64,000 nucleotides of DNA from NCBI GenBank assembly GCA_026874595.1, contig CM049313.1:56875159-56939158 (forward strand), written 5' to 3'. This document shows positions 1 to 64,000 of this stretch, in pieces; the stretch's first letter is position 1, and every line of letters starts with the position of its first letter. The stretch comes from Sipunculus nudus. Its lineage: Eukaryota > Annelida > Sipuncula > Golfingiida > Sipunculidae. The position numbers and the translations under genes are program-made. The notes under the pieces were generated by a model that had not been told where the DNA came from, searched no databases, and worked only from the letters and a program-made list of their open reading frames with translations.

Positions 1-241
1 AGCCATGATAACGGTTATCACCTGATTCTGTCTGCCTTATTTTAATCAAGCTTACATACAATAATCATTGAGGGACTGAGGGAGAATCAGTATTCTATTA
101 GTACATAATCTATTATTCTTTGTATTTCCTTATAAAATATCTGGGACCCCCTCTGCTTTGTTTACAGTACTTGTCATGTCTACCTGACAACATATATGCA
201 ATAGTCACAGAGGGATGAACTCAAGAATTGATCATCTATTA

Positions 242-421
242 GGCCAAAAAAATAAAAAGTATGATTCTCAGGCACCACCCACGGCAATTATAACCCCCCA
301 CAACAAAAATTTTGATTTTTATTTTCAAAGAAGATAAAACAGCACAATTTATGTAGTGTCCACCTGCACTGATTTATGAAAAAAAGTGCCTGAGAACCAT
401 ACCCTTTTTTTTATTTTGGCC
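242..421. mobile_element. PIF/Harbinger-like MITE, short copy
   Basis: Non-coding 180-bp element. Inverted ends start GGCCAAAA and continue to a CTCAGGCAC block about 33 bp in, with a few mismatches. The flanks are TTA on both sides (239-241 and 422-424), so a 3-bp TWA target duplication is visible. GGCC-type ends plus a TTA/TAA duplication are typical of the PIF/Harbinger superfamily. It looks like an internally deleted relative of the 277-bp copy at 49247-49523, sharing the subterminal CACGGCAAT and CCTGCACTGATTT blocks. No transposase is present. Confidence 0.72.
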
Positions 422-424
422 TTA

Positions 425-1001
425 ATACATAATATTTTGTCCTTTGTATTTCCTTACCAAATATCTGGAAACTTTTCTACTTTGTTTTGCAGTACTCAGA
501 TCACTAGGCTAGAACAACATACCAGCACAATGACCACACAATAAAAACATAAAAGGAAGTGATAGTTTTGTTTACCAGTCAATTCTACCTCCATTGTTGA
601 ATCAGTCTTATCTAAACTGCATGGCTATTTTAGAATGAACCCTGCACATTTATGTGGAATCAATGTTTTTTTCAGTTTAAATGTATCCTAGTTTTGCCTT
701 GGTCTAGCGAATCCTCTTGTTAATGAATTGACCTGTATGTCTCCTTCATTATGTGTTCTAACAAAATATGTGGTATAAAACTAAATGTCCTGCCCCTATA
801 TATGTGAAAGAGTCAGCAACTTAACTGCCTTACACTAATAGCATATAATCTAAAGTTAATGGAAGTGAATCCTTGAAATAAATATATAAGTACATTATGA
901 GGCCACTGGAATAGCTGTTGATTTCCCCTTTCTTCTTCTAAATAAAAGTAGTAGTACTCAACTCTTTAGGTTGAGTACAGATATCCCTGCCATTATGACA
1001 G
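425..1001. other. gene-free AT-rich stretch
   Basis: AT-rich sequence with no repeat family or coding signal that I can recognise. It ends in a pyrimidine-containing stretch before the candidate exon at 1002. Confidence 0.5.
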
Positions 1002-1172
1002 ATATGCAGTGACTGTATGCATGGCCCACACTTATTTCCAGATGAAGTTCTGGAAAAACTTGAACAACAGCTGACATTACTGAAAACACCCTTAGTTCAG
1101 CAAAGCAGTGACAGGTGGCACTCACATCCCATCTTGGATTCACTCAACCAGTTGATAATGCTGATGGAATGA
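1002..1172 (+). CDS. candidate 3'-terminal coding exon, unknown protein
   Basis: I do not recognise this gene. After an acceptor-like CCATTATGACAG the frame is open for 56 codons to TGA at 1170-1172. The peptide starts ICSDCMHGPHLF and has a helix-like, charged and leucine-rich stretch (FPDEVLEKLEQQLTLLK) near its middle. A second frame entering from another acceptor-like AG at 969 is open for about 34 codons over the same bases (VEYRYPCHYDRY...), so the true frame is uncertain, or an indel has split one exon. No partner exon is identified upstream. Codon use looks protein-like, but chance open frames of this size are common here. If real, the rest of the gene lies before the window. Confidence 0.3.
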   Translation: MCSDCMHGPHLFPDEVLEKLEQQLTLLKTPLVQQSSDRWHSHPILDSLNQLIMLME

Positions 1173-2082
1173 CAAGTGTGATACATTATTCAGCATCAGA
1201 TAGAAAAACTTACAACTGTCCCATTTAGTCTTAGGGGCTGCTTTATGTAGTGACAATGCAGCATTCCAGTGTACTGGACAGGTCTATGGCAGAACCTATA
1301 ACTACAGAACAACCAGACCTCAAGTCCACTAGGTAAAATGGATACAGAGCATTAAATGTAGAGAAAAGATATGACCAGCAGGTAAAATTTCTTGGATCAA
1401 CTTCAATGGAAATGTAATAAAATGAATAACTTTTGTAGTATTCCAACCAGAATATTAGCATAAATTTCCTAAAATGATGACACACAGCTGCTTTGACTTT
1501 AACTGGCTGGCACAGTTACTGATCTCTTTATTATAAAATATTAAACTGTGAACAGTTTATGTTTTAACAGTTTAACAGGGTTATGAAGGATTTCCGTTCT
1601 ATCATATGTGGGCTAGTTGGAATTTCTGGCTTTGCCTGAATTATTTCTGGAACTCAAAGGATTTTAAGAATGTTATCGAGTGATCACCATCTGTGTGTCA
1701 CCTACGTCACTATTATTGCTTATGTGTACCTGACCCAGTCAGGTGTCAATAAATGATGTATGTGTACTACAAATACCTGTTAACATTAAGGCTATAGAAG
1801 GTATGGAAACAGTATAAATATTTTCCTAGTTTCTATAAATAGAGACATTTACATTTTAACATCTACTCTTCATAACATAAGTGAATGTTCAGCAAAGAAT
1901 TATTATCAAACTGAAGTTGCTGTACCATATCAGTAAGGTATTTTTAGACACCTGGCACACCTCTACCACATATTTCAGCCTTCCCCGTAGTATAGGGAGT
2001 CTTAAATAGAAGGTGATGAGCTTTTTTACATATTCATATATTGGTAAAAATTATTTGTGGAGGGACCTAAAGTTCATAATAA
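1173..2082. other. gene-free stretch, possible 3' UTR then intergenic
   Basis: AT-rich with short open frames only on the minus strand and no splice support. I see no repeat family here. Confidence 0.45.
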
Positions 2083-2303
2083 AAGTTTTTAAGCTTTTTC
2101 CCTAAAAAATCTAAGATGATGAAGTTAGCCATAAAATAAGCAAAATCCGATAGAGATTTTTTAGATGACTAATTTTTTGCCAAAAATTTGGTGATGCTAA
2201 CTCCTGCCATTTTCAAGATAGTATGGGTTAATGTACAGATGACGGCCGATGGACGACAGACAACGGATGACGCCACTCCATTGCATACGCTCACAGGTTC
2301 GCT
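2083..2303 (-). mobile_element. family B rolling-circle-like element, 5' fragment
   Basis: Read on the minus strand it begins AGCGAACCTGTGAGC at 2303, the family B 5' end. It then matches the start of the copy at 24385, including the blocks AGCTAACTCC/AGCTAGCATT, CCAAATTT and AAAAATC. The match fades near 2083 and no 3' end is found, so this is a truncated copy. Confidence 0.65.
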
Positions 2304-3067
2304 AAAAAGCCTCTGAGACTGATGTATTAGCTTCTTTATCAACAAGCTTTTAGTAAACACAGCAATGTTGACAAACGGAAAATCCATGTTACATAGGTGG
2401 TTGGCTAGTTTCAAATCACCCTTTGTGAAACTCTATTTTACCAGACTTTAGTTAAAAGATGTCAGATATTAGAAAAGCTAGGCCACTTAAATGATATCTC
2501 ACAAAATAATACGTTAACCTTGAACTCTCCTGTGTTCTCCTGTAATCATCAAACAGACCATGCAAGTGGACCTCTCAGCTATCAGATTAGATCAGAGGTC
2601 CATATCTCTATGAAATACTAACTATTAAATGAACCAGTACAAATTTGAGAAATATTCTAAAATGAATAATACTTTTGGGTAAAATCTGCATGTTCACATG
2701 CTGATATAATGTTTTTCTCCTCATGTTCTTTTAAGGAACAAGGATGCCTGCATACCATATATAAAAGATCAAAAGCTCTAATTTAGCCGAATAACTAGTA
2801 CAGATATATTTTTTAATTTAAGACTTGATCACTATACCTGGTAGGGTGGAATGTCCATAAACTTTCACGAGAATGATAAGTTTTCACATATATACTGACA
2901 AACCACACACCAAAGGTACAAGTCATGCAAAAGCATACATTTAATAATATGCCAAATAAATTACCTTAAATGTTTTGAAAGATTATTATTAAAATTGCAC
3001 TAAACCATTGTTTATACTTAATGTATAGTGAGCAGTTATCAGGATACTATATCAAATCCCTTTTTCA
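2304..3067. other. gene-free AT-rich stretch
   Basis: No repeat or gene recognised. A 29-codon open stretch near 2540-2625 has no convincing splice sites. Confidence 0.45.
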
Positions 3068-3260
3068 GTCTTGCCTAGGCAGATTTTAAACTTCCCTGGA
3101 TAATGCCAGGAAGATTTCTAACTTGCCTGGATATAGCAATTAAGGCACATTTTAAACTCACCTGGATAATGCCAGAAAGGTTTTAAACTTGCCTGGGATT
3201 GCAATCACATGTAGAGGAGTAAAAAATCTGCCTAGGTGAGATCACAATCTTGCCTAGACA
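3068..3260. repeat. family E arm: degenerate GCCTAGGCAGATTTTAAAC tandem repeat
   Basis: Repeating units of about 30-40 bp built around TTGCCT(A/G)G followed by (A/C)GATTTTAAACT. The same arrangement, in the same orientation, occurs at 59834-60094, where it ends in TGACATATATA. This copy is more decayed and has no clear TGACA terminus. It is probably a relict arm of a TGTCA...TGACA element. Confidence 0.55.
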
Positions 3261-4288
3261 AAAGCACAATTGCAATTTTGTCAACACAAATCTAAAATCA
3301 CCCTTGATTTCAATCTGGACTGTGACATGTATATTCAGAAGTATTACAGTAAACTTGGTAAGCTGCCAAGCACTTACTGTACACTATATAACAAACTCAG
3401 GCGAGCTGCCAAGCACTTACTATACAGTATACACTTTATATCAACCTCAGTCTGGGCACAGTTGCTCGAATCCCCATTTGTGGTTGAAACGGACGAAAAT
3501 GCACTATATAAGAGTATATAGTAATGCCTCATGTAGTTACATACAAAGATAGCATGTATCACTTTAGAGGCGTAACATGCAATGTTTCTTCCCATTTCCC
3601 CCCGAAATATAAAGTCGAACGGCTGTGGTTTTGGGGTGCTGTACATTCTGTGTATGTTATTTTCAGCCCCTGACTAAAGAACTACAGTTGGCAGCAGTGA
3701 CTTTTCAGCACCTAACTAAGATGTCAACATAAATAACAGGGCACAAGCCTGGACTATCAGCAGATACTTTATATAGGTATGTTAACAAGAAGTACTGTAG
3801 CTAAAAGACCTGAGGTGGGGACCAACAGCTTGTCAGGGTAAAAAAATGACAACACACTGGCACTGTAATACAATGGTCAAAAACAGATCTGTAAAAGAAC
3901 AATAGTTTATTATCAGGATAATAAATATACTTCACAATAAGTTTGTTGGGTATGTGTGTTTACCTGCCACTCAGTCAAAGAACTGTACAACTTTTCTTTT
4001 ACAACTGCACAGTGTTTCCTCCATATGAGACACTTGTGTTGACTAAATGCTTTGCTAACAGGACTTTTCAGAGGAACTTTATGGCTACACTCCTGATACA
4101 ATTGAATAGCACCATATTTTACAATACTCTTGTTTGACATCCACTGCTTCCAAGGATAATATAGGTACTCTCATAAAGTTAACCTGCACTCAATCAAGTC
4201 CCACCTGCTAATCAGTAAAGAAGCACTAAAGTTAATAAACCTGGAGCAAAGTCTATGTGCAGCACAAATACTGATTTACCATATTTAA
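3261..4288. other. gene-free stretch
   Basis: Overlapping short open frames in several phases near 3270-3650 and 3913-4140 lack splice or family support. A short imperfect direct duplication (AGCTGCCAAGCACTTACT at about 3361 and 3405) is present. Confidence 0.45.
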
Positions 4289-4355
4289 ACAAGGGACCTA
4301 TGGGTCACTGTGCTCAGCTGACGTTAACCTTTAAGGTAAAAATCTAAAATAATAT

Positions 4356-4592
4356 CTAATAGAGATAAAGTGTAAGAGGAAGAGGTAATAAAGGCCATGG
4401 TTGGTTTATATGATTGGTTTGTATTGATGAGCAAGAAATTGTTGCAAAAAATATTTTGTGACCTGACCATGTGTTTCCTAATGTTGAAACTAAAGCATGT
4501 GAGCAGTTTGTGAACAAATGATCTGTACTACTACCATGATCATTAGTTGGTTTTTCGATTAACTGTTGACATTTCAGTGGTTTACACATTTG
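4356..4592 (-). pseudogene. EEP (AP-endonuclease-like) domain fragment inside A1
   Basis: The minus-strand frame reads LKCQQLIEKPTND, then LFTNCSHALVSTL and GHKIFFATI. It aligns by eye with the better-preserved copy at 38085-38549 (FKCQQLVREPTND, TIDLVFTN, SDHKLLLTTI). These are the C-terminal motifs of the exonuclease-endonuclease-phosphatase fold used by CR1/L2-type retrotransposons and by Helentrons. The final SDH motif has decayed to SGH, so catalytic function is lost. The frame is short and ends in low-complexity sequence; it is a relic, not a gene. Its position just inside the 3' end matches that in A3. Confidence 0.6.
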
Positions 4593-5157
4593 TTCAATTG
4601 CATCTATTTTTTTGTATAAAATATATTATTAAATATATATATGTATTTTTTAGTCACATCAATTATTTTCTAATTTAAGTTTATATTTCTATACATTTCC
4701 AATTTAACATATATATCTGAATATAAAAGTTGATTCATAATTCTCAATTGCATCATCATAAATCTCAATCTTGTCAGATAACACCACATCATGCATACAA
4801 ATGTTTATTTATTTTTTACCACAAAAATATATCTTTTAAATCTGCAAAACAATAAATATCTAAAAAAATACTTGATTTAGATTTCACAATTTTTAATTGT
4901 GTCTTTATTTATCCATAATGTGCTTCATATTTTATAATAATTTAAGCATACTGACGGGTTCATTTATATTTGTTAAAAAAGAAAATTTATTTCTTTAAAA
5001 ATGCTACATTACACAAAATAGCATCTTCTGGATTACACCTTGAATTATTTTTTCAAGGAAAGTTTTTGCATATCGGAGTGGAAACAGCATTACAATTAAG
5101 GAGATACAGTGAAAACAATAACAATTACTGCATAACACTTGGTGGGTTGTGTTTGGG

Positions 5158-5190
5158 GCGGGGGGGGGGGGGGAGGGGGGGGGGAGGGGG
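5158..5190. repeat. G-rich homopolymer run
   Basis: Nearly pure G with two single A interruptions, lying inside element A1. Proline-rich open frames predicted on the opposite strand are artefacts of this tract. Confidence 0.9.
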
Positions 5191-6076
5191 ATGATTGGGG
5201 TGGTGATATGAGAATAACTGTACACCTGTCACAGCAGGGGATCTCCCCCAGTGACTGTAACAAATCAGAATCTCTGGCATAGCTGATTTCCAGTGACCTG
5301 GAGTGGGACCCTGCATCTGTAATCAAAGTAAGTGACTACAGAAAAAAAAATTAATAACTAGCTTAATTTTCAAGCTTTTATTTTCAAATTTGAGATTTAG
5401 ACAAACTAAATATTTATGTTTACATGCTGTGAAAATTAAATCAATGGTGCTTACAGGAAAAAAACGTGCCATGGTCAAATTTGGGCAAAATTTAAGGTAC
5501 TGATTTTTTTTTATGCTAATAACTTAAAAAATTTACAAAATTCAGATCTAATTTTTGGTAAACAATTGAATCCTAATTAAACATAGTTATATACTTGAGA
5601 AAATAGACCCTAGTTTCAAAATTGTTCATGTTAAGTGAGTTATTATTTTTCCTGATTTTTTACAAAGTCCATTATATTTGGGCCCATAACTTAAAGAATT
5701 TATACTTTACAGACTTAATTTCTGGCATGTACATAGGAAGTATATATAGGAATATTTATGGTAAATATGAGGAAAAACAGATGAGTGGTTTTGATATAAG
5801 GCAGTCCTGAAGTGTGAAAATAAGATTTTAATAAAAAAATTGAGGTTTTTCCTTAATTTCTCAAAGGAATGAAGTCGCAAAGACCAAGTTTTCGGCTTGG
5901 TAGGAGATCTTGGGGACATCTAACATTATGCTGAATTTTGGATTCCTAGGTCTTACGGTTTCAAAACGTGCCACATCTACGGACGGACGGACGGACAGAC
6001 GGACGGACGGCCAGACGGACGGACGACGGACAATGGACCACGACTATAGCTCAGATGACTTATAGTCAGCTGAGCT

Positions 6077-8446
6077 AAAAACTCCTAAATTTAACAGACT
6101 CTTAATGCATTTTATCTTATTTGATCTAGTTTTTACATTATATGCTTATTAAAGATCTTGCACTCTATCATCTCACGGCGTCTAGATTAAATAACTGAAT
6201 TTTATATTGTACAGCAAACCTGAGTATTATACATTCTTTACATTTTATTGTGGCACTTTATAAATCTAATAAACTGTTAAACTGGTGCCACATCCTGGCA
6301 GCACACTTCCTTAACTTACTACTAGCAAGTGTAACAATTAAGGCATTGATACTTACACAGCACTTGAATCAACACTTTTTCTAATGAAATCTGGGACATC
6401 TAAAGTTAAACAGAGCACAACTGTCTTTACTGCTTCAGCCAATCAAGGAGCTTGTATCAAAAGCTCAGCTTTCACTGCATCAGGGTAATCTGATTGGTGT
6501 AGATTCTAGTCCTGAACTCTCATAGGCAGAAACAACAGCACTTTAAAAACACCTGGTAATTGTAAAATTCAAATGTAAAGAACATGTTTTATATAGGAAT
6601 CTGAAAGCTGCCAAGGTTTTTAAGAACAGATAACCTGGAACACATAAAGCCACTGGTGAGTTTGAAGCTGTCTTCACAGTTCCTTAATATCTATATTTAT
6701 GTATCATGGCTTTTTAAATAAAATCAGGCCGAGCTCTTGTTACCTGACCCGAACTTTGACTGAAATTAGCCTTGTAGGGTACTATGATCTATGCATAGGC
6801 CTATATGTCTAATGAACGAAAGGAACAAAAGCCTCTTTGCTAAAGCAAAAATTACTGTTAATCTGCCTGTTATACATAACATAGATACAATTCAGACATG
6901 TCCCTTAAAGCTGACAATCCTTCATGGGCTCAGATGTAAGACTCTTACGCTGTATGTCATAGAAGTAAATTAAACGTTCCACCAACTTCCTTTGAAAGGC
7001 CCGACTCTGTGAGATATATTGAAAGAACATACAAGGCAGGGCAGATGTCCCACACGCCAAGGTTCATTTTACTTCTATGTACCTTTGAACTCGACATTTG
7101 AAGGCCTGATCAAACACACATAATTAACCCTCTAAATTAATGCTTAACTCGGACTCTGGTGTTCTCATAGCAAGTCAAGTCACATAAAGCCTCACTTTTC
7201 TAGCTCAAGACTTGTTTCAATTTATAACTCATTTAAATGTTATGTTTATCTTGATTTAAACTCTAGTATTATTTTTTAATAAACCTTCAAGAATTAAAGC
7301 TTAAAGTTTTAAAATCATATCAACTGTGAAATGTCTGAAATTTAAACTTTTTCCCAAGTTTGTCTTTTTCATTCATGTCCTTACACCTTTTATAATGATC
7401 CAGTGATAATGAGTTAATAGGAGGGGTGCAAATCAAATAGACATATCACCATGCTGTGCAGCTTTATAAAAACAAAAACAAAAACAAAAATTTTCTCCTT
7501 GATCTGAAATTTCAGATATATACATCAGAAAAAAAAACTATTTATTTTTAAGTTATACACACACATTTTGCCCCTGTATGGTGAGAAGTAGACTATATAG
7601 GTTTAGAATGACAGGTATATTACCAGCACCTGATCATAATGTGGTCCACTTACAATTCACCAGAGGACACAAATCAGTGAACAAGCCGAGGGTAGCAGAA
7701 GTCAGGGTATAACGCCCCACTGAGCAAGGGGGTGACCTCAATGTGTCCGGGAGGTGATATTTTGAATTCTATGACTCCCAGTTTATTATATATCCCCACT
7801 GACCATACATGTGACTGTTGACTGCATCAGAATTCAGAAATGGTTTAAGCATGTACATGTGAAAACTATTGTGGATTCACAGTTCACCATTAAACCTGTG
7901 GCTAACTGTTTTTCCGACCGTTACAAATAATAACATAATTTTGTTAATTATATACTTTACAAGCTACAAAAGTGAACATTACTGGACAGGTATTAGGCTA
8001 TATGTAGTTTTGGAACTTTGCATAGCAAGACAGACTGATTCTTTAAACATTTAAAAATTCAAACACACACACACTCCCAAGGTCTTTTAATTATAATGAA
8101 AGAGAAGAATTAATTAACTTCCAATCACATAACTCGCATGCTGTGTTAATTAAAATAAAGAGGAAATTCTGTTCATCATATATATTGCAATATTAATTAA
8201 GCCTGACCAGAAAGTCCAAAAATAATTTTATCATCAACTGATATGGACACCACGTGGTTTTTAAAGCACCATACTCCCAATACATATATTGCCAAAAGGT
8301 GACCTAATAAGAGCTTAAAGGTACTTAAAATGTAATGAAATCTGTCAAAATATAGGTCAGCATAACGGACTGATAGGCCAGCTGGTCCTGGTATTGTTGG
8401 CCACAAGAGGACTGTCCACCCAGTGATGTTTGCTCTCTATTTACAG
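6077..8446. other. gene-free stretch
   Basis: Mostly AT-rich. An (AAAAAC)n tract lies near 7470-7493. A strong pyrimidine tract ending TTTACAG occurs at 8427-8446. No repeat family is recognised. Several short open frames on both strands (for example 8197-8522 minus) have no family match and are most likely chance. Confidence 0.45.
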
Positions 8447-8700
8447 AGTGCTCCTGGGGCTGTTTGAGGACAAATACTGCTAACAGAGAAAAGGATGGGA
8501 GGGCAGTGAGATTATTACGCATGCAGAATCAAAGTAAACAGACAATATTCATGTATTCCACTCTAGCTATGGGTAGTAATGTTTCACAACCTTTTGTTAT
8601 ATATGACAAGTCCTTGAGGAAAGAGAGGAAATGGCTCCCTGAAGGTTATCTGGTATTTTTTACCCTGGGACCAGTTACTGTGTTCATGTTTATGGTATAG
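8447..8700 (+). CDS. candidate terminal coding exon, unknown protein
   Basis: I do not recognise the product. A strong acceptor (TGCTCTCTATTTACAG) ends at 8446. With two bases completing a split codon, the frame is then open for 83 codons to TAG at 8698-8700. The peptide includes RLLRMQNQSKQTIFMYSTL and KSLRKERKWLPEGYLVFF, then a hydrophobic end (TLGPVTVFMFMV) that could be a short membrane segment. The opposite strand has its own acceptor-like site and open frame over the same bases (about 8325-8500), so direction is not certain. No donor exon has been matched. Only the acceptor raises it above the many chance frames of similar length. Confidence 0.3.
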
Positions 8701-9714
8701 AAATCATATTTAATTTTTTTTGGTTAAATATCAATTATTACTGCTATAAAACTGATTATTGATAAGAAGAATAAGTAAATTTAAAATTGATAGAATACTG
8801 ATGTGCAGTTTATATAGAGAATTAGACAAATTCTTGGTATTTATATTTACAACTACAGGTCTATTTAATGTTGAAAGGAATTTGAATATATAAGCAAAAT
8901 TAGAAAAAGGTTTCAAGCAAAATGAAATGTTTGAAGGTAGAAATAATGAATATTTATTTAGAAGTCAGTATCCATTTTAAGTGGATATTTGTAGAATTAA
9001 AAATACTGAATTCCATTTTGTAGTTATACACACTGTGTACTTTTAATTCTTAACAAGTTCATGGAGGTACAGTTAGGGTAATTATATCATTTATGTACCA
9101 GATGAGAACGGTAGAAAAAAATCACTCTATGAAAGCTGATACACTCAGATTTGACAAGAAGCTATAAATTAATTAGCAAAAAAAAATAGTATGTGTGCAC
9201 ACTTAATACGGTTGTGACTGGATTTGGACACTGATGTCCTGGCCACACAAAGCTGTGTTCTGCATGGCTTCTGTAATAGGACCCTTCAGACAAATCTGTT
9301 TATGGTCATGGGCCAAATAATGCTTTCACAATCCTCAGCTGAATTGTGCCTTAAGGGATGAAGCACTTGGTTGTGATATGCCTTGAGGGAGGGATTCTAA
9401 ATGAACAAAGGACAGAGACACTGCGTCTTGATCATGTATGCTACCCTCACTACTTAAACATGTATTCTACTGCAGAGCAATAAAACCATATGTAAACAGT
9501 AAATCAAAAACTTCACATAAAATCATCTCCATGAATCATAGATTTTCTTTAAACAAGGCCTACAGGTCTAATGCAAACCTGTGCAAAGATTGGGAGTATG
9601 AATGTTTATTTTTAAAATTTAATATTGATCCTCTCATGTCCTGCACATCTGCCTTAGTCACTATGATTTTAGCCATATGGCCATTCTGGACCTGTACGTT
9701 TCCGACTAGGACAT
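8701..9714. other. gene-free AT-rich stretch
   Basis: No recognised gene or repeat. A 93-codon frame near 9438-9719 has no splice or family support. Confidence 0.45.
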
Positions 9715-10158
9715 TTTAAAACTCGGATTATCAGTCAGGATATTTCGGATATGTTCTTTTTGCCAGGGAGGGATATTGGGACAGATGAACGGACAATTTG
9801 GCAGCATGGTTTCTGATGAGAACATTTTAAAGTGTTTCTTGGCTTTTTCCCAATAAAATCTAAGAACAAGCTCCTTTTTTAGCCTTGGTATTGAGTCACA
9901 CCTATGAGTGCATCCTGGCAATGGAGGCTCAGCTTTCCCCCAGGTCAAGGGAACCTAATGTGCCACATGTAACCGCCTCACTGGCTCTTACAGACTGAAA
10001 CTTACCACTGGCTCTTTCATACTGAAACTTCACCTGTTGGCAAATCTGAAATGGTTGGCAGTCTGACGGTTTCTGACTTACAGCCATGGACGGTGGATGG
10101 CCAGCCATGGACGGCGGATGGACGCTGCCACCCTATCGCATAAGCTCACAGGTTGGCT
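9715..10158 (-). mobile_element. family B rolling-circle-like element, 5' fragment
   Basis: Minus strand: starts AGCCAACCTGTGAGCTTATG at 10158, one mismatch from the B consensus, in a T-rich flank. It continues with CCGTCCATGGCTG, which is also present in B2 near 51020, then TTAGATTTTAT, AAAAAGC and GCCAAATTGTCC blocks shared with 52865-52950. The 3' half is missing. Confidence 0.6.
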
Positions 10159-11581
10159 AAAAAAAAAAACTTTTGGGGACTGCAAATCTGATCCAAAATT
10201 CACTACAGTGACTGCACCATAACAGTTTGATCCCTCTTAGAGCAAATCACTGACTGTATGGTTGAGATTTACCCCCCCCCTCTCTCTGACAGCAAAGCAC
10301 TGACTGTAATGATACTGACACAATTTTGCTTACTTTAACAGCACATGGCACTGCATGATTGGAAGGTGGAGGTTTGCTCTCTTTGAGAGTGTGACACTGT
10401 CAGAGTGAGCACAGCACTGACTCTATGGTGACAGTTAGTTTGCTCTCTTTAAGAGCATGGCACTGTCTGGTTGCTGGATGGAAGACAGCTCTTCTGCTGT
10501 TCACGATTTTGATTATATGCACCTGTGCTGAAGTGACTCATAGCCTGGTTTTGTTTACTTGTCCTGAGCTTGGTGTTAAACAATGGTCATTGATTAATCA
10601 ATAAGACTGTAGATTTGAAGGTTGTTGGGTGAGTCAACCCCAGATACACACACACACACACATCTCACACTATCAGGTCTGCATGAATCATACCTACACT
10701 CACGAGTTTACATACATCATCAAAAGGACTGATCTATCTCAGCATTAGTAGTTTAAGCCAGCAAATGTATGTTTGTTTGGAGAATGATCTCATGAACATT
10801 AACAGATCATACCTGTAGTACCATGCACAACAAAATCTCTAAGAGATGAATGTTAGTAAGTCAAATACACTGTCCTTGTGGTAATGTGTGAAGTTTCAGG
10901 TCCCTGTGATAATATCAATATTTTGATTTTCACCACAGAAGACCTGTTTATGTGTAACCTCTCCACAGTTTATTTTTCATCTCCTTGATTTAAAATATAA
11001 CAAGGGTTTACAGATAATTCCACAGTGGTATTAACCATATTTCACATAACAACAGGCTCTTATTATCTATCTATAATTAGTAATAATGTTAAATAGTGTG
11101 TCAGATAAAAAATTACTATATGCTGATTTATCAAATTCCAGCTACTTTAGGTTAAACAATTCACTTAAAAACTTTTCATATTTCACAAAACCTGTTCAAT
11201 ATAACAGGTCAATCATTAAAGTGATAACACAACAGTCCAAATAGTAGGGTCTCATAAAGGCGGGGGGGGGGGGGGGGGGGGGAATCAACACTCTGATACA
11301 GGCAAACAAATGTAGACTTTTATTAATATTTCTTCATTTAATATTAATGCACAAGTAGAAGAAAGAAAATTGTGCCAGACACAAAATAAGGTACTGCTTT
11401 TCTGTATTAAGCATCACAGTGCATGTATTATTCTATTTCCCATATTTTTATGTCATAGACCCCTGTAGCCCCCTCTAAAAACATCCTTGGGTGAACACCC
11501 TTTTCCTAGTCAGCTGGCCCAGAGGACAGAAGTCTGTTGCTCCTCAAAACAGAGAGCTACTGACCTAACTATACCCTGAAG
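10159..11581. other. gene-free stretch with G21 tract
   Basis: At 10180-10480 short phrases such as AGCA(A/C)AGCACTGACT and TTTGCTCTCTTT recur at irregular spacing, a decayed tandem repeat. (CA)n lies at 10645-10662. A pure run of 21 G lies at 11262-11282. No coding region recognised. Confidence 0.5.
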
Positions 11582-11716
11582 TCACTTGGATATCAGTACA
11601 ATGTGTACAAGTTGATTGATATGACCCGTCTCAGTAAAGCCAAGTGGTACATTATTGCACAACTAGTACTCAAGAGCTGTGTGTTGAGAAGTGTCAGTGA
11701 CAAGTTAGTACATTAA
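11582..11716 (+). CDS. candidate terminal coding exon, unknown protein
   Basis: I do not recognise the product. A branch-point-like CTAAC and a weak acceptor (ACCCTGAAG) precede a frame open for 44 codons to TAA at 11714-11716. The peptide starts SLGYQYNVYKLIDMTRL and continues AKWYIIAQLVLKSCVLR; it looks protein-like in composition. No upstream exon has been paired with it. The stretch is short enough to be chance. Confidence 0.22.
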   Translation, partial: SLGYQYNVYKLIDMTRLSKAKWYIIAQLVLKSCVLRSVSDKLVH

Positions 11717-12004
11717 CAGGTACTTCAGGCCTGAACAGATTAATCATGGCCGCCTACTTCACTTCTTGGTCGAGGTACATCAACCTCAAACAATTTTTTT
11801 CACTCACAGTCTCTATATAAACTTGGCTTACTTATGTCTGACCCTTTTTGTCTGGCCTTTTTGTTTTAAACAGAGGCAGGTCTAGTTGTGGATTTGAGGT
11901 GAATAGGTGCAACCTGAAAGTGCAATGATGTACAATGAAAATTACTACTTTGTGATGAATTGGGTAAGGTCATTAAGTAATTCAATAGGTGTAAATGGTT
12001 CATG

Positions 12005-14112
12005 ACCATCATGTTTTACATAAGAATTTAACATAAATCATCAGACGGTTGTCCAAGACCATGAAGTACATCAGAAGGTACAGGTGGTTCATGACCATTA
12101 AGTACATCAGATGATACATGTGGTCAGCGACAATTAAGTACATCAGATGGTACAGGTAGTTCATGACCATTAAGTACATCAGATGATACATGTGGTCAGC
12201 GACAATTAAGTACATCAGATGGTACAGGTAGTTCATGACCATTAAGTATATCAGTTGTCCAAGACCATGAAGTACATCAGAAGGTACAGGTGGTTCATGA
12301 CCATTAAGTACATCAGATGATACATGTAGCCAGTGACAATTAAGTACATCAGATGGTACAGGTAGTTTTATGACCATTAAGTATATCAGATGGTACAGGT
12401 GGTTTAGAGCTATTAAGTACATCAGATGGTACAGGTGGTCCATGACCATAACATATACCAGATGGTACTGAAGGTCCATGACCATAAAGTATATCAGATG
12501 GTACATGTGGTACATAACCATAAAGTACATCAGATGGTACAGGTGTCCATGACCATTAAGTACATCATATGGTACAGGTAGTCCATGACCATAAAGTATA
12601 TCAGATGGTACAGGTGGAACATGACCATAAAGTACATCAGATGGTACAGGTGGAACATGACCATAAAGTACATCAGATGATACAGGTGGAACATGACCAT
12701 AAAGTACATCAGATGGTACAGGTGTCCATGACCATAAAGTACATCAGATGATAAAGGTGGTCCATGACCATTAAGTACATTAGCTAGTACATACAGGTGG
12801 TCCATGACAATTATATACATCAGATGGTACAGGTGGTCCTTGACAATTAAGTACATCAGATGGTACAGGTGGTCCTTGACCATGAAGTACATAAGATGGT
12901 ACAGATGGTCCATGACCATAAAGTATTTCAGATGGTACAGATGGTCCATGACCATGAAGTATATCAGATGGTACAGGTGGTCCATGACCATAGGGTATAT
13001 CAGATGGTACAGATGGTCAATGACCATAAAGTATATCAGATGGTACAGGTGGTCCATGACCATAGGGTATATCAGATGGTACAGATGGTCAATGACCATA
13101 AAGTATATCAGATGGTACAGGTGGTCCATGACCATGAAGTATATCAGATGGTACAGGTGGTCCATGACCATAAAGTCTATCAGATGGTACAGGTGGTCCA
13201 TGACCATAAAGTACATCAGATGGTACAGATGGTCAATGGCCATAAAGTACATCAGATGGACAATGACCATGAAGTACATCAGATGGTACAGGTAGTCCAT
13301 GACAATAAAGTACATCAGATGGTACAGATGGTCCATGACCATAAAGTACATCAGATGGTACAGGTGGAACATGACCATAAAGTACATCAGATGGTACAGG
13401 TGGAACATGACCATAAAGTACATCAGATGGTACAGGTGGAACATGACCATAAAGTACATCAGATGATAAAGGTGGTCCATGACCATTAAGTACATTAGCT
13501 AGTCTGTACAGGTGGTCCATGACAATTATATACATCAGATGGTACAGGTGGTCCTTGACAATTAAGTACATAAGATGGTACAGGTGGTCCTTGACCATGA
13601 AGTACATAAGATGGTACAGATGGTCCATGACCATAAAGTATTTCAGATGATACAGATGGTCCATGACCATGAAGTATATCAGATGGTACAGGTGGTCCAT
13701 GACCATAGGGTATATCAGATGGTACAGATGGTCAATGACCATAAAGTATATCAGATGGTACAGGTGGTCCATGACCATAGGGTATATCAGATGGTACAGA
13801 TGGTCAATGACCATAAAGTATATCAGATGGTACAGGTGGTCCATGACCATAAAGTATATCAGATGGTACAGGTGGTCCATGACCATAAAGTCTATCAGAT
13901 GGTACAGGTGGTCCATGACCATAAAGTACATCAGATAGTACAGATGGTCAATGGCCATTAAGTACATTAGCTAGTACAGATGGCCCATGACCATTAAGTA
14001 CATCAGCTAGTACAGGTGGTTCATGACATTTAAGTACATCAGATGGTCCAGGTGGTCTGTGACCAGTAAGTGAATCAGATTGTACAGGTGGTCTATGACC
14101 ATAAAGCATATC
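12005..14112. repeat. 36-bp minisatellite with higher-order duplication
   Basis: About 58 tandem units of 36 bp, of the form GACCATAAAGTACATCAG followed by ATGGTACAGGTGGTCCAT. Units vary at a few sites (GGTGTCC, GGAACATG, AATGACC). Variant order repeats at an offset of 715 bp: the AAGTACATTAGCTAGT variant at about 12773 recurs at about 13488 with the same neighbours on both sides. This indicates a large block duplication. Because 36 is a multiple of 3 and the unit lacks stops in several phases, long 12-residue-repeat frames appear on both strands; they are a by-product of the array. Confidence 0.95.
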
Positions 14113-15595
<1,483 letters not shown>

Positions 15596-15601
15596 ACTTA
15601 C

Positions 15602-15681
15602 GTTTTGAGTTTACCTCCCGCCACAGGTTCCTCGAAGGGATCCGTAAAAACCACGCTGGTGTTTTTGTTTTTACCCTCCAT
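15602..15681 (-). CDS. candidate first coding exon, unknown protein
   Basis: I do not recognise the protein. On the minus strand the context GGCAATGG gives a good Kozak match (G at -3 and +4). The frame reads MEGKNKNTSVVFTDPFEEPV followed by AGGKLK, then meets a near-ideal donor, AAC|GTAAGT, at 15602/15601 (80 nt, ending in phase 2). A second donor, GAG|GTAAAC, lies 13 bases earlier, at 15615. Without splicing, the frame stops immediately after the first donor. The exon lies in the densest CpG block of the window. No downstream exon was paired with it, so the remaining gene would run toward lower coordinates or out of the window. This is the best-supported host coding exon here. Confidence 0.48.
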
Positions 15682-16140
15682 TGCCACCACTGAGGGTCTG
15701 TTATTCATTGGTAGCAGGTCTCATCGTGGGTAACGGGTATTCAACAAAGTAACGTACGTCCTACCTGGCTAACGCTCGTGTTACATTGATTTTCACCTGA
15801 GCGACTGCGCCGGCTGCACTAACCAGCGCAGCGACTTCAATGATTAATTGAGCCCTGCTGGGGACGTGAAGCTCAGGTCGTGGGCCTGTTGCCGCTAATA
15901 TTCCGTGGATTTCATGTCATTTGTTAACTACTGTAGGTTGTTCTATGAATTAATGTACCCCACACGCCTTCCGTATCCCAAGGTACACAAGGATCTGATA
16001 ACCGTTTATACTGACTTGAATGTAATGATGTACTATCGAGTATATATACACAAACACACGTGCCTGCATACTTTTATACATGACAATTATCATACGTTTG
16101 GTATGCACAATGAGATAGTTGAAATTGTAACACAGACGCA

Positions 16141-16308
16141 CCCACGTCCCTTGGAAAAATATCGGACTGAAATGTAATTTTGAAAAAAAAAATCATCAGG
16201 AAAAACGAAGCAAAGCGAAAAGCACCCACGTCCCTTGGAAAAATATCGGACTGAAATGTAATTTTGAAAAAAAAAATCATCAGGAAAAACGAAGCAAAGC
16301 GAACAGTT
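16141..16308. repeat. 84-bp tandem duplication
   Basis: Two almost identical 84-bp copies beginning CCCACGTCCCTTGGAAAAAT, each with an A10 run and the phrase ATCATCAGGAAAAACGAAGC. The high identity implies a recent duplication. Confidence 0.92.
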
Positions 16309-16437
16309 TTCCCCAAGTATGTTAAATTCACGTGGTTATCAATTCATGTACCTTGTGCACAGGTCCTTGAAATCATATAATAATAGATATGACCACTGTA
16401 ATAGTAATAGAGTATTCTTTATTAGTATTACAGTGGT

Positions 16438-16484
16438 ATTATCTATTATTATTATTAATAATAATAATAATAATAACAAAAATA
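16438..16484. repeat. (TAT)n/(TAA)n trinucleotide repeat
   Basis: A TTATTA run joined head-on to an AATAAT run, forming a short perfect-arm palindrome of trinucleotide repeats. Confidence 0.85.
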
Positions 16485-16764
16485 TCAAGTTATATAATAA
16501 CGAGTATATGCGGGGGAAAGCATTTTAATTTAAAGAATTATCCAATACTGATACCGCCTAGTGAACCAATGAATCAAGATTCGCAGCCCTGTGTCCGCCA
16601 AAACTAAGTTGCGAAACTAAAACCGACGTTGCAGACGTGTTCGTCCGAAGAACTCTTCCAAACCACCACCTGACGGAATTTTTCCGAAACCGCGCATAAT
16701 TATAGAGTCACAAAAATGCATGAACAAGTTATCTGTCGAATTGCGTTGTCAACTGACCTTTCCT

Positions 16765-17231
16765 CTCTGCATTTCGTCCGTCAGTGCGTCTGTGTTGGGT
16801 CCAAATCTCATACCTAAGGAGTGTAGTGGATTGATGTATCGGCCTGAAATTTTGCATCGCATTAGATCTTGAATAACTTCATCTCGTAAATAAGACTGGT
16901 GGCGCCACCTACAATATTTTTTTTCCATGGCGTTAATCCGTTCGTCTGTTTAGGGTAAAAACACGCCTGTCTCCGGAGTTGCATGTTCACTGACTCTGGA
17001 TAGCTTTCTCGTACACAAGACTTGCGGCACCATTTACAATCATTTTGCGTAGCGACGTAGCGTCCATCAATGCACATATCTCAGGAGCGGTTTTCTGAAT
17101 TGGCCTGAATCTATGCATATGCATAGATCTCGGATATATTTGTCTAGTACGCAAGACTAGTGGTGCCACTTACAATCATATTTTTATCATGGCATCAAGC
17201 ACTCATATTATATTCATTTATCTTTGTTACC
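16765..17231. repeat. family B-related decayed fragment
   Basis: The phrases CGGCCTGAAATTTTGCAT, AAGACTGGTGGCGCCACCTA and GGATAGCTTTCTCGTA recur from the 3' part of B1 (26360-26600). It contains GGTGGCGCCACC at 16898-16909. No termini survive. The hAT-like MITE that follows is inserted at its right edge. Confidence 0.5.
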
Positions 17232-17239
17232 AGATCCAC

Positions 17240-17543
17240 CAGGGGCGTCAATATAGGGGGGATGGGGGGTATATATACCCCCCACTTTTTGGTAAGGGGG
17301 GGGGGGGGTGGCCAATGTAATCATCCCCCTCACTTTTCAGAGAATAATATTATAATATTGCAAATGAAATATATTAATAAATAGAATTTAAAAAATTGAA
17401 TCCATTTACTAAAAATGTTATATCTAAACCTTGCTTATAATTCACAAAATAACTTATTTTCTATTATAATATTATAATTATTTGAAATATAATTAAGTAT
17501 ATACATAAATAAGTATAAATATATATATATATATATAATAATC

Positions 17544-17601
<58 letters not shown>

Positions 17602-17638
17602 TAATATAACATTCAGAGACGCTGAAAAAGTAATATAA

Positions 17639-17682
<44 letters not shown>

Positions 17683-17733
17683 CAAAGTCAACCCCCCCCC
17701 CCCCCCACCCTGGAAGAAAAATTGACGCCACTG
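17240..17733. mobile_element. hAT-like MITE with 8-bp target duplication
   Basis: 494 bp, starting CAGGGGCGTCAAT and ending ATTGACGCCACTG, so the inverted ends match CAG(G/T)GGCGTCAAT. Each end is followed inward by a G-rich (left) or C-rich (right) run. The flanks are AGATCCAC at 17232-17239 and AGATCCAC at 17734-17741, an exact 8-bp duplication. CAG ends plus an 8-bp duplication are the hAT signature. The interior is (TA)n-rich (about 17518-17678) with no coding capacity. Confidence 0.85.
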
Positions 17734-17741
17734 AGATCCAC

Positions 17742-18898
17742 TGAATATAACCAACAGCACAACCTTGTTTCATCTCAATAAAGAGGTTCCGAAATCCTGG
17801 GATACTTTTGCATCTCCGATGCCAGAATTTACGAATTAACTTCAGGACACATTCCATGCCCAACTTTTTTCCTATGCCCCTATTTATTATGATTCCTCGG
17901 ATACGCGTAGTCGCTTGTCGACTGGCAAAATTATAGTTACAATAACTTCATTAAATGAAACAAATGTCATAGTATGTGTAAAATTTCTCATGTTAATAAT
18001 TTGTATATGAAGGTGATATGGAAATGAACACTTTTGGTTGGATAGTACATTTTGCTTTGTCCAAGTGTGATACAGCTTATGTAAGTTAATTATCGCCTTA
18101 TAAACCTACCATAAAAACTGTAGGCCTACATTTCATCAAAAGGAAAGTAATTTATTTTCAAAATTAGTGCCTTTCAAAAGGATTAAGGTTTTCAGTTTCT
18201 TGAACTCTCTTTTTAAGGCCATAGTAAAGAAACAAAAACTAAAATCGGCTGGCTCAAATCACAGCAGTGCCACAACGCGAGAACAAGTGCAGTTTATTTC
18301 CAAAGTCCAGCGTGTACTGGTACCTTCCATATGCAGCGACATCTAACGCTGAACTTACACACTAGTTAAAATCACAAAAACGCTGAACATCAATTGCGTG
18401 AAAATACTCTATTATAATATTGTTCCCCATGGTAGATGAATCAGGTTTCATTCAGACAGTGGTAGCATTTATAACCAAGCTATAAATAACTTTTAAGTCA
18501 CTCAAATTCCAATGCATGCATAAGATTAACGAATGCCAATTTAATAATTTTATCAAATTTTAGATGTATACAGGGGCCTAAAACACATGCATATTTGACA
18601 CGGCGGAGACAATGGAAGGTTTTGAGAGAGTGGATGCTTCCGTTAGCATGGTTGAACAAATATATATATTATAATCTGACCCCGCTTTAGCGTCTTGATC
18701 AACTCCTAAGTCCTCAAAAACGTTAATTAATCCTTTTTTCCTACCTTTTAAAGAATAATCTCTCATGGACGTAGATTTAGTTCAAAGAATATAAAGGCCT
18801 AAACAGATTTCTAGAAGAGATAGATAATCGGCGCGGAATTTCCTGTCTGTTTTCATTTGGTTTTCATGAAATTGGTTTATTTTTGGCGCGTTGGTGAT
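17742..18898. other. gene-free stretch
   Basis: No recognised family. The phrase TAGTCGCTTGTCGACT near 17907 recurs in reverse at about 61240. A minus-strand frame at 18578-18766 has no supported splice structure. Confidence 0.45.
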
Positions 18899-19243
18899 AT
18901 AAGATTTAGAAATAAGTTCAGAAATACCCCTTACCTAATAATGACTTTATTTAAAATAATGGATCCCAATAGCGAGCTCCGGGGATTGTACGTTCAGAAG
19001 TGTACAGGGGTACAACGGACTGGAGGACTCTGAGAAAAACCACCGACCTTAATTGGACGAGCCACTGTGATAAAAGATTTAGAAATAAGTTCAGAAATAC
19101 CCCTAACCTAATATTGACTTTATTTAAGATAATGGATCCTAATAGCGAGCTCCGGGGATTGTACGTTCAGAAGTGTACAGGGGTACAACGGACTGGAGGA
19201 CTCTGAGTAAACCACCGACCTTAATTGGACGAGCCACTGTCAT
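18899..19243. repeat. 173-bp tandem duplication
   Basis: Two near-identical 173-bp units, starting at 18901 and 19074, with the blocks AAGATTTAGAAATAAGTTC, GCGAGCTCCGGGGATTGTAC and TTAATTGGACGAGCCACTGT. No function recognised. Confidence 0.93.
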
Positions 19244-19287
19244 ACCCCCCCCCCCACACACACACACACACAAACTCATGCCGTCAT

Positions 19288-19369
19288 GGACACGCCGGGA
19301 ATCGAACTCAGTTCGGCAGAACCCGAGAGACAATGCCTAGGTTGTAACCATTCGACTGATAAGGCCCCA
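19288..19369 (-). mobile_element. tRNA-derived SINE head
   Basis: On the minus strand the sequence starts GGGGCCTTATCAGTCGAATG and carries a B box (GAGTTCGATTCCCGGC) about 50 bases later, the spacing and content of a tRNA-like RNA polymerase III promoter. The A-box region (TCAGTCGAATGG) is looser. It runs on into a (TG)n tail with a G run (19246-19272). No intact tRNA fold is expected, so I call it a SINE rather than a tRNA gene. I did not find a target duplication. Confidence 0.58.
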
Positions 19370-19682
19370 TGCACTGAAGCCAAAGAGGCCAGCGGGTTAA
19401 ATACATTGAAACTGGATCTTTGACACACACACATATTAGGTATATCTACTACTGTTAGACTCACTCTACTTGTCCTACGTATTTTTGGTTTATTAAAAGC
19501 GTGGGCTACACGCAGTAATACACACAAACTGAAACACATACATACACGCATGTAACTGACCAACTATAGAAGTAAAGTACTACATGTGTCCCGGGATTAT
19601 TATTTTTTTTCTCATCACAATTATTTAATTTTGACCTTTTTAATATAAAATTGTACTTGCTAAGCTTCACAGGTAGAAATTT

Positions 19683-20207
19683 AGGGCCCACTTGAAAATT
19701 CGAAAACTGAATTAGGTTCCGGGAAACCTTATAATTGCGAAACCAAAAGTGGCAAAACTATAGTTTTGGCGAAAATCGTCCACTCGATAATTATACTGTC
19801 ATGATGGCAGGCGGGCATTGGGCCGAAGTAGTGCAATTTTATAAATTGATATTGTTGATGTCTGTTACAGTTACTAAGAAATAGATGAAGTGTAAACAGT
19901 CTTTTGGGAGTGTCTTGAATTCAATATTCCTTCCTTTAGCCCTGTATACCAACATTTCCTGTTTGGCCATGCATGTCGTGTGACAGGTGGATATGTTATA
20001 CTTAAAGGACATAGAGAAAGCGTCTATTTTCATCATAATTCTAATATTAACTGGCAAGTCGTGCACTCACTTGGTCTCAAAGTGCCCGGGCGTGGATCTC
20101 TAACTTTTTACAATATTTTCCTCATTAATCATTCAATTATATCATATGCGACGTTATCATAATGTGTCTATTAGTATTAAAACCGTAACCGTCCACTTAT
20201 ATATATA
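19683..20207 (+). repeat. dispersed repeat family I, copy 1
   Basis: Starts GGGCCCACTTGAAAATTCGA and ends ACCGTCCACTTATA. The interior (GATGGC, GTAGTGC, GAATTCAATATTCC, TTTTCATCATAAT) matches the reverse complement of 21317-21963. The copies are diverged but collinear, so this is a dispersed element of about 0.5-0.65 kb. The superfamily is not assigned. Confidence 0.6.
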
Positions 20208-20239
20208 TAAAAGTTAAATCTGATTAGTTAAAGAAACAG

Positions 20240-20505
20240 TTGAATAATACCAGGAAGAGAAGTAGTAGAATAACTGGTACTTCTCTTGCCACACACCAGG
20301 AAATCTGTGAAACCAAAACAATGGCCTTCATATCTGAGGTCATGAATGACACAACACATCCCCTATATTCAGAGTTCCGTTTTTTACCTTCAGGTAAACG
20401 CCTAGATACAATATTCTGCAGAACAACTCGTTTTAAAAATCTCTCGTACAACACAGTATTAAACTTTTTAACTCACAAACCTCTTAGAAATTTAATGTTT
20501 TGAAT
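20240..20505 (+). pseudogene. non-LTR retrotransposon ORF2 C-terminal fragment
   Basis: The 87-codon frame contains HPLYSEFRFLPSGKRLDTIF, CRTTRFKN and SYNTVLNFL. This matches the well-known tail of CR1/L2/RTE-type ORF2 proteins (HPLY..F..LPSGRRY...RYKNSF.P.AI..LN), which follows the reverse transcriptase domain. The reverse transcriptase itself is absent upstream, so this is a 5'-truncated dead copy of the kind left by target-primed insertion. The conserved SFVP motif has drifted. It is followed by an AT-rich tail but no clear microsatellite end. Confidence 0.7.
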
Positions 20506-21031
20506 TATGTGTTTTACCTGCAGAATTATCTGTTTTATCATTTTTACATGCTTAATTTTACATGCATAGTCAATATGTTATGTGTGATTTTTATGTATCA
20601 TTTTTATGTATTTGCTGGCACTACTGACACTGCATGCATGTTATAATGGATTTTAATTTTTTTCAACATAACTGATGGTATTCAGGGATCTATAAATAAC
20701 CTCCCCTCAAATAACGTCTATCACTGTCCATGTACAGGTATTCATAAATCACTGAAGGCGTTATCAGAAATATATACTTAGCAAGTTAGCACCATAAACG
20801 ACAGCTGGGGTGAATTTTCCTAAGTCGTGGTAGATGGAATGAGCCGACAGCGTCTATCTGTTCATGAATACTGGGTATGAAAGACCAGCTTAAAAAAGTA
20901 AATAGAAGCCAGTCTATGTATTAAATGGACCAATTACTTCCGGGTCATGATTAACTTTTTCATCATGTTGAAGAAGGAGCAAGACTATATATTAGTCTCT
21001 CCAACAGACGCCAGGTGCCGCTACCGCTCTA

Positions 21032-21316
21032 CGTCTGTTATTGGACGCCATTTTTCTTAGGAACGGAAGTGTTGTTTGGCATGCGCAAGGAATCCCCCTA
21101 CTATACCACCCTTGCAAAAGACAAGCAAAAGTGGATTATTTTTGCAACACAACCAAACAATATTGTTTACTTGTCTATATTTGGATCGCCGGGTTTGTGC
21201 AAGGGCGATATCCATTCTGGTTTCACTTCCAGATGCTAGGGGGGTTTCCTTGCGCATGCCCAACGGCACTTCCGTTTTTCAAGATTCTTGAAAAAAATGG
21301 CGTCCATTAACAGACG
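21032..21316. mobile_element. 285-bp MITE with about 70-bp inverted ends
   Basis: Ends CGTCTGTTATTGGACGCCAT and, inverted, CGTCTGTTAATGGACGCCAT. Similarity continues through GGAAGTG...GGCATGCGCAAGGAA to a CCCCCTA block. Nested inside the 37-bp-bounded composite. Confidence 0.65.
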
Positions 21317-21963
21317 GGCGCACTCGAAAATTCGAAACTGGTTTCGGTTCAGGGAGAACCGGTTCTGTATGGTTTCACCTTGTATTTATAAGTGGACGGT
21401 TTCGGTTTTAATAGAAAATATTGATAACATCGTAAATTATTTATTATTAATTAAATAAATTAATGATGAAAATTTCCTCAAACGCTAGAGATCCTTGCCT
21501 TGGCATTTTGAGACTCAATGAAAGCATTATTACATGTGACTGGAAAATATATATATTAAATTATGATGAAAACTGTTTCTCTCCATCTTATAACATGTAC
21601 ATGTGTCAGGCGGCATGGACGCACAAAATACGTGCGGCTCATCTTTAGCTATACATGGTTATAGTAGGGAATATTGAATTCAAAACACTTCCGAAAGAAT
21701 GTTTATATCTCAATCATTGCTTATTTAATTCTAACAGGCATTTACAGTAACCATTATTAAAATAATTAACAAAATAGCACTACTTTGGCCCACCTCCGCC
21801 ATCTTTCCAGTATAATTATCGAGTGGGCGGTTTAGGCGAAACCGAAACCGAAACCATCTCCGGAGATGGCTTCGCAGTTTCGCCAAAACCTGTTTCGGTT
21901 TCGCTATTAGTAAGTGAATGGTTTCGCTGAACCGAAACCAGTTTCACACTCTCGAGTGGGGCC
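21317..21963 (-). repeat. dispersed repeat family I, copy 2
   Basis: Reverse-complement relative of 19683-20207. Near both edges it has GAAACTGGTTTCGGTTCAG (21337 onward) and its inverse near 21925, plus GAAACC/GGTTTC-rich arms and a CTCCGGAG palindrome. Non-coding. Confidence 0.55.
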
Positions 21964-22340
21964 GTACTGGTGCAAGAGCGGTAGCGGCACCTGGCGTCTG
22001 TTGGAGAGACTAGACTATTTTTTTGAAACTAAACTTCCGGTTCCGTTGTGGAGAGATGATAAGAATTTAATCTTAAAATAGGAATTTAATTATAACTCGG
22101 CTTTTTCATTTAGTTTCTAAAGTCTCCATCAGGTGTCAGCGTGTATTTAAATGGCGTCTCTTGTCTGCATCTCCAACAAGCTTCGCTCTTGACCAGCAGA
22201 CAGTAATCTGATGTTCCATGCATATATATGGATATCTATTATAATTAGGCCTATGTTTTTTTTTGTGTTTTTTTTTCTTTGTTTTTCACCGTGGTATTGC
22301 CATTATTGTTTTTTTTTAATAATTTCATGTTACACTGTGA

Positions 22341-22530
22341 CAGGGGCTGATCCATGATTTTGGAGGGGGGGGGGGGGTTCAACAGAAACGTATGAGAAAA
22401 GTTGAAACGTAAACCAAAAGAAATAAAAAAAAATGTGTGTTTTTAGCTCGTATAATATGATTTGACACCCTTCTAGAAAGAGCCTAGCGGCTGCGAACTT
22501 CCTGCCCCCCCCCCCCCGAATCAACTACTG
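22341..22530. mobile_element. hAT-like MITE remnant
   Basis: Starts CAGGGGCTGATCC followed by a G run, and ends in a C run then GAATCAACTACTG, so the ends are roughly inverted (CAGGGGCTGATYC against CAGTAGTTGATTC). No matching 8-bp duplication is seen (CACTGTGA against CATAATTT), so boundaries or assignment may be wrong. Confidence 0.35.
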
Positions 22531-23734
22531 CATAATTTGTACTATATCATCACAAATTTAACTTTGAGGAACCTTAAGTTAAAGAGGTTGGGAAGAGGGG
22601 AGGCAAATGTTTCCCATCTCTCTTTGTGTGTTTCTGTCTATACAGGTCAATACATATATTTCCCTTTACATTATCCACGACTGTATTATCTTATATCCAC
22701 GACCTGGACATTTTTTCTGTTGATAGAATCGTGACATTTAAACTGGTTATTTATGTATTTCAATGAAACAAAGATTTGTTTAGTTCTATCCAAGAGAAAG
22801 CATCCCCTCCCAATTTTATATTTTTAAACAATAAGTAGCCCCTCGCTGCGGTATCAACTAGTCTATCCCTCAGTACTTTTGAGGGAGGGTGTGAAAGAGT
22901 GGGTTTTCATCACGTGTTAGGGATTTTTTTCTCACAAAGTGATCTCATTTTTGGTGCTCTGACAACATTCAGAAAAAAGTTTCCGAAATAAGAAAAAAAA
23001 AGAGGTCAGCTGGCCTTGACGAACAAAACGCACTGAACAGGGGTATATATAGAAACTCTGCCTAGTTTAGTTAGCCTTACACATAGACTCACTGAGAGTA
23101 TATATTCTTTGTCGTCTTGAAGCTGGAGGCAGGCTTTATCAGACAAGTTTACGCCTGCTAGCTTATTGTACCTACAACTATAAAGGACCCAATGACTCGT
23201 TAATTATGTCAACCCGTTGAACCGTCTGACAAATTTAGAGAAGTCTCTTGTCATGTGAAATGAAAAGTCTACAAGCGGCGACATCTGGTGAAAATTTATT
23301 AAACTAGAAACTTATCCGTTTTACTATTACACATTGAAAGTCTGATAAAAAATAGCTTTTTATGCACTTTTCACTGTGAAATCAGCGCGATAGGGTGTAT
23401 GTTTTTCATCTTTTTTACCATTACTTTTTTATCATTACCCTGGAGTTCATAATGGTAAATTTCTACTAAAAATCAAACTAAGATTTTTATGCAAGGGGGG
23501 GGGGGGGGGGGCATGCAAGAGAAACCAGTCTTCTTGGACTTAGTATTCCTCAAATAAAAAACATTAGTTACATATTCATTACCATACTGAGTTATCCATT
23601 TCACTGAATGAAATGCGTATAGATTATCTATTTATAATATTTGCTACCCAAATACCAATACACGCACATGCATGTGTTGGAACGACGGCCCATTCGTATA
23701 TAGGCCACATGTCAATGCCGGCGAGTCATATTTT

Positions 23735-23885
23735 CACGGCAATATTAAAGGGACATGCATAATCAGGAGCAATACTATGCCTATTCTTTCACACCATCAG
23801 TTCAGTTTTGCTTCATACAAAAGTTTCTCAGCAAAACCACACAGTCTCAGCACCTCGCATACGGCTGTTTAATTGCTCTGCGTGT
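23735..23885 (-). repeat. dispersed repeat family H, copy 1
   Basis: The reverse complement matches 30795-30935 through GCCGTATGCGAGGT, TTTTGTAT, AACTGAACTGAT, GTGTGAAAGAA and ATGTCCCTTTA. Type not assigned. Confidence 0.6.
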
Positions 23886-24384
23886 TTGTAAATACAGTAT
23901 ACACGTGTATCTGTTTACCATTTAGCAAGGCCGCGTAACTGGAGGTCCGATTGTTAGCAGCAACACACGAATTTTCAGCCAGCATGAACATGTTATCCAT
24001 TTTTTTTGGGGCCAAGTCAGTCAGGACAGTTCATGATTTGCAGGTTTTGTGGCTCAGCGATGCGCACTAAGTCATAAAATAAAAGAGGCAAATCAAAAGT
24101 ATTACCCCACCCCCGCCCGACAACTGTTATGTTAGATGAAAGCCCCCTCCCCCCCCCCCCCCCCCCCCCCCCCGTCCACTTGCCTATGGTTGCCTACTAG
24201 TACTTTAATCAAGTTCTCCGTCCGTCCCTCGCGCGCATTATCTCAAGAAACGATTAAGATATTAACTGCGTTTCTTTCTCTCCTTTTTTTCCATAGAAAT
24301 GGGCTGCTGGGTCATGCATAGGCCCTATATATATCGTACTGGAAAGTGTACGGGAAATGTGTCCGATCGAGGCGATGCCTTTTG

Positions 24385-26787
24385 AGCGAACCTGTGAGCT
24401 TATGCGATGGCACAGCGTCCTCGTCCGCAGTCGTCCGTACGTCAACCCATGCTATCTCAAAAACCATTGGAGCTAGCATTACCAAATTTCATACAAAAAA
24501 TCGGTTATCTAAAAAACTCTATCGGATTTTGCTTTTTTTTGCTGTCTGCACTAACTGAGATTTTATAAGGAAAAAGCTAAAAAAAAAAAATTTAAAATCT
24601 TCTCCTCCAAAACTGTCCAGCCAAATCATTCAATATTTCACAAAAATAATCTCTGAAACTATCTCTCTCAAGTTTGTTCGAATGGTTCCAGTTCGGTGAA
24701 TTTAAGTCAAATGTACAGTTTCAGAGACGGCTGGAGCTATCCTCACCAAATTTTATGAAAATGTTCGTCACATGACTCATATATGAATTTGAGGTATTGG
24801 CGGCGCCACCTGCATCAACCTCTTCTGTACGAGGGTCATCGGGCATCAGTACATTAATTCATAATTTCTCAGGAATTGCGGGAGCTAGCATCCCCAAATT
24901 GTATGCAAAAATCTGTTACATATTAAATGTTGTGGGATTGAGCGTTTTGTGGTGCCATCTGCATTAACTTACATTTTACGGGGAAAGCTAAAAAAAACTT
25001 TGAAAGTTTCTACTCTAAAATCATTCAACCAAATTGTTCAATATTTCACAGAAATTATTCGAGAGACAGGATCTTTCAAGTTTGTAAAAATGGTTTGGGT
25101 TTGATGAATTTTAGCTGAGTTACAGAAATTTGAACTTGGTCATTTGGCCAAGTAAGCACACTGACTTAACAATCTCAGAATCGATAGGACTTAGCATTTC
25201 CAAGTTTTGTGCAAATGTTGGTCACATGACTCATATATGACATTGCAGTTTTTGTGGTGCCACCTACATCGATCAATGTTTTACGGTCGAAAACCTAATA
25301 ATTTTAGTCTCTATCAGTTTAAAAATGTTTTATGATGAAACTGTCAAGCTGAATCGTTTAATTTTCACAAGATTTATCTTAGGGTAGGGTTCTTTTAATT
25401 GTATAAGAATAGATAGAGTTTTTTTATTTTTGTTAGAGTCATAGAAAGCTGAAGTTCGTCTTGCGGCCATTTGTAAGCCTATTTCAAACTGAGGACTGCA
25501 AAAGTCTTCTTCTGCAAAACTGTTGTTTCAACTTCTGGAACATTGCACAAAAAATAATTCTTAGGAGGCCTTTTTTTCGAGTTAACTTAAATGATTGCTT
25601 ACAGAATTATTGGACCTTTAACAATGAAAGGACTACATCTTTTATTATTCTAAACAGTTTGATAAAAAAAATATTATGGATATCAGCTTGGAAAAAAAGC
25701 ATTGTAGCCAAAGTCTTTCAGTATGTGCAAACAGATTTACCTACATGCCAAGATTGAGTCTGTATCTATAAATAGCTTGACAGGCTGTCAACTATCTCAG
25801 ATTTGGCAACTGGCCAAAGGTCAGTCTGGATCTGTTTATAGCTTTGGCAGACTGCGAACTTTGTCAGATTATGCAACAGGGCAAGAGTTCACTAATTTCA
25901 GTCAGCTGCAGGTCAAGAGTTTACCTATCTATAAATAGCTTGACAGGCTGTCAACTATCTCAGATTTGGCAACTGGCCAAAGGTCAGTCTGGATCTGTTT
26001 ATAGCTTTGGCAGACTGCGAACTTTGTCAGATTATGCAACAGGGCAAGAGTTCACTAATTTCAGTCAGCTGCAGGTCAAGAGTTTACCTATCTATAAATA
26101 GCTTGACAGGCTGTCAACTATCTCAGATTTGGCAACTGGCCAAAGGTCAGTCTGGATCTGTTTATAGCTTTGGCAGACTGCGAACTTTGTCAGATTATGC
26201 AACAGGGCAAGAGTTCACTAATTTCATTCAGCTGCAGGTCAAGAGTTTACCTATCTATAAATAGCTTGACAGGCTGTCAACTATCTCAGATTTGGCTTTC
26301 TCGTTCAAAAGACTGGTGTCGCCACAAACAAAGACATTTGCACAGTGTATGTGCCTGCTTATTTCTCAGGAGGGATTTGATATATCAGCCTGAAATTTTG
26401 CATATTTATACATATCGGACTGCTGTGCGTATACAAGACTGGTGGCACCACCTGATTATTTTTTGCACAGTGTATGTCCCTGCTTATTTCTCGGGGGGGG
26501 GGGGGGGTTGATATATCAGCCTGAAATCGGGCATATGTATACATCTCGGATAGCTTTGTCGTATACAAGACTGGTGGCGCCGACTACAATCATTTTGTGT
26601 TGTGTGCACCCATGCCAGTATTTCAGCAGTGATGTTTGTGTAAGTGGTTTCTTGTTCAAAATGTTAAGTATTTGCATTGTTCATGTACAAATTACACATG
26701 TACTTGAAAAATAATGGTCCATCATTGAAGCATAATACCTGGTGTATATGCAATTGTACAGGTTCACATTAGGCCTGTATGCCTTGT
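24385..26787 (+). mobile_element. family B rolling-circle-like element, copy B1 (complete)
   Basis: Starts AGCGAACCTGTGAGCTTATG at 24385 in a TTTTG context. It ends ACAGGTTCACATTAGGCCTG then TATGCCTTGT at 26787. The 3' inner repeat (ACAGGTTCGC in B2) is the exact inverse of GCGAACCTGT at the start. AGGCCT-GT-AGGCCT in B2, degraded here, gives a 3' palindrome, and the final CTTG lies in T. A CGTC-rich segment follows the 5' end. The interior holds repeated CCAAATTTTATG and GGCGCCACCTGCAT phrases and a 163-bp tandem array. No protein of its own is detected, so it is non-autonomous. Confidence 0.66.
25767..26297. repeat. 163-bp tandem array inside B1
   Basis: 3.3 nearly identical copies, starting at 25767, 25930, 26093 and 26256. 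Each begins CTATAAATAGCTTGACAGGC and includes CAGATTATGCAACAGGGC. B2 has only a single decayed equivalent near 54055, so the array expanded in B1. Repeating open frames across it are incidental. Confidence 0.95.
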
Positions 26788-27449
26788 TTCGAAATAAAAT
26801 GGAATAGGCTAAAAAAAGCATTTTTCTTCATAATTCAATGCGAGATTTCAGCTTTTTTTTTACCTTTTTATTATATATCTTTGCCAATATTTTATATGAT
26901 CTGAGGAAAACATGGTAATAGTAAAAATTGTTTTACTAAGCACTATAGTAAACAAGTAAAAGCACATCCTAACAAAAAAAAATATCGAATTGTAAAATAT
27001 CCTTTTCCTTGTAAGAAATATCCGAGAAGCCGTCGCCAAAATCTTTTGACGCGAGCAATGGCAACGCAACTATCCCTTTTTTTCATATTTAACGTTATGC
27101 ATAAACATTACATATGAACAGTTAGTTTATTTAAGGCCAGGCTTTTTTTAATTGCTGGCGGTGCTCTTTGAGAAAAACGCAAATTGTTGGTACTTTTTTA
27201 TTTGAGCAAATTCCGGAAGGTCCGGCCCTTATTTCGAGCCCTGCAAAAATAAATGCCACAACAGACCCATACTTCCTCTAAACCAATTGAATATAACGCA
27301 GTTTTAATCAAATGAATCAAAATTTATAATTTGTTTTGCTTTTTATTTGCTTGGTATGACCAATCATGTATACACACGGTTTTTTTTTTTGGTTTTAAAT
27401 AAAGCAAATGTAAAGATTTATGATTTTATTTCCCAAATCTATTTTTTCG
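26788..27449. other. gene-free stretch
   Basis: AT-rich sequence; nothing recognised. Confidence 0.5.
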
Positions 27450-27553
27450 GAGCCCGGGAGACGACATGGTGAAATATATTCATTAATTCGTGTGCACGAA
27501 TTACTTATCCGTGTGCACGAATTAATGACTAACCCGTGTGCACGAATTAGTGG
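27450..27553. repeat. CGTGTGCACG dyad repeat, left copy
   Basis: Begins GAGCCCGGGAGACGACAT and holds three TTCGTGTGCACGAATTA-type imperfect dyads. The same leader and motif recur in direct orientation at 28864. Confidence 0.75.
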
Positions 27554-27789
27554 TCAATGAGAACAGCTTGCAGGCACACACGGTTGTCAAAATGGAGCCC
27601 AACGACTTCCGACAGTTCTGTGACGTTCTACCTTGGAAAATTTGAAACTCTGTAGTGATTGAAAATAGAAAGGGCTGTAAGCGTTACTTAAAGAATATAA
27701 ATATAAAACTTACAGACCCATGTACTTATTGTCGTGCATGGTAGAAAATTTCTAATGCTTTATTTATAAAAAAACAACCTACATTATCT

Positions 27790-28590
27790 TTGTTGGAGCA
27801 TAATGATTAATAATGGGAACATAATTGTAAACAAAGCCGACCAGGCTGAAATTGTTGACAGTTATTTTGCTTCAATAAGTAACTACAGTTACAATTCTCA
27901 ATCGCCATTTCATGATTATGCTACATTGCAAATTACTCTTATACTATAGGTGAAATGAGCTTCACAGAAACTGAGGTATCTCATGTCATATTTGGGAGTA
28001 ACCTTAACTGATTTGCTTTCCTGGCAGGGACACATAAACATAATTAGTTTGAAAGCCAATAAGCATTTGGAAATTTTTAAATATTATAAATTCCATTTCT
28101 CTATGAAAGTTTTAGATCGTAATAACAAATCATTAATATGGCCAATGCTGGAATGTTGTGATTTAATATTTAACAATTGTTCTGTCAGACAGTCATATCA
28201 GCTGGAGAGTATATACAACGGAATGCAGGTTAAACATGTACTGGGGTTTCTTGGACTACCAGCACTGGAGTCTGGAGCTATGTTAAAGAGCTGTGATGGT
28301 CGAGTATAAAAATAAGAAGAGAACTGGCTATACTATCCACATTTTATGTAATGGTTAATGGACTTGCTCCAGATATTCTGCTTAATATATATCACCTCAA
28401 ACTCTGTCTCATGCTCAGCCCTACAGTCTGCGCAAATCGAACGGTAACACTGTCGCTTTTCTGCCCTTCATATAGCCTGCAAACTTTGGAACAGTCTCCC
28501 AATTCCAATAATTCAGTCTACTTCAGTTGATTACAAAAAAAATGTTCGTGACTATTTAAACTCTGCCTCTCGAGATCGAGAATAACAAAG
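27790..28590 (+). pseudogene. Jockey/CR1-type non-LTR retrotransposon ORF2 remnant
   Basis: Three collinear pieces survive. Near 27805-27930 the frame reads INNGNIIVNKADQAEIVDSY then FASISN, matching the linker just before the reverse transcriptase (..KA..FN.YFASVF). Near 27983-28230 it reads MSYLGVTLTDLLSWQGHINI, then KANKHLEIF and LIWPMLECC, matching the region after the catalytic core (YLGV.L...L.W..HI.....KA...L). Near 28475-28590 another frame gives LWNSLPIPIIQSTSVDYKKN then VRDYLNS, the extreme C-terminus. The catalytic reverse transcriptase block is missing between the first two pieces, and frameshifts separate the last two. It is a dead copy with an internal deletion. Confidence 0.72.
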
Positions 28591-28863
28591 TTATTATTGT
28601 GACTATCATCGTCAACATTCATCCTTACTCGGTTACGACTAGATGCCAGTTGCTTAAATCAACTCTTTTTTCCTTTAGAACGACTGACGGTTTTAATCTC
28701 ATTGATACGCTTGATATGGACTAAGACGTTTATTGTTTTATTGAATTACGTCTACCAATTATAATATATGTAGACCTATCTGTGTATGTAGAATGTCAAT
28801 CTGCATTAACGTATACTGTTGTATTTTTTTTATAAACAATTAATGTGTTGTGTAAAAATTACT

Positions 28864-29166
28864 GAGCCCGGGAGACGACATAGTGAAACATATTTATTAA
28901 TTCGTGCGCATGAATTACTATGTGTGAAAAATATATTCACAAGGTGGAAAAAATATTTATTAATTCTTGCGCACTAATTACTAGATGTGAAAAAATATAT
29001 ATCCAAGGTGGAAAAAAATATTTATAAATTCGTGCGCACGAATTACTAATCCGTGCGCACGAATTACCCGGTGTGAAAAATATATTTTCAAGGTGGAAAA
29101 AAATATTTATTAATTCTTGCGCACGACTTACTAATCCGTGCGCACGAATTACTAGGTGTGAAAAAT
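28864..29166. repeat. tandem array of AATTCGTGCGCACGAATT palindromes
   Basis: Starts with the same GAGCCCGGGAGACGACAT leader as 27450. Units of about 75-82 bp follow, each with CAAGGTGGAAAAAAATATTT, one or two CGTGCGCACG dyads and AGGTGTGAAAAATATAT. The 18-bp palindrome is perfect at 29027-29044. Confidence 0.85.
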
Positions 29167-29599
29167 TTATTTGATTTAAACACATTATTTATTTCAACAT
29201 GATAAATACTAGTCGATAAGGCTAACGCAAGTGCTCTCCTGCATAAAAAAAAAAAATAAAAAGAAAGTGAAAATTAACATGTATGTATATACAAATGATC
29301 AGACTTGATGAGTGCACATATATTTATACACGGTTAAATATATACAGATATATATACATTATATATACGTACTATCTCAGGTACCGTTTTCTTGTATAAA
29401 GTTTCAAGCTAAGAGACACATGGAAATAAGCCTGTCTTTCAAAGAAATTGTTTATTATTACTTTTTCTCTCTGGATTCATGTTTAATCCTGGATAAAACC
29501 AGTCAACTAGACGCAGTAACAGAGAGACTTAATGGGAGGCTTACCACGAAGGCTGTTAATCAACCCTGTGTGGAGGTTGGGTGATCCCTATGTCAGAAG
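29167..29599. other. gene-free stretch
   Basis: AT-rich with a short TA-rich patch near 29330-29370; nothing recognised. Confidence 0.45.
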
Positions 29600-29871
29600 G
29601 CGCCACCTTGTGAATCTGGAAAGAACAACAAATGGTTGGAGAACCAGAGGGAACCAGCGTGTTATTCGGAGTTTCCCGATGACGTAGGGAGGCGAGAGAC
29701 GGATTCACTGAAACAACAGTTACAGAACTGTTTCTGGGAAATCCCGAAATAAACAACGATGAGAGAAGGAATGGCCTCGTACACGGCGCCTGGACGCTTG
29801 TTAAAGGGCCTGGTTTGAACTGACGGGCATTATTTGACTGACAGCCAGGTCTTACGGAGAAAACACTTCAT
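29600..29871 (+). promoter_or_regulatory. possible promoter and non-coding first exon
   Basis: Local CpG enrichment (about 10 CpG in 200 bp) ends at a strong donor, TTCAT|GTAAGT, at 29871/29872. The only ATG frame inside (29760) is a 17-19 codon ORF ending TGA before the donor. If transcribed, this would therefore be an untranslated exon with an upstream ORF. It might pair with the candidate exon at 31343. The evidence is circumstantial. Confidence 0.25.
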
Positions 29872-29897
29872 GTAAGTTGTAATTGTTGCTGTATTTT

Positions 29898-30772
29898 GGG
29901 TCTGTCTAAAACGCGGAGAGATGGAGAATTCGCGGAGAGTTTTCACATGCAATGATACTTTTGAATACACATTAAAATCGCTTAAAATCTCCAACTATAT
30001 TACTCTTAACATATTTGCACACTGTTAATTAAATGACCGAAAAAATTAAAAATCTGTACATAATTAAGCATTTTATGCCTAACAATGTAGACCCACCGCC
30101 GAGTGAATGCGTTGCGCAAAATCTAACACCGGTCTGAGTTACCAGCTGACACTGACTGATCTTTTGCCCAAACGGCAAAACACCTAATATTTCAACAGTT
30201 AATTGTGCAAACAATAACAAAACATGAATGTGTATCAAATTTACAGGTGACATGTGAACAAAATATATAGTATAATAAATAAATCATAATTTTACCAACA
30301 TTTATTTAATTATTGATAGATAAAACACACAATCATCATTTATAGAGTTAAGACAACATTTTCATGCACAAATAAAATTTGAAACAACTTGGTAGTAAGA
30401 TTAATTCAAATAAAAGAAAAAATAATAAATATATTGTGATCACAGTTAAAGAATTATATTTTTCTTAATCTGTACAAAATACACCACACTTCTTTCTGAC
30501 CATAATAATACATAATGTCTCCTGATGCTATCGTTGTCTCTGGCGTGGTAGAAATAAAATCTTAAGAGAATGACCTGCTTGCCCAAACAACTGAGAGCTG
30601 AATTTTATGTGAATGTACAGATATTTAATTATAATGGTCATTTAACAATGAACAAATATGTTAAGAGTAATATGGTTGGATTTTATTGTACATTTAAATG
30701 TATCATTGAATATAAAAACTCTCCGCAAATTCTCCATCTCTCCGTGAATTCTCTGCGTTTTAGATGGACCCC
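29898..30772. mobile_element. TIR transposon (non-autonomous) with 8-bp target duplication
   Basis: 875 bp. Left end GGGTCTGTCTAAAACGCGGA; right end, inverted, GGGGTCCATCTAAAACGCAG. Both arms carry repeated CGGAGAGATGGAGAAT and CGGAGAGTTTT units and stay similar for about 110 bp, through ATGATAC and ATTACTCTTAA. Flanks are TGTATTTT at 29890-29897 and TGTATTTT at 30773-30780. The 8-bp duplication with GGG ends is compatible with MULE- or hAT-like groups, but I do not assign one. The interior has no transposase. Confidence 0.8.
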
Positions 30773-30794
30773 TGTATTTTAAACATTGTCAGTG

Positions 30795-31004
30795 AGCGAT
30801 TAGCTGTGTGTTAAACAGCTGTATGCGAGGTACTGAGATGGTTTTGGTGGGATACTTTTGTATTTAGCGAAACTGAACTGATAGTGTGAAAGAAAAGGCA
30901 TATTATCCTCCTGTTTATGTCCCTTTATAAAAGGTTGCTGCAGCTGGAAAACAGGGGGGGGGGGGTCAAACTCCCCGGACCCTCCCCTTGGATCCACTTC
31001 TGTA
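30795..31004. repeat. dispersed repeat family H, copy 2, with hAT-like end
   Basis: 30795-30935 matches family H copy 1. It runs into a G run (30955-30964) and a segment that on the minus strand reads CAGAAGTGGATCC, GGGAGGGTCC and CCCCGG... from 31004, a common hAT-MITE terminus style. No matching duplication was found. Confidence 0.45.
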
Positions 31005-31342
31005 ATACCAGTTACCAGGGTACTTCTGAGCTGATTGTGGCAGCTTTAACTTTTGCAAGTAATAATGATTATTGACACTCATGCCCTGGAATAAACTTGA
31101 ACAGTGTAAATGCAATTCCCCTCATCACAATATAAAATGCCTCACTCATTTGAAAAAGGGTAACCAAAGTGAGCTGTCATATAAATTACTGAATTTCTTG
31201 TTTCTCCTACCTAAGATTTAGAAATCACTGGCCACCAGGGGTGACTAAAATTAGGATATATCTGCTTGTGCATTTTAGTCACCACCTGAGGGGGTAGATA
31301 TGCACTTAATACGGGATATCGCCTATGCCGTTTCTCTTGTAG

Positions 31343-31491
31343 ATGGAGGTGAAAAACGACTGGCTGGCGCAGCCAGAAGCCAGTTTATGCAGGCAAGCAT
31401 GATTCAGCCGGGCACTCCAATGATTAGCTGGGGGGAAACTGACTACCCCACTTTGTCAGCTTATAATCGCTATATCAGGACTCTTATTTAA
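31343..31491 (+). CDS. candidate terminal coding exon, unknown protein
   Basis: I do not recognise the product. A strong acceptor (GCCGTTTCTCTTGTAG) ends at 31342. Two bases complete a split codon, then 48 codons are open to TAA at 31489-31491. The peptide starts GGEKRLAGAARSQFMQASMI and includes QPGTPMISWGETDYPTLSAY. GC content is higher than in the surroundings. Joining it to the donor at 29871 gives an in-frame peptide but no in-frame ATG, so that pairing is unproven. No donor-like site is convincing within it, so it would be a last exon. Confidence 0.36.
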
Positions 31492-33198
31492 TTTATATGA
31501 TTATTGAAAAAATACTAGTTTACAATGGTTGCGTTCCAAAATATTCATCAAATTCAAGTTACTTGCGAAATTTGACATTTATAAAAAAATAGAAGACCCT
31601 GTGTTACTTCCCATATATGATCTTGTGTGGCAGTTGATTTAAGATCATGATCTAATGCAAACAGTGCCTAATGTAGCAAATTCTGATTTTTTTTATGCTC
31701 TTGTAATATTTATACTTGGCATATAATATAATTTAGAAAATGTGTGCTTTCATATGATAAATGCAAACAAACTTTAGAAAGTTCTATGTTTCATAATAGC
31801 TTCATACCCAAATTTACTATATATATACATGCTGGCTATTGAGTAATTACATAGACCCAGCATGTAGGCCTGTACATCTTATGAGATGATTGACAGATCT
31901 GTATATGATGAGAGATTTGCATACTCAACCCATTTTTACTGAGGAATGATCAAGTGATGCCAGTAGGCTTTTTGAAACTCCTTATTTTGCAAAGAATTTA
32001 CAATGAAATATCCCCTTAAAGTCGCATGAATCAGGTATTCTGCCAATAATTTAGATCTTTAGAATCCAAAACTTTATAATTTAAAGATAATAATTATGAA
32101 CAAAACAATTTGATTTATAAGAAAACAGTAACAGTCAGTTATGTTACATAAGATTGTTGCAGATGCAGGGTTAATTTGTTTAAGGTAAAACACTTTTTTT
32201 TAACTTCACTGTAAAAAATTGTAATTAACTGTAAAACTGTTAATAATATAAAAAGAACTGTAAATAACTGCAGTTCATACTTATATGTTTGATTAAAACT
32301 GTACTATAATTCAGTAGAATCCTAGCACTTCATGTCATGTATGATAAAGATTTACATCTGTTGTAAAATCTGAATTAGATATAGAGTTAAAACATTTACT
32401 GCACAAATTTGAATATACAGTGATATCAGATTATCAGCTGTCCATCTTAGAGTTTCCTCTCAGAGCCCCTTGATACAATATTTGAAAGCTTTCTTGTCTC
32501 CAATCGGTTTCTGACGAGTGAAGAACTGGTTAGATGTGTTCACACAAGTAACAACAGTAAGGCTACCATTTGACAACCAACCAATTCAATGCAATAATAA
32601 TACAAATCTCCATTTGATCATTGTCATGCAGGCATCCTCCTTCCACTAGATTCCATGTAGTGTTCCCCCTTAAAAGTTGCTGGCACTTAAGGTGCTCGAG
32701 TGACTCAGTAGCCTGTCCATAAGGGGAACTTCTCAGAGGGACAATATTCAGATGGATGATTTGGTGCTTTTTTTCAGTTTGACGATTCCCAGTTAGACTG
32801 ACCAATTGGATGATATCCAGATAATCAAGCAACAGGTCAATATTTACATTAAAACAATGCAGGGTACGGCTGACGTTGTCATTATTTTATTATTGGACAA
32901 AAGTAGGATTAACATCTGCATGTTCACATGTTACAACCCAGTCCAGTACAACCTGACCGAATTCAAGGCATCTGTCTCATTAGCTATATGTCTGTGTTTT
33001 GCACATGATTTCCCACAATAACCTTCATAATAATGTACATTAAAATGAGTTTTTACTGACAAAATTGACATACGTTTAAATATCCCCTTGGTCTAAACTT
33101 CTATAAACACCCAATACTAAGAACCACCTAAAAACTTGTCTTTCTAGAAACTATCCAGCTGAACCTTTCTCTCTGGGAATCATCCAGCTGAGTTTTTT
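31492..33198. other. gene-free stretch
   Basis: AT-rich. A poly-pyrimidine acceptor (TTTGGTGCTTTTTTTCAG at about 32779) is followed by only seven codons before a stop. Just before 33199 short ATCCAGCTGA repeats begin. Confidence 0.45.
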
Positions 33199-35332
33199 AG
33201 CTCAGCTGACTGTAAGTCATCTGAGCTTTAGCAATCACTCTTTGTGCGTCGTCCATCCGGTTGTCCGGCCATCCGTTCGTCTGTCTGTTAACAGGGCACA
33301 AATCATAACCACTGGACTTGGAATCTTCTAACTTTATGTCCATAGAGGTCTATGAAAAATCTCCTTGGAAACCTAGAATTAGTTCTCAGTTACCCGTATT
33401 CTTTGATCTATGTGGCTCTGAAGTACCCCCCAGAATAATGGAAAATTTGACACAAAAACTTAAGTATCTGAACAACTGAAGCATTGATCACCATGATTTT
33501 TAGCATGGATATTGATCATGGAGTGTTTCATCAGTTTCTGCAGACTAGTGGCGCCACCTGTTTTTTTTTCGATTTTTTACAATTTTTTTCTCTATTTTTG
33601 AGACCTTAAAAGATGTGGTCATCTGTTAACAGGGCACAAATTGTAACGACTGGACCTAGAATCTTCTGTCTTGACATGCAGGGAGGCCCATGAAAAGTCT
33701 CCTAGGAAACCTGGAATTAGTTCTCTGTTACCCATATTCTTTGAGCTATGGGGCTCTGAAGTACCTCCCAGAATAATGGAAAATTTGATACAAAAACTCA
33801 GGTATCTGAACAACTAATGCATTGATCACCATGAATCTTTGCATGGATATTGGTTATGGAGTGTTTCATCAGTTTCTGCAGAATTGTGGTGCAACCTGTC
33901 TTTTTTCAATTTTTTACGAATTTTATCTTTTTTTTTGAGACCTTAAAAGATGCGATCATCTGTTAACAGGGCACAAATCGTTATGACTGGCCCTAGAATC
34001 TTCTTGGAAACCTGAAATTAGGTTTCTGTTACATATATTTACTGAGCTATGGGGCTTATAATTCCCCCCAAAAGAATAATTGAAAATTTGATACCAAGGT
34101 ACGCTCTTTACACAGCGCTTTAAGTTTAACTATAGGCCTAGTTCCTATATTGTAAGCGCTGTTTGTTATGACCTAGTATCCTGAATTGCTGCACCAGAGG
34201 GGAGCACTGTATTTTTGTCCAATCAGGTTAGACCTTGTGCTGGAAGACTCTGCCAAGCGAGAAATACACGGAGCCAATCATGTTCTTTTCGTTTTGATTG
34301 ACAGCTCATCGCCCTGGTAACCATCTGAACAGGCCACAGGCTCAGAGAGAATTGCCCGAGACGTGGTTTTTTTAGGGCCTTGGGCACATAGGATGCCCGG
34401 CCGGTGATCTGTAATTCAAACAAAACTTAACAACAAAGGCTGCGTGCACATGCACCTCGCTGGCTGGTTTAAGTTCTGCAGACAACAGATACATGGTTAC
34501 TCTAACACAGTCATAATGCAATAATCGAATCAGTTGATGATGCGAGAATGCAGAGGGAGCAATTAAAATTTGACCGTAAACTCATCAAAGGGCGCTTAAA
34601 GTGCAGCTATGGGCGGAGCCAGGATGCCTGTCGAGTGTTTGTTTATTGGCATCTGATTGGCTGCTTGTCACATCATACGCACATATTTTTCAGCGGACAA
34701 AGACCTGCCATCTTGTGTCTAAATATATCATATAAGGTCAAAGCTGGCAGTGTGAAAATCAGATGCTTCTTTAGAAGCGCAAGATTTACACTGCCTCAGG
34801 AGCACAATACCAAAGCAGGGCACAAATCATAACCATTGGACCTAGAATCTTCTATTTTGACATCTAGCGAGGTCCGTGAAAAGTGTTCTTAGAAACCTGA
34901 AATTAGGTCTCTATTACCCATATTCTCCAAGGTATGGGGTTTATAAAACACCCCTCAGCATAATTGAAATTTTGATACTAAAGCAGGGCACAAATCATAA
35001 CCATTTGACCTAGAATCTTCATACTTGACATTCTGAGAGTTCCTAAAAGTTCTCCTCAGAAACCTGAATTGAGGTCACTGTGACCTATACTATCTTGGTT
35101 ACAGGCCATGTTTGAGCACCCCAGAAATAATGCAAAATACACACAAGTTGCCAGATTCCTCAGGAACAGCTGGATGGATTGTCATCAAATTTGATGTGCT
35201 AATTGGTCTTGATGAACTTCAGCTAATATGCATGAACTATGATGCCACCTACATTATCTTAATTTGTTTACTGTGCAAGGACACATTGTCAACTTGCCAG
35301 TCGGCTGAGTGTCATGACCAATGGGTCACTTG
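33199..35332 (+). mobile_element. family A rolling-circle-like element, copy A2
   Basis: Starts AGCTCAGCTGACTGTAAGTC in a T6 run and ends TCGGCTGAGTGTCATGACCA then ATGGGTCACTTGT in a T run. Both termini match family A with several changes. The interior is a 337-bp tandem repeat (units from 33288, 33625 and 33962, each beginning TTAACAGGGCACAAAT), with shorter related units at 34816 and 34985. It includes AGTGGCGCCACCTG at about 33547. A separate 709-bp element is inserted at 34098. Confidence 0.62.
34098..34806. mobile_element. 709-bp insertion with 7-bp target duplication
   Basis: Splits a repeat unit of A2. ATACCAA is present at 34091-34097 and again at 34807-34813. The neighbouring uninterrupted unit near 34970 reads GATACTAAAGCAGGGCAC, which serves as the empty site. 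Ends GGTACGCTCTTTACAC and, inverted, TGTGCTCCTGAGGC show no convincing TIR. A GCTTCT-TT-AGAAGC hairpin lies near the right end. The 94-codon frame at 34548-34832 crosses the boundary and is not credible. Element class unknown. Confidence 0.68.
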
Positions 35333-35392
35333 TTTTTCTTAATCTCAAGCTGAGCTGGTCTTCCTTGGAATCATCCAGCTGAACATTTTTTT

Positions 35393-38300
35393 AGCTCAGC
35401 TGACTATAAGTCATCTGAGCTAAAGTCGTGGTCCTTTGTCCGTCGTCCGGCCGTCTGTCCGTTAACAGGGCACGTTTTAAAACCGTTGGACCTAAGAATC
35501 CTAAATTTTGCATACCATTAGGTGTTCCCAAAATCTCCTACCATACCAAAAATTGGGTCATTAGGACTTGGTTCCTTCGAGATATTAAGGAAAAACCTCC
35601 GTTTTTCCATAAAAAAGCCATTGTTACACTACAAGGCTGGCTAATATCAAAACCACTGATCTGTTCTTGGTCATATTTAGTATTCATATTCTTCCATACA
35701 TTTTCTATGAACATACCAAAAATTAGGTCAGTATTGGGTATTATTTTGAAGTTATGGGCCAAAATATAATGCAATTTTTAAAAAAATCAGGAAATATATT
35801 TACTCACCTAACATGAGAATTGCAGAAACTGGACACTTTTTTTCAGGAACATAACTTTATTTAATCAAGATTCAATTATTTACCCAAAATTAGATCTGAA
35901 TTTTGCAAATTTTTCAAGTTATTAGCATAAATAAAAAATTAATACCTTAAATTTTGTCCAACTTTGGGAATGGCACGTTTTTTCTCTGTAAGCACTGTTG
36001 ATTTAATTTTCACAGCATATATACATAAAGATTTAATCTTTTAAAATCTGAAATTTCAAACGAATTGATTGAAAAGAGTAGCTTTTATTCAAGTTTTCAT
36101 ACACCATGTCAAGTGTTGTTCACATCTGGCCCACCTAGTAGAACAGCCATCACTTGCATTATGTAACCCACCCCAGGCAGCTTGCCTCAGGCTCAGCTTG
36201 GCCACAACTAGCAGGCTTCCCCTCTGCCCAGCACTCCCCAACCCCCCAACCCTCTTATTCTAGGCTATGCTACATTTTAGATTTTGTATTGTACCACCAG
36301 GGTTACAATGATTAAAGTGCACATTTAATAGTGTCCACAAAGTGGTGTATTGCTATGAAAGTGTGGATGTTCATCAGATAAGTAATTCCTTACTTCAGAA
36401 AAGTAAAAACTTCACCAGGTGTGAAATTGACTATTAATTCCAGTAATAAATTATAGCTGAGATTGTAAATAGCATAATGATATTGTTTGTCCCTCATTCA
36501 ACCAAAAGTGTGTATACTTTATTTGAAAAGATGTTTTTATTTTATCAAATTTACTGAATCTTTTATTTTATTTTGGTGAATAAAATTAAGCATGTACTGA
36601 AAACTTCAATGTGCAAAACTTTTTAATAGTGATTCAAGGAATAATCTTGTAGATGCCATGTTGTGGCATTATTTTCTTTTAAATTCAGTTTAAACATTTG
36701 TGATTAAAAAATAATAAAATATATGTGTATGCATAATATGACCCAATATGAGCTACACTCTGGATATATAATGATTGTAACTTAGAATTCTAATATTTTA
36801 ACTTATATTTTCAGTTGTTTTATTACAAATTTATAAAACTTGTAAAAAAAATGAATCAGATTTAAAACTATTAATGGAAAAAGTGGATATGCTAAAAAAT
36901 AGGCTTATATATAAACTTAAATGCATTATTCCCTTGAAAGTGAAATAAATGTATTAGTCCATTCTGTCCACTTGCCTGTCCATCTGTAAATTTTTCATAT
37001 GCATCACAGTATCTCAAAACTTTTACTGTTTCCTCTATATAGTTCCTATGTATGTGCCAGTAATTTAGTCAGTATTATATAATTTAAAAAAGTTATAATT
37101 TAAAAATATGTTTTCAGAAAAAATTAAATACATCTGTGTTTTGTATTAAATATATATTTTCATACTTCAGGACTGCCGAAAAAAAAAAAACACTCATCTG
37201 GTTTTCTTCATATTAAACATAAATATTCCTCTATATAACTTAAATTTTGCCCAAGTTTGACCATGGCATGTTTCTTTCTTGTAAGAACATTTGATTTACT
37301 TTTCACAGTCGATATATATATAGATTTAATCTGTTAAATTCTGAAATTTCAAAGTAAAAGCTTAAAAATTGTTCTAGTTATTGAAGTTTTTCTGAGGCTC
37401 TAATGTATTTTCATTTTGAACCTCCAGACCAACCATGTCTGGTCCCTACAGCCTTGCCTGGGTAAACTTATTAGTGATTCAACACTGCTGTCACAAATGT
37501 AGAATCACATGGCTACCACCCCCCTCCCCCACAGATATGTTGTATTAGTTACATACTTTAATTGCATTGCTGTTTCTGATCCAATTTATACAACTTTTCC
37601 TGATCAAGTGTTATTTTCCGATATTTATTATTTTGCAAATTTAAAAAAAATATATTTTAAGAAAAAATAAATACATCTGTGTATATAATGTGATGTTGAC
37701 TGAGCAGATTAACTGTAAATGTTGATGCAATTTAGAATTGTTAATCAACTTAAATTTTCATTATGAATAAAACTTTTTTTTACCTGTAAGATTAAATTTT
37801 GTATCCTGTATGTTTATGCAAAGGTGTTGTAACTTTCCTCACTCCCTGCCACTGAGTATTTGTTCAGGACAATATTCTTCTGGCAACTGTATAACATTTA
37901 TAACTGGTAAATAAAGAAATAAATATACAGAGTTACAAAGGTGTTTTTAAACTCTCATCCTCCCCCCCCCCCCCCCCCCCCCCCAAATCAGGTCAAACAG
38001 CTGAGTCCCCATGCAACCCTTCACCACCACACAACACCAGATTTTGAGTCATCTCTTCTCTATATTCACACTTAGACTCAGTCACTTCAGATTGTTTTCC
38101 TCTATAGGTCACCCGCAGGTCCCATCAGTAACTTCTTCTCTGAACTCCCGTTAGTCTCTCAAGTTGACCTCAACCTGCTTATAGTGATCATGGGCGATTT
38201 CAATATTGACATTTCTAATATAATATATAACATCAAATTGACACAATTATGTCAACTCTTTAAATGTCAACAACTAGTCAGAGAACCAACAAATGACCAA

Positions 38301-38829
38301 GCAAATACCATAGATCTTGTCTTTACTAACTGTTTAAATGCTTCAGTTTCAACATTAGAAAACATATGGTCAGATCACAAGTTATTATTAACAACAATCC
38401 CCCATTCTTCAATTCAGATCAAACATGGCAACTTCCCACAGCTTAATCTACAATTTCTTCTCTATAGATACTTTTTGAGACATTCTGTTTCCTCTCTAAT
38501 TCAGCAACAACTGCTTCCCAAATCATATAAGTTTTCTGTTCCTCTGTAAATATTTTGATTTATTAAATGTGTATTTTTATACTTGCAAATGTCCACTTCC
38601 TTCCTCTGCAATTTACAACATCTGGTCATTCCCATTGCAATATTTTAGACACACATTCTTGTTCATATTTAAAATACTGATACTTCTATATAACTATTCC
38701 GCTCAACTACATAATTAATACAAAAAATTACATCTGTCAAAATGAAATCTTACAGACCTGCATACAAAAATAGTGACACAATTATATCTGTCTCATTCAG
38801 CTGAGCGCCGTGACCCATGGGTCCCTTGT
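35393..38829 (+). mobile_element. family A rolling-circle-like element, copy A3 (longest)
   Basis: 3.4 kb. Starts AGCTCAGCTGACTATAAGTC in a T7 run, with the 5' hairpin (TAGCTCAG...CTGAGCTA). A GTCC/GTCCG segment follows, then blocks starting TTAACAGGGCACGTTTTAAA and ACCTAAGAATCC shared with other copies. It ends TCAGCTGAGCGCCGTGACCC then ATGGGTCCCTTGT. The inverted pair AGCTCAGCTGA/TCAGCTGAGC and the 12-bp palindrome GACCCATGGGTC are intact. It carries the best EEP remnant (38085-38549) and a C23 run (37962-37984). Confidence 0.66.
38085..38549 (+). pseudogene. EEP (AP-endonuclease-like) domain fragment inside A3
   Basis: The frame reads LQIVFLYRSPAGPISNFFSE, then MGDFNIDI, FKCQQLVREPTND, TIDLVFTN and SDHKLLLTTI. 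YR.P...FF.EL, GDFN, TIDL.FTN and SDH are the ordered C-terminal motifs of the EEP endonuclease used by CR1/L2 retrotransposons and by Helentron-type rolling-circle elements. The N-terminal half of the domain is absent upstream. After SDHKLLLTTI the frame degenerates and stops at 38549. It is non-functional. The same region survives in A1, so the domain belonged to the ancestor of family A rather than to a chance insertion in one copy. Confidence 0.75.
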
Positions 38830-40209
38830 TTTTATTATCCAGCTGAGCTTGTCTTTCTGTCATTGATAATCGGTGATTGGTCATATCTTTCATAATTGAT
38901 TTCATTTTTTTCATAATTGATTATAAAGATTGTGTTTGCACATCCAAGAAGTCAGATTTTTCTGATTAAATATTCTTATTATGGCAGACATATAAGACAG
39001 AAGGGAGCAAAATGCTGTGATCAGCATTAAAACTTAACCTTGTGCAACAGTGCAAGGAATAAATGTCAACAACCTGGCCATTACCTTGACCTTTCAGGGT
39101 GATGTACAAGTTAGACGTAATATACTCAGTCAATATTTTAGGTGCCGGTATAGATAATTCTATACATGTACCATATATCACTGTAATAAAGATGGTACAT
39201 AAAATTATTGATCATTAATAAGTGATCATTGGTTGTTTTTTATCTTTCAGTCATGGCATATGATTTTACAACTGATTCCTTCCTTTAGTAGTTAGGCCCC
39301 AACTTGAATAAGCAGGTGCCGTATAGTAATCACCCTGTCTGTGCATCTGTCCATCCATTAATTCTTTTTCAGATGATAACTCCAGTTTGGATGAACTTAT
39401 GGATTATATATGACCCACCACAAAAGCAAGAACCCTATTGATTTTGGGGTCATGAGGTCAAAGGTCATGGTCACAGAACCCACTTATTAAAAAAAAAGAT
39501 TATGGATGCACTTTAATATTGATTTCGACATCACAAGGTCAGAGGTAAAGGTTACAGGACCATCCTACTAATATGCTAACCAGGCTTACAGTTCAATATA
39601 TCAGATGTAATTATGCAACTGTTGCTAGGCATGCTCCACTCTTATATCTTTATACAAGACTATCACTGCTGCAAACCTTAACATCTTTGTTCAGTTGTTT
39701 AAATACTGAGTCAGTTCTTTCTGTCTCTGCATGTAATCAGGTCCTTTATTAATAACTTTTTCAAGCATCACTCAACCTACACAGGAAGTTTAAGGGCCTT
39801 TTGTGGGGCCCTTCCTACCTGTCAGTGTTCTTGTTACTATCAATATCCCTTATCCTATAGTTTCTAGTTAATTCTCTTAAAATTTTTAATTGTAAAATAA
39901 AAAAAAAAATAATTTGCACATGGAAGACCAGGGCTTTAGATTTGCATATTAAAGACCACACAAATAAACATTTAGGTAGGTTTATTCAGTACATTCAGGA
40001 TTAAGTACAACTTGCATCAATTAATGATCATTTTAGACTCCTATTCACTGAGAAGGCAGGGAAGCACTGTGCCAGTAGGGATAAAGTGAGGTAATAATAC
40101 CTCTTAATGGTTCATATAAGAGTCATAAAAATTCATGAAATATTGATCTTCTGAAGTGCTTTGACCATGTAAATACTTCATGGAAACTCATTACTGGTAT
40201 CAGAATACT

Positions 40210-40211
<2 letters not shown>
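38830..40211. other. gene-free stretch with family C-like fragment
   Basis: Begins with TATCCAGCTGAGCTTGTC, the same spacer phrase found before A2 and A3. A family C-related fragment lies at 39330-39600. Otherwise nothing recognised. Confidence 0.45.
39330..39600 (+). repeat. family C-related fragment with AGGTCA motifs
   Basis: The phrases TATGACCCACCACAAAAGCA, AGAACCCTAT, TTGATTTTGGGGTCATGAGG and AGGTCAAAGGTCATGGTCAC match the repeat unit of C (51720-52700). The termini are missing. Confidence 0.62.

Positions 40212-40290
<79 letters not shown>
40212..40290. repeat. (TA)n microsatellite, left flank of element G
   Basis: About 79 bp of pure AT/TA ending exactly at the TGTCAAGG start of the 2-kb element. 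Confidence 0.95.
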
Positions 40291-40294
<4 letters not shown>

Positions 40295-42295
40295 AAGGCC
40301 CAGATCGCGATCTGGACGGATCTTAGATCTGTCCAGCCCAAATTGCGATCGCAGTTCAGGCCGGCCCAAACTGCGATCGCAATCCAGGCTGGCCAGATCT
40401 TAGATTCGTCCAGCCTAGATTGCGATCGCAGTTTAGTCCGGCCCAGACTGCGATCCTGTCTTTCTTGCTTCAGGATTGCAATCTGGTCTGGACAGATCTA
40501 AGATCAGTCCAGCCAAGATTGCGATCCTAAACTTGACCAGCCCATATTGCAATCCATGCTTTTATGATCTCATGAGTGAAACATTGGTTGTTTTACCAAC
40601 TCATTTGGTATTGCATTGTACCATTTTCCCATAATAAATACAATTATAATACAGAAAGACAATTTTCACTCCTTCATATCACAGGAGTGAAACATGGGAT
40701 GTATCACCAACTCATTTAGTATTGCATGGTTGTTGAAAAAAGGTAACAAGGAACCCATGGGTTTTATATGCTCACAAAATATGATTTGGAAGAGGAGGTA
40801 GGCAAGTGCAGGTTTTGTGTGGTAATATAAGCTGTATTATGAGCAGATGGTGTTTAACTCAAGTTAATTAAGATTATGAAAATCTCCTTGGAGTCAGGGA
40901 AGAGGATTGATGTCATTTATATTATATACAGTTGGAAATGGTGTGCTGTTTTCACATAGGTTTTGACTTGGCCATATAACTTTATCTACATTGCAGTAGA
41001 ATTATTTGAAAAAAAACCTGTCCATTATCAGTCATGGTAATTCTGATTCTTACTAATGAGAACTTTTATTTAATAATTACTGGTTATTCCTACCCAAGAA
41101 TAAAACTTAAATAATATAACTATTTATTATAAATTAAAAACAAATATTGTGTCAAATATAATTTAAATTAAAAATAATAACAGCATCATATGAAAAGATT
41201 TTTTAATAATATAATTGAAATAAATGATTATTAAAATAATATTTTAGAATATATTCATGAATACATTCAAGATTACATTTTGAAAGTATTTGCATTTGTA
41301 TTCAAATACTTTCATTTATACCTTTATTCCTATTTTTATGCATGAAATTATGGAGTACATATATTCATATTCGCATTCAAATATATTTGCAAAGTATTCT
41401 TATCATGTCTGGTATTTATTCAGTTTCAGCAAAACAAAGTTCTTGAGAATCCGGAATTTACTAATTTCACAAATTGATCATAAGTATGATCATAATGATC
41501 ATAAGTACCTGGTTTTATGGCTTTAATTTATATTTAAACATAAAACTATTATATTCACTTTGGACTACTTTCACATCAATCTAAGCACATAGCAAAAGTC
41601 TTATGACAATTATCAACATTACAGAAATCATAAAGAGAACTTGTCTAAGATCTGATTTTTTATCATATTATAATATTTTTATTTTTAAAAATGTTAAAAA
41701 AAATTAAAAGCAATCTCAGCTGTGAAACCATTATAAGAATAAAAAATAACTCAAGCATAAGAACACCCTATAAATTGTACAAGGAGAAAACTAGAGATGG
41801 GCAAGTTTAATTTTATTAACATAAATTGAGGAACCAGCAATACAGATTTTGATTATTTACATAGTCTTGTGACAGCTGATACAGCCACAAGTCTTAATAT
41901 TATTAGTGAAACATATTGACATATTTAATCAGTACTTGTCTGAGTAAAATTTTAAAATTTTTACATATATATATTTTTTTTAATTTTTAAAATAACTATA
42001 AATTAACAAGCTGAAACACTTGGATCGCATGGATCGCAATATGGGCTGGTCAAGTTTAGGATCGCAATCTTGACTGGACAGATCTTAGATCTGTCCAGTC
42101 CAGATTGCGATCCTGAAGCAAGAAAGACAGGATCGCAGTCTGGGCCGGACTAAACTGCGATCGCAGTCTAGGCTGGACGGATCTAAGATCTGGCCAGCCT
42201 GGATTGCGATCGCAGTTTGGGCCGGCCTGAACTGCGATTGCAATTTGGGCTGGACAGATCTAAGATCCGTCCAGATCGCAATCTGGGCCTTGACA
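40291..42295. mobile_element. TGTCA...TGACA element G with about 265-bp inverted arms
   Basis: Left arm 40291-40559 and right arm 42028-42295 are near-identical inverted copies. Each starts TGTCAAGGCCCAGAT(C/T)G and is made of alternating phrases such as GATTGCGATCGCAGTT, GGCCGGCCCA and GGATCTTAGATC(T/C)GTCCA, many self-palindromic. The element sits between two (TA)n tracts, so any TA or TATA target duplication is hidden. The interior is AT-rich, has no transposase and contains a reversed, decayed family A 3' segment. Superfamily not assigned. Confidence 0.72.
40749..41545 (-). mobile_element. family A 3' segment nested in element G
   Basis: Starts AACAAGGAACCCATGGGT, an inverted decayed family A 3' end. 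It then matches the reverse complement of 59180-59720 in A6 (GTGGTAATATAAGCTGTATT, GTCAGGGAAGAGGATTGAT, GACTTGGCCATATAAC, AAATACTTTCAT). The A 5' end is absent. Confidence 0.6.
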
Positions 42296-42301
42296 TATAT
42301 A

Positions 42302-42340
<39 letters not shown>

Positions 42341-42343
42341 ATA

Positions 42344-42399
<56 letters not shown>
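42296..42399. repeat. (TA)n microsatellite, right flank of element G
   Basis: TA repeats with a few TCTA interruptions, directly abutting TGACA. Confidence 0.95.
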
Positions 42400-42403
<4 letters not shown>

Positions 42404-45056
42404 AGGTAATTGAGCAGAATTACTGCATGCAATCGGTGGTGGAATGTTTGTAAGAAATGAGCATTGTACTTTTTGTATTAATTTATCTAGACACACACAG
42501 TGAAAACTAGACTTGAGTTTTTTGGCATGACAATCATATCTCCTTGACACCAGGTCAGAGGTCACTTGTTAGCATGCCTGTTTAAATTCCAGCTCATTCT
42601 TGTGATAAGATTAGCATTTAACTAGGTACTGAATACTGGTTGTTCAAAGTTCAATTTAACTCCGAAAGGGTGTAAAGTATGATAATAATTGTAATTCAAA
42701 AACGAGCATGTGTCAGACATCAATTTTAATTGAAATACAAGTCAAATATTCATGATATGAAATCAGTGCCCCCTGCTATGGTGATATATTATATATATTA
42801 AGTATTTCAGAAAGTTTCAACACCTTTTGCGCAGCTTTGTATTATGACATTTAAGTCACAGTGTATTTTTGTACTTTAACATACTGGTGGGGTTCTCATA
42901 AATAATGAAGTAAACAAAATTTTCAAAAAAGAAGTTAAATGAGCATTAACTGTAGAAACTTATATGGAGTTTGAATTTCTTCAAAAAGAAATGCTACAAT
43001 TTTGAAAAAGAGTAAAGGGTTAAATAAAGAGTAAAGTTAACTGGTCTTGGAGCATCCTTAGATAAGGATTAAGGCAATTAACTACAAAGCAATAGGTCTA
43101 TGGTAAGAACCCTTCTAGTGCCTCATTGAGAAAATGGTTATTTCTTTACTCTATACAGAACTCCAGAGGTTTGCTCCAATGCCTAAATGGCAAATTAAAG
43201 CTGCTGTATTACCTTAGATCAAGTCAGATTTAGTTTGTATCCTGCAAAAATTCAAACACAGTCAATTATCTGAGATAGCGATTTTTCATATGACATGTTA
43301 TAAATCGAATATCAGTCATAAACTTGACTTGTGCAACACTCTGGATACCCTGGATGATGTCGCTTGAATCAGTCAGCCCTAACCTCCACAAAAGAATAAA
43401 TGCAGTGCTGGTGCAGTTTGACATTACATAATGTTTAAATTGATAAACAATTTTATAGGGAACATGTTAAATTACATGTGATAATAATTTTTATTGAGAT
43501 ATGATAATGGTTTATTGACACATAGTGGAGATATATATGCATGCATATGACCATACAAGGGGGATGTTCCATAAGTTTCTTCTTTTTGAACTTGCCCTTT
43601 CCTGAAATACATTTACTTCTAAATGTTTTATTATGAACATTCAGAAATTTTAAGGTGCCCAGTCACCTACCTTTTGAAAAGGAATTTATGAGATTTCTGG
43701 CTTCATCTGTGTATATATTAATTAACTTAGGGTAATTTTGGTTGTGAAGAGTTCTTGTAAGGCCTTCCTGAAGGATGTTTGATCTTGATTATCAATAATA
43801 TGTTTGTAAACACTGCAAATGTTTACAAATGGGGGGAAAACATGTAACCTAAGGTGGTAAGTTGCATATATGTTGAGGTAGAAAAGTCACTTCTTGCAAA
43901 ACGCCATTTGTAAAGCTTACCTGACTTGTTGCCACATGCCCTTGTTTATTTGTTTGGATTATTTTCAATCATGAAATCATTGTATGATCAACAGGTTGAT
44001 ATTAACAAAAGAAGCAGCCTGTGTTGGGTGATATCCACGTTTTCTGGTTATTTTTTATAAAAGTTCCAAAGGATTGCCTTTATTTTACAAAGGTCCAATA
44101 GGTGGTTGGGCCCCTTTAATTATTCTTTTGAGTTCAAACTAAATCAGACTATTTATGGAATTCCTAGCCCTTTTAATATAAAACCTTGATCCAGAAGGCT
44201 TTTAAAATCAAGAAATTCTTAATTTAAAGTTACCTTTACCATTTAAAATAGACATTACCACTTTCTTGTGAATACAACATCAATGGCTATGCTTACTAGG
44301 TCGTTCACAAGATCGGGTTCAGCTCTCAAATGGCATGGCTGGGTCTCCACTGCTGGGATCAGTAGAGGGAATGTAGGTTGCTTCTGGCTTTGCAGCTGTG
44401 GATGCTGTAGCTTTCCTGAAAAGATCACCGACTCGGGATGGACGGTGGCGGCCTTTGCGGCTCTCTGCTTGGCTTGGTGTGGCCTTTTGTCTGTTGGCTC
44501 AGAGAACGTGCTTAAGGAGCACACAGGGCTGAGGTCTTGACCACAGCAACCTGTAGCTGCTCGAAAAAGCATAAACTTTCTTTGGCTTGGCTGGCTTACT
44601 AAGTACCCAGTATTGAGCACAGGAAATCTGCAGAATTGGACAAGCACATCACACCATTAGCATTAAATGATGTTTACTGGTCTATTTGTCCCTGAAATTG
44701 CTGGGCAGATTTTCATTCACATTTTCTGTTTCATTAAAAGTCACTATTATCTATAACACTTTGGTGTTATAGTGTTCATATTTTAAAGAATTTTGTCTTT
44801 TTCTGGGAAAAAGTGTCTGACAGGTTCTTGTAACTGGTCCTGACACAGCTGTGAAAGTTCTGTATTGTCTGATGGTTGTGTTTGAAAATGATTTTTGATA
44901 CTTTGGATTTATATAAATTCTCTTGGTAAAGGTAGCTTAGATTGTCCTGCAGTTTGGACAGTTTACATAAGTTTTCAACTGGTTCTTGACTTTTAATTTA
45001 CTTTCTTATGGTCACATTGACTTGTTTATTGTTCAAAATGGCAGGCTACACTTTTT
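42400..45056. other. mostly gene-free stretch
   Basis: AT-rich with no recognised repeats. A GC-richer patch at 44255-44660 is listed separately. Confidence 0.45.
44255..44627 (-). CDS. candidate coding exon, unknown or decayed
   Basis: I do not recognise it. On the minus strand an acceptor (TTGTCCAATTCTGCAG) ends at 44628. In phase 0 the frame reads ISCAQYWVLSKPAKPKKVYA and continues to an in-frame TGA, after which the same frame resumes with ANRQKATPSQAESRKGRHRP and ends near PSSGDPAMPFES. A different phase is open for 130 codons over the same stretch (SEPTDKRPHQAKQRAAKAAT...). GC content is higher than in the neighbours. Either phase could be the relic of an exon, and the in-frame stop argues for decay or a wrong phase. 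Confidence 0.25.
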
Positions 45057-47990
45057 AGCTCAGCTGACTATAAGTCATCTGAGCTATAGTCATGGTCCAT
45101 TGTCCGTCGTCCGTCCGTCCGTCCGTCTGTCCGTCCGTCTGGATGTCCGTCCGTAAGACTAGCACGTTTCGACACCGTTGGACCTACGAATCTGAATTTC
45201 GGCATACAGTTAGATGTCCCCATAATCTCCTACCATGCCAAAAATTCGGTCAGTAGGACTTCGTTCCTTTGAGATATTAAGGAAAAACCTCAATTTTTTA
45301 TTAGAAATCTATTTTCACACTTCAGGAATGCCTAATATCAAAACCACTCATCTGGTTTTCTTCATATTTACCATAAATATTCCTCTATATAGTTCCTATG
45401 TACATGCCAGATATGAAGTCAGTATTATATAATTTAAAAAAGTTATGGGCCCAAACATAATGGACTTTGTAAAAAAATCAGTAAGATATTTGGTCACTTA
45501 AGACCAAAAGTGTTAAAGGTAGGGACTTTTTTTCAGTAATACAACTTTAATTAATAAAAATTTAATTGTATACCAAAAATTAGATCAAAATTTGTTAAAT
45601 ATTTTCAAATATTGGCAAAAATATAAAATTGGTACCTTAAATTTTGCCCAACTTTGGCCATGGCACGTTTTTTTCCTGTAAGTACTGTGGGTTTAATTTT
45701 CACACCATGTATACATAAGGATTTAATCTGTAAAAATCTGAAATTTGAAAATAAAAGCTGCAAAATTAGGCTAGTTATTGAATTTTTTTGGAGGCTCTTG
45801 TTGTATTCCCTTACATTGTCAGGCAGTCCACTTTGATGACTGTAGGTCATTCAGTGCACATCTCTATGCTCCCCAGGCTGTTGACATAATTTTAGATGTC
45901 CCCAAAATCTCCTACCATACCGAAAATTGGGTCATTAGGACTTTGTTCCTTCGAGATATTAAGGAAAAAAAACTCTGTTTTCCATAAAAAAGCCATTGTT
46001 ACACTTCAAGGCTGCCTAATATCAAAACCACTGATCTGTTTTTGATCGTATTTAGTAATCACATTCTTTTATACATTTTCTATAAACATACCAAAAATTA
46101 GGTCAGTATTGGGTATTATTTTGAAGTTATGGGCCAAAACATAATGCAATTTTTAAAAAAATCAGGAAATATATTTACTCACCTAACATGAGAATTGCTG
46201 AACCTAGAGACTTTTTTTTCAGGAATATAACTTTATTTAATCAAGATTCAATTGTTTACCCAAAATTAGATCTGAATTTTGCAAATTTTTCAAGTTATTA
46301 GCATAAATAAAAAATCAATACCTTAAATTTTGTCCAACTTTGGCACTGTTGATTTAATTTTCCCAGCATATATGCATAAGGATTTAATCTTTTAAAATCT
46401 GAACATTCAAAAGAAATTGATTGGAATGAATAGCTTTTATTCATGTTTTCATACACCATGTCAAGTGTTGTTTACATCTAGCCCACCTAGTAGTACAGCC
46501 TTCACTTGCATTATGTAACCCACCCCAGGCAGCTTACCTTGGCCCAGCTTGGCCACTACTAGCAGGCTTCCCCTTTGCCCTGCACTTATCCCCCCCCCCC
46601 AGCTGGTGCATAAACTAGATGAATGTTATAATTTTTCTGTATTTTATTTTATTCTTGAACATGCTACATTTTAGATTTTGTATTGTACCACCAGGGTTAC
46701 AATGATTAAATTTACTTTTCAAAATTACTTTTATTTTATTTTGGTGAATAAAATTAAGCATGTCCTGAAAACTCCAATGTGCAAAACTTTTTATTGTGAT
46801 TCAAGGAATATTCTTGTAGATGCCATGTTGTGACATTATTTTCTTTTAAAATCAGTTTAAACATTTATGATTGAAAAATAATAAAATATATGTGTATGCA
46901 TAATATGACCCAATGATTTTTACTATGTATATATAATGATTGCAACTTTTGCAACAATTCTAATATTTTAACTTTTATTTTCAGGTTTTTTAATTAAAAA
47001 TTTATAAACCTGTAAATAAAAAAAATGATTCAGATAAAAACTTCTTAATGGAAAAAGTGGATCTGCTTAAAAAAATAGGATTATATTTAAACTTAAATGC
47101 ATTATTCTCTTGAAAGTGAAATAAAGGTATTAGTCCATTCTGTCCACTTGCCTGTCCAACTATAAATTTTCGTATGCAACACAGTATCTCAAAACTTTTA
47201 CTGTTTTTCTTCATGACAGTCCTGTCAGAGTATTAGTTTGCAATCATATATTTAGAACTTTACTATAACCAAGTAGGAGGGCCCCTTTCCTCTTAGCTTT
47301 TCATATTCTTATATAAATTAAAAAACATTACAATAGAATATTTCTACATCCACCTTCGTGCTGCCCTCACTTTTCCCTTCTCCGAACCCCATCCCAAAGT
47401 CAGCCTCAGTAAGCAAGAACAAGATGAATCAGATATATTCATACTTTAATATTTTGTATAACTATTCGTCCATAGGTACCTATGTACATGCCAGAAATTA
47501 TGTCAATATTGTGTAATATGTAGACATAGTGGGCATCACAAGAATGTACCTTGTCAAGACTAAAGAGATATTGTGTCATACAGTCACATATTAATAAATC
47601 ACTTCATCAGCATAGTTAATCATAACATCATATCTGTCAAATTGAACGCCTGCAGACTACCATACACTTTAGATCCTTCAACAAATAGCCTTATTATCAT
47701 TCTACTACTGCTTATTACTGCTGTCATTGCATTTATATTTGCTCAAATATATCACAATTTTCAACCCCTCCTAAATATATAAAAAATAAACCACTTTATT
47801 TGACTCTATTAATCCATCAGTCAGGTAATTTCATTTATCATTTACTCACATATTACATTACATTCCTTTATAATAGCCTAACATGTACATGATATTCATA
47901 AGCTTTATCGACTCGATATAGTATCACAGTGGAGAAACATTTATAGTCCAATCACGATCAGCTGAGCGCCGTGACCCATGGGTCCCTTGT
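45057..47990 (+). mobile_element. family A rolling-circle-like element, copy A4
   Basis: Starts AGCTCAGCTGACTATAAGTC in a T5 run, followed by (GTCC)n at 45100-45150. It ends TCAGCTGAGCGCCGTGACCC then ATGGGTCCCTTGT. The internal block with AGATGTCCCCA(A/T)AATCTCC is present twice (about 45211 and 45895). The second half is collinear with A3 (for example CACCAGGGTTACAATGATTA). No EEP is evident, so that part is deleted. Confidence 0.66.
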
Positions 47991-49009
47991 TTTTAAAGGC
48001 TCTGCTTCATATCATAACTGATTCTCTCAGGGGAAATTATTAGAGTCTGAATAATTATATCTACTTAGCATTCTCTGTTCCAGCACCCCTACCCTGTCCA
48101 TCTAAATTTTCACAATATTTCTTTCAAATATATTTTGTTTGCCACTACAGAATCACTTTTATCACTGGTAATGTGGTGATTCATGATGATTTAAACAAGC
48201 ATGAAATAAATAATTTACTTTGCGTTGCTGGGATGGTATTGACCTGTCTAGAAAGCGATGCAAAAATGATGGCGTCAGTATAAGTGGCCAAATCTGTTTA
48301 TCCATGTGTTGTAGGAGGGACATATGTATGATGTAACTGACATATGATGAACAAATACCACTGTGTCATCACTATGAATTGTCAAATGTATATGTCAAGG
48401 TAGAGACTGCAATCTAGTAGAATCAGAGTTTCTACTGGTATACTCCAGTCACAGTTCCTATCAGCAGAAACTGAGATTCTACTGGTAGGAACTCTGATTC
48501 TACTGATAGATACTCCAATCACAGTTCCTACCAGTAAAACTGCGATCCTACTAGCAGGAACTTCAATTCTACTGATAGGAACTCTAACAATGTTGGTGCA
48601 ATCCCCAAACAAGTTTCTATGGTTGTAAAATAAAAAAGGTCATAGGAAGAAAAGTCACAAATTCTGGTAGGAAAAACAGTGAAAAAATATTGTTTAAGAG
48701 GTATATTTAAAAATTAAATATTTGACTTGTTTTCATACTTAAAATAAAGCTGCATCACCAACAGATGTAAATATTAAAAGACAGGACTCTCATGTTCAAC
48801 AAAATGTCACCCATCATCTGTTTGGGTGTGCCAGAACAAGCTGTAATGATATGAATATTTCTTACATTGTAATTTATAAATGTGACTGTATTACTTACAG
48901 AAATCCATCACAATGTTCGTATGTAAAATAACTGTGAATTATTAAATAAAGAATTTATTGATTATGCAAGCTTTCATTTTTTGTCATTGATAAATGACAA
49001 AGTTGTGAT

Positions 49010-49680
49010 ATAGTTCAGAAACCAGTGTTCCTGTGTGTAGAAAAGTGCATTTAATGATAAAGATGTTTAGAAAAGTCTTGTGTAAAGTTCTTGTGCAAAG
49101 AAAACTCTGCATTAAAAGATTTAAGTAGTTTAGAAACCAAAGTGTTCTTATTTGTAAAATAATCTATGAATGAAATAAGTAGTTTAGAAACCAGAGAGTT
49201 TTTATGTATAATTAGTATGAATGAATTAAGAAGTTTGGAAACCTAAGGCCAAAAAAAATAAAAGGTATGGTTCTCAGGCACTGCCCACGGCAATTTTAAC
49301 TCCCAGCATCAAAAATTTTGATTTTTATCTTTCAAGAACATAAATAATACAATTTATGTAGTGCTTTTACCTTTTTAGCAAAAACAAATTGTTACTTTAA
49401 TGCTCTTCCCTGATCATATGACATTTTTATAGGAACATACAAAAAAAGGTCAAAAATAAAATACCGCCGCCTGCACTGATTTCTGAAAAAATTGCCTGAG
49501 GACCATAGCTTTTTTTTTTGGTCTAATTGTTCTTATGTATAATAAACTATGAATGAAATAATTAGTTTGGAAACTAGAGTGTTCTTATGTATAATAAACT
49601 ATAAAGGAATTAAGCAGTTTAGAAACAATAGTGTTCTAATGTATAACAAAGTACAATTTAATGAACAAAGATGTTTAGAA
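49010..49680. repeat. roughly 58-bp degenerate tandem repeat inside element F
   Basis: Units contain GTTTAGAAACCA(A)AGTGTTCTTATGTATAAT(A)AACTATGAATGAA with drift; at least seven are seen, interrupted by the MITE at 49247-49523. Confidence 0.75.
49247..49523. mobile_element. PIF/Harbinger-like MITE, longer copy
   Basis: 277 bp, starting GGCCAAAAAAAATAAAAGGT and ending ...TTTTTTTGGTC, with the CTCAGGCAC/GCCTGAGGACC inverted block. Flanks are TAA at 49244-49246 and TAA at 49524-49526. Same family as 242-421. Nested in the tandem repeat of element F, so it is younger than F. Confidence 0.75.
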
Positions 49681-49844
49681 ATCGCAGTTTCTACTGGTAG
49701 GAACTGACATTGTAGTCTCAACCAGTAGAATTGGAGTTTCTACTGGGAGAGATTCTAATTGTGGTTTCTACCAGCAGAGACTCCGATCGTAGTTTCTATC
49801 AGAAGAAACTCTGATTCTACCAGATCACAGTCTCTACCCTGACA

Positions 49845-50689
49845 TATATTCACCTTGAATATGGTCAGATGCCACAAACTGGAGCCTCTGGCAGTTGATT
49901 AAAAATTACTAGTATTTGATGATATAGAAAATATGTTTGATATGCTTGTAAGTTATAGGGTAACATGTACAAAATAATAATATAATGTATTTATGTATTC
50001 TATGCAGACAGTCTTAGTCTTAATATCCAACCACAGGATAACTCATGCCATGCAGCTGCTATTCAGTGCAGACATCAATATTTGTAGCCTGTTATATGAT
50101 GGCATTGTAGAATAAATCTTTGCAGAAAAATACATTCACAATTAACTTAAAGATGAAATAGAGCTGACGGACGATTACTATTTCCCTTGCAATATTGCTA
50201 AATGTAAAAAATATTGGGCTTTAACAGCAAAAATAACCAGTATGGCTGACAGACAGGAACACAGTATATAACAATGTCATAAACAATTTGGTTGATATAC
50301 TTATTCAGAATAGTTCTCCTTTCAATACAAGCACAGAATCAAGTTATCCATTTTCATATCATGCAGTCAATCTAATGCCTAAAGGGAAGGCCAGATCAGG
50401 TAGAGGAAAATCGGTGCCCTGGGAATTCCTAAAAGGCTTCTGTTTTCTTAAGTCAACATTTGGCATGGTGACTATATACTTAACAGAAGGCAGTAGCACT
50501 CAGTTTTAATGAGCAAACATTCCTCTGGTTTGAGCCTAGTAGTCTCCTCCCACAGCTGGTGTTGATGGATTTTGCTTTTATTGCCCCATGTTCCTTGACA
50601 ATAAGATGAATATTGATGATTATGGGAGAGGCTAAAACACATGTACTTGTGACAGCATTGAGACTGGTACAGCATCACTTCAGTTTCAG
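49845..50689. other. gene-free stretch
   Basis: Nothing firm. A frame at 50288-50509 (MPKGKARSGRGKSVPWEF inside) and a minus frame at 50472-50678 lack paired splice sites. Confidence 0.45.
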
Positions 50690-50789
50690 ACTGATACTCA
50701 GGATGTCTTAATCGTTCCCGAGCTGATACAGTATGATTATCAGTACTTCTACAAACAGGATGTTAAAAATGTGGCCAGCTGTATTGTGG
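50690..50789 (+). CDS. candidate internal coding exon, unknown protein
   Basis: I do not recognise the protein. The acceptor CATCACTTCAGTTTCAG ends at 50689 and the donor GG|GTGAGT begins at 50790, both good matches to consensus. The 100-nt exon starts in phase 0, ends in phase 1 and reads TDTQDVLIVPELIQYDYQYF, then YKQDVKNVASCIV. The same frame is open well beyond both splice sites, from about 50638 to TAA at 50924-50926 (about 96 codons). The downstream part (CCFEFIKESF..., then a hydrophobic stretch) could be a read-through last exon. Family B copy B2 begins 22 bases after that stop. Neighbouring exons are not identified. Confidence 0.4.
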
Positions 50790-51109
50790 GTGAGTGTTGC
50801 TTTGAATTCATTAAAGAATCATTTATGGGTCTGTGGGACAAACTGACATATCATATAACCCTTTCATTAGAAAAACTCCTGATTGGAATTTTTCTGTTCT
50901 TGATAGAATTTACATCTTTAAAATAATTTGATCTTTCATGCAATCATTAGCGAACCTGTGAGCTTATGCGATTGCGCAGCGTAGTCCGACAGCTGTCGCC
51001 GTCAAGGCCTGGCTTTTAGCCGTCCATGGCTGTATGTCGGAAACCCTCGGAGCTAGCAGCAGTAAGAATTAGTCACATGTGAAGCTTGGTGCCCTGGAGC
51101 TTATTATTG

Positions 51110-52850
51110 TATCCCCAGACAAAGTCGGGGTATACTATGTTTTCATACCGGTCCAGCCGCCGCTGCATATAAATCTTGTTTGCGCGATAACCCAAAAAAT
51201 ATTTCATGGAACTTTACCAAACAAGGTATATGTATAAATATGGGTAAGAGGACGACGCCTATTTAAAATGAGGTCATGACCTTTACTAGGAGAGTGTCCT
51301 TGACCTTGAATAGGTCCAATTTTGGGGGAAATCACACAAATTCTTTAATATCTCAAGAAATCTTGCATGGATTTATCCCCAAATCAAGTTGATGGAAGAT
51401 CATAGATAGGGTTGTCATGTTTCAGGAACTGGTGGCACCACCTATTATTCTTTACTTGTTTTCGTGCCGTTTAATACCCCCAAAATTGTCACCTTACAGT
51501 ACTGTGAGCATTATAAGTAAAAAACTAATGGACAAATTTCTTTTATATTATGCATATACATAGGTATGGGTTATGGGATGATGTTTATTTAAATTGGGGT
51601 CATGACCTTTCCTATGAGAGTGGCCTTGACCTTGAATATTGCCATGTATGGTGAAAATCACACACCTCTTATGATATCTCCAGTGTTGATAGCCATATGG
51701 ATTTCAAACATGACTTATGTATGGCCCACCACTAAAGTAAGAACCCTATAGGTTCTAGGGTCATGAGGTCAAAGGTCCAGGTCACTGGACTGGCATTTTA
51801 AAAGATACTGTGGATGCATTTTAAGCCAAACTTTCATCCCAGGTCTTTCATCTTGCACATATAGTTCACCTGCCAAGAGTGGAAGACCCATATCAATTTT
51901 GAGGTCACAAGGTCAAAGGTGAAGGTCACAGGAGCCATCTGTCCAAAAATTAGTTTCTGGATGATAATTCCTGCTTTTATTGTTGTATGGATTTCAAACT
52001 TGACTTGTATATGTCCCATTGGAAAAGCAATGCCCAAATTGATTTTGGGGTCATGAGGTCAAAGGTCAAGGTCACATGACACATCTTTAAAAAGATTGTG
52101 TATGCATTTTCAGCCAAACATTTCATCTCAGATCTTTCATCTTGCACATATAGTTCACCTGCCAAGAGTGAAAGACCCTTATCAATTTTAAGGTCACAAG
52201 GTCACAGGTGAAGGTCACAGGAGCCATCTGTCCAAAAATTAGTTTCTGGATGATAATTCCTGCTTTTATTGATGTATGGATTTCAAACTTGACTTGTATA
52301 TGACCCATTGGAAAAGCAAGACCTGAATTGATTTTGGGGTCATGAGGTCAAAGGTCAAGGTCACAGGAAACCTCTTTAAAAAGATTGTGGATGCATTTTC
52401 AGCCAAACAATTCATCTCAGATCTTTCATCTTGCACATATAGTTCACCTGCCAAGAGTGGAAGACCCATATCAATTTTGAGGTCACAAGGTCAAAGGTGA
52501 AGGTCACAGGAGCCATCTGTCCAAAAATTAGTTTCTGGATGATAATTCCTGCTTTATTGATGTATAGATTTCAAACTTGACTTGCATATGTCCCATTGGA
52601 AAAGCAAGACCCGAACTGATTTTGGGGTCATGAGGTCAAAGGTCAAGGTCACATGACACATCTTTAAAAAGATCAAGGTCACAGGACCAACATCTTCAAC
52701 CAGATTGTGGATTGTTAGATGGAAGAAACAATAAATATGCCAAGTGTCAGTATATGCTGCTAAAAATGGAGGCCTATTCTTAAAGGGGGGGGGGGGGCCT
52801 ACTATGTCTGGGGATACTCTGGCACCTGCGGTGCCAAGAAATGTCTAGTT
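51110..52850 (+). mobile_element. family C rolling-circle-like element nested in B2
   Basis: Starts TATCCCCAGACAAAGTCGGG. The inverted partner TATGTCTGGGGATA lies at about 52803-52816, followed by the perfect palindrome GGCACC-TGC-GGTGCC (52821-52835) and a tail AAGAAATGTCTAG then TT. B1 gives the empty site: the CTGCA(T/C)TAA(T/C)TTAGATTTTAT sequence resumes right after. The interior is a 290-bp tandem array. No coding region; non-autonomous. Confidence 0.68.
51680..52700. repeat. 290-bp tandem array rich in AGGTCA motifs, inside C
   Basis: About 3.4 units; TTGCACATATAGTTCACC recurs at about 51852, 52142 and 52431. Each unit has two AGGTCA-type clusters. AGGTCAAAGGTCA, a direct repeat with 1-bp spacing, is perfect at 52056-52068, 52345-52357 and 52633-52645. 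Confidence 0.9.
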
Positions 52851-54318
52851 GGGTATCTGCATTAATTTAGATTTTATAAGAGAAAAAGCTAAGAAACCTT
52901 TAAAAATCTTCTCCTCCTAAACGGTCAAGCCAAATTGTCCAATATTTAACAGAAATTATTCCTGGAACAATCTCTCTCAAGTTTGTTTGAATGGTTCCAG
53001 GTCAGAGATTTTTGGCCGAGTTACAGGTTGAACTTAGTCTTCTGTCCAAAAAAGCACACTAAAATTAAAATCTCAGAAACAGCCGGAGGTATCATCACCA
53101 AATTTTATGCCAGTGTTGGTCACATGAGTCATATATGAAATTCAGGTATTGGTGGCGCCACCTGCATTGACCTTTTTTTGTACGGGGGTCATTGGTCATC
53201 TGTACATTAACCCATAATATCTCAGGAATAGCAGGAGCTACCATCCCAAGATTTTATGCAAGAATCTGTCACATACCAATATTGTGGGATTCAGCTTATT
53301 TTTTTGCTATCTTCATTTACTTAGATTTTATAGGGAAAAAGCTGAAAAACTTTTAAAAGTCTTCTTCTTGTAAACGGTCCAGCCAAATTGTTCAATATTT
53401 ATCAGAAATGATCCCATAGGCAGGCCCTCTCAAGTTTGTTCAAATGGTTTGCATTTGATGAATTTTAGTGGAGTTACAGGAATTTGAACAGTCAATTGGC
53501 CAAGTAAGCATACTGACAGTGTAATCTCAGAAATGACAGTAGCTAGCATTACCAAGTATTGTGCAAATGTTGGTCACATGACTCATATTTGAAGTTGCAA
53601 ATTTTGTGGTGCCACCTACATGGACCTGTTTTTTTATGGACAAACCCTCATAATTTTAGCCTCTTTCGGCTTAAAATGATTATGATGAAGCTGTCAAAAT
53701 GAATTGTTTAATTTTTCAAAAGAATTATCCTAGGACATGGTTCTTTCAGTCATATCAGAAAACTTAAGTTGGTCTTATGGCCATTATCATGTCTATTTCA
53801 AACTGTGGACTGCCAAACTGTTCTTCTTCAAAATTATTGTTTCAACTATAACATCTGTAACATTGCACAAAAATTATTCTTAGGTAGCCTTTGTTCAAGT
53901 TTACTTGAATGATTTTTGGCAGAATTATTGGACCTTTTACAATGAAAGGACTGCATCTTTTATTATTCTAGATATTTTGATAAAAAAAAAGCATTTTAGC
54001 CAAAGTCTTTTAGTATGTGTAAACAGATTTACCAATAGGCCAATATTGTGTCTGTATCTTTAAATAGGTTGAGAAACTGCCAATTCAGATTTGGCAACAG
54101 ATCAAGAGTTCATTCAGTGGAGCCAGATATAGGTCAAGACTTCAATCAGTGCAGCCAAGCACAAGGCACGTGATCACCTCATGGGTGACATGTGAACACC
54201 TCATGGGCACCATGTGATCACTTCATGGGTGTCATGCCCCTGAGGGCAGGGCCCCTGCATGAGCTTATGCAATGGTGTGGCTACTATTTCAGATTTGACA
54301 GCAGGCTGGAGGTTACTT

Positions 54319-54600
54319 CTAATATATTATGCACTGTAATTGACATATGAAAAATGTTTTCAGTATTTTAACACTGATTGGTTATATATAGTTCACAGGT
54401 AATATATTTATAAATATTAACAGAATATTATAATATTAATGTAATAATAAACATTAATTTGTACAGTTATGTAATAATTATTAATGTAATAATTTACATA
54501 AATTTTTATTTTTATTTTTGGTATTCATTGATTATTACTTGCACCTTTGATGTGATTCATGTGGTCTACAGCATTCATATCATACCAATTATTTGTTGAA
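54319..54600. repeat. left arm of a large inverted repeat (D)
   Basis: The sequence AATATATTATGCACTGTAAT, TTGACAT, AAAAATGTTTTCAG and TATTTTAACACTGA(A/T)TGGTTAT reappears in inverted order at 57540-57802, continuing at 59768-59810 after A6. A5 lies between the arms. Element class unknown. Confidence 0.62.
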
Positions 54601-54621
54601 AATTAATTAATCTTTATTTTT

Positions 54622-57117
54622 AGCTCAGCTGACTATAAGTCATCTGAGCTAAAGTCGTGGTCCATTGTCCGTCGTCCGTCCATCTGTCCGTCCATCCGTC
54701 CGTAGATGTGGCACGTTTTGAAACCGTAAGACCTGGGATTCCAAAATCGGCATAATGTTAGATGTCCCCAAGATCTCCTACCAAGCCGAAAACTGGGTCT
54801 TTGCGACTTCGTTCCTTTGAGAAATTATGGAAAAACCTCAATTTTTTATTAAAAACCTATTTCACACTTCAGGACTGCCTAATATAAAAACCACTCATCT
54901 GTTTTTCCTCATATTTACCATAAATATTCCTCTATATAGTTCCTATGTCCAGGCCAGAAATTATGTCTGTATTATATAATTTAAAAAAGTTATGGGACCA
55001 AACATAATGCATTTTGTAAAAAATCAGGAAAGATATTTGATCACTTAACACAAAACTTGTTAAAGCTGTGGACTTTTTTCCAGTAATATAACTTTAATTA
55101 ATCAAAATTAAATTTTATACTCAAAATTAGATCAAAATCTTTTAAATTTTTGAAATATTAACAAAAATAAAAAATTGGTACCTTAAATTTTGCCCAACTT
55201 TGACCATGGCACGTTTTTTCCCTGTAAGTACTGTGGATTTATTTTTCACAGCATGTTTTTTTTAGCATTTTGTCTGTAAACACCAAAAATTTGAAACCAG
55301 TTGATCAAAAACTGTAGATTTTATTCAAGTTATAAGCACCATGTAACATATTGTTTACATCAAGCTAGTGTTATGCAGTTTGCAAGAGCTAAGCTCCCCA
55401 GTTTCAGCTCTCAGTTCCTTAAATTTGGCATACAATTAGATGTCTCCAAAATCCCCTACTATGCCAAGAATTTGGTCACTAGGACTTAATACCTTCGAGA
55501 TATTAATGAGAAACTTCATTTTTCCATAAAAAAACCCATTGTTACACTTCAAGACTGCCTAATATCAAAACCACTTATCTGACTTTAATTATATATAATA
55601 TTTATATATTTTTCTATACATTCTCTATGCACATGCCAGAAATGATGTCAGTATTGCCTAATTGCCATAATTTAAGTTAGGGCCCAAACATAATGCACTT
55701 TGTAAAAAATCAAGAAATATGTTCACTCCCTTAACAAGGGGATTGCTGAAGCTAGAGTTTTTTGTCAGGGATGTAACATTATTTAATCAAGATTCAATTG
55801 AATACCCAAAATTAGTTCTGAATTTTTCAAATTTTATAAGTTATTAGTATAAATATAAAATTAGTACCTTAAATTTTGCCTAACCTTGACCATGGCAAGT
55901 TTGTTTCCTGTGAGCACTGTTGATATAATTTTCATATCATAAAGACATAAGGATTTCAGCTTTGTAGTTTAGAAAGCTGAAAGAAATTGGCCAAAAATTG
56001 TAGCTTTTATTAATGTTTTTATGAGACCATGTCAGACCTTGGCTCTCTCCAGCCCCTCTTGATTCACCTGTATGTTGACCTTGTTGAACTTTCAGCAAAT
56101 TATGCATGCTTGAGGTGAGGCATTCACTGGGGCAGCCAGGCAGCTTAAGGCCAGCCACAGTTGATCCAGGTGTCCAACCAAACTCATCTAGTAGTTTTAA
56201 CCAACAACATAACAATGAACAATAAATTAATATTTTTTTTTGTTTTTAATAACAAATTAAAGAAAAATAGAAAAGGAATTTGTTAGTTTATAATAACAGG
56301 AAATTAACTTGCAGTTACTGATGATATAAGAATCTTGTATCAATGGATAGAATGTCACATATTCCAAATAACACCATGCAGTATTTTTCAGTTCAATTTT
56401 TATGATAAAAAGTAAATCATATTAGTCATTACTAATCATTTGGGATCATATGAAGGAAATCAATGATAGACAGATGCAGTTGATAATATTAATCTAGATT
56501 CCTACTGTGTCTGGTGTGTACATTGATGTGAAATTAGTCCAAAATGAATATATTACATTTATTTTTTTTAATATAAATAAAAGCCATAAAACCAGGTACT
56601 TATTATCATTATTTAAATTTGTGAATTTTGTATATTCTGGATTCTCAACATCATTGTTTGGTGAAAACTATATAAATACCAGACATGGTGCAAATACTTT
56701 GCAATTGTATTAAAATACGAATATGAATATGTACTGCATTATAAAATTTCTTGCATAAAGAATGGGAATTCAGGTAAAAATGAAAGTATATGAATACCAG
56801 TGCAAATACTTTCAAAATGTATTCATGAATGCATTCATTAATATATTCTTTAATATTATTTTAATAATCATTTCAGTTATATTTAATTTTAAAAAATCAT
56901 ATGATTCTCTTATTATTTTCAATAAAAATTATATTTGGGACAATATTTGTAATTTTTTTTAATAAATAGTTAAACTCTTATATTATATGTTCTGCTTATA
57001 AGTTATATGGCCAAGTCAAAATCTATGTGACAATAGTACTACATTTGTTAATCATTTCTAAATCATATTTTTTTATCATATATAACAGCTGAGCGCCGTG
57101 ACTCATAGGTCCCTTGT
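54622..57117 (+). mobile_element. family A rolling-circle-like element, copy A5
   Basis: Starts AGCTCAGCTGACTATAAGTC in a T run and ends CAGCTGAGCGCCGTGACTCA then TAGGTCCCTTGT. The 5' hairpin and (GTCC)n follow the family pattern. The GATGTC(C/T)CCAA(A/G)AT(C)TCC block is duplicated (about 54761 and 55440), making it about 530 bp longer than A6. The 3' halves of A5 (56200-57117) and A6 (58720-59767) are highly similar. Confidence 0.67.
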
Positions 57118-57540
57118 TTTCCCAGTTTTCTTAACAACCTTGGAGTTGTAAAATTCACCAATATTTTTTACAAAAAAAATTTTTATTGTATTTAATATAT
57201 GGGCAATTAGAGAGTAACAAGAGGTATACTGAAGCACATTTATGAGATAAATTTATGAAGAGCAAATCTAGGAGAAAAGTCATCCACTTGCATATTGAAC
57301 TAATCATAGTTCGATAAATCAATAGATCGATAGCTAGATAGCTAGATTAGATAGCTAGATTATAGCTAGATAGACAGATAGATATTACTTCACTATTAAA
57401 AGAGTATATTACACATTGTACAGTATTATATCATATCAGAAAAAGTATGATTTCTAGATTCATAGATTAATAGATCGTTTATGAATGTAAACATGCATTG
57501 AATTATATTGTTATATAATAAATGAGTTATATTCAGTCTC
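57118..57540. other. gene-free spacer with GATA/TAGC microsatellite
   Basis: AT-rich interior of inverted repeat D; a degenerate TAGATAGC/GATA microsatellite lies at about 57312-57390. Confidence 0.6.
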
Positions 57541-57802
57541 CTTTTGTCTTTTTAAATTACTACATTATTAATATTACTAATACCAATTTCACTTCAAATT
57601 AATAATGAAAACAAAATTATTATGTAAATAATCAGCAGCAGCCCACATCATATATCACTTAAATAAAAATCCATTTCCAAAAATAATGTTAATTATTACA
57701 TTAATATTATAATATTCTGTAAATATTAATAAATATATTACCTGTCAACTATACATAACCATTCAGTGTTAAAATATTGAAAATCTGACTGAAAACATTT
57801 TT
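57541..57802. repeat. right arm of inverted repeat D (first part)
   Basis: Reverse complement of the left arm at 54319-54600; continues at 59768-59810 beyond A6. The uninterrupted left arm shows the pre-insertion sequence. Confidence 0.6.
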
Positions 57803-59767
57803 AGCTCAGCTGACTATAGGTCATCTGAGCTATAGTCGTGGTCCATTGTCCGTCGTCCGTCCGTCTGTCCGTCCGTCCGTCCGTCCGTCCGTCCGTCCGT
57901 CCGTAGATGTGGCACGTTTTGAAACCGTAAGACCTAGGAATCCAAAATTCGGCATAATGTTAGATGTCCCCAAGATCTCCTACCAAGCCGAAAACTGGGT
58001 CTTTGCAACTTCGTTCCTTTGAGAAATTAAGGAAAAACCTCAATTTTTTATTAAAAATCTATTTTCACACTTCAGGACTGCCTAATATCAAAACCACTCA
58101 TCTGTTTTTCTCATATTTACCATAAATATTCCTCTATATAGTTCCTATATACATGCCAGAAATTATGTCTGTATTATTTAATTTAAAAAAGTTATGGGCC
58201 AAAACATAATGCACTTTGTAAAAAATCAAGAAATATATTTACTCCCTTAACAAGGGCATTGCTGAAGCTAGAGATTTTATTGTCAGGGATGTAACATTAT
58301 TTAATCAAGATTCAATTGAATACCCAAAATTAGTTCTGAATTTTTCAAATTTTATAAGTTATTAGTATAAATATAAAATTAGTACCTTAAATTTTGCCCA
58401 ACTGTGACCATGGCACGTTTGTGTCCTGTGAGCACTGTTAATATAATTTTCATATCATGCACACATTAGGATTTCAGCTTTTTAGTTTAGAAAGCTGAAA
58501 GAAATTGGCCAAAAATTGTAGCTTTTATTAATGTTTTTTATGAGACCCTGTCAGACTTTGGCTCTCTCCAGCCCCTCTTGAGTCACCTGTATGTTGACCT
58601 TGTTGACCTTTCATCAAATTATGCATGCTTGAGGCGAGGCATACAGGAATCCAGGCAGCTTATGGCCAGCCACAGTTGATCCAGGTGTCCAACCCAACTC
58701 ATCTAGTAGTTTTAACCAACAACATAACAATAAACAATAAATTAATAAATTTTTATTGGTTTTGAATAACAAATTAAAGAAAAATAGAAAAGGAATTTGT
58801 TAGTTTATAATAACAGGAAATTAACTTGCAGTTACTGATGATATAAGAATCTTGTATCGATGGGTAGAATGTCACATATTCCAAATAACACCATGCAGTC
58901 ACCTATGGAATTTTTCAGTTCAATTTTAATGATAAAGAAGTAAATCATATTATTCATTACTAATCATTAGGGATCATATGAAGGAAATTAATGATAGACA
59001 AAGATGCAGTTGATAATATTAATCTAGATTCCTACTGTGTCTCGTGTGTACATTGAAGTGAAATTAGTCCAAAATGAATTTTTTACAGTTATTTTTTAAT
59101 ATAAATAAAAGCCATAAAACCAGGTACTTATGATCATTATTTAAATGTGTGAATTTTGTATATTCTGGATTCTCAACATCATTGGTTGGTGAAACTAAAT
59201 AAATACCAGACATGGTGCGAATACTTTGTAATTGTATTTAAATACGAATATGATTATGTACTCCATTATAAAATTTCTTGCATAAAGAATAGGAATTCAG
59301 GTAAAAATGAAAGTATATGAATACTCGTGCAAATACTTTCAAAATGTATTCATGAATGCATTCATGAATATATTCTTTAATATTATTTTAATAATCATAT
59401 CAGTTATATTTCATTTAAAAAAATCATATGATTCTCTTATTATTTTTTATAAAAATTATATTTGGGACAATATTTGTAATTTTTTTTAATAAATAGTTAA
59501 ACTCTTATATTATATGTTCTGCTTATAAGTTATATGGCCAAGTTAAAATCTGTGTGACAATAGTACTCCATTTGTTAATAAAATAAATGAAATCAATCCT
59601 CTTCCCTGTCTCCAAAGGTACTATCAAAATCATACATAAGCTAAACAACAACAACAACTCATAATACAGCTTATATTTATTACCACAAAAAACCAGCATG
59701 TGCCTCATTTCTAAATATTTTTTTATCATATATAACAGCTGAGCGTCGTGACCCATAGGTCCCTTGT
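57803..59767 (+). mobile_element. family A rolling-circle-like element, copy A6
   Basis: 1.97 kb. Starts AGCTCAGCTGACTATAGGTC in a T5 run, with a long clean (GTCC)n at 57855-57904. It ends CAGCTGAGCGTCGTGACCCA then TAGGTCCCTTG. The inverted arm at 54319-54600 serves as an empty site and places the insertion in a T tract with no longer target duplication, as expected for rolling-circle insertion. No EEP remnant. Confidence 0.7.
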
Positions 59768-59833
59768 TAATTGAAAAATGTCAATTACAATGCATAATAT
59801 ATTGAAAAAATTAGATTAGATCACTATTTTATT

Positions 59834-60094
59834 CTTGCCTAGGCAGATTTAAAACTCGCCTAAGTGATATCAGGCAGATTTTAAACTCGCCTGGATGATA
59901 CCAGACGGATTTTAAACTTGCCTAGATGAGATTAAAATCCTGGCCTGCTCCAAGATGGATTTTAATCTCGCCTAGGTGAGATTACGATTGTGATCTCGTC
60001 TAGGCGAGTTTAAAATCTGTCTAGGCGAGATCACAATCGCAATCTCGTCTAGGCAAATTTAAAATCGGCCTGGATTTCAATCTCGTCTCTGACA
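59834..60094. repeat. TGACA-ending arm of family E
   Basis: Degenerate units of GCCTAGGCGAGTTTAAAATC and GAGATTGCGATTGTGATCTC type end in CTCTGACATATATA. The B2 sequence resumes immediately after the TA-rich end (compare ATACATCTCGGATAGCTT at 26538). The matching TGTCA-starting left arm is not found nearby, so this is a solo arm. Confidence 0.6.
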
Positions 60095-60306
60095 TATATA
60101 TCTCTGATAGCTTGCCAGTTACAATCATTTTTGTGTTGTGTGCACCCATGCCAGAATTTCAGCAGTGATGTTTGTGTAATTGTTTCTTATTCATAATGTT
60201 TAGTACGTGCATTGTTCATTATATGAGAAGTAATGGTCCAGCATTGAAGCATTATACCTGGTGTATATCCCAATGCACAGGTTCGCATTAGGCCTGTAGG
60301 CCTTGT

Positions 60307-61370
60307 TAATCAAATATGAGGCTTCAATTTGGAACCATTGGTCTTATTCTGCAAAAGAAAACACAAATCAGGCCTAGAACAGTTTCAAGCAATATATCTT
60401 AAATTTTCCATCAGTGTGCACACTGGTCTAGATGGTCATACAACATAATGTATCCTAAACCTCACCTTTTAAGAAAAAATATAGGGATTATTTCACCCAA
60501 GCAGCCTTGTTATGATAAATGGGCACACATGGACTTGGTGACTTACAGTACCATGATAAAGTATAAAACAGCCATACTGGATATAGTTATAGTCCGTCCC
60601 AAAACCTTTGTCAGCATGTTTTTTTGCGCTAATTATATTAAGAATATTCTTTTAAAAATGCCCTTTGGCCTAAAGTAGATATACATATATTCCACCAATA
60701 AAGTATTAATATATCATGTAAAAAGTATTTACTTTTCGACTCGTTAGTGTAATTTATGCTGATGGGCCATGGATGGCATCTTCACTGAACCGCTGAACAG
60801 TATATTCCTCCATGGTACACCACCTATGTCTATGGCTGCGTTTGGTGTTTGTTAGACAACAGTGATGTCACAAAGACGTTACAATAAACAGTCACACATC
60901 ACTTTCAATTGACTGACGTCATCAGTTTGCCCAGCTTGTTTATTATCAAATCTCTGGCAATGAAAAAGTTGTAAAGGCTGTAACCTATTTTGTCATATTT
61001 TGGATAATTTGTCCCATACAAAATCAAAGCAAGGTAAGGCATTATTTTTTACACAGTCAGTCGGCAGAATAGCTCCTGCAACCATGATTTATTTTGTAGT
61101 GTCTTACCTGTATGAAATATTATCATGGAAAAACATGTGGACATGGGAACTTAATTGGATGGACTATAGTCTGAGTCAAGGGATTGTCTTGCTTCGAAAC
61201 TTTTCTGTTCAGTCAAAATGAACAAATAACTAGAATACGGGTAGTCGACAAGCGACTATGTGAATCCACCAAAATCAGAGAAGGACGGGTGAAGTGAGGC
61301 ATGGATTGAGTGGCAAATAGAGTTACATGTGTTACATATTAGAATGGATCTCTGCCACATAAACATGATT
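60307..61370. other. gene-free stretch
   Basis: Small frames at 60448-60678 and 61000-61221 match nothing I know. TAGTCGACAAGCGACTA near 61239 is a perfect-arm hairpin that recurs inverted near 17907. Confidence 0.45.
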
Positions 61371-62180
61371 GTAGGTGGCGCCACCTGTTATTTGAACGAG
61401 AAACTATCCAAGATGTATACACATGCAAAATTTCATGTGGAAAAGTCAAACCACTGCAGAGATATGAGTGATTTTAACCTAAGGCAGACAAACAGATGGA
61501 CGCTGTGCAAATACGGCTGCAGGCGGCGCCACCATTTTTGTGTATGTTATAAAGCTATCCAAGGGCTACATTAGTGTAAATTTTTATCCTGATTGGTTGA
61601 CCGAGTCCGGAGATATAAGCATGGAATGTGAATGTGAATGTAGGTGGCGCCTCCTGTCATAAAATCAAGAAAGCTATCCAAGATGTATACGCATGCCAAA
61701 TTACAGGTAATTTGGTCAAACCGCTGCAGAGATATGCGTGATTTTAACCCAAGGCAGACAAACAGATGGACGCTGTTCAAAAATGGCTGCAGATGGCACC
61801 ACCATTTTTGTGTATGTTATAAAGCTATCCAAGGGCTACATTTGTGTAAAAATTTTTTCCTGATTGGTCAAATGGTTCCCGAGATATGAGCTTGGATGTC
61901 TGTAGCGTTAATGTGAATGTAGCTGGCGCCACCTGTCATAAAATCAAGAAAGCTATCTCGGATGTATACGCATGCCGAATTTTAGGTGAATTAGTCAAAC
62001 CACTGCAGAGATATGAGTGATTTTAACCCAAGGCAGATGAACAGATGGACACTGTGCAAACATGGTTGCAGGTGGCACCACCTTTTTTTGTGTATGTTAT
62101 AAAGCTATCCCAGGGCTACATTTGTGTAAAAAATTTTTCCTGATTGGTCAAACGGTTCCCAAGTAATGTGGGTTTATGTG
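61371..62180 (+). repeat. roughly 270-280-bp tandem repeat, three units
   Basis: Units start GTAGGTGGCGCCACCTG at 61371, 61640 and 61919. Each contains CTATCCAAGATGTATAC, CACTGCAGAGATATGAGTGA, AGGCAGACAAACAGATGGAC and a second GGCGCCACC-like site. It reads like the internal repeat of a rolling-circle-like element; no termini are visible. Confidence 0.85.
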
Positions 62181-62652
62181 TGGAAACAGACGCACAAACG
62201 GACGCTGGGCAGAGAGTAAAGGTCAGAGGTCAAGGTCACTTGGTTAGGCACCAGTTCACATGTGACCCGATAATTTGTGTAAGTTTCAGAAAAATCCGTC
62301 CAGTAGTCTCAGAGGAGTTCTCCGGAAACAAGAGACATGCACCAGATGATGAACACCATTATAAACATACCATTATGGATCGCTGCCACATCAGTAGTGA
62401 CAGCCTGGTGTGAGTTGAGGATGGCAGGTCACGAAAACATTCAACAGAATTTGCAGCAGTTAATTTCACTTTCACTTGACATCATGACTTTCACTTTAAC
62501 TATATTCCCATTGTCTAATGTCCCAGCTTTATATTCTCCCAATAGACACCCATGTAGGTTAAGCCTGAAAATCAGCAGGGTTTGACATTAACACTGGCCT
62601 CATTGTCATTGACCACTGATGGTCACATGGCTGGCTGATGATGATAATGGCA
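62181..62652. other. gene-free stretch with repeat-like start
   Basis: Starts with AAAGGTCAGAGGTCAAGGTC (62218) and AGTAGTCTCAGAGGAGTTCT phrases typical of the same repeat class; nothing coding recognised. Confidence 0.45.
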
Positions 62653-62806
62653 TTATGTATCTGGAGGTTCGTAGCAGCAGGTTCTTGGTGGGAATAGTCT
62701 GAGCTGTCGCGCCTGCTCACGGATAAACGGGTTTCTGCATTGTACCTGTGGATGCTGTTGCTGAATGGTCTCCTCATATTCTTCTCTTTTTGACCCCCTT
62801 GGTACG
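62653..62806 (-). CDS. candidate terminal coding exon, unknown protein
   Basis: I do not recognise the product. On the minus strand an acceptor (CCATTTCCACCACCAG) ends at 62807. The frame then reads VPRGSKREEYEETIQQQHPQ and VQCRNPFIREQARQLRLF, and ends PPRTCCYEPPDT at TAA 62653-62655 (50 codons). A donor-like CAG|GTACAA splits it after the first 20 codons, so it could also be internal. A different phase on the same strand is open for 116 codons (EPRREPFPPPAYQGGQ...), so the frame is not settled. The block is GC-richer and more protein-like than its surroundings. The rest of the gene would lie at higher coordinates. Confidence 0.33.
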
Positions 62807-62809
62807 CTG

Positions 62810-64000
62810 GTGGTGGAAATGGCTCTCTCCTTGGCTCAGTGGCATCTTTTACAGTGAAAATTTTGCTCATAGGGAGCGCCCAGGGAACAGGTCTAACTTC
62901 TAAGACCATTCCTACTGGAGTGCTTGGAGTGCTTAATACATCTGAGTCAGTTAGATTACATGCCTGTGTTAAATTTCCTGTTCATTCATCATACCAGAGC
63001 TGTATCTGTCAGAGCAGTAGTGATACATTATCTCACAATACAAAATGTTACAATAAATTTAAGTATCATTCAGGTTCATATTGCTCTTAACTGTTTGCAG
63101 TTAAAATACATTCCACATTTTTTTCAACTTGGAGAAATGAAAATAAAATTTCTCCACTGCTATCTTATTGTTTGACTGAATAAGTATATTGGTACAACTG
63201 CTTGATGACGTTCAGCCGAAAACTGGGTGAGTGACAGGGTAAATGTAAAAGACTACTTTTTTCTGTGTAGGCTATTGTTTAGTGTGTCTCAAGTAGCCCC
63301 TTGGGCCAGTGTTAATTTTCAAACCTCGGTTAGTATCATGTATTTAAATACTAAACTTAAGTATTAAACCAATATTATAGAAGAACATATTCTTTTAATA
63401 TGCTTAAATATGTAGCCCTTAACTTATTTGACACATATAACATGATCATAACAACATCTTCAGGCCATCCATGCTTCTAGCTGTCAAACTTGTTATGTCC
63501 AGGCTTGTGGGCACCTGGAAATTTCAGTCCCTGCTCTGTACTGGTAGGAAGGTGTTGCTCCTTTATCCCTACCTGTATGTAATTGCTAGATGCTGAGACA
63601 GATAATAGTATGTAATTAGGACAGTAAAACTATGTATGTTGACTTGTTGCCTGTGTTCACAAATGCACTTGTTGGCCCACATAAATATGATTCAATTAAA
63701 AAAAACACTCATGGCAGACTGGATATATGCTTCCCTACAGAGTAGGTGTTTATCCTATGTATCCCGGCATATTTAAAGGTATATCTATGCAGAATTATAC
63801 ACATTTTCAGACATTTAATGTTTACACAATTTAAAATAGTGAGAATATTAAGAGAGATGCATGTTCAGTGTTTTTATACCTTGTTGTTATTGTGCAGTGA
63901 GTATGAGATTTTACATCTGTCTGTCCAGGACAAAAGTGTGGTTGTAAGCAAGATCCAGTCAGTGATGGTGTTTATCATATATATCTGTTTATAAAAGCAT
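62810..64000. other. gene-free stretch
   Basis: AT-rich, with no recognised repeats or exons. A donor-like CTGG|GTGAGT near 63226 has no acceptor-bounded open exon in front of it. Confidence 0.45.

Follow-up and report, generated by a model that had tools for sequence, protein, structure and literature searches.

The window, meaning the whole stretch of 64,000 nucleotides of Sipunculus nudus DNA that was analysed (contig CM049313.1), contains copies of three repeat families, A, B and C, whose ends are unrelated to one another in sequence. Six copies of A have both ends, and three of the four 5' ends of B have a matching 3' end. The motif pairs that a preliminary description had given for the three families were all recovered where it had placed them. 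Features of the window are as follows, with a slash marking an element boundary here and below.

1..2303, minus strand: family B, 5' end at 2303; no matching 3' end in the window
4290..6076, minus strand: family A with an endonuclease remnant (4359-4625); end motifs
9554..10158, minus strand: family B, short; end motifs
10159..24384, no strand: orientation switch interval, minus elements to the left and plus elements to the right
24385..26786, plus strand: family B; end motifs
33199..35332, plus strand: family A, internally diverged; end motifs
35393..38828, plus strand: family A with an endonuclease remnant (38076-38546); ends and PF14529 match
45057..47989, plus strand: family A; end motifs
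50949..60305, plus strand: family B, host of the nest; 5' AGCGAACCTGT..., 3' ...ACAGGTTCGC ATT AGGCCTGTAGGCCTTG; flanks ATT/ and /TT
51110..52848, plus strand: family C, nested in B; 5' hairpin, 3' asymmetric terminal inverted repeat (ATIR), hairpin, CTAG/TT
54622..57116, plus strand: family A, nested in B; end motifs
57803..59766, plus strand: family A, inserted within B into the right arm of a foldback-like palindrome; end motifs

The host element B at 50949-60305 reads A-GCGAACCTGT ... ACAGGTTCGC-ATT-AGGCCTGTAGGCCTTG/TT, and the C element inside it (51110-52848), which carries three 289-nt tandem repeats, reads TATCCCCAGACA ... TGTCTGGGGATA-CTCT-GGCACCTGCGGTGCC-AAGAAATGTCTAG/TT. All three families show the ATIR layout of Helitron2/Helentron elements, the 3' copy lying 22 bp from the 3' end in A and 19 and 32 bp in B and C, where the distances are just outside the ~20-30 bp range. 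A 5' hairpin involving the ATIR folded better than shuffled sequences in A (z -4.77) and C (z -2.73), and none was found in the two copies of B that were folded against shuffles (z 0.08 and 0.44). Palindromic sequences are present at the 3' ends of all three families, and only that of C folded clearly better than shuffles (z -2.91); values for B were -0.93 and -1.41, and the A palindrome, folded as single-stranded DNA, did no better than shuffles (z 0.59 and 1.01). Inside the interval that had been cited for it (50949..60306), the A palindrome is imperfect (GACTCATAGGTC and GACCCATAGGTC), and the perfect form GACCCATGGGTC occurs in copies 35393-38828 and 45057-47989. The proposal that A, B and C follow the same plan stands for A and B in that the palindrome directly precedes CTTG and targets are T-rich, the canonical Helitron1 CTRR 3' end being absent from their copies in the window. 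It does not extend to the 5' hairpin, which B lacks, or to the tail of C, which consists of a hairpin, 8 nt and CTAG, with TT on both sides and an A-TT target.

Genome copies defined the boundaries of C sharply. Its 5' boundary was ATTG/TATCCCC in 15/15 places, including the window's own copy and three from one tandem array. At the 3' side the next bases were TT in 21 of 22 ends and TC in one, with unrelated DNA beyond, and the last four bases were CTAG in 19 of the first 20 copies fetched and GTAG in the other (L004). Empty sites of C among genome copies have a single TT preceded by A, and TT stands on both sides after insertion. TT likewise comes next at 9 of the 10 listed 3' ends of B and at 13 of the 14 of A, and insertion proceeds without long target duplication. 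The proposed check on target duplications returned none longer than 2 bp at A, B or C insertions, and a 2-bp TT duplication at the target is indistinguishable from Ts carried by the element. Paralogues of the B copy in the window were too diverged to serve as C's empty site, the clean ones coming from genome copies, and the empty site of the A copy in the foldback arm (57803..59766) was unclean, with 8 extra bases.

End patterns were searched in 1.43 Gb of genome, with reversed patterns as controls, and the controls gave 0 matches for every end pattern. With up to 3 mismatches, 26,043 A 3' ends (13,002+13,041 per strand) and 11,632 B 3' ends (5,881+5,751) were found, and with up to 2 mismatches 5,565 C 3' ends (2,758+2,807). 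Searches for 5' ends with up to 3 mismatches gave 1,338+1,374 for C and 19,887+20,282 for A, where some places may be counted on both strands since only 5 bases distinguish the A 5' pattern from its reverse complement. Genome-wide, the strands of A, B and C ends are balanced. A scan for the generic signature (ATIR, hairpin and CT[TA]G/T) was rejected as evidence by itself: at 9 bp it gave 38 matches in the window, where 10 dinucleotide shuffles gave 10-28 each, at 10 bp 18 versus 2-9, and many of the window matches were (AT)n. Chance is instead excluded because the ends are replicated across the genome.

Based on matched 5' and 3' asymmetric inverted repeats, 3' palindromes or hairpins, sharp ends, T-rich targets and nesting in several orders, A, B and C are non-autonomous rolling-circle families of Helitron2/Helentron type (HINE-like). 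Terminal anatomy of this type, T-rich targets and nesting, all put forward in the preliminary description, were borne out in the window and in genome copies. Mutually unrelated families with such a plan in a single genome are already known from the oyster HINEs, according to the part of PMC7492417 drawn on here. In that part, Cg_HINE of Crassostrea gigas resembles our families in its 5' subTIR with a complementary inverted repeat, 3' subTIR and palindrome, insertion into TT or oligo-T, a GTCC microsatellite in the left module (here in A), central tandem repeats (here in C) and the coexistence of several unrelated families. It differs in sequence, and no autonomous partner was assignable there, whereas a probable one for A can be assigned here by its 3' end. 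Helentrons, DINE-1 and HINEs, as treated in the excerpted account of PMC4067079, share with our families subTIRs, a 3' palindrome, TT insertion and boundary T runs, and have a Rep-Hel-EN partner, as A probably does. Unlike them, the 3' ATIR of A lies 22 bp from the end, against 38-60 bp in mite HINEs, and B has no 5' hairpin. From the extract of PMC3627910, Helitron2 is alike in the placing of its ATIR, 0-2 bp inside the 5' end and ~20-30 bp inside the 3' end, and in a 5' hairpin (A and C). Helitron2 is described as lacking an endonuclease in the same portion of PMC4067079, and the probable partner of A carries one. A, B and C join a published class as new members, the advance being the probable autonomous partner for A.

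A different class could be argued for C, namely that it is a canonical Helitron (Helitron1) and that A and B alone are Helentron-type. C does have the Helitron1 3' end, with a hairpin ~11 nt from the end, CTRR and an A^T target: its tail of hairpin, 8 nt and CTAG/T, with A before TT, corresponds to the canonical CTRR and A^T. However, there is no 5' TC, all 15 places reading ATTG/TATCC, and an asymmetric inverted repeat of 13 bp is present along with a 5' hairpin. Moreover, oyster elements combining features of both classes have been published; in the available part of PMC7992393, subTIRs are given for 257/751 TC..CTAG elements, called possible Helitron/Helentron intermediates. C resembles these in its CTAG tail, hairpin and ATIR, and is unlike them in starting TTG/TATCC, not TC. 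We consider the assignment of C to Helitron1 unlikely.

Family A probably has an autonomous Helentron partner, a Rep/endonuclease clade recognised by the sequence of its 3' end. The A 3' end closes two Rep/endonuclease loci, and a diverged form closes a third locus of the same Rep clade. Two Rep matches, at C3:10575424 (L049) and C7:70980080 (L051), lie 3.3 kb upstream of endonuclease matches on the same strand, and the latter are 85% and 84% identical to the remnant in the window. The remnant at 38076-38546 matches PF14529 (E 3.5e-5, 24.1 bits, under the 27.4 cut-off) and along 527 bp its DNA is 92% identical to that of the Helentron locus found at C3:10.58 Mb. The other, at 4359-4625, is 52% identical to it over 65 residues and by itself has no Pfam endonuclease match. 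A search of PDB sequences with the endonuclease remnant returned only weak matches to unrelated proteins. At the C3 locus (L052) an ORF with an endonuclease (6.4e-8) comes after a PIF1 helicase piece (4.7e-12) and lies in a different frame; among the A-ended Rep/endonuclease loci, helicase was read at this one only. The C3 and C7 loci share 98.8% identity along a 655-bp stretch reaching to within 2 bases of the A-type 3' terminus; there a single base differs between them, and farther on the match ends. Mismatches to the A-type 3' end number 0 in L054, 1 in L052 and 5 in L084, the last belonging to the third member (L047). Helper reading frames seen at A-ended loci are interrupted. No 5' end of the A helper was found in the 19 kb (C3) and 21 kb (C7) upstream of its 3' end. 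Aligned parts of the two loci are ~96-98% identical from C3:10560900 or earlier up to the 3' end, which points either to an element of 19 kb or more or to a 5' side contained in a larger duplication.

The proposed search for a RepHel element with identical ends placed the 3' end of A on Rep/endonuclease loci. For B and C it turned up no such element, having covered, outside the A clade, five stretches downstream of Rep matches (L070, L082, L083, L085 and L086). In two copies of the most frequent Rep clade (among the 30 best Rep matches), no A, B or C end was found in the 3-4 kb past the endonuclease. A search of viral contigs found no A or C ends, and its sole stretch with an endonuclease (L001) was judged spurious from its frames. 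The suggestion of one replication machinery serving all families is not supported. The common ground plan, the concordant strand choice across families and the nesting of A, B and C in several orders would be expected if one RepHel protein mobilised all three alike. However, the A end is on one RepHel clade and unseen past those two copies of the most frequent clade, and no sequence relationship links the ends of the three families. A single RepHel for all is in our judgement improbable.

Families A, B and C have in common the strand on which they are inserted. The window has minus elements up to 10.2 kb (3/3) and plus elements beyond 24.3 kb (8/8), and the same is seen at small loci. Along C1 0-21 Mb, with element ends merged, cross-family pairs 3-100 kb apart had the same orientation in 340/406 cases, a value reached by 0 of 2000 coordinate shifts (shift mean 0.51), and the decay length was ~276 kb; pairs share elements and are not independent. 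About 100 places, the best-matching copies, were listed per search, which gives dense orientation data for contig C1 only. By distance, cross-family agreement was 75/83 at 6-20 kb, 145/166 at 20-50 kb, 219/276 at 50-100 kb and 375/494 at 100-200 kb, down to 1048/2642 at 0.8-1.6 Mb. At C1 0.064-1.153 Mb, 69/70 listed places are minus. Among 18 flanks of 16 sampled insertions in this minus domain nearly all are unalike, which argues that the copies are separate insertions. A3-C3 and A3-C5 pairs alone did not beat their nulls, the observed value being reached by 7/91 and 12/84 rotations. Our results show that, in C1 0-21 Mb, the chromosomal neighbourhood determines over ~0.3 Mb which strand receives the insertion, and that this strand does not differ between A, B and C. 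Constancy of orientation within large domains, as for IS608, was found on C1 and in the window and not among Rep/endonuclease positions. Genome-wide, A-endonuclease and Rep pairs agreed in 2/4 cases at 5-100 kb and 10/17 at 100-300 kb, Rep-Rep pairs in 10/17 at 20-100 kb, and endonuclease-endonuclease pairs in 5/6 at 20-100 kb but 2/7 at 100-300 kb, none of which supports the rule.

Different processes might produce such domains. One candidate is transcription, with insertion favouring one strand of transcribed units or selection removing the other orientation in introns. Concordance is highest below 50 kb, a distance also typical of genes, and other elements are known to be under selection for their orientation in introns. 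However, agreement is still 375/494 at 100-200 kb and a single strand prevails over the 69 of 70 places mentioned above, and neighbouring genes are mostly not co-oriented over 1 Mb. Transcription is an explanation that we doubt. Segmental duplication, or composite elements amplified as units, could also create orientation domains, and local cases exist: C at C1:1.408-1.422 Mb lies in a tandem array with ~2.8-kb units, and B is at a similar site in A in both L063 and L071. Against it, the similar flanks among the 18 are L002 and L063, which are two sides of one insertion; L075 and L076 have the same repeat at different positions, L005 and L071 share a 23-nt match, and no other flanks are similar. 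Agreement moreover persists at 209/270 without C1 0-1.2 Mb, and duplication as the general cause is very improbable. Strand asymmetry of the T-rich target (AT-skew domains) is the least credible of these explanations. Targets are T-rich on the element strand, and TTTTT:AAAAA is 21:32 left of the window switch, where elements are minus, but the ratio is 123:136 in the unmasked part of the window beyond 24.4 kb, though elements there are plus in 8/8; these run counts disfavour target-run asymmetry as the cause in the window. Such modest skews cannot yield ratios like 69 to 1.

Overall, we assign a probability of about 0.8 to the reading that A, B and C are high-copy non-autonomous Helitron2/Helentron-type families whose insertion strand is set by the neighbourhood, with fork direction as the presumed cause. 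According to this reading, the Helentron Rep protein would nick the element at its 5' end, one element strand would be peeled off until the 3' palindrome or ATIR stops the peeling, and the single strand would then be joined into a T-rich target. The neighbourhood may act by a directional process that exposes one strand, and we infer that the coupling is most likely with the direction of germline replication forks. The full proposition, near one-strand insertion in ~0.3 Mb domains common to all families by way of the strand exposed at the germline fork, is more tentative, and we give it somewhat less than even odds. In bacteria, insertion orientation of IS200/IS605 follows replication direction, according to the part of PMC5371812 used here. 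The likeness lies in orientation by chromosomal domain; the ends are unrelated, and the link to replication here is our interpretation. No report of such an orientation rule for Helitrons was found in open-licence PubMed Central full text, and in the part of PMC7492417 cited above orientation is reported within elements only, not along chromosomes.

The probable partner of A would supply a bivalve-type HINE family with its autonomous link, which is unassigned in the oyster in that part of PMC7492417. The orientation rule, if it is genome-wide, would bear on target-strand choice by rolling-circle transposons in eukaryotes. Under this rule, copies should keep a record of the direction in which some germline chromosome process runs, and any genome with many such elements would allow that direction to be read. 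If fork direction is indeed the cause, tens of thousands of copies would preserve in their orientation a fossil map of how forks move in the germline, and orientation switches, for example that at 10.2-24.4 kb of the window, would be likely origins or termination zones.

Insertions of families A, B and C, three non-autonomous families of Helitron2/Helentron type, share one orientation over domains of ~0.3 Mb on contig C1 (0-21 Mb) and in the window. Among listed places on C1, which are the best-matching copies, 69 of 70 between 64 kb and 1.153 Mb are minus, and all 15 at 1.237-1.422 Mb and all 22 at 6.745-7.294 Mb are plus; genome-wide, the two strands are balanced. Cross-family pairs of listed places, which share elements, had the same orientation in 75/83 cases at 6-20 kb, 145/166 at 20-50 kb, 219/276 at 50-100 kb, 375/494 at 100-200 kb, 503/760 at 200-400 kb, 1007/1677 at 400-800 kb and 1048/2642 at 0.8-1.6 Mb. 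After merging the two ends of each element (187 A, 100 B and 146 C listed elements), agreement with the closest neighbour from another family, at 3-20 kb, was 109/118. On C1 0-21 Mb, 340/406 merged, listed pairs at 3-100 kb were concordant; shifting the coordinates gave a null of 0.506 ± 0.074 (maximum 0.764), and 0/2000 shifts reached the observed value. On C1 without 0-1.2 Mb, 209/270 pairs were concordant, and the decay length fitted to the merged data was 276 kb. Label rotation of eight pairs of end lists never reached the observed value in five, and did so in 2/91 rotations for B 3′ with C 3′ ends, 7/91 for A 3′ with C 3′ and 12/84 for A 3′ with C 5′.

Small loci carrying two families, mostly on C1 (one fetched stretch, L060, lies on C12 and another, L061, on C14), were concordant in 12/13, the exception being L007. 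A fourth family agreed in 4/4 loci on C1, and a fifth candidate family agreed in L056 and was opposite to the surrounding Helentron in L053. In the window (C8:56875159-56939158 of assembly G000, 1,426,538,692 bases), elements are 3/3 minus left of 10.2 kb and 8/8 plus right of 24.3 kb, which places the switch between 10.2 and 24.4 kb. Rep and A-endonuclease positions genome-wide gave the rule no support, with 12/21 listed A-endonuclease–Rep pairs concordant at 5-300 kb and 10/17 Rep–Rep pairs at 20-100 kb; endonuclease–endonuclease pairs were concordant in 5/6 at 20-100 kb but in 2/7 at 100-300 kb. This is possibly because many of these positions are old, broken and clustered.

Replication forks would fit as the cause of the domains, as a process that has direction over hundreds of kb and acts on unrelated single-strand transposons. 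IS608/ISDra2 of bacteria offer a precedent for replication-linked insertion in the part of PMC5371812 consulted, and single-strand cleavage and integration are described for Helraiser (PMC4778049, PMC5876387), with no mention of this kind of strand bias in the consulted portions of those two studies. The main rival is that transcription sets the domains. Domains could also be produced by copied segments, but comparison of 18 flanks (16 insertions) speaks against this. Asymmetry of the T-rich target would likewise orient insertions, and T5:A5 runs left of the window switch (21:32, elements minus) do lie in the direction it would want; to the right, however, they number 123:136 although elements are plus, which argues against it.

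The elements at 50949-60305 in the window are nested as follows.

50949-60305, plus strand, family B element, host of the nest, enclosing one C and two A
51110-52848, plus strand, family C element inside B
54622-57116, plus strand, family A element inside B
57803-59766, plus strand, family A element inside B, in the right arm of a palindromic repeat

This bears out the nesting reported in the preliminary description; its motif pairs and palindromes are also present, except that the palindromes of both A copies in the interval bear one or two changes. Six A copies have both ends in the window, and three of four B 5′ ends have a matching 3′ end. Across genome loci we found B in A, C in A, C in C and two B in one B, besides C and A in B in the window. 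At two loci (L063, L071), B entered an A element at nearly one identical point; this may be a hot spot for insertion or a composite that was amplified. The foldback-like palindromic repeat inside B has arms at 54321-54620 and 57680-59803 (104 nt, 92% complementary). Elsewhere in the window, an inverted repeat with (TA)n runs (40209-40559/42027-42377, 351 nt, 96% identity) is perhaps a long-TIR element, and a long minisatellite array occupies 12047-14113 (unit ~36 bp, several frames open).

A test for insertion between T and T had been proposed, and TT or T-rich flanks were found in all three families. TT follows listed 3′ ends in 13/14 for A and 9/10 for B, and precedes B 5′ ends in 8/9 listed (among the B rows, L057 repeats the window's own B); all six A 5′ ends in the window follow at least five Ts. 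C 5′ ends read ATTG|TATCCCC in 15/15 (one being the window's copy and three from one array), and 3′ ends are followed by TT in 21/22 and TC in one. The empty site of C is a ~55-bp minisatellite on C1 with intact unit CATATAATTAGTATT, and the occupied site is CATATAATT-G[TATCCCC...CTAG]TTAGTATT; from this comparison the target is A-TT with TT on both sides after insertion, and two further locus pairs (L002/L063, L008/L059) are consistent with it. Either a 2-bp duplication or placement of TTG...CTAG between A and T would explain it. No target duplication longer than 2 bp occurred among the copies examined, which therefore pass the refutation test set in the preliminary description. At C1:1.407-1.422 Mb (L066, L067, L006, L007), C lies inside a ~55-bp minisatellite and was afterwards repeated as ~2.8 kb tandem units.

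The single terminal plan claimed for A, B and C is common in outline and divides into two sub-plans, palindrome-CTTG in A and B and hairpin-8 nt-CTAG in C. At the 5′ end, A folds into a strong hairpin (AGCTCAGCTGAC-TATAA-GTCATCTGAGCT, z -4.77) with a GTCC microsatellite after it, and C also forms a hairpin there (z -2.73); folding of two B copies gave none (z 0.08 and 0.44). C's junction recurs in the fourth family (TATCCGCCAAAACAGAGTTTTGCGGATAC), with ATTG ahead of TATCCGCC in 5/5 places (L003, L012, L073, L075, L086); the 5′ hairpin of this family differs from C's. The fifth candidate shows TATGCCCCCGCCACAAAGTGGCCGGGGCATATAG after a T run (L049/L053, L056).

A generic scan of the window, for all inverted pairs of 9-10 bp in which the 3′ member stands ahead of a hairpin with CT[TA]G|T after it, gave 38 matches at 9 bp (10-28 in ten dinucleotide shuffles) and 18 at 10 bp (2-9). 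Since shuffles also give matches and many window matches are (AT)n, the signature by itself is little proof; the proof is the genome copies. We counted 26,043 A and 11,632 B 3′ ends (≤3 mismatches), 5,565 C 3′ ends (≤2 mismatches), 2,712 C 5′ ends, and 40,169 A 5′ ends, where some places may have scored on each strand because the pattern is nearly palindromic. All reversed-pattern controls came out at 0 matches.

In two A copies of the window, the remnant of an endonuclease lies immediately internal to the 3′ end.

35393-38828, A copy with endonuclease remnant
4290-6076, A copy with endonuclease remnant

The remnant in the copy at 35393-38828 gave 150 scored genome matches among 7,362 candidates, and 143 Helitron Rep domains were found independently. 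Two endonuclease matches, on contigs C3 and C7, lie 3.3 kb downstream of Rep domains on the same strand; at the C3 locus, where the helicase was read, a PIF1 piece (4.7e-12) is followed in another frame by an endonuclease ORF (6.4e-8). Over 527 bp, the C3 locus and the A copy at 35393-38828 share 92% of their DNA sequence. The two loci agree at 98.8% over 655 bp, ending ≤2 bases from an A-type 3′ terminus, with no match beyond; one base differs at that terminus (L054, 0 mismatches to the A end; L052, 1). A third Rep of this clade (L047) has an endonuclease piece downstream and then an A end with 5 mismatches (L084), including the paired change GACCC..GGGTC to GGCCC..GGGCC. A probable helper clade of A's own is indicated by the 3′ end, by the coding remnant and by the order of the two, with the helper frames seen interrupted. 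The two A-type Helentron loci (L053, L055, L068, L069, L087) have in common at least 19 kb leading up to the 3′ end, containing repeated RQDDAYRAQERLSQQKQK coding units and an ORF matching Herpes_teg_N (1.4e-9), which we regard as related to the OTU-protease ORF of Helentrons.

The commonest clade among 30 fetched Rep loci also codes for helicase and endonuclease (L070), and the sequence read downstream, 4 kb in L070 and 3 kb in L082, contains no end of A, B or C. Of the RepHel element with identical ends that was to be sought, A's 3′ end is present on Rep/endonuclease loci, sequence read upstream of the C3 and C7 loci did not reach a 5′ end, and no helper for B or C was found among the Rep loci examined. 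One machinery for three families would fit the common outline but is unlikely, A's 3′ end having been seen on one RepHel clade.

As far as the consulted parts of the sources go, the anatomy of A, B and C is that of oyster HINEs (PMC7492417), where unrelated families in one genome are also known, and of Helitron2/Helentron (PMC4067079, PMC3627910), the former also reporting an OTU-protease ORF for Helentrons; A, B and C are therefore further elements of a known class. Full-text searches of open-licence PubMed Central listed no report, for Helitrons, of a strand choice common to several families.
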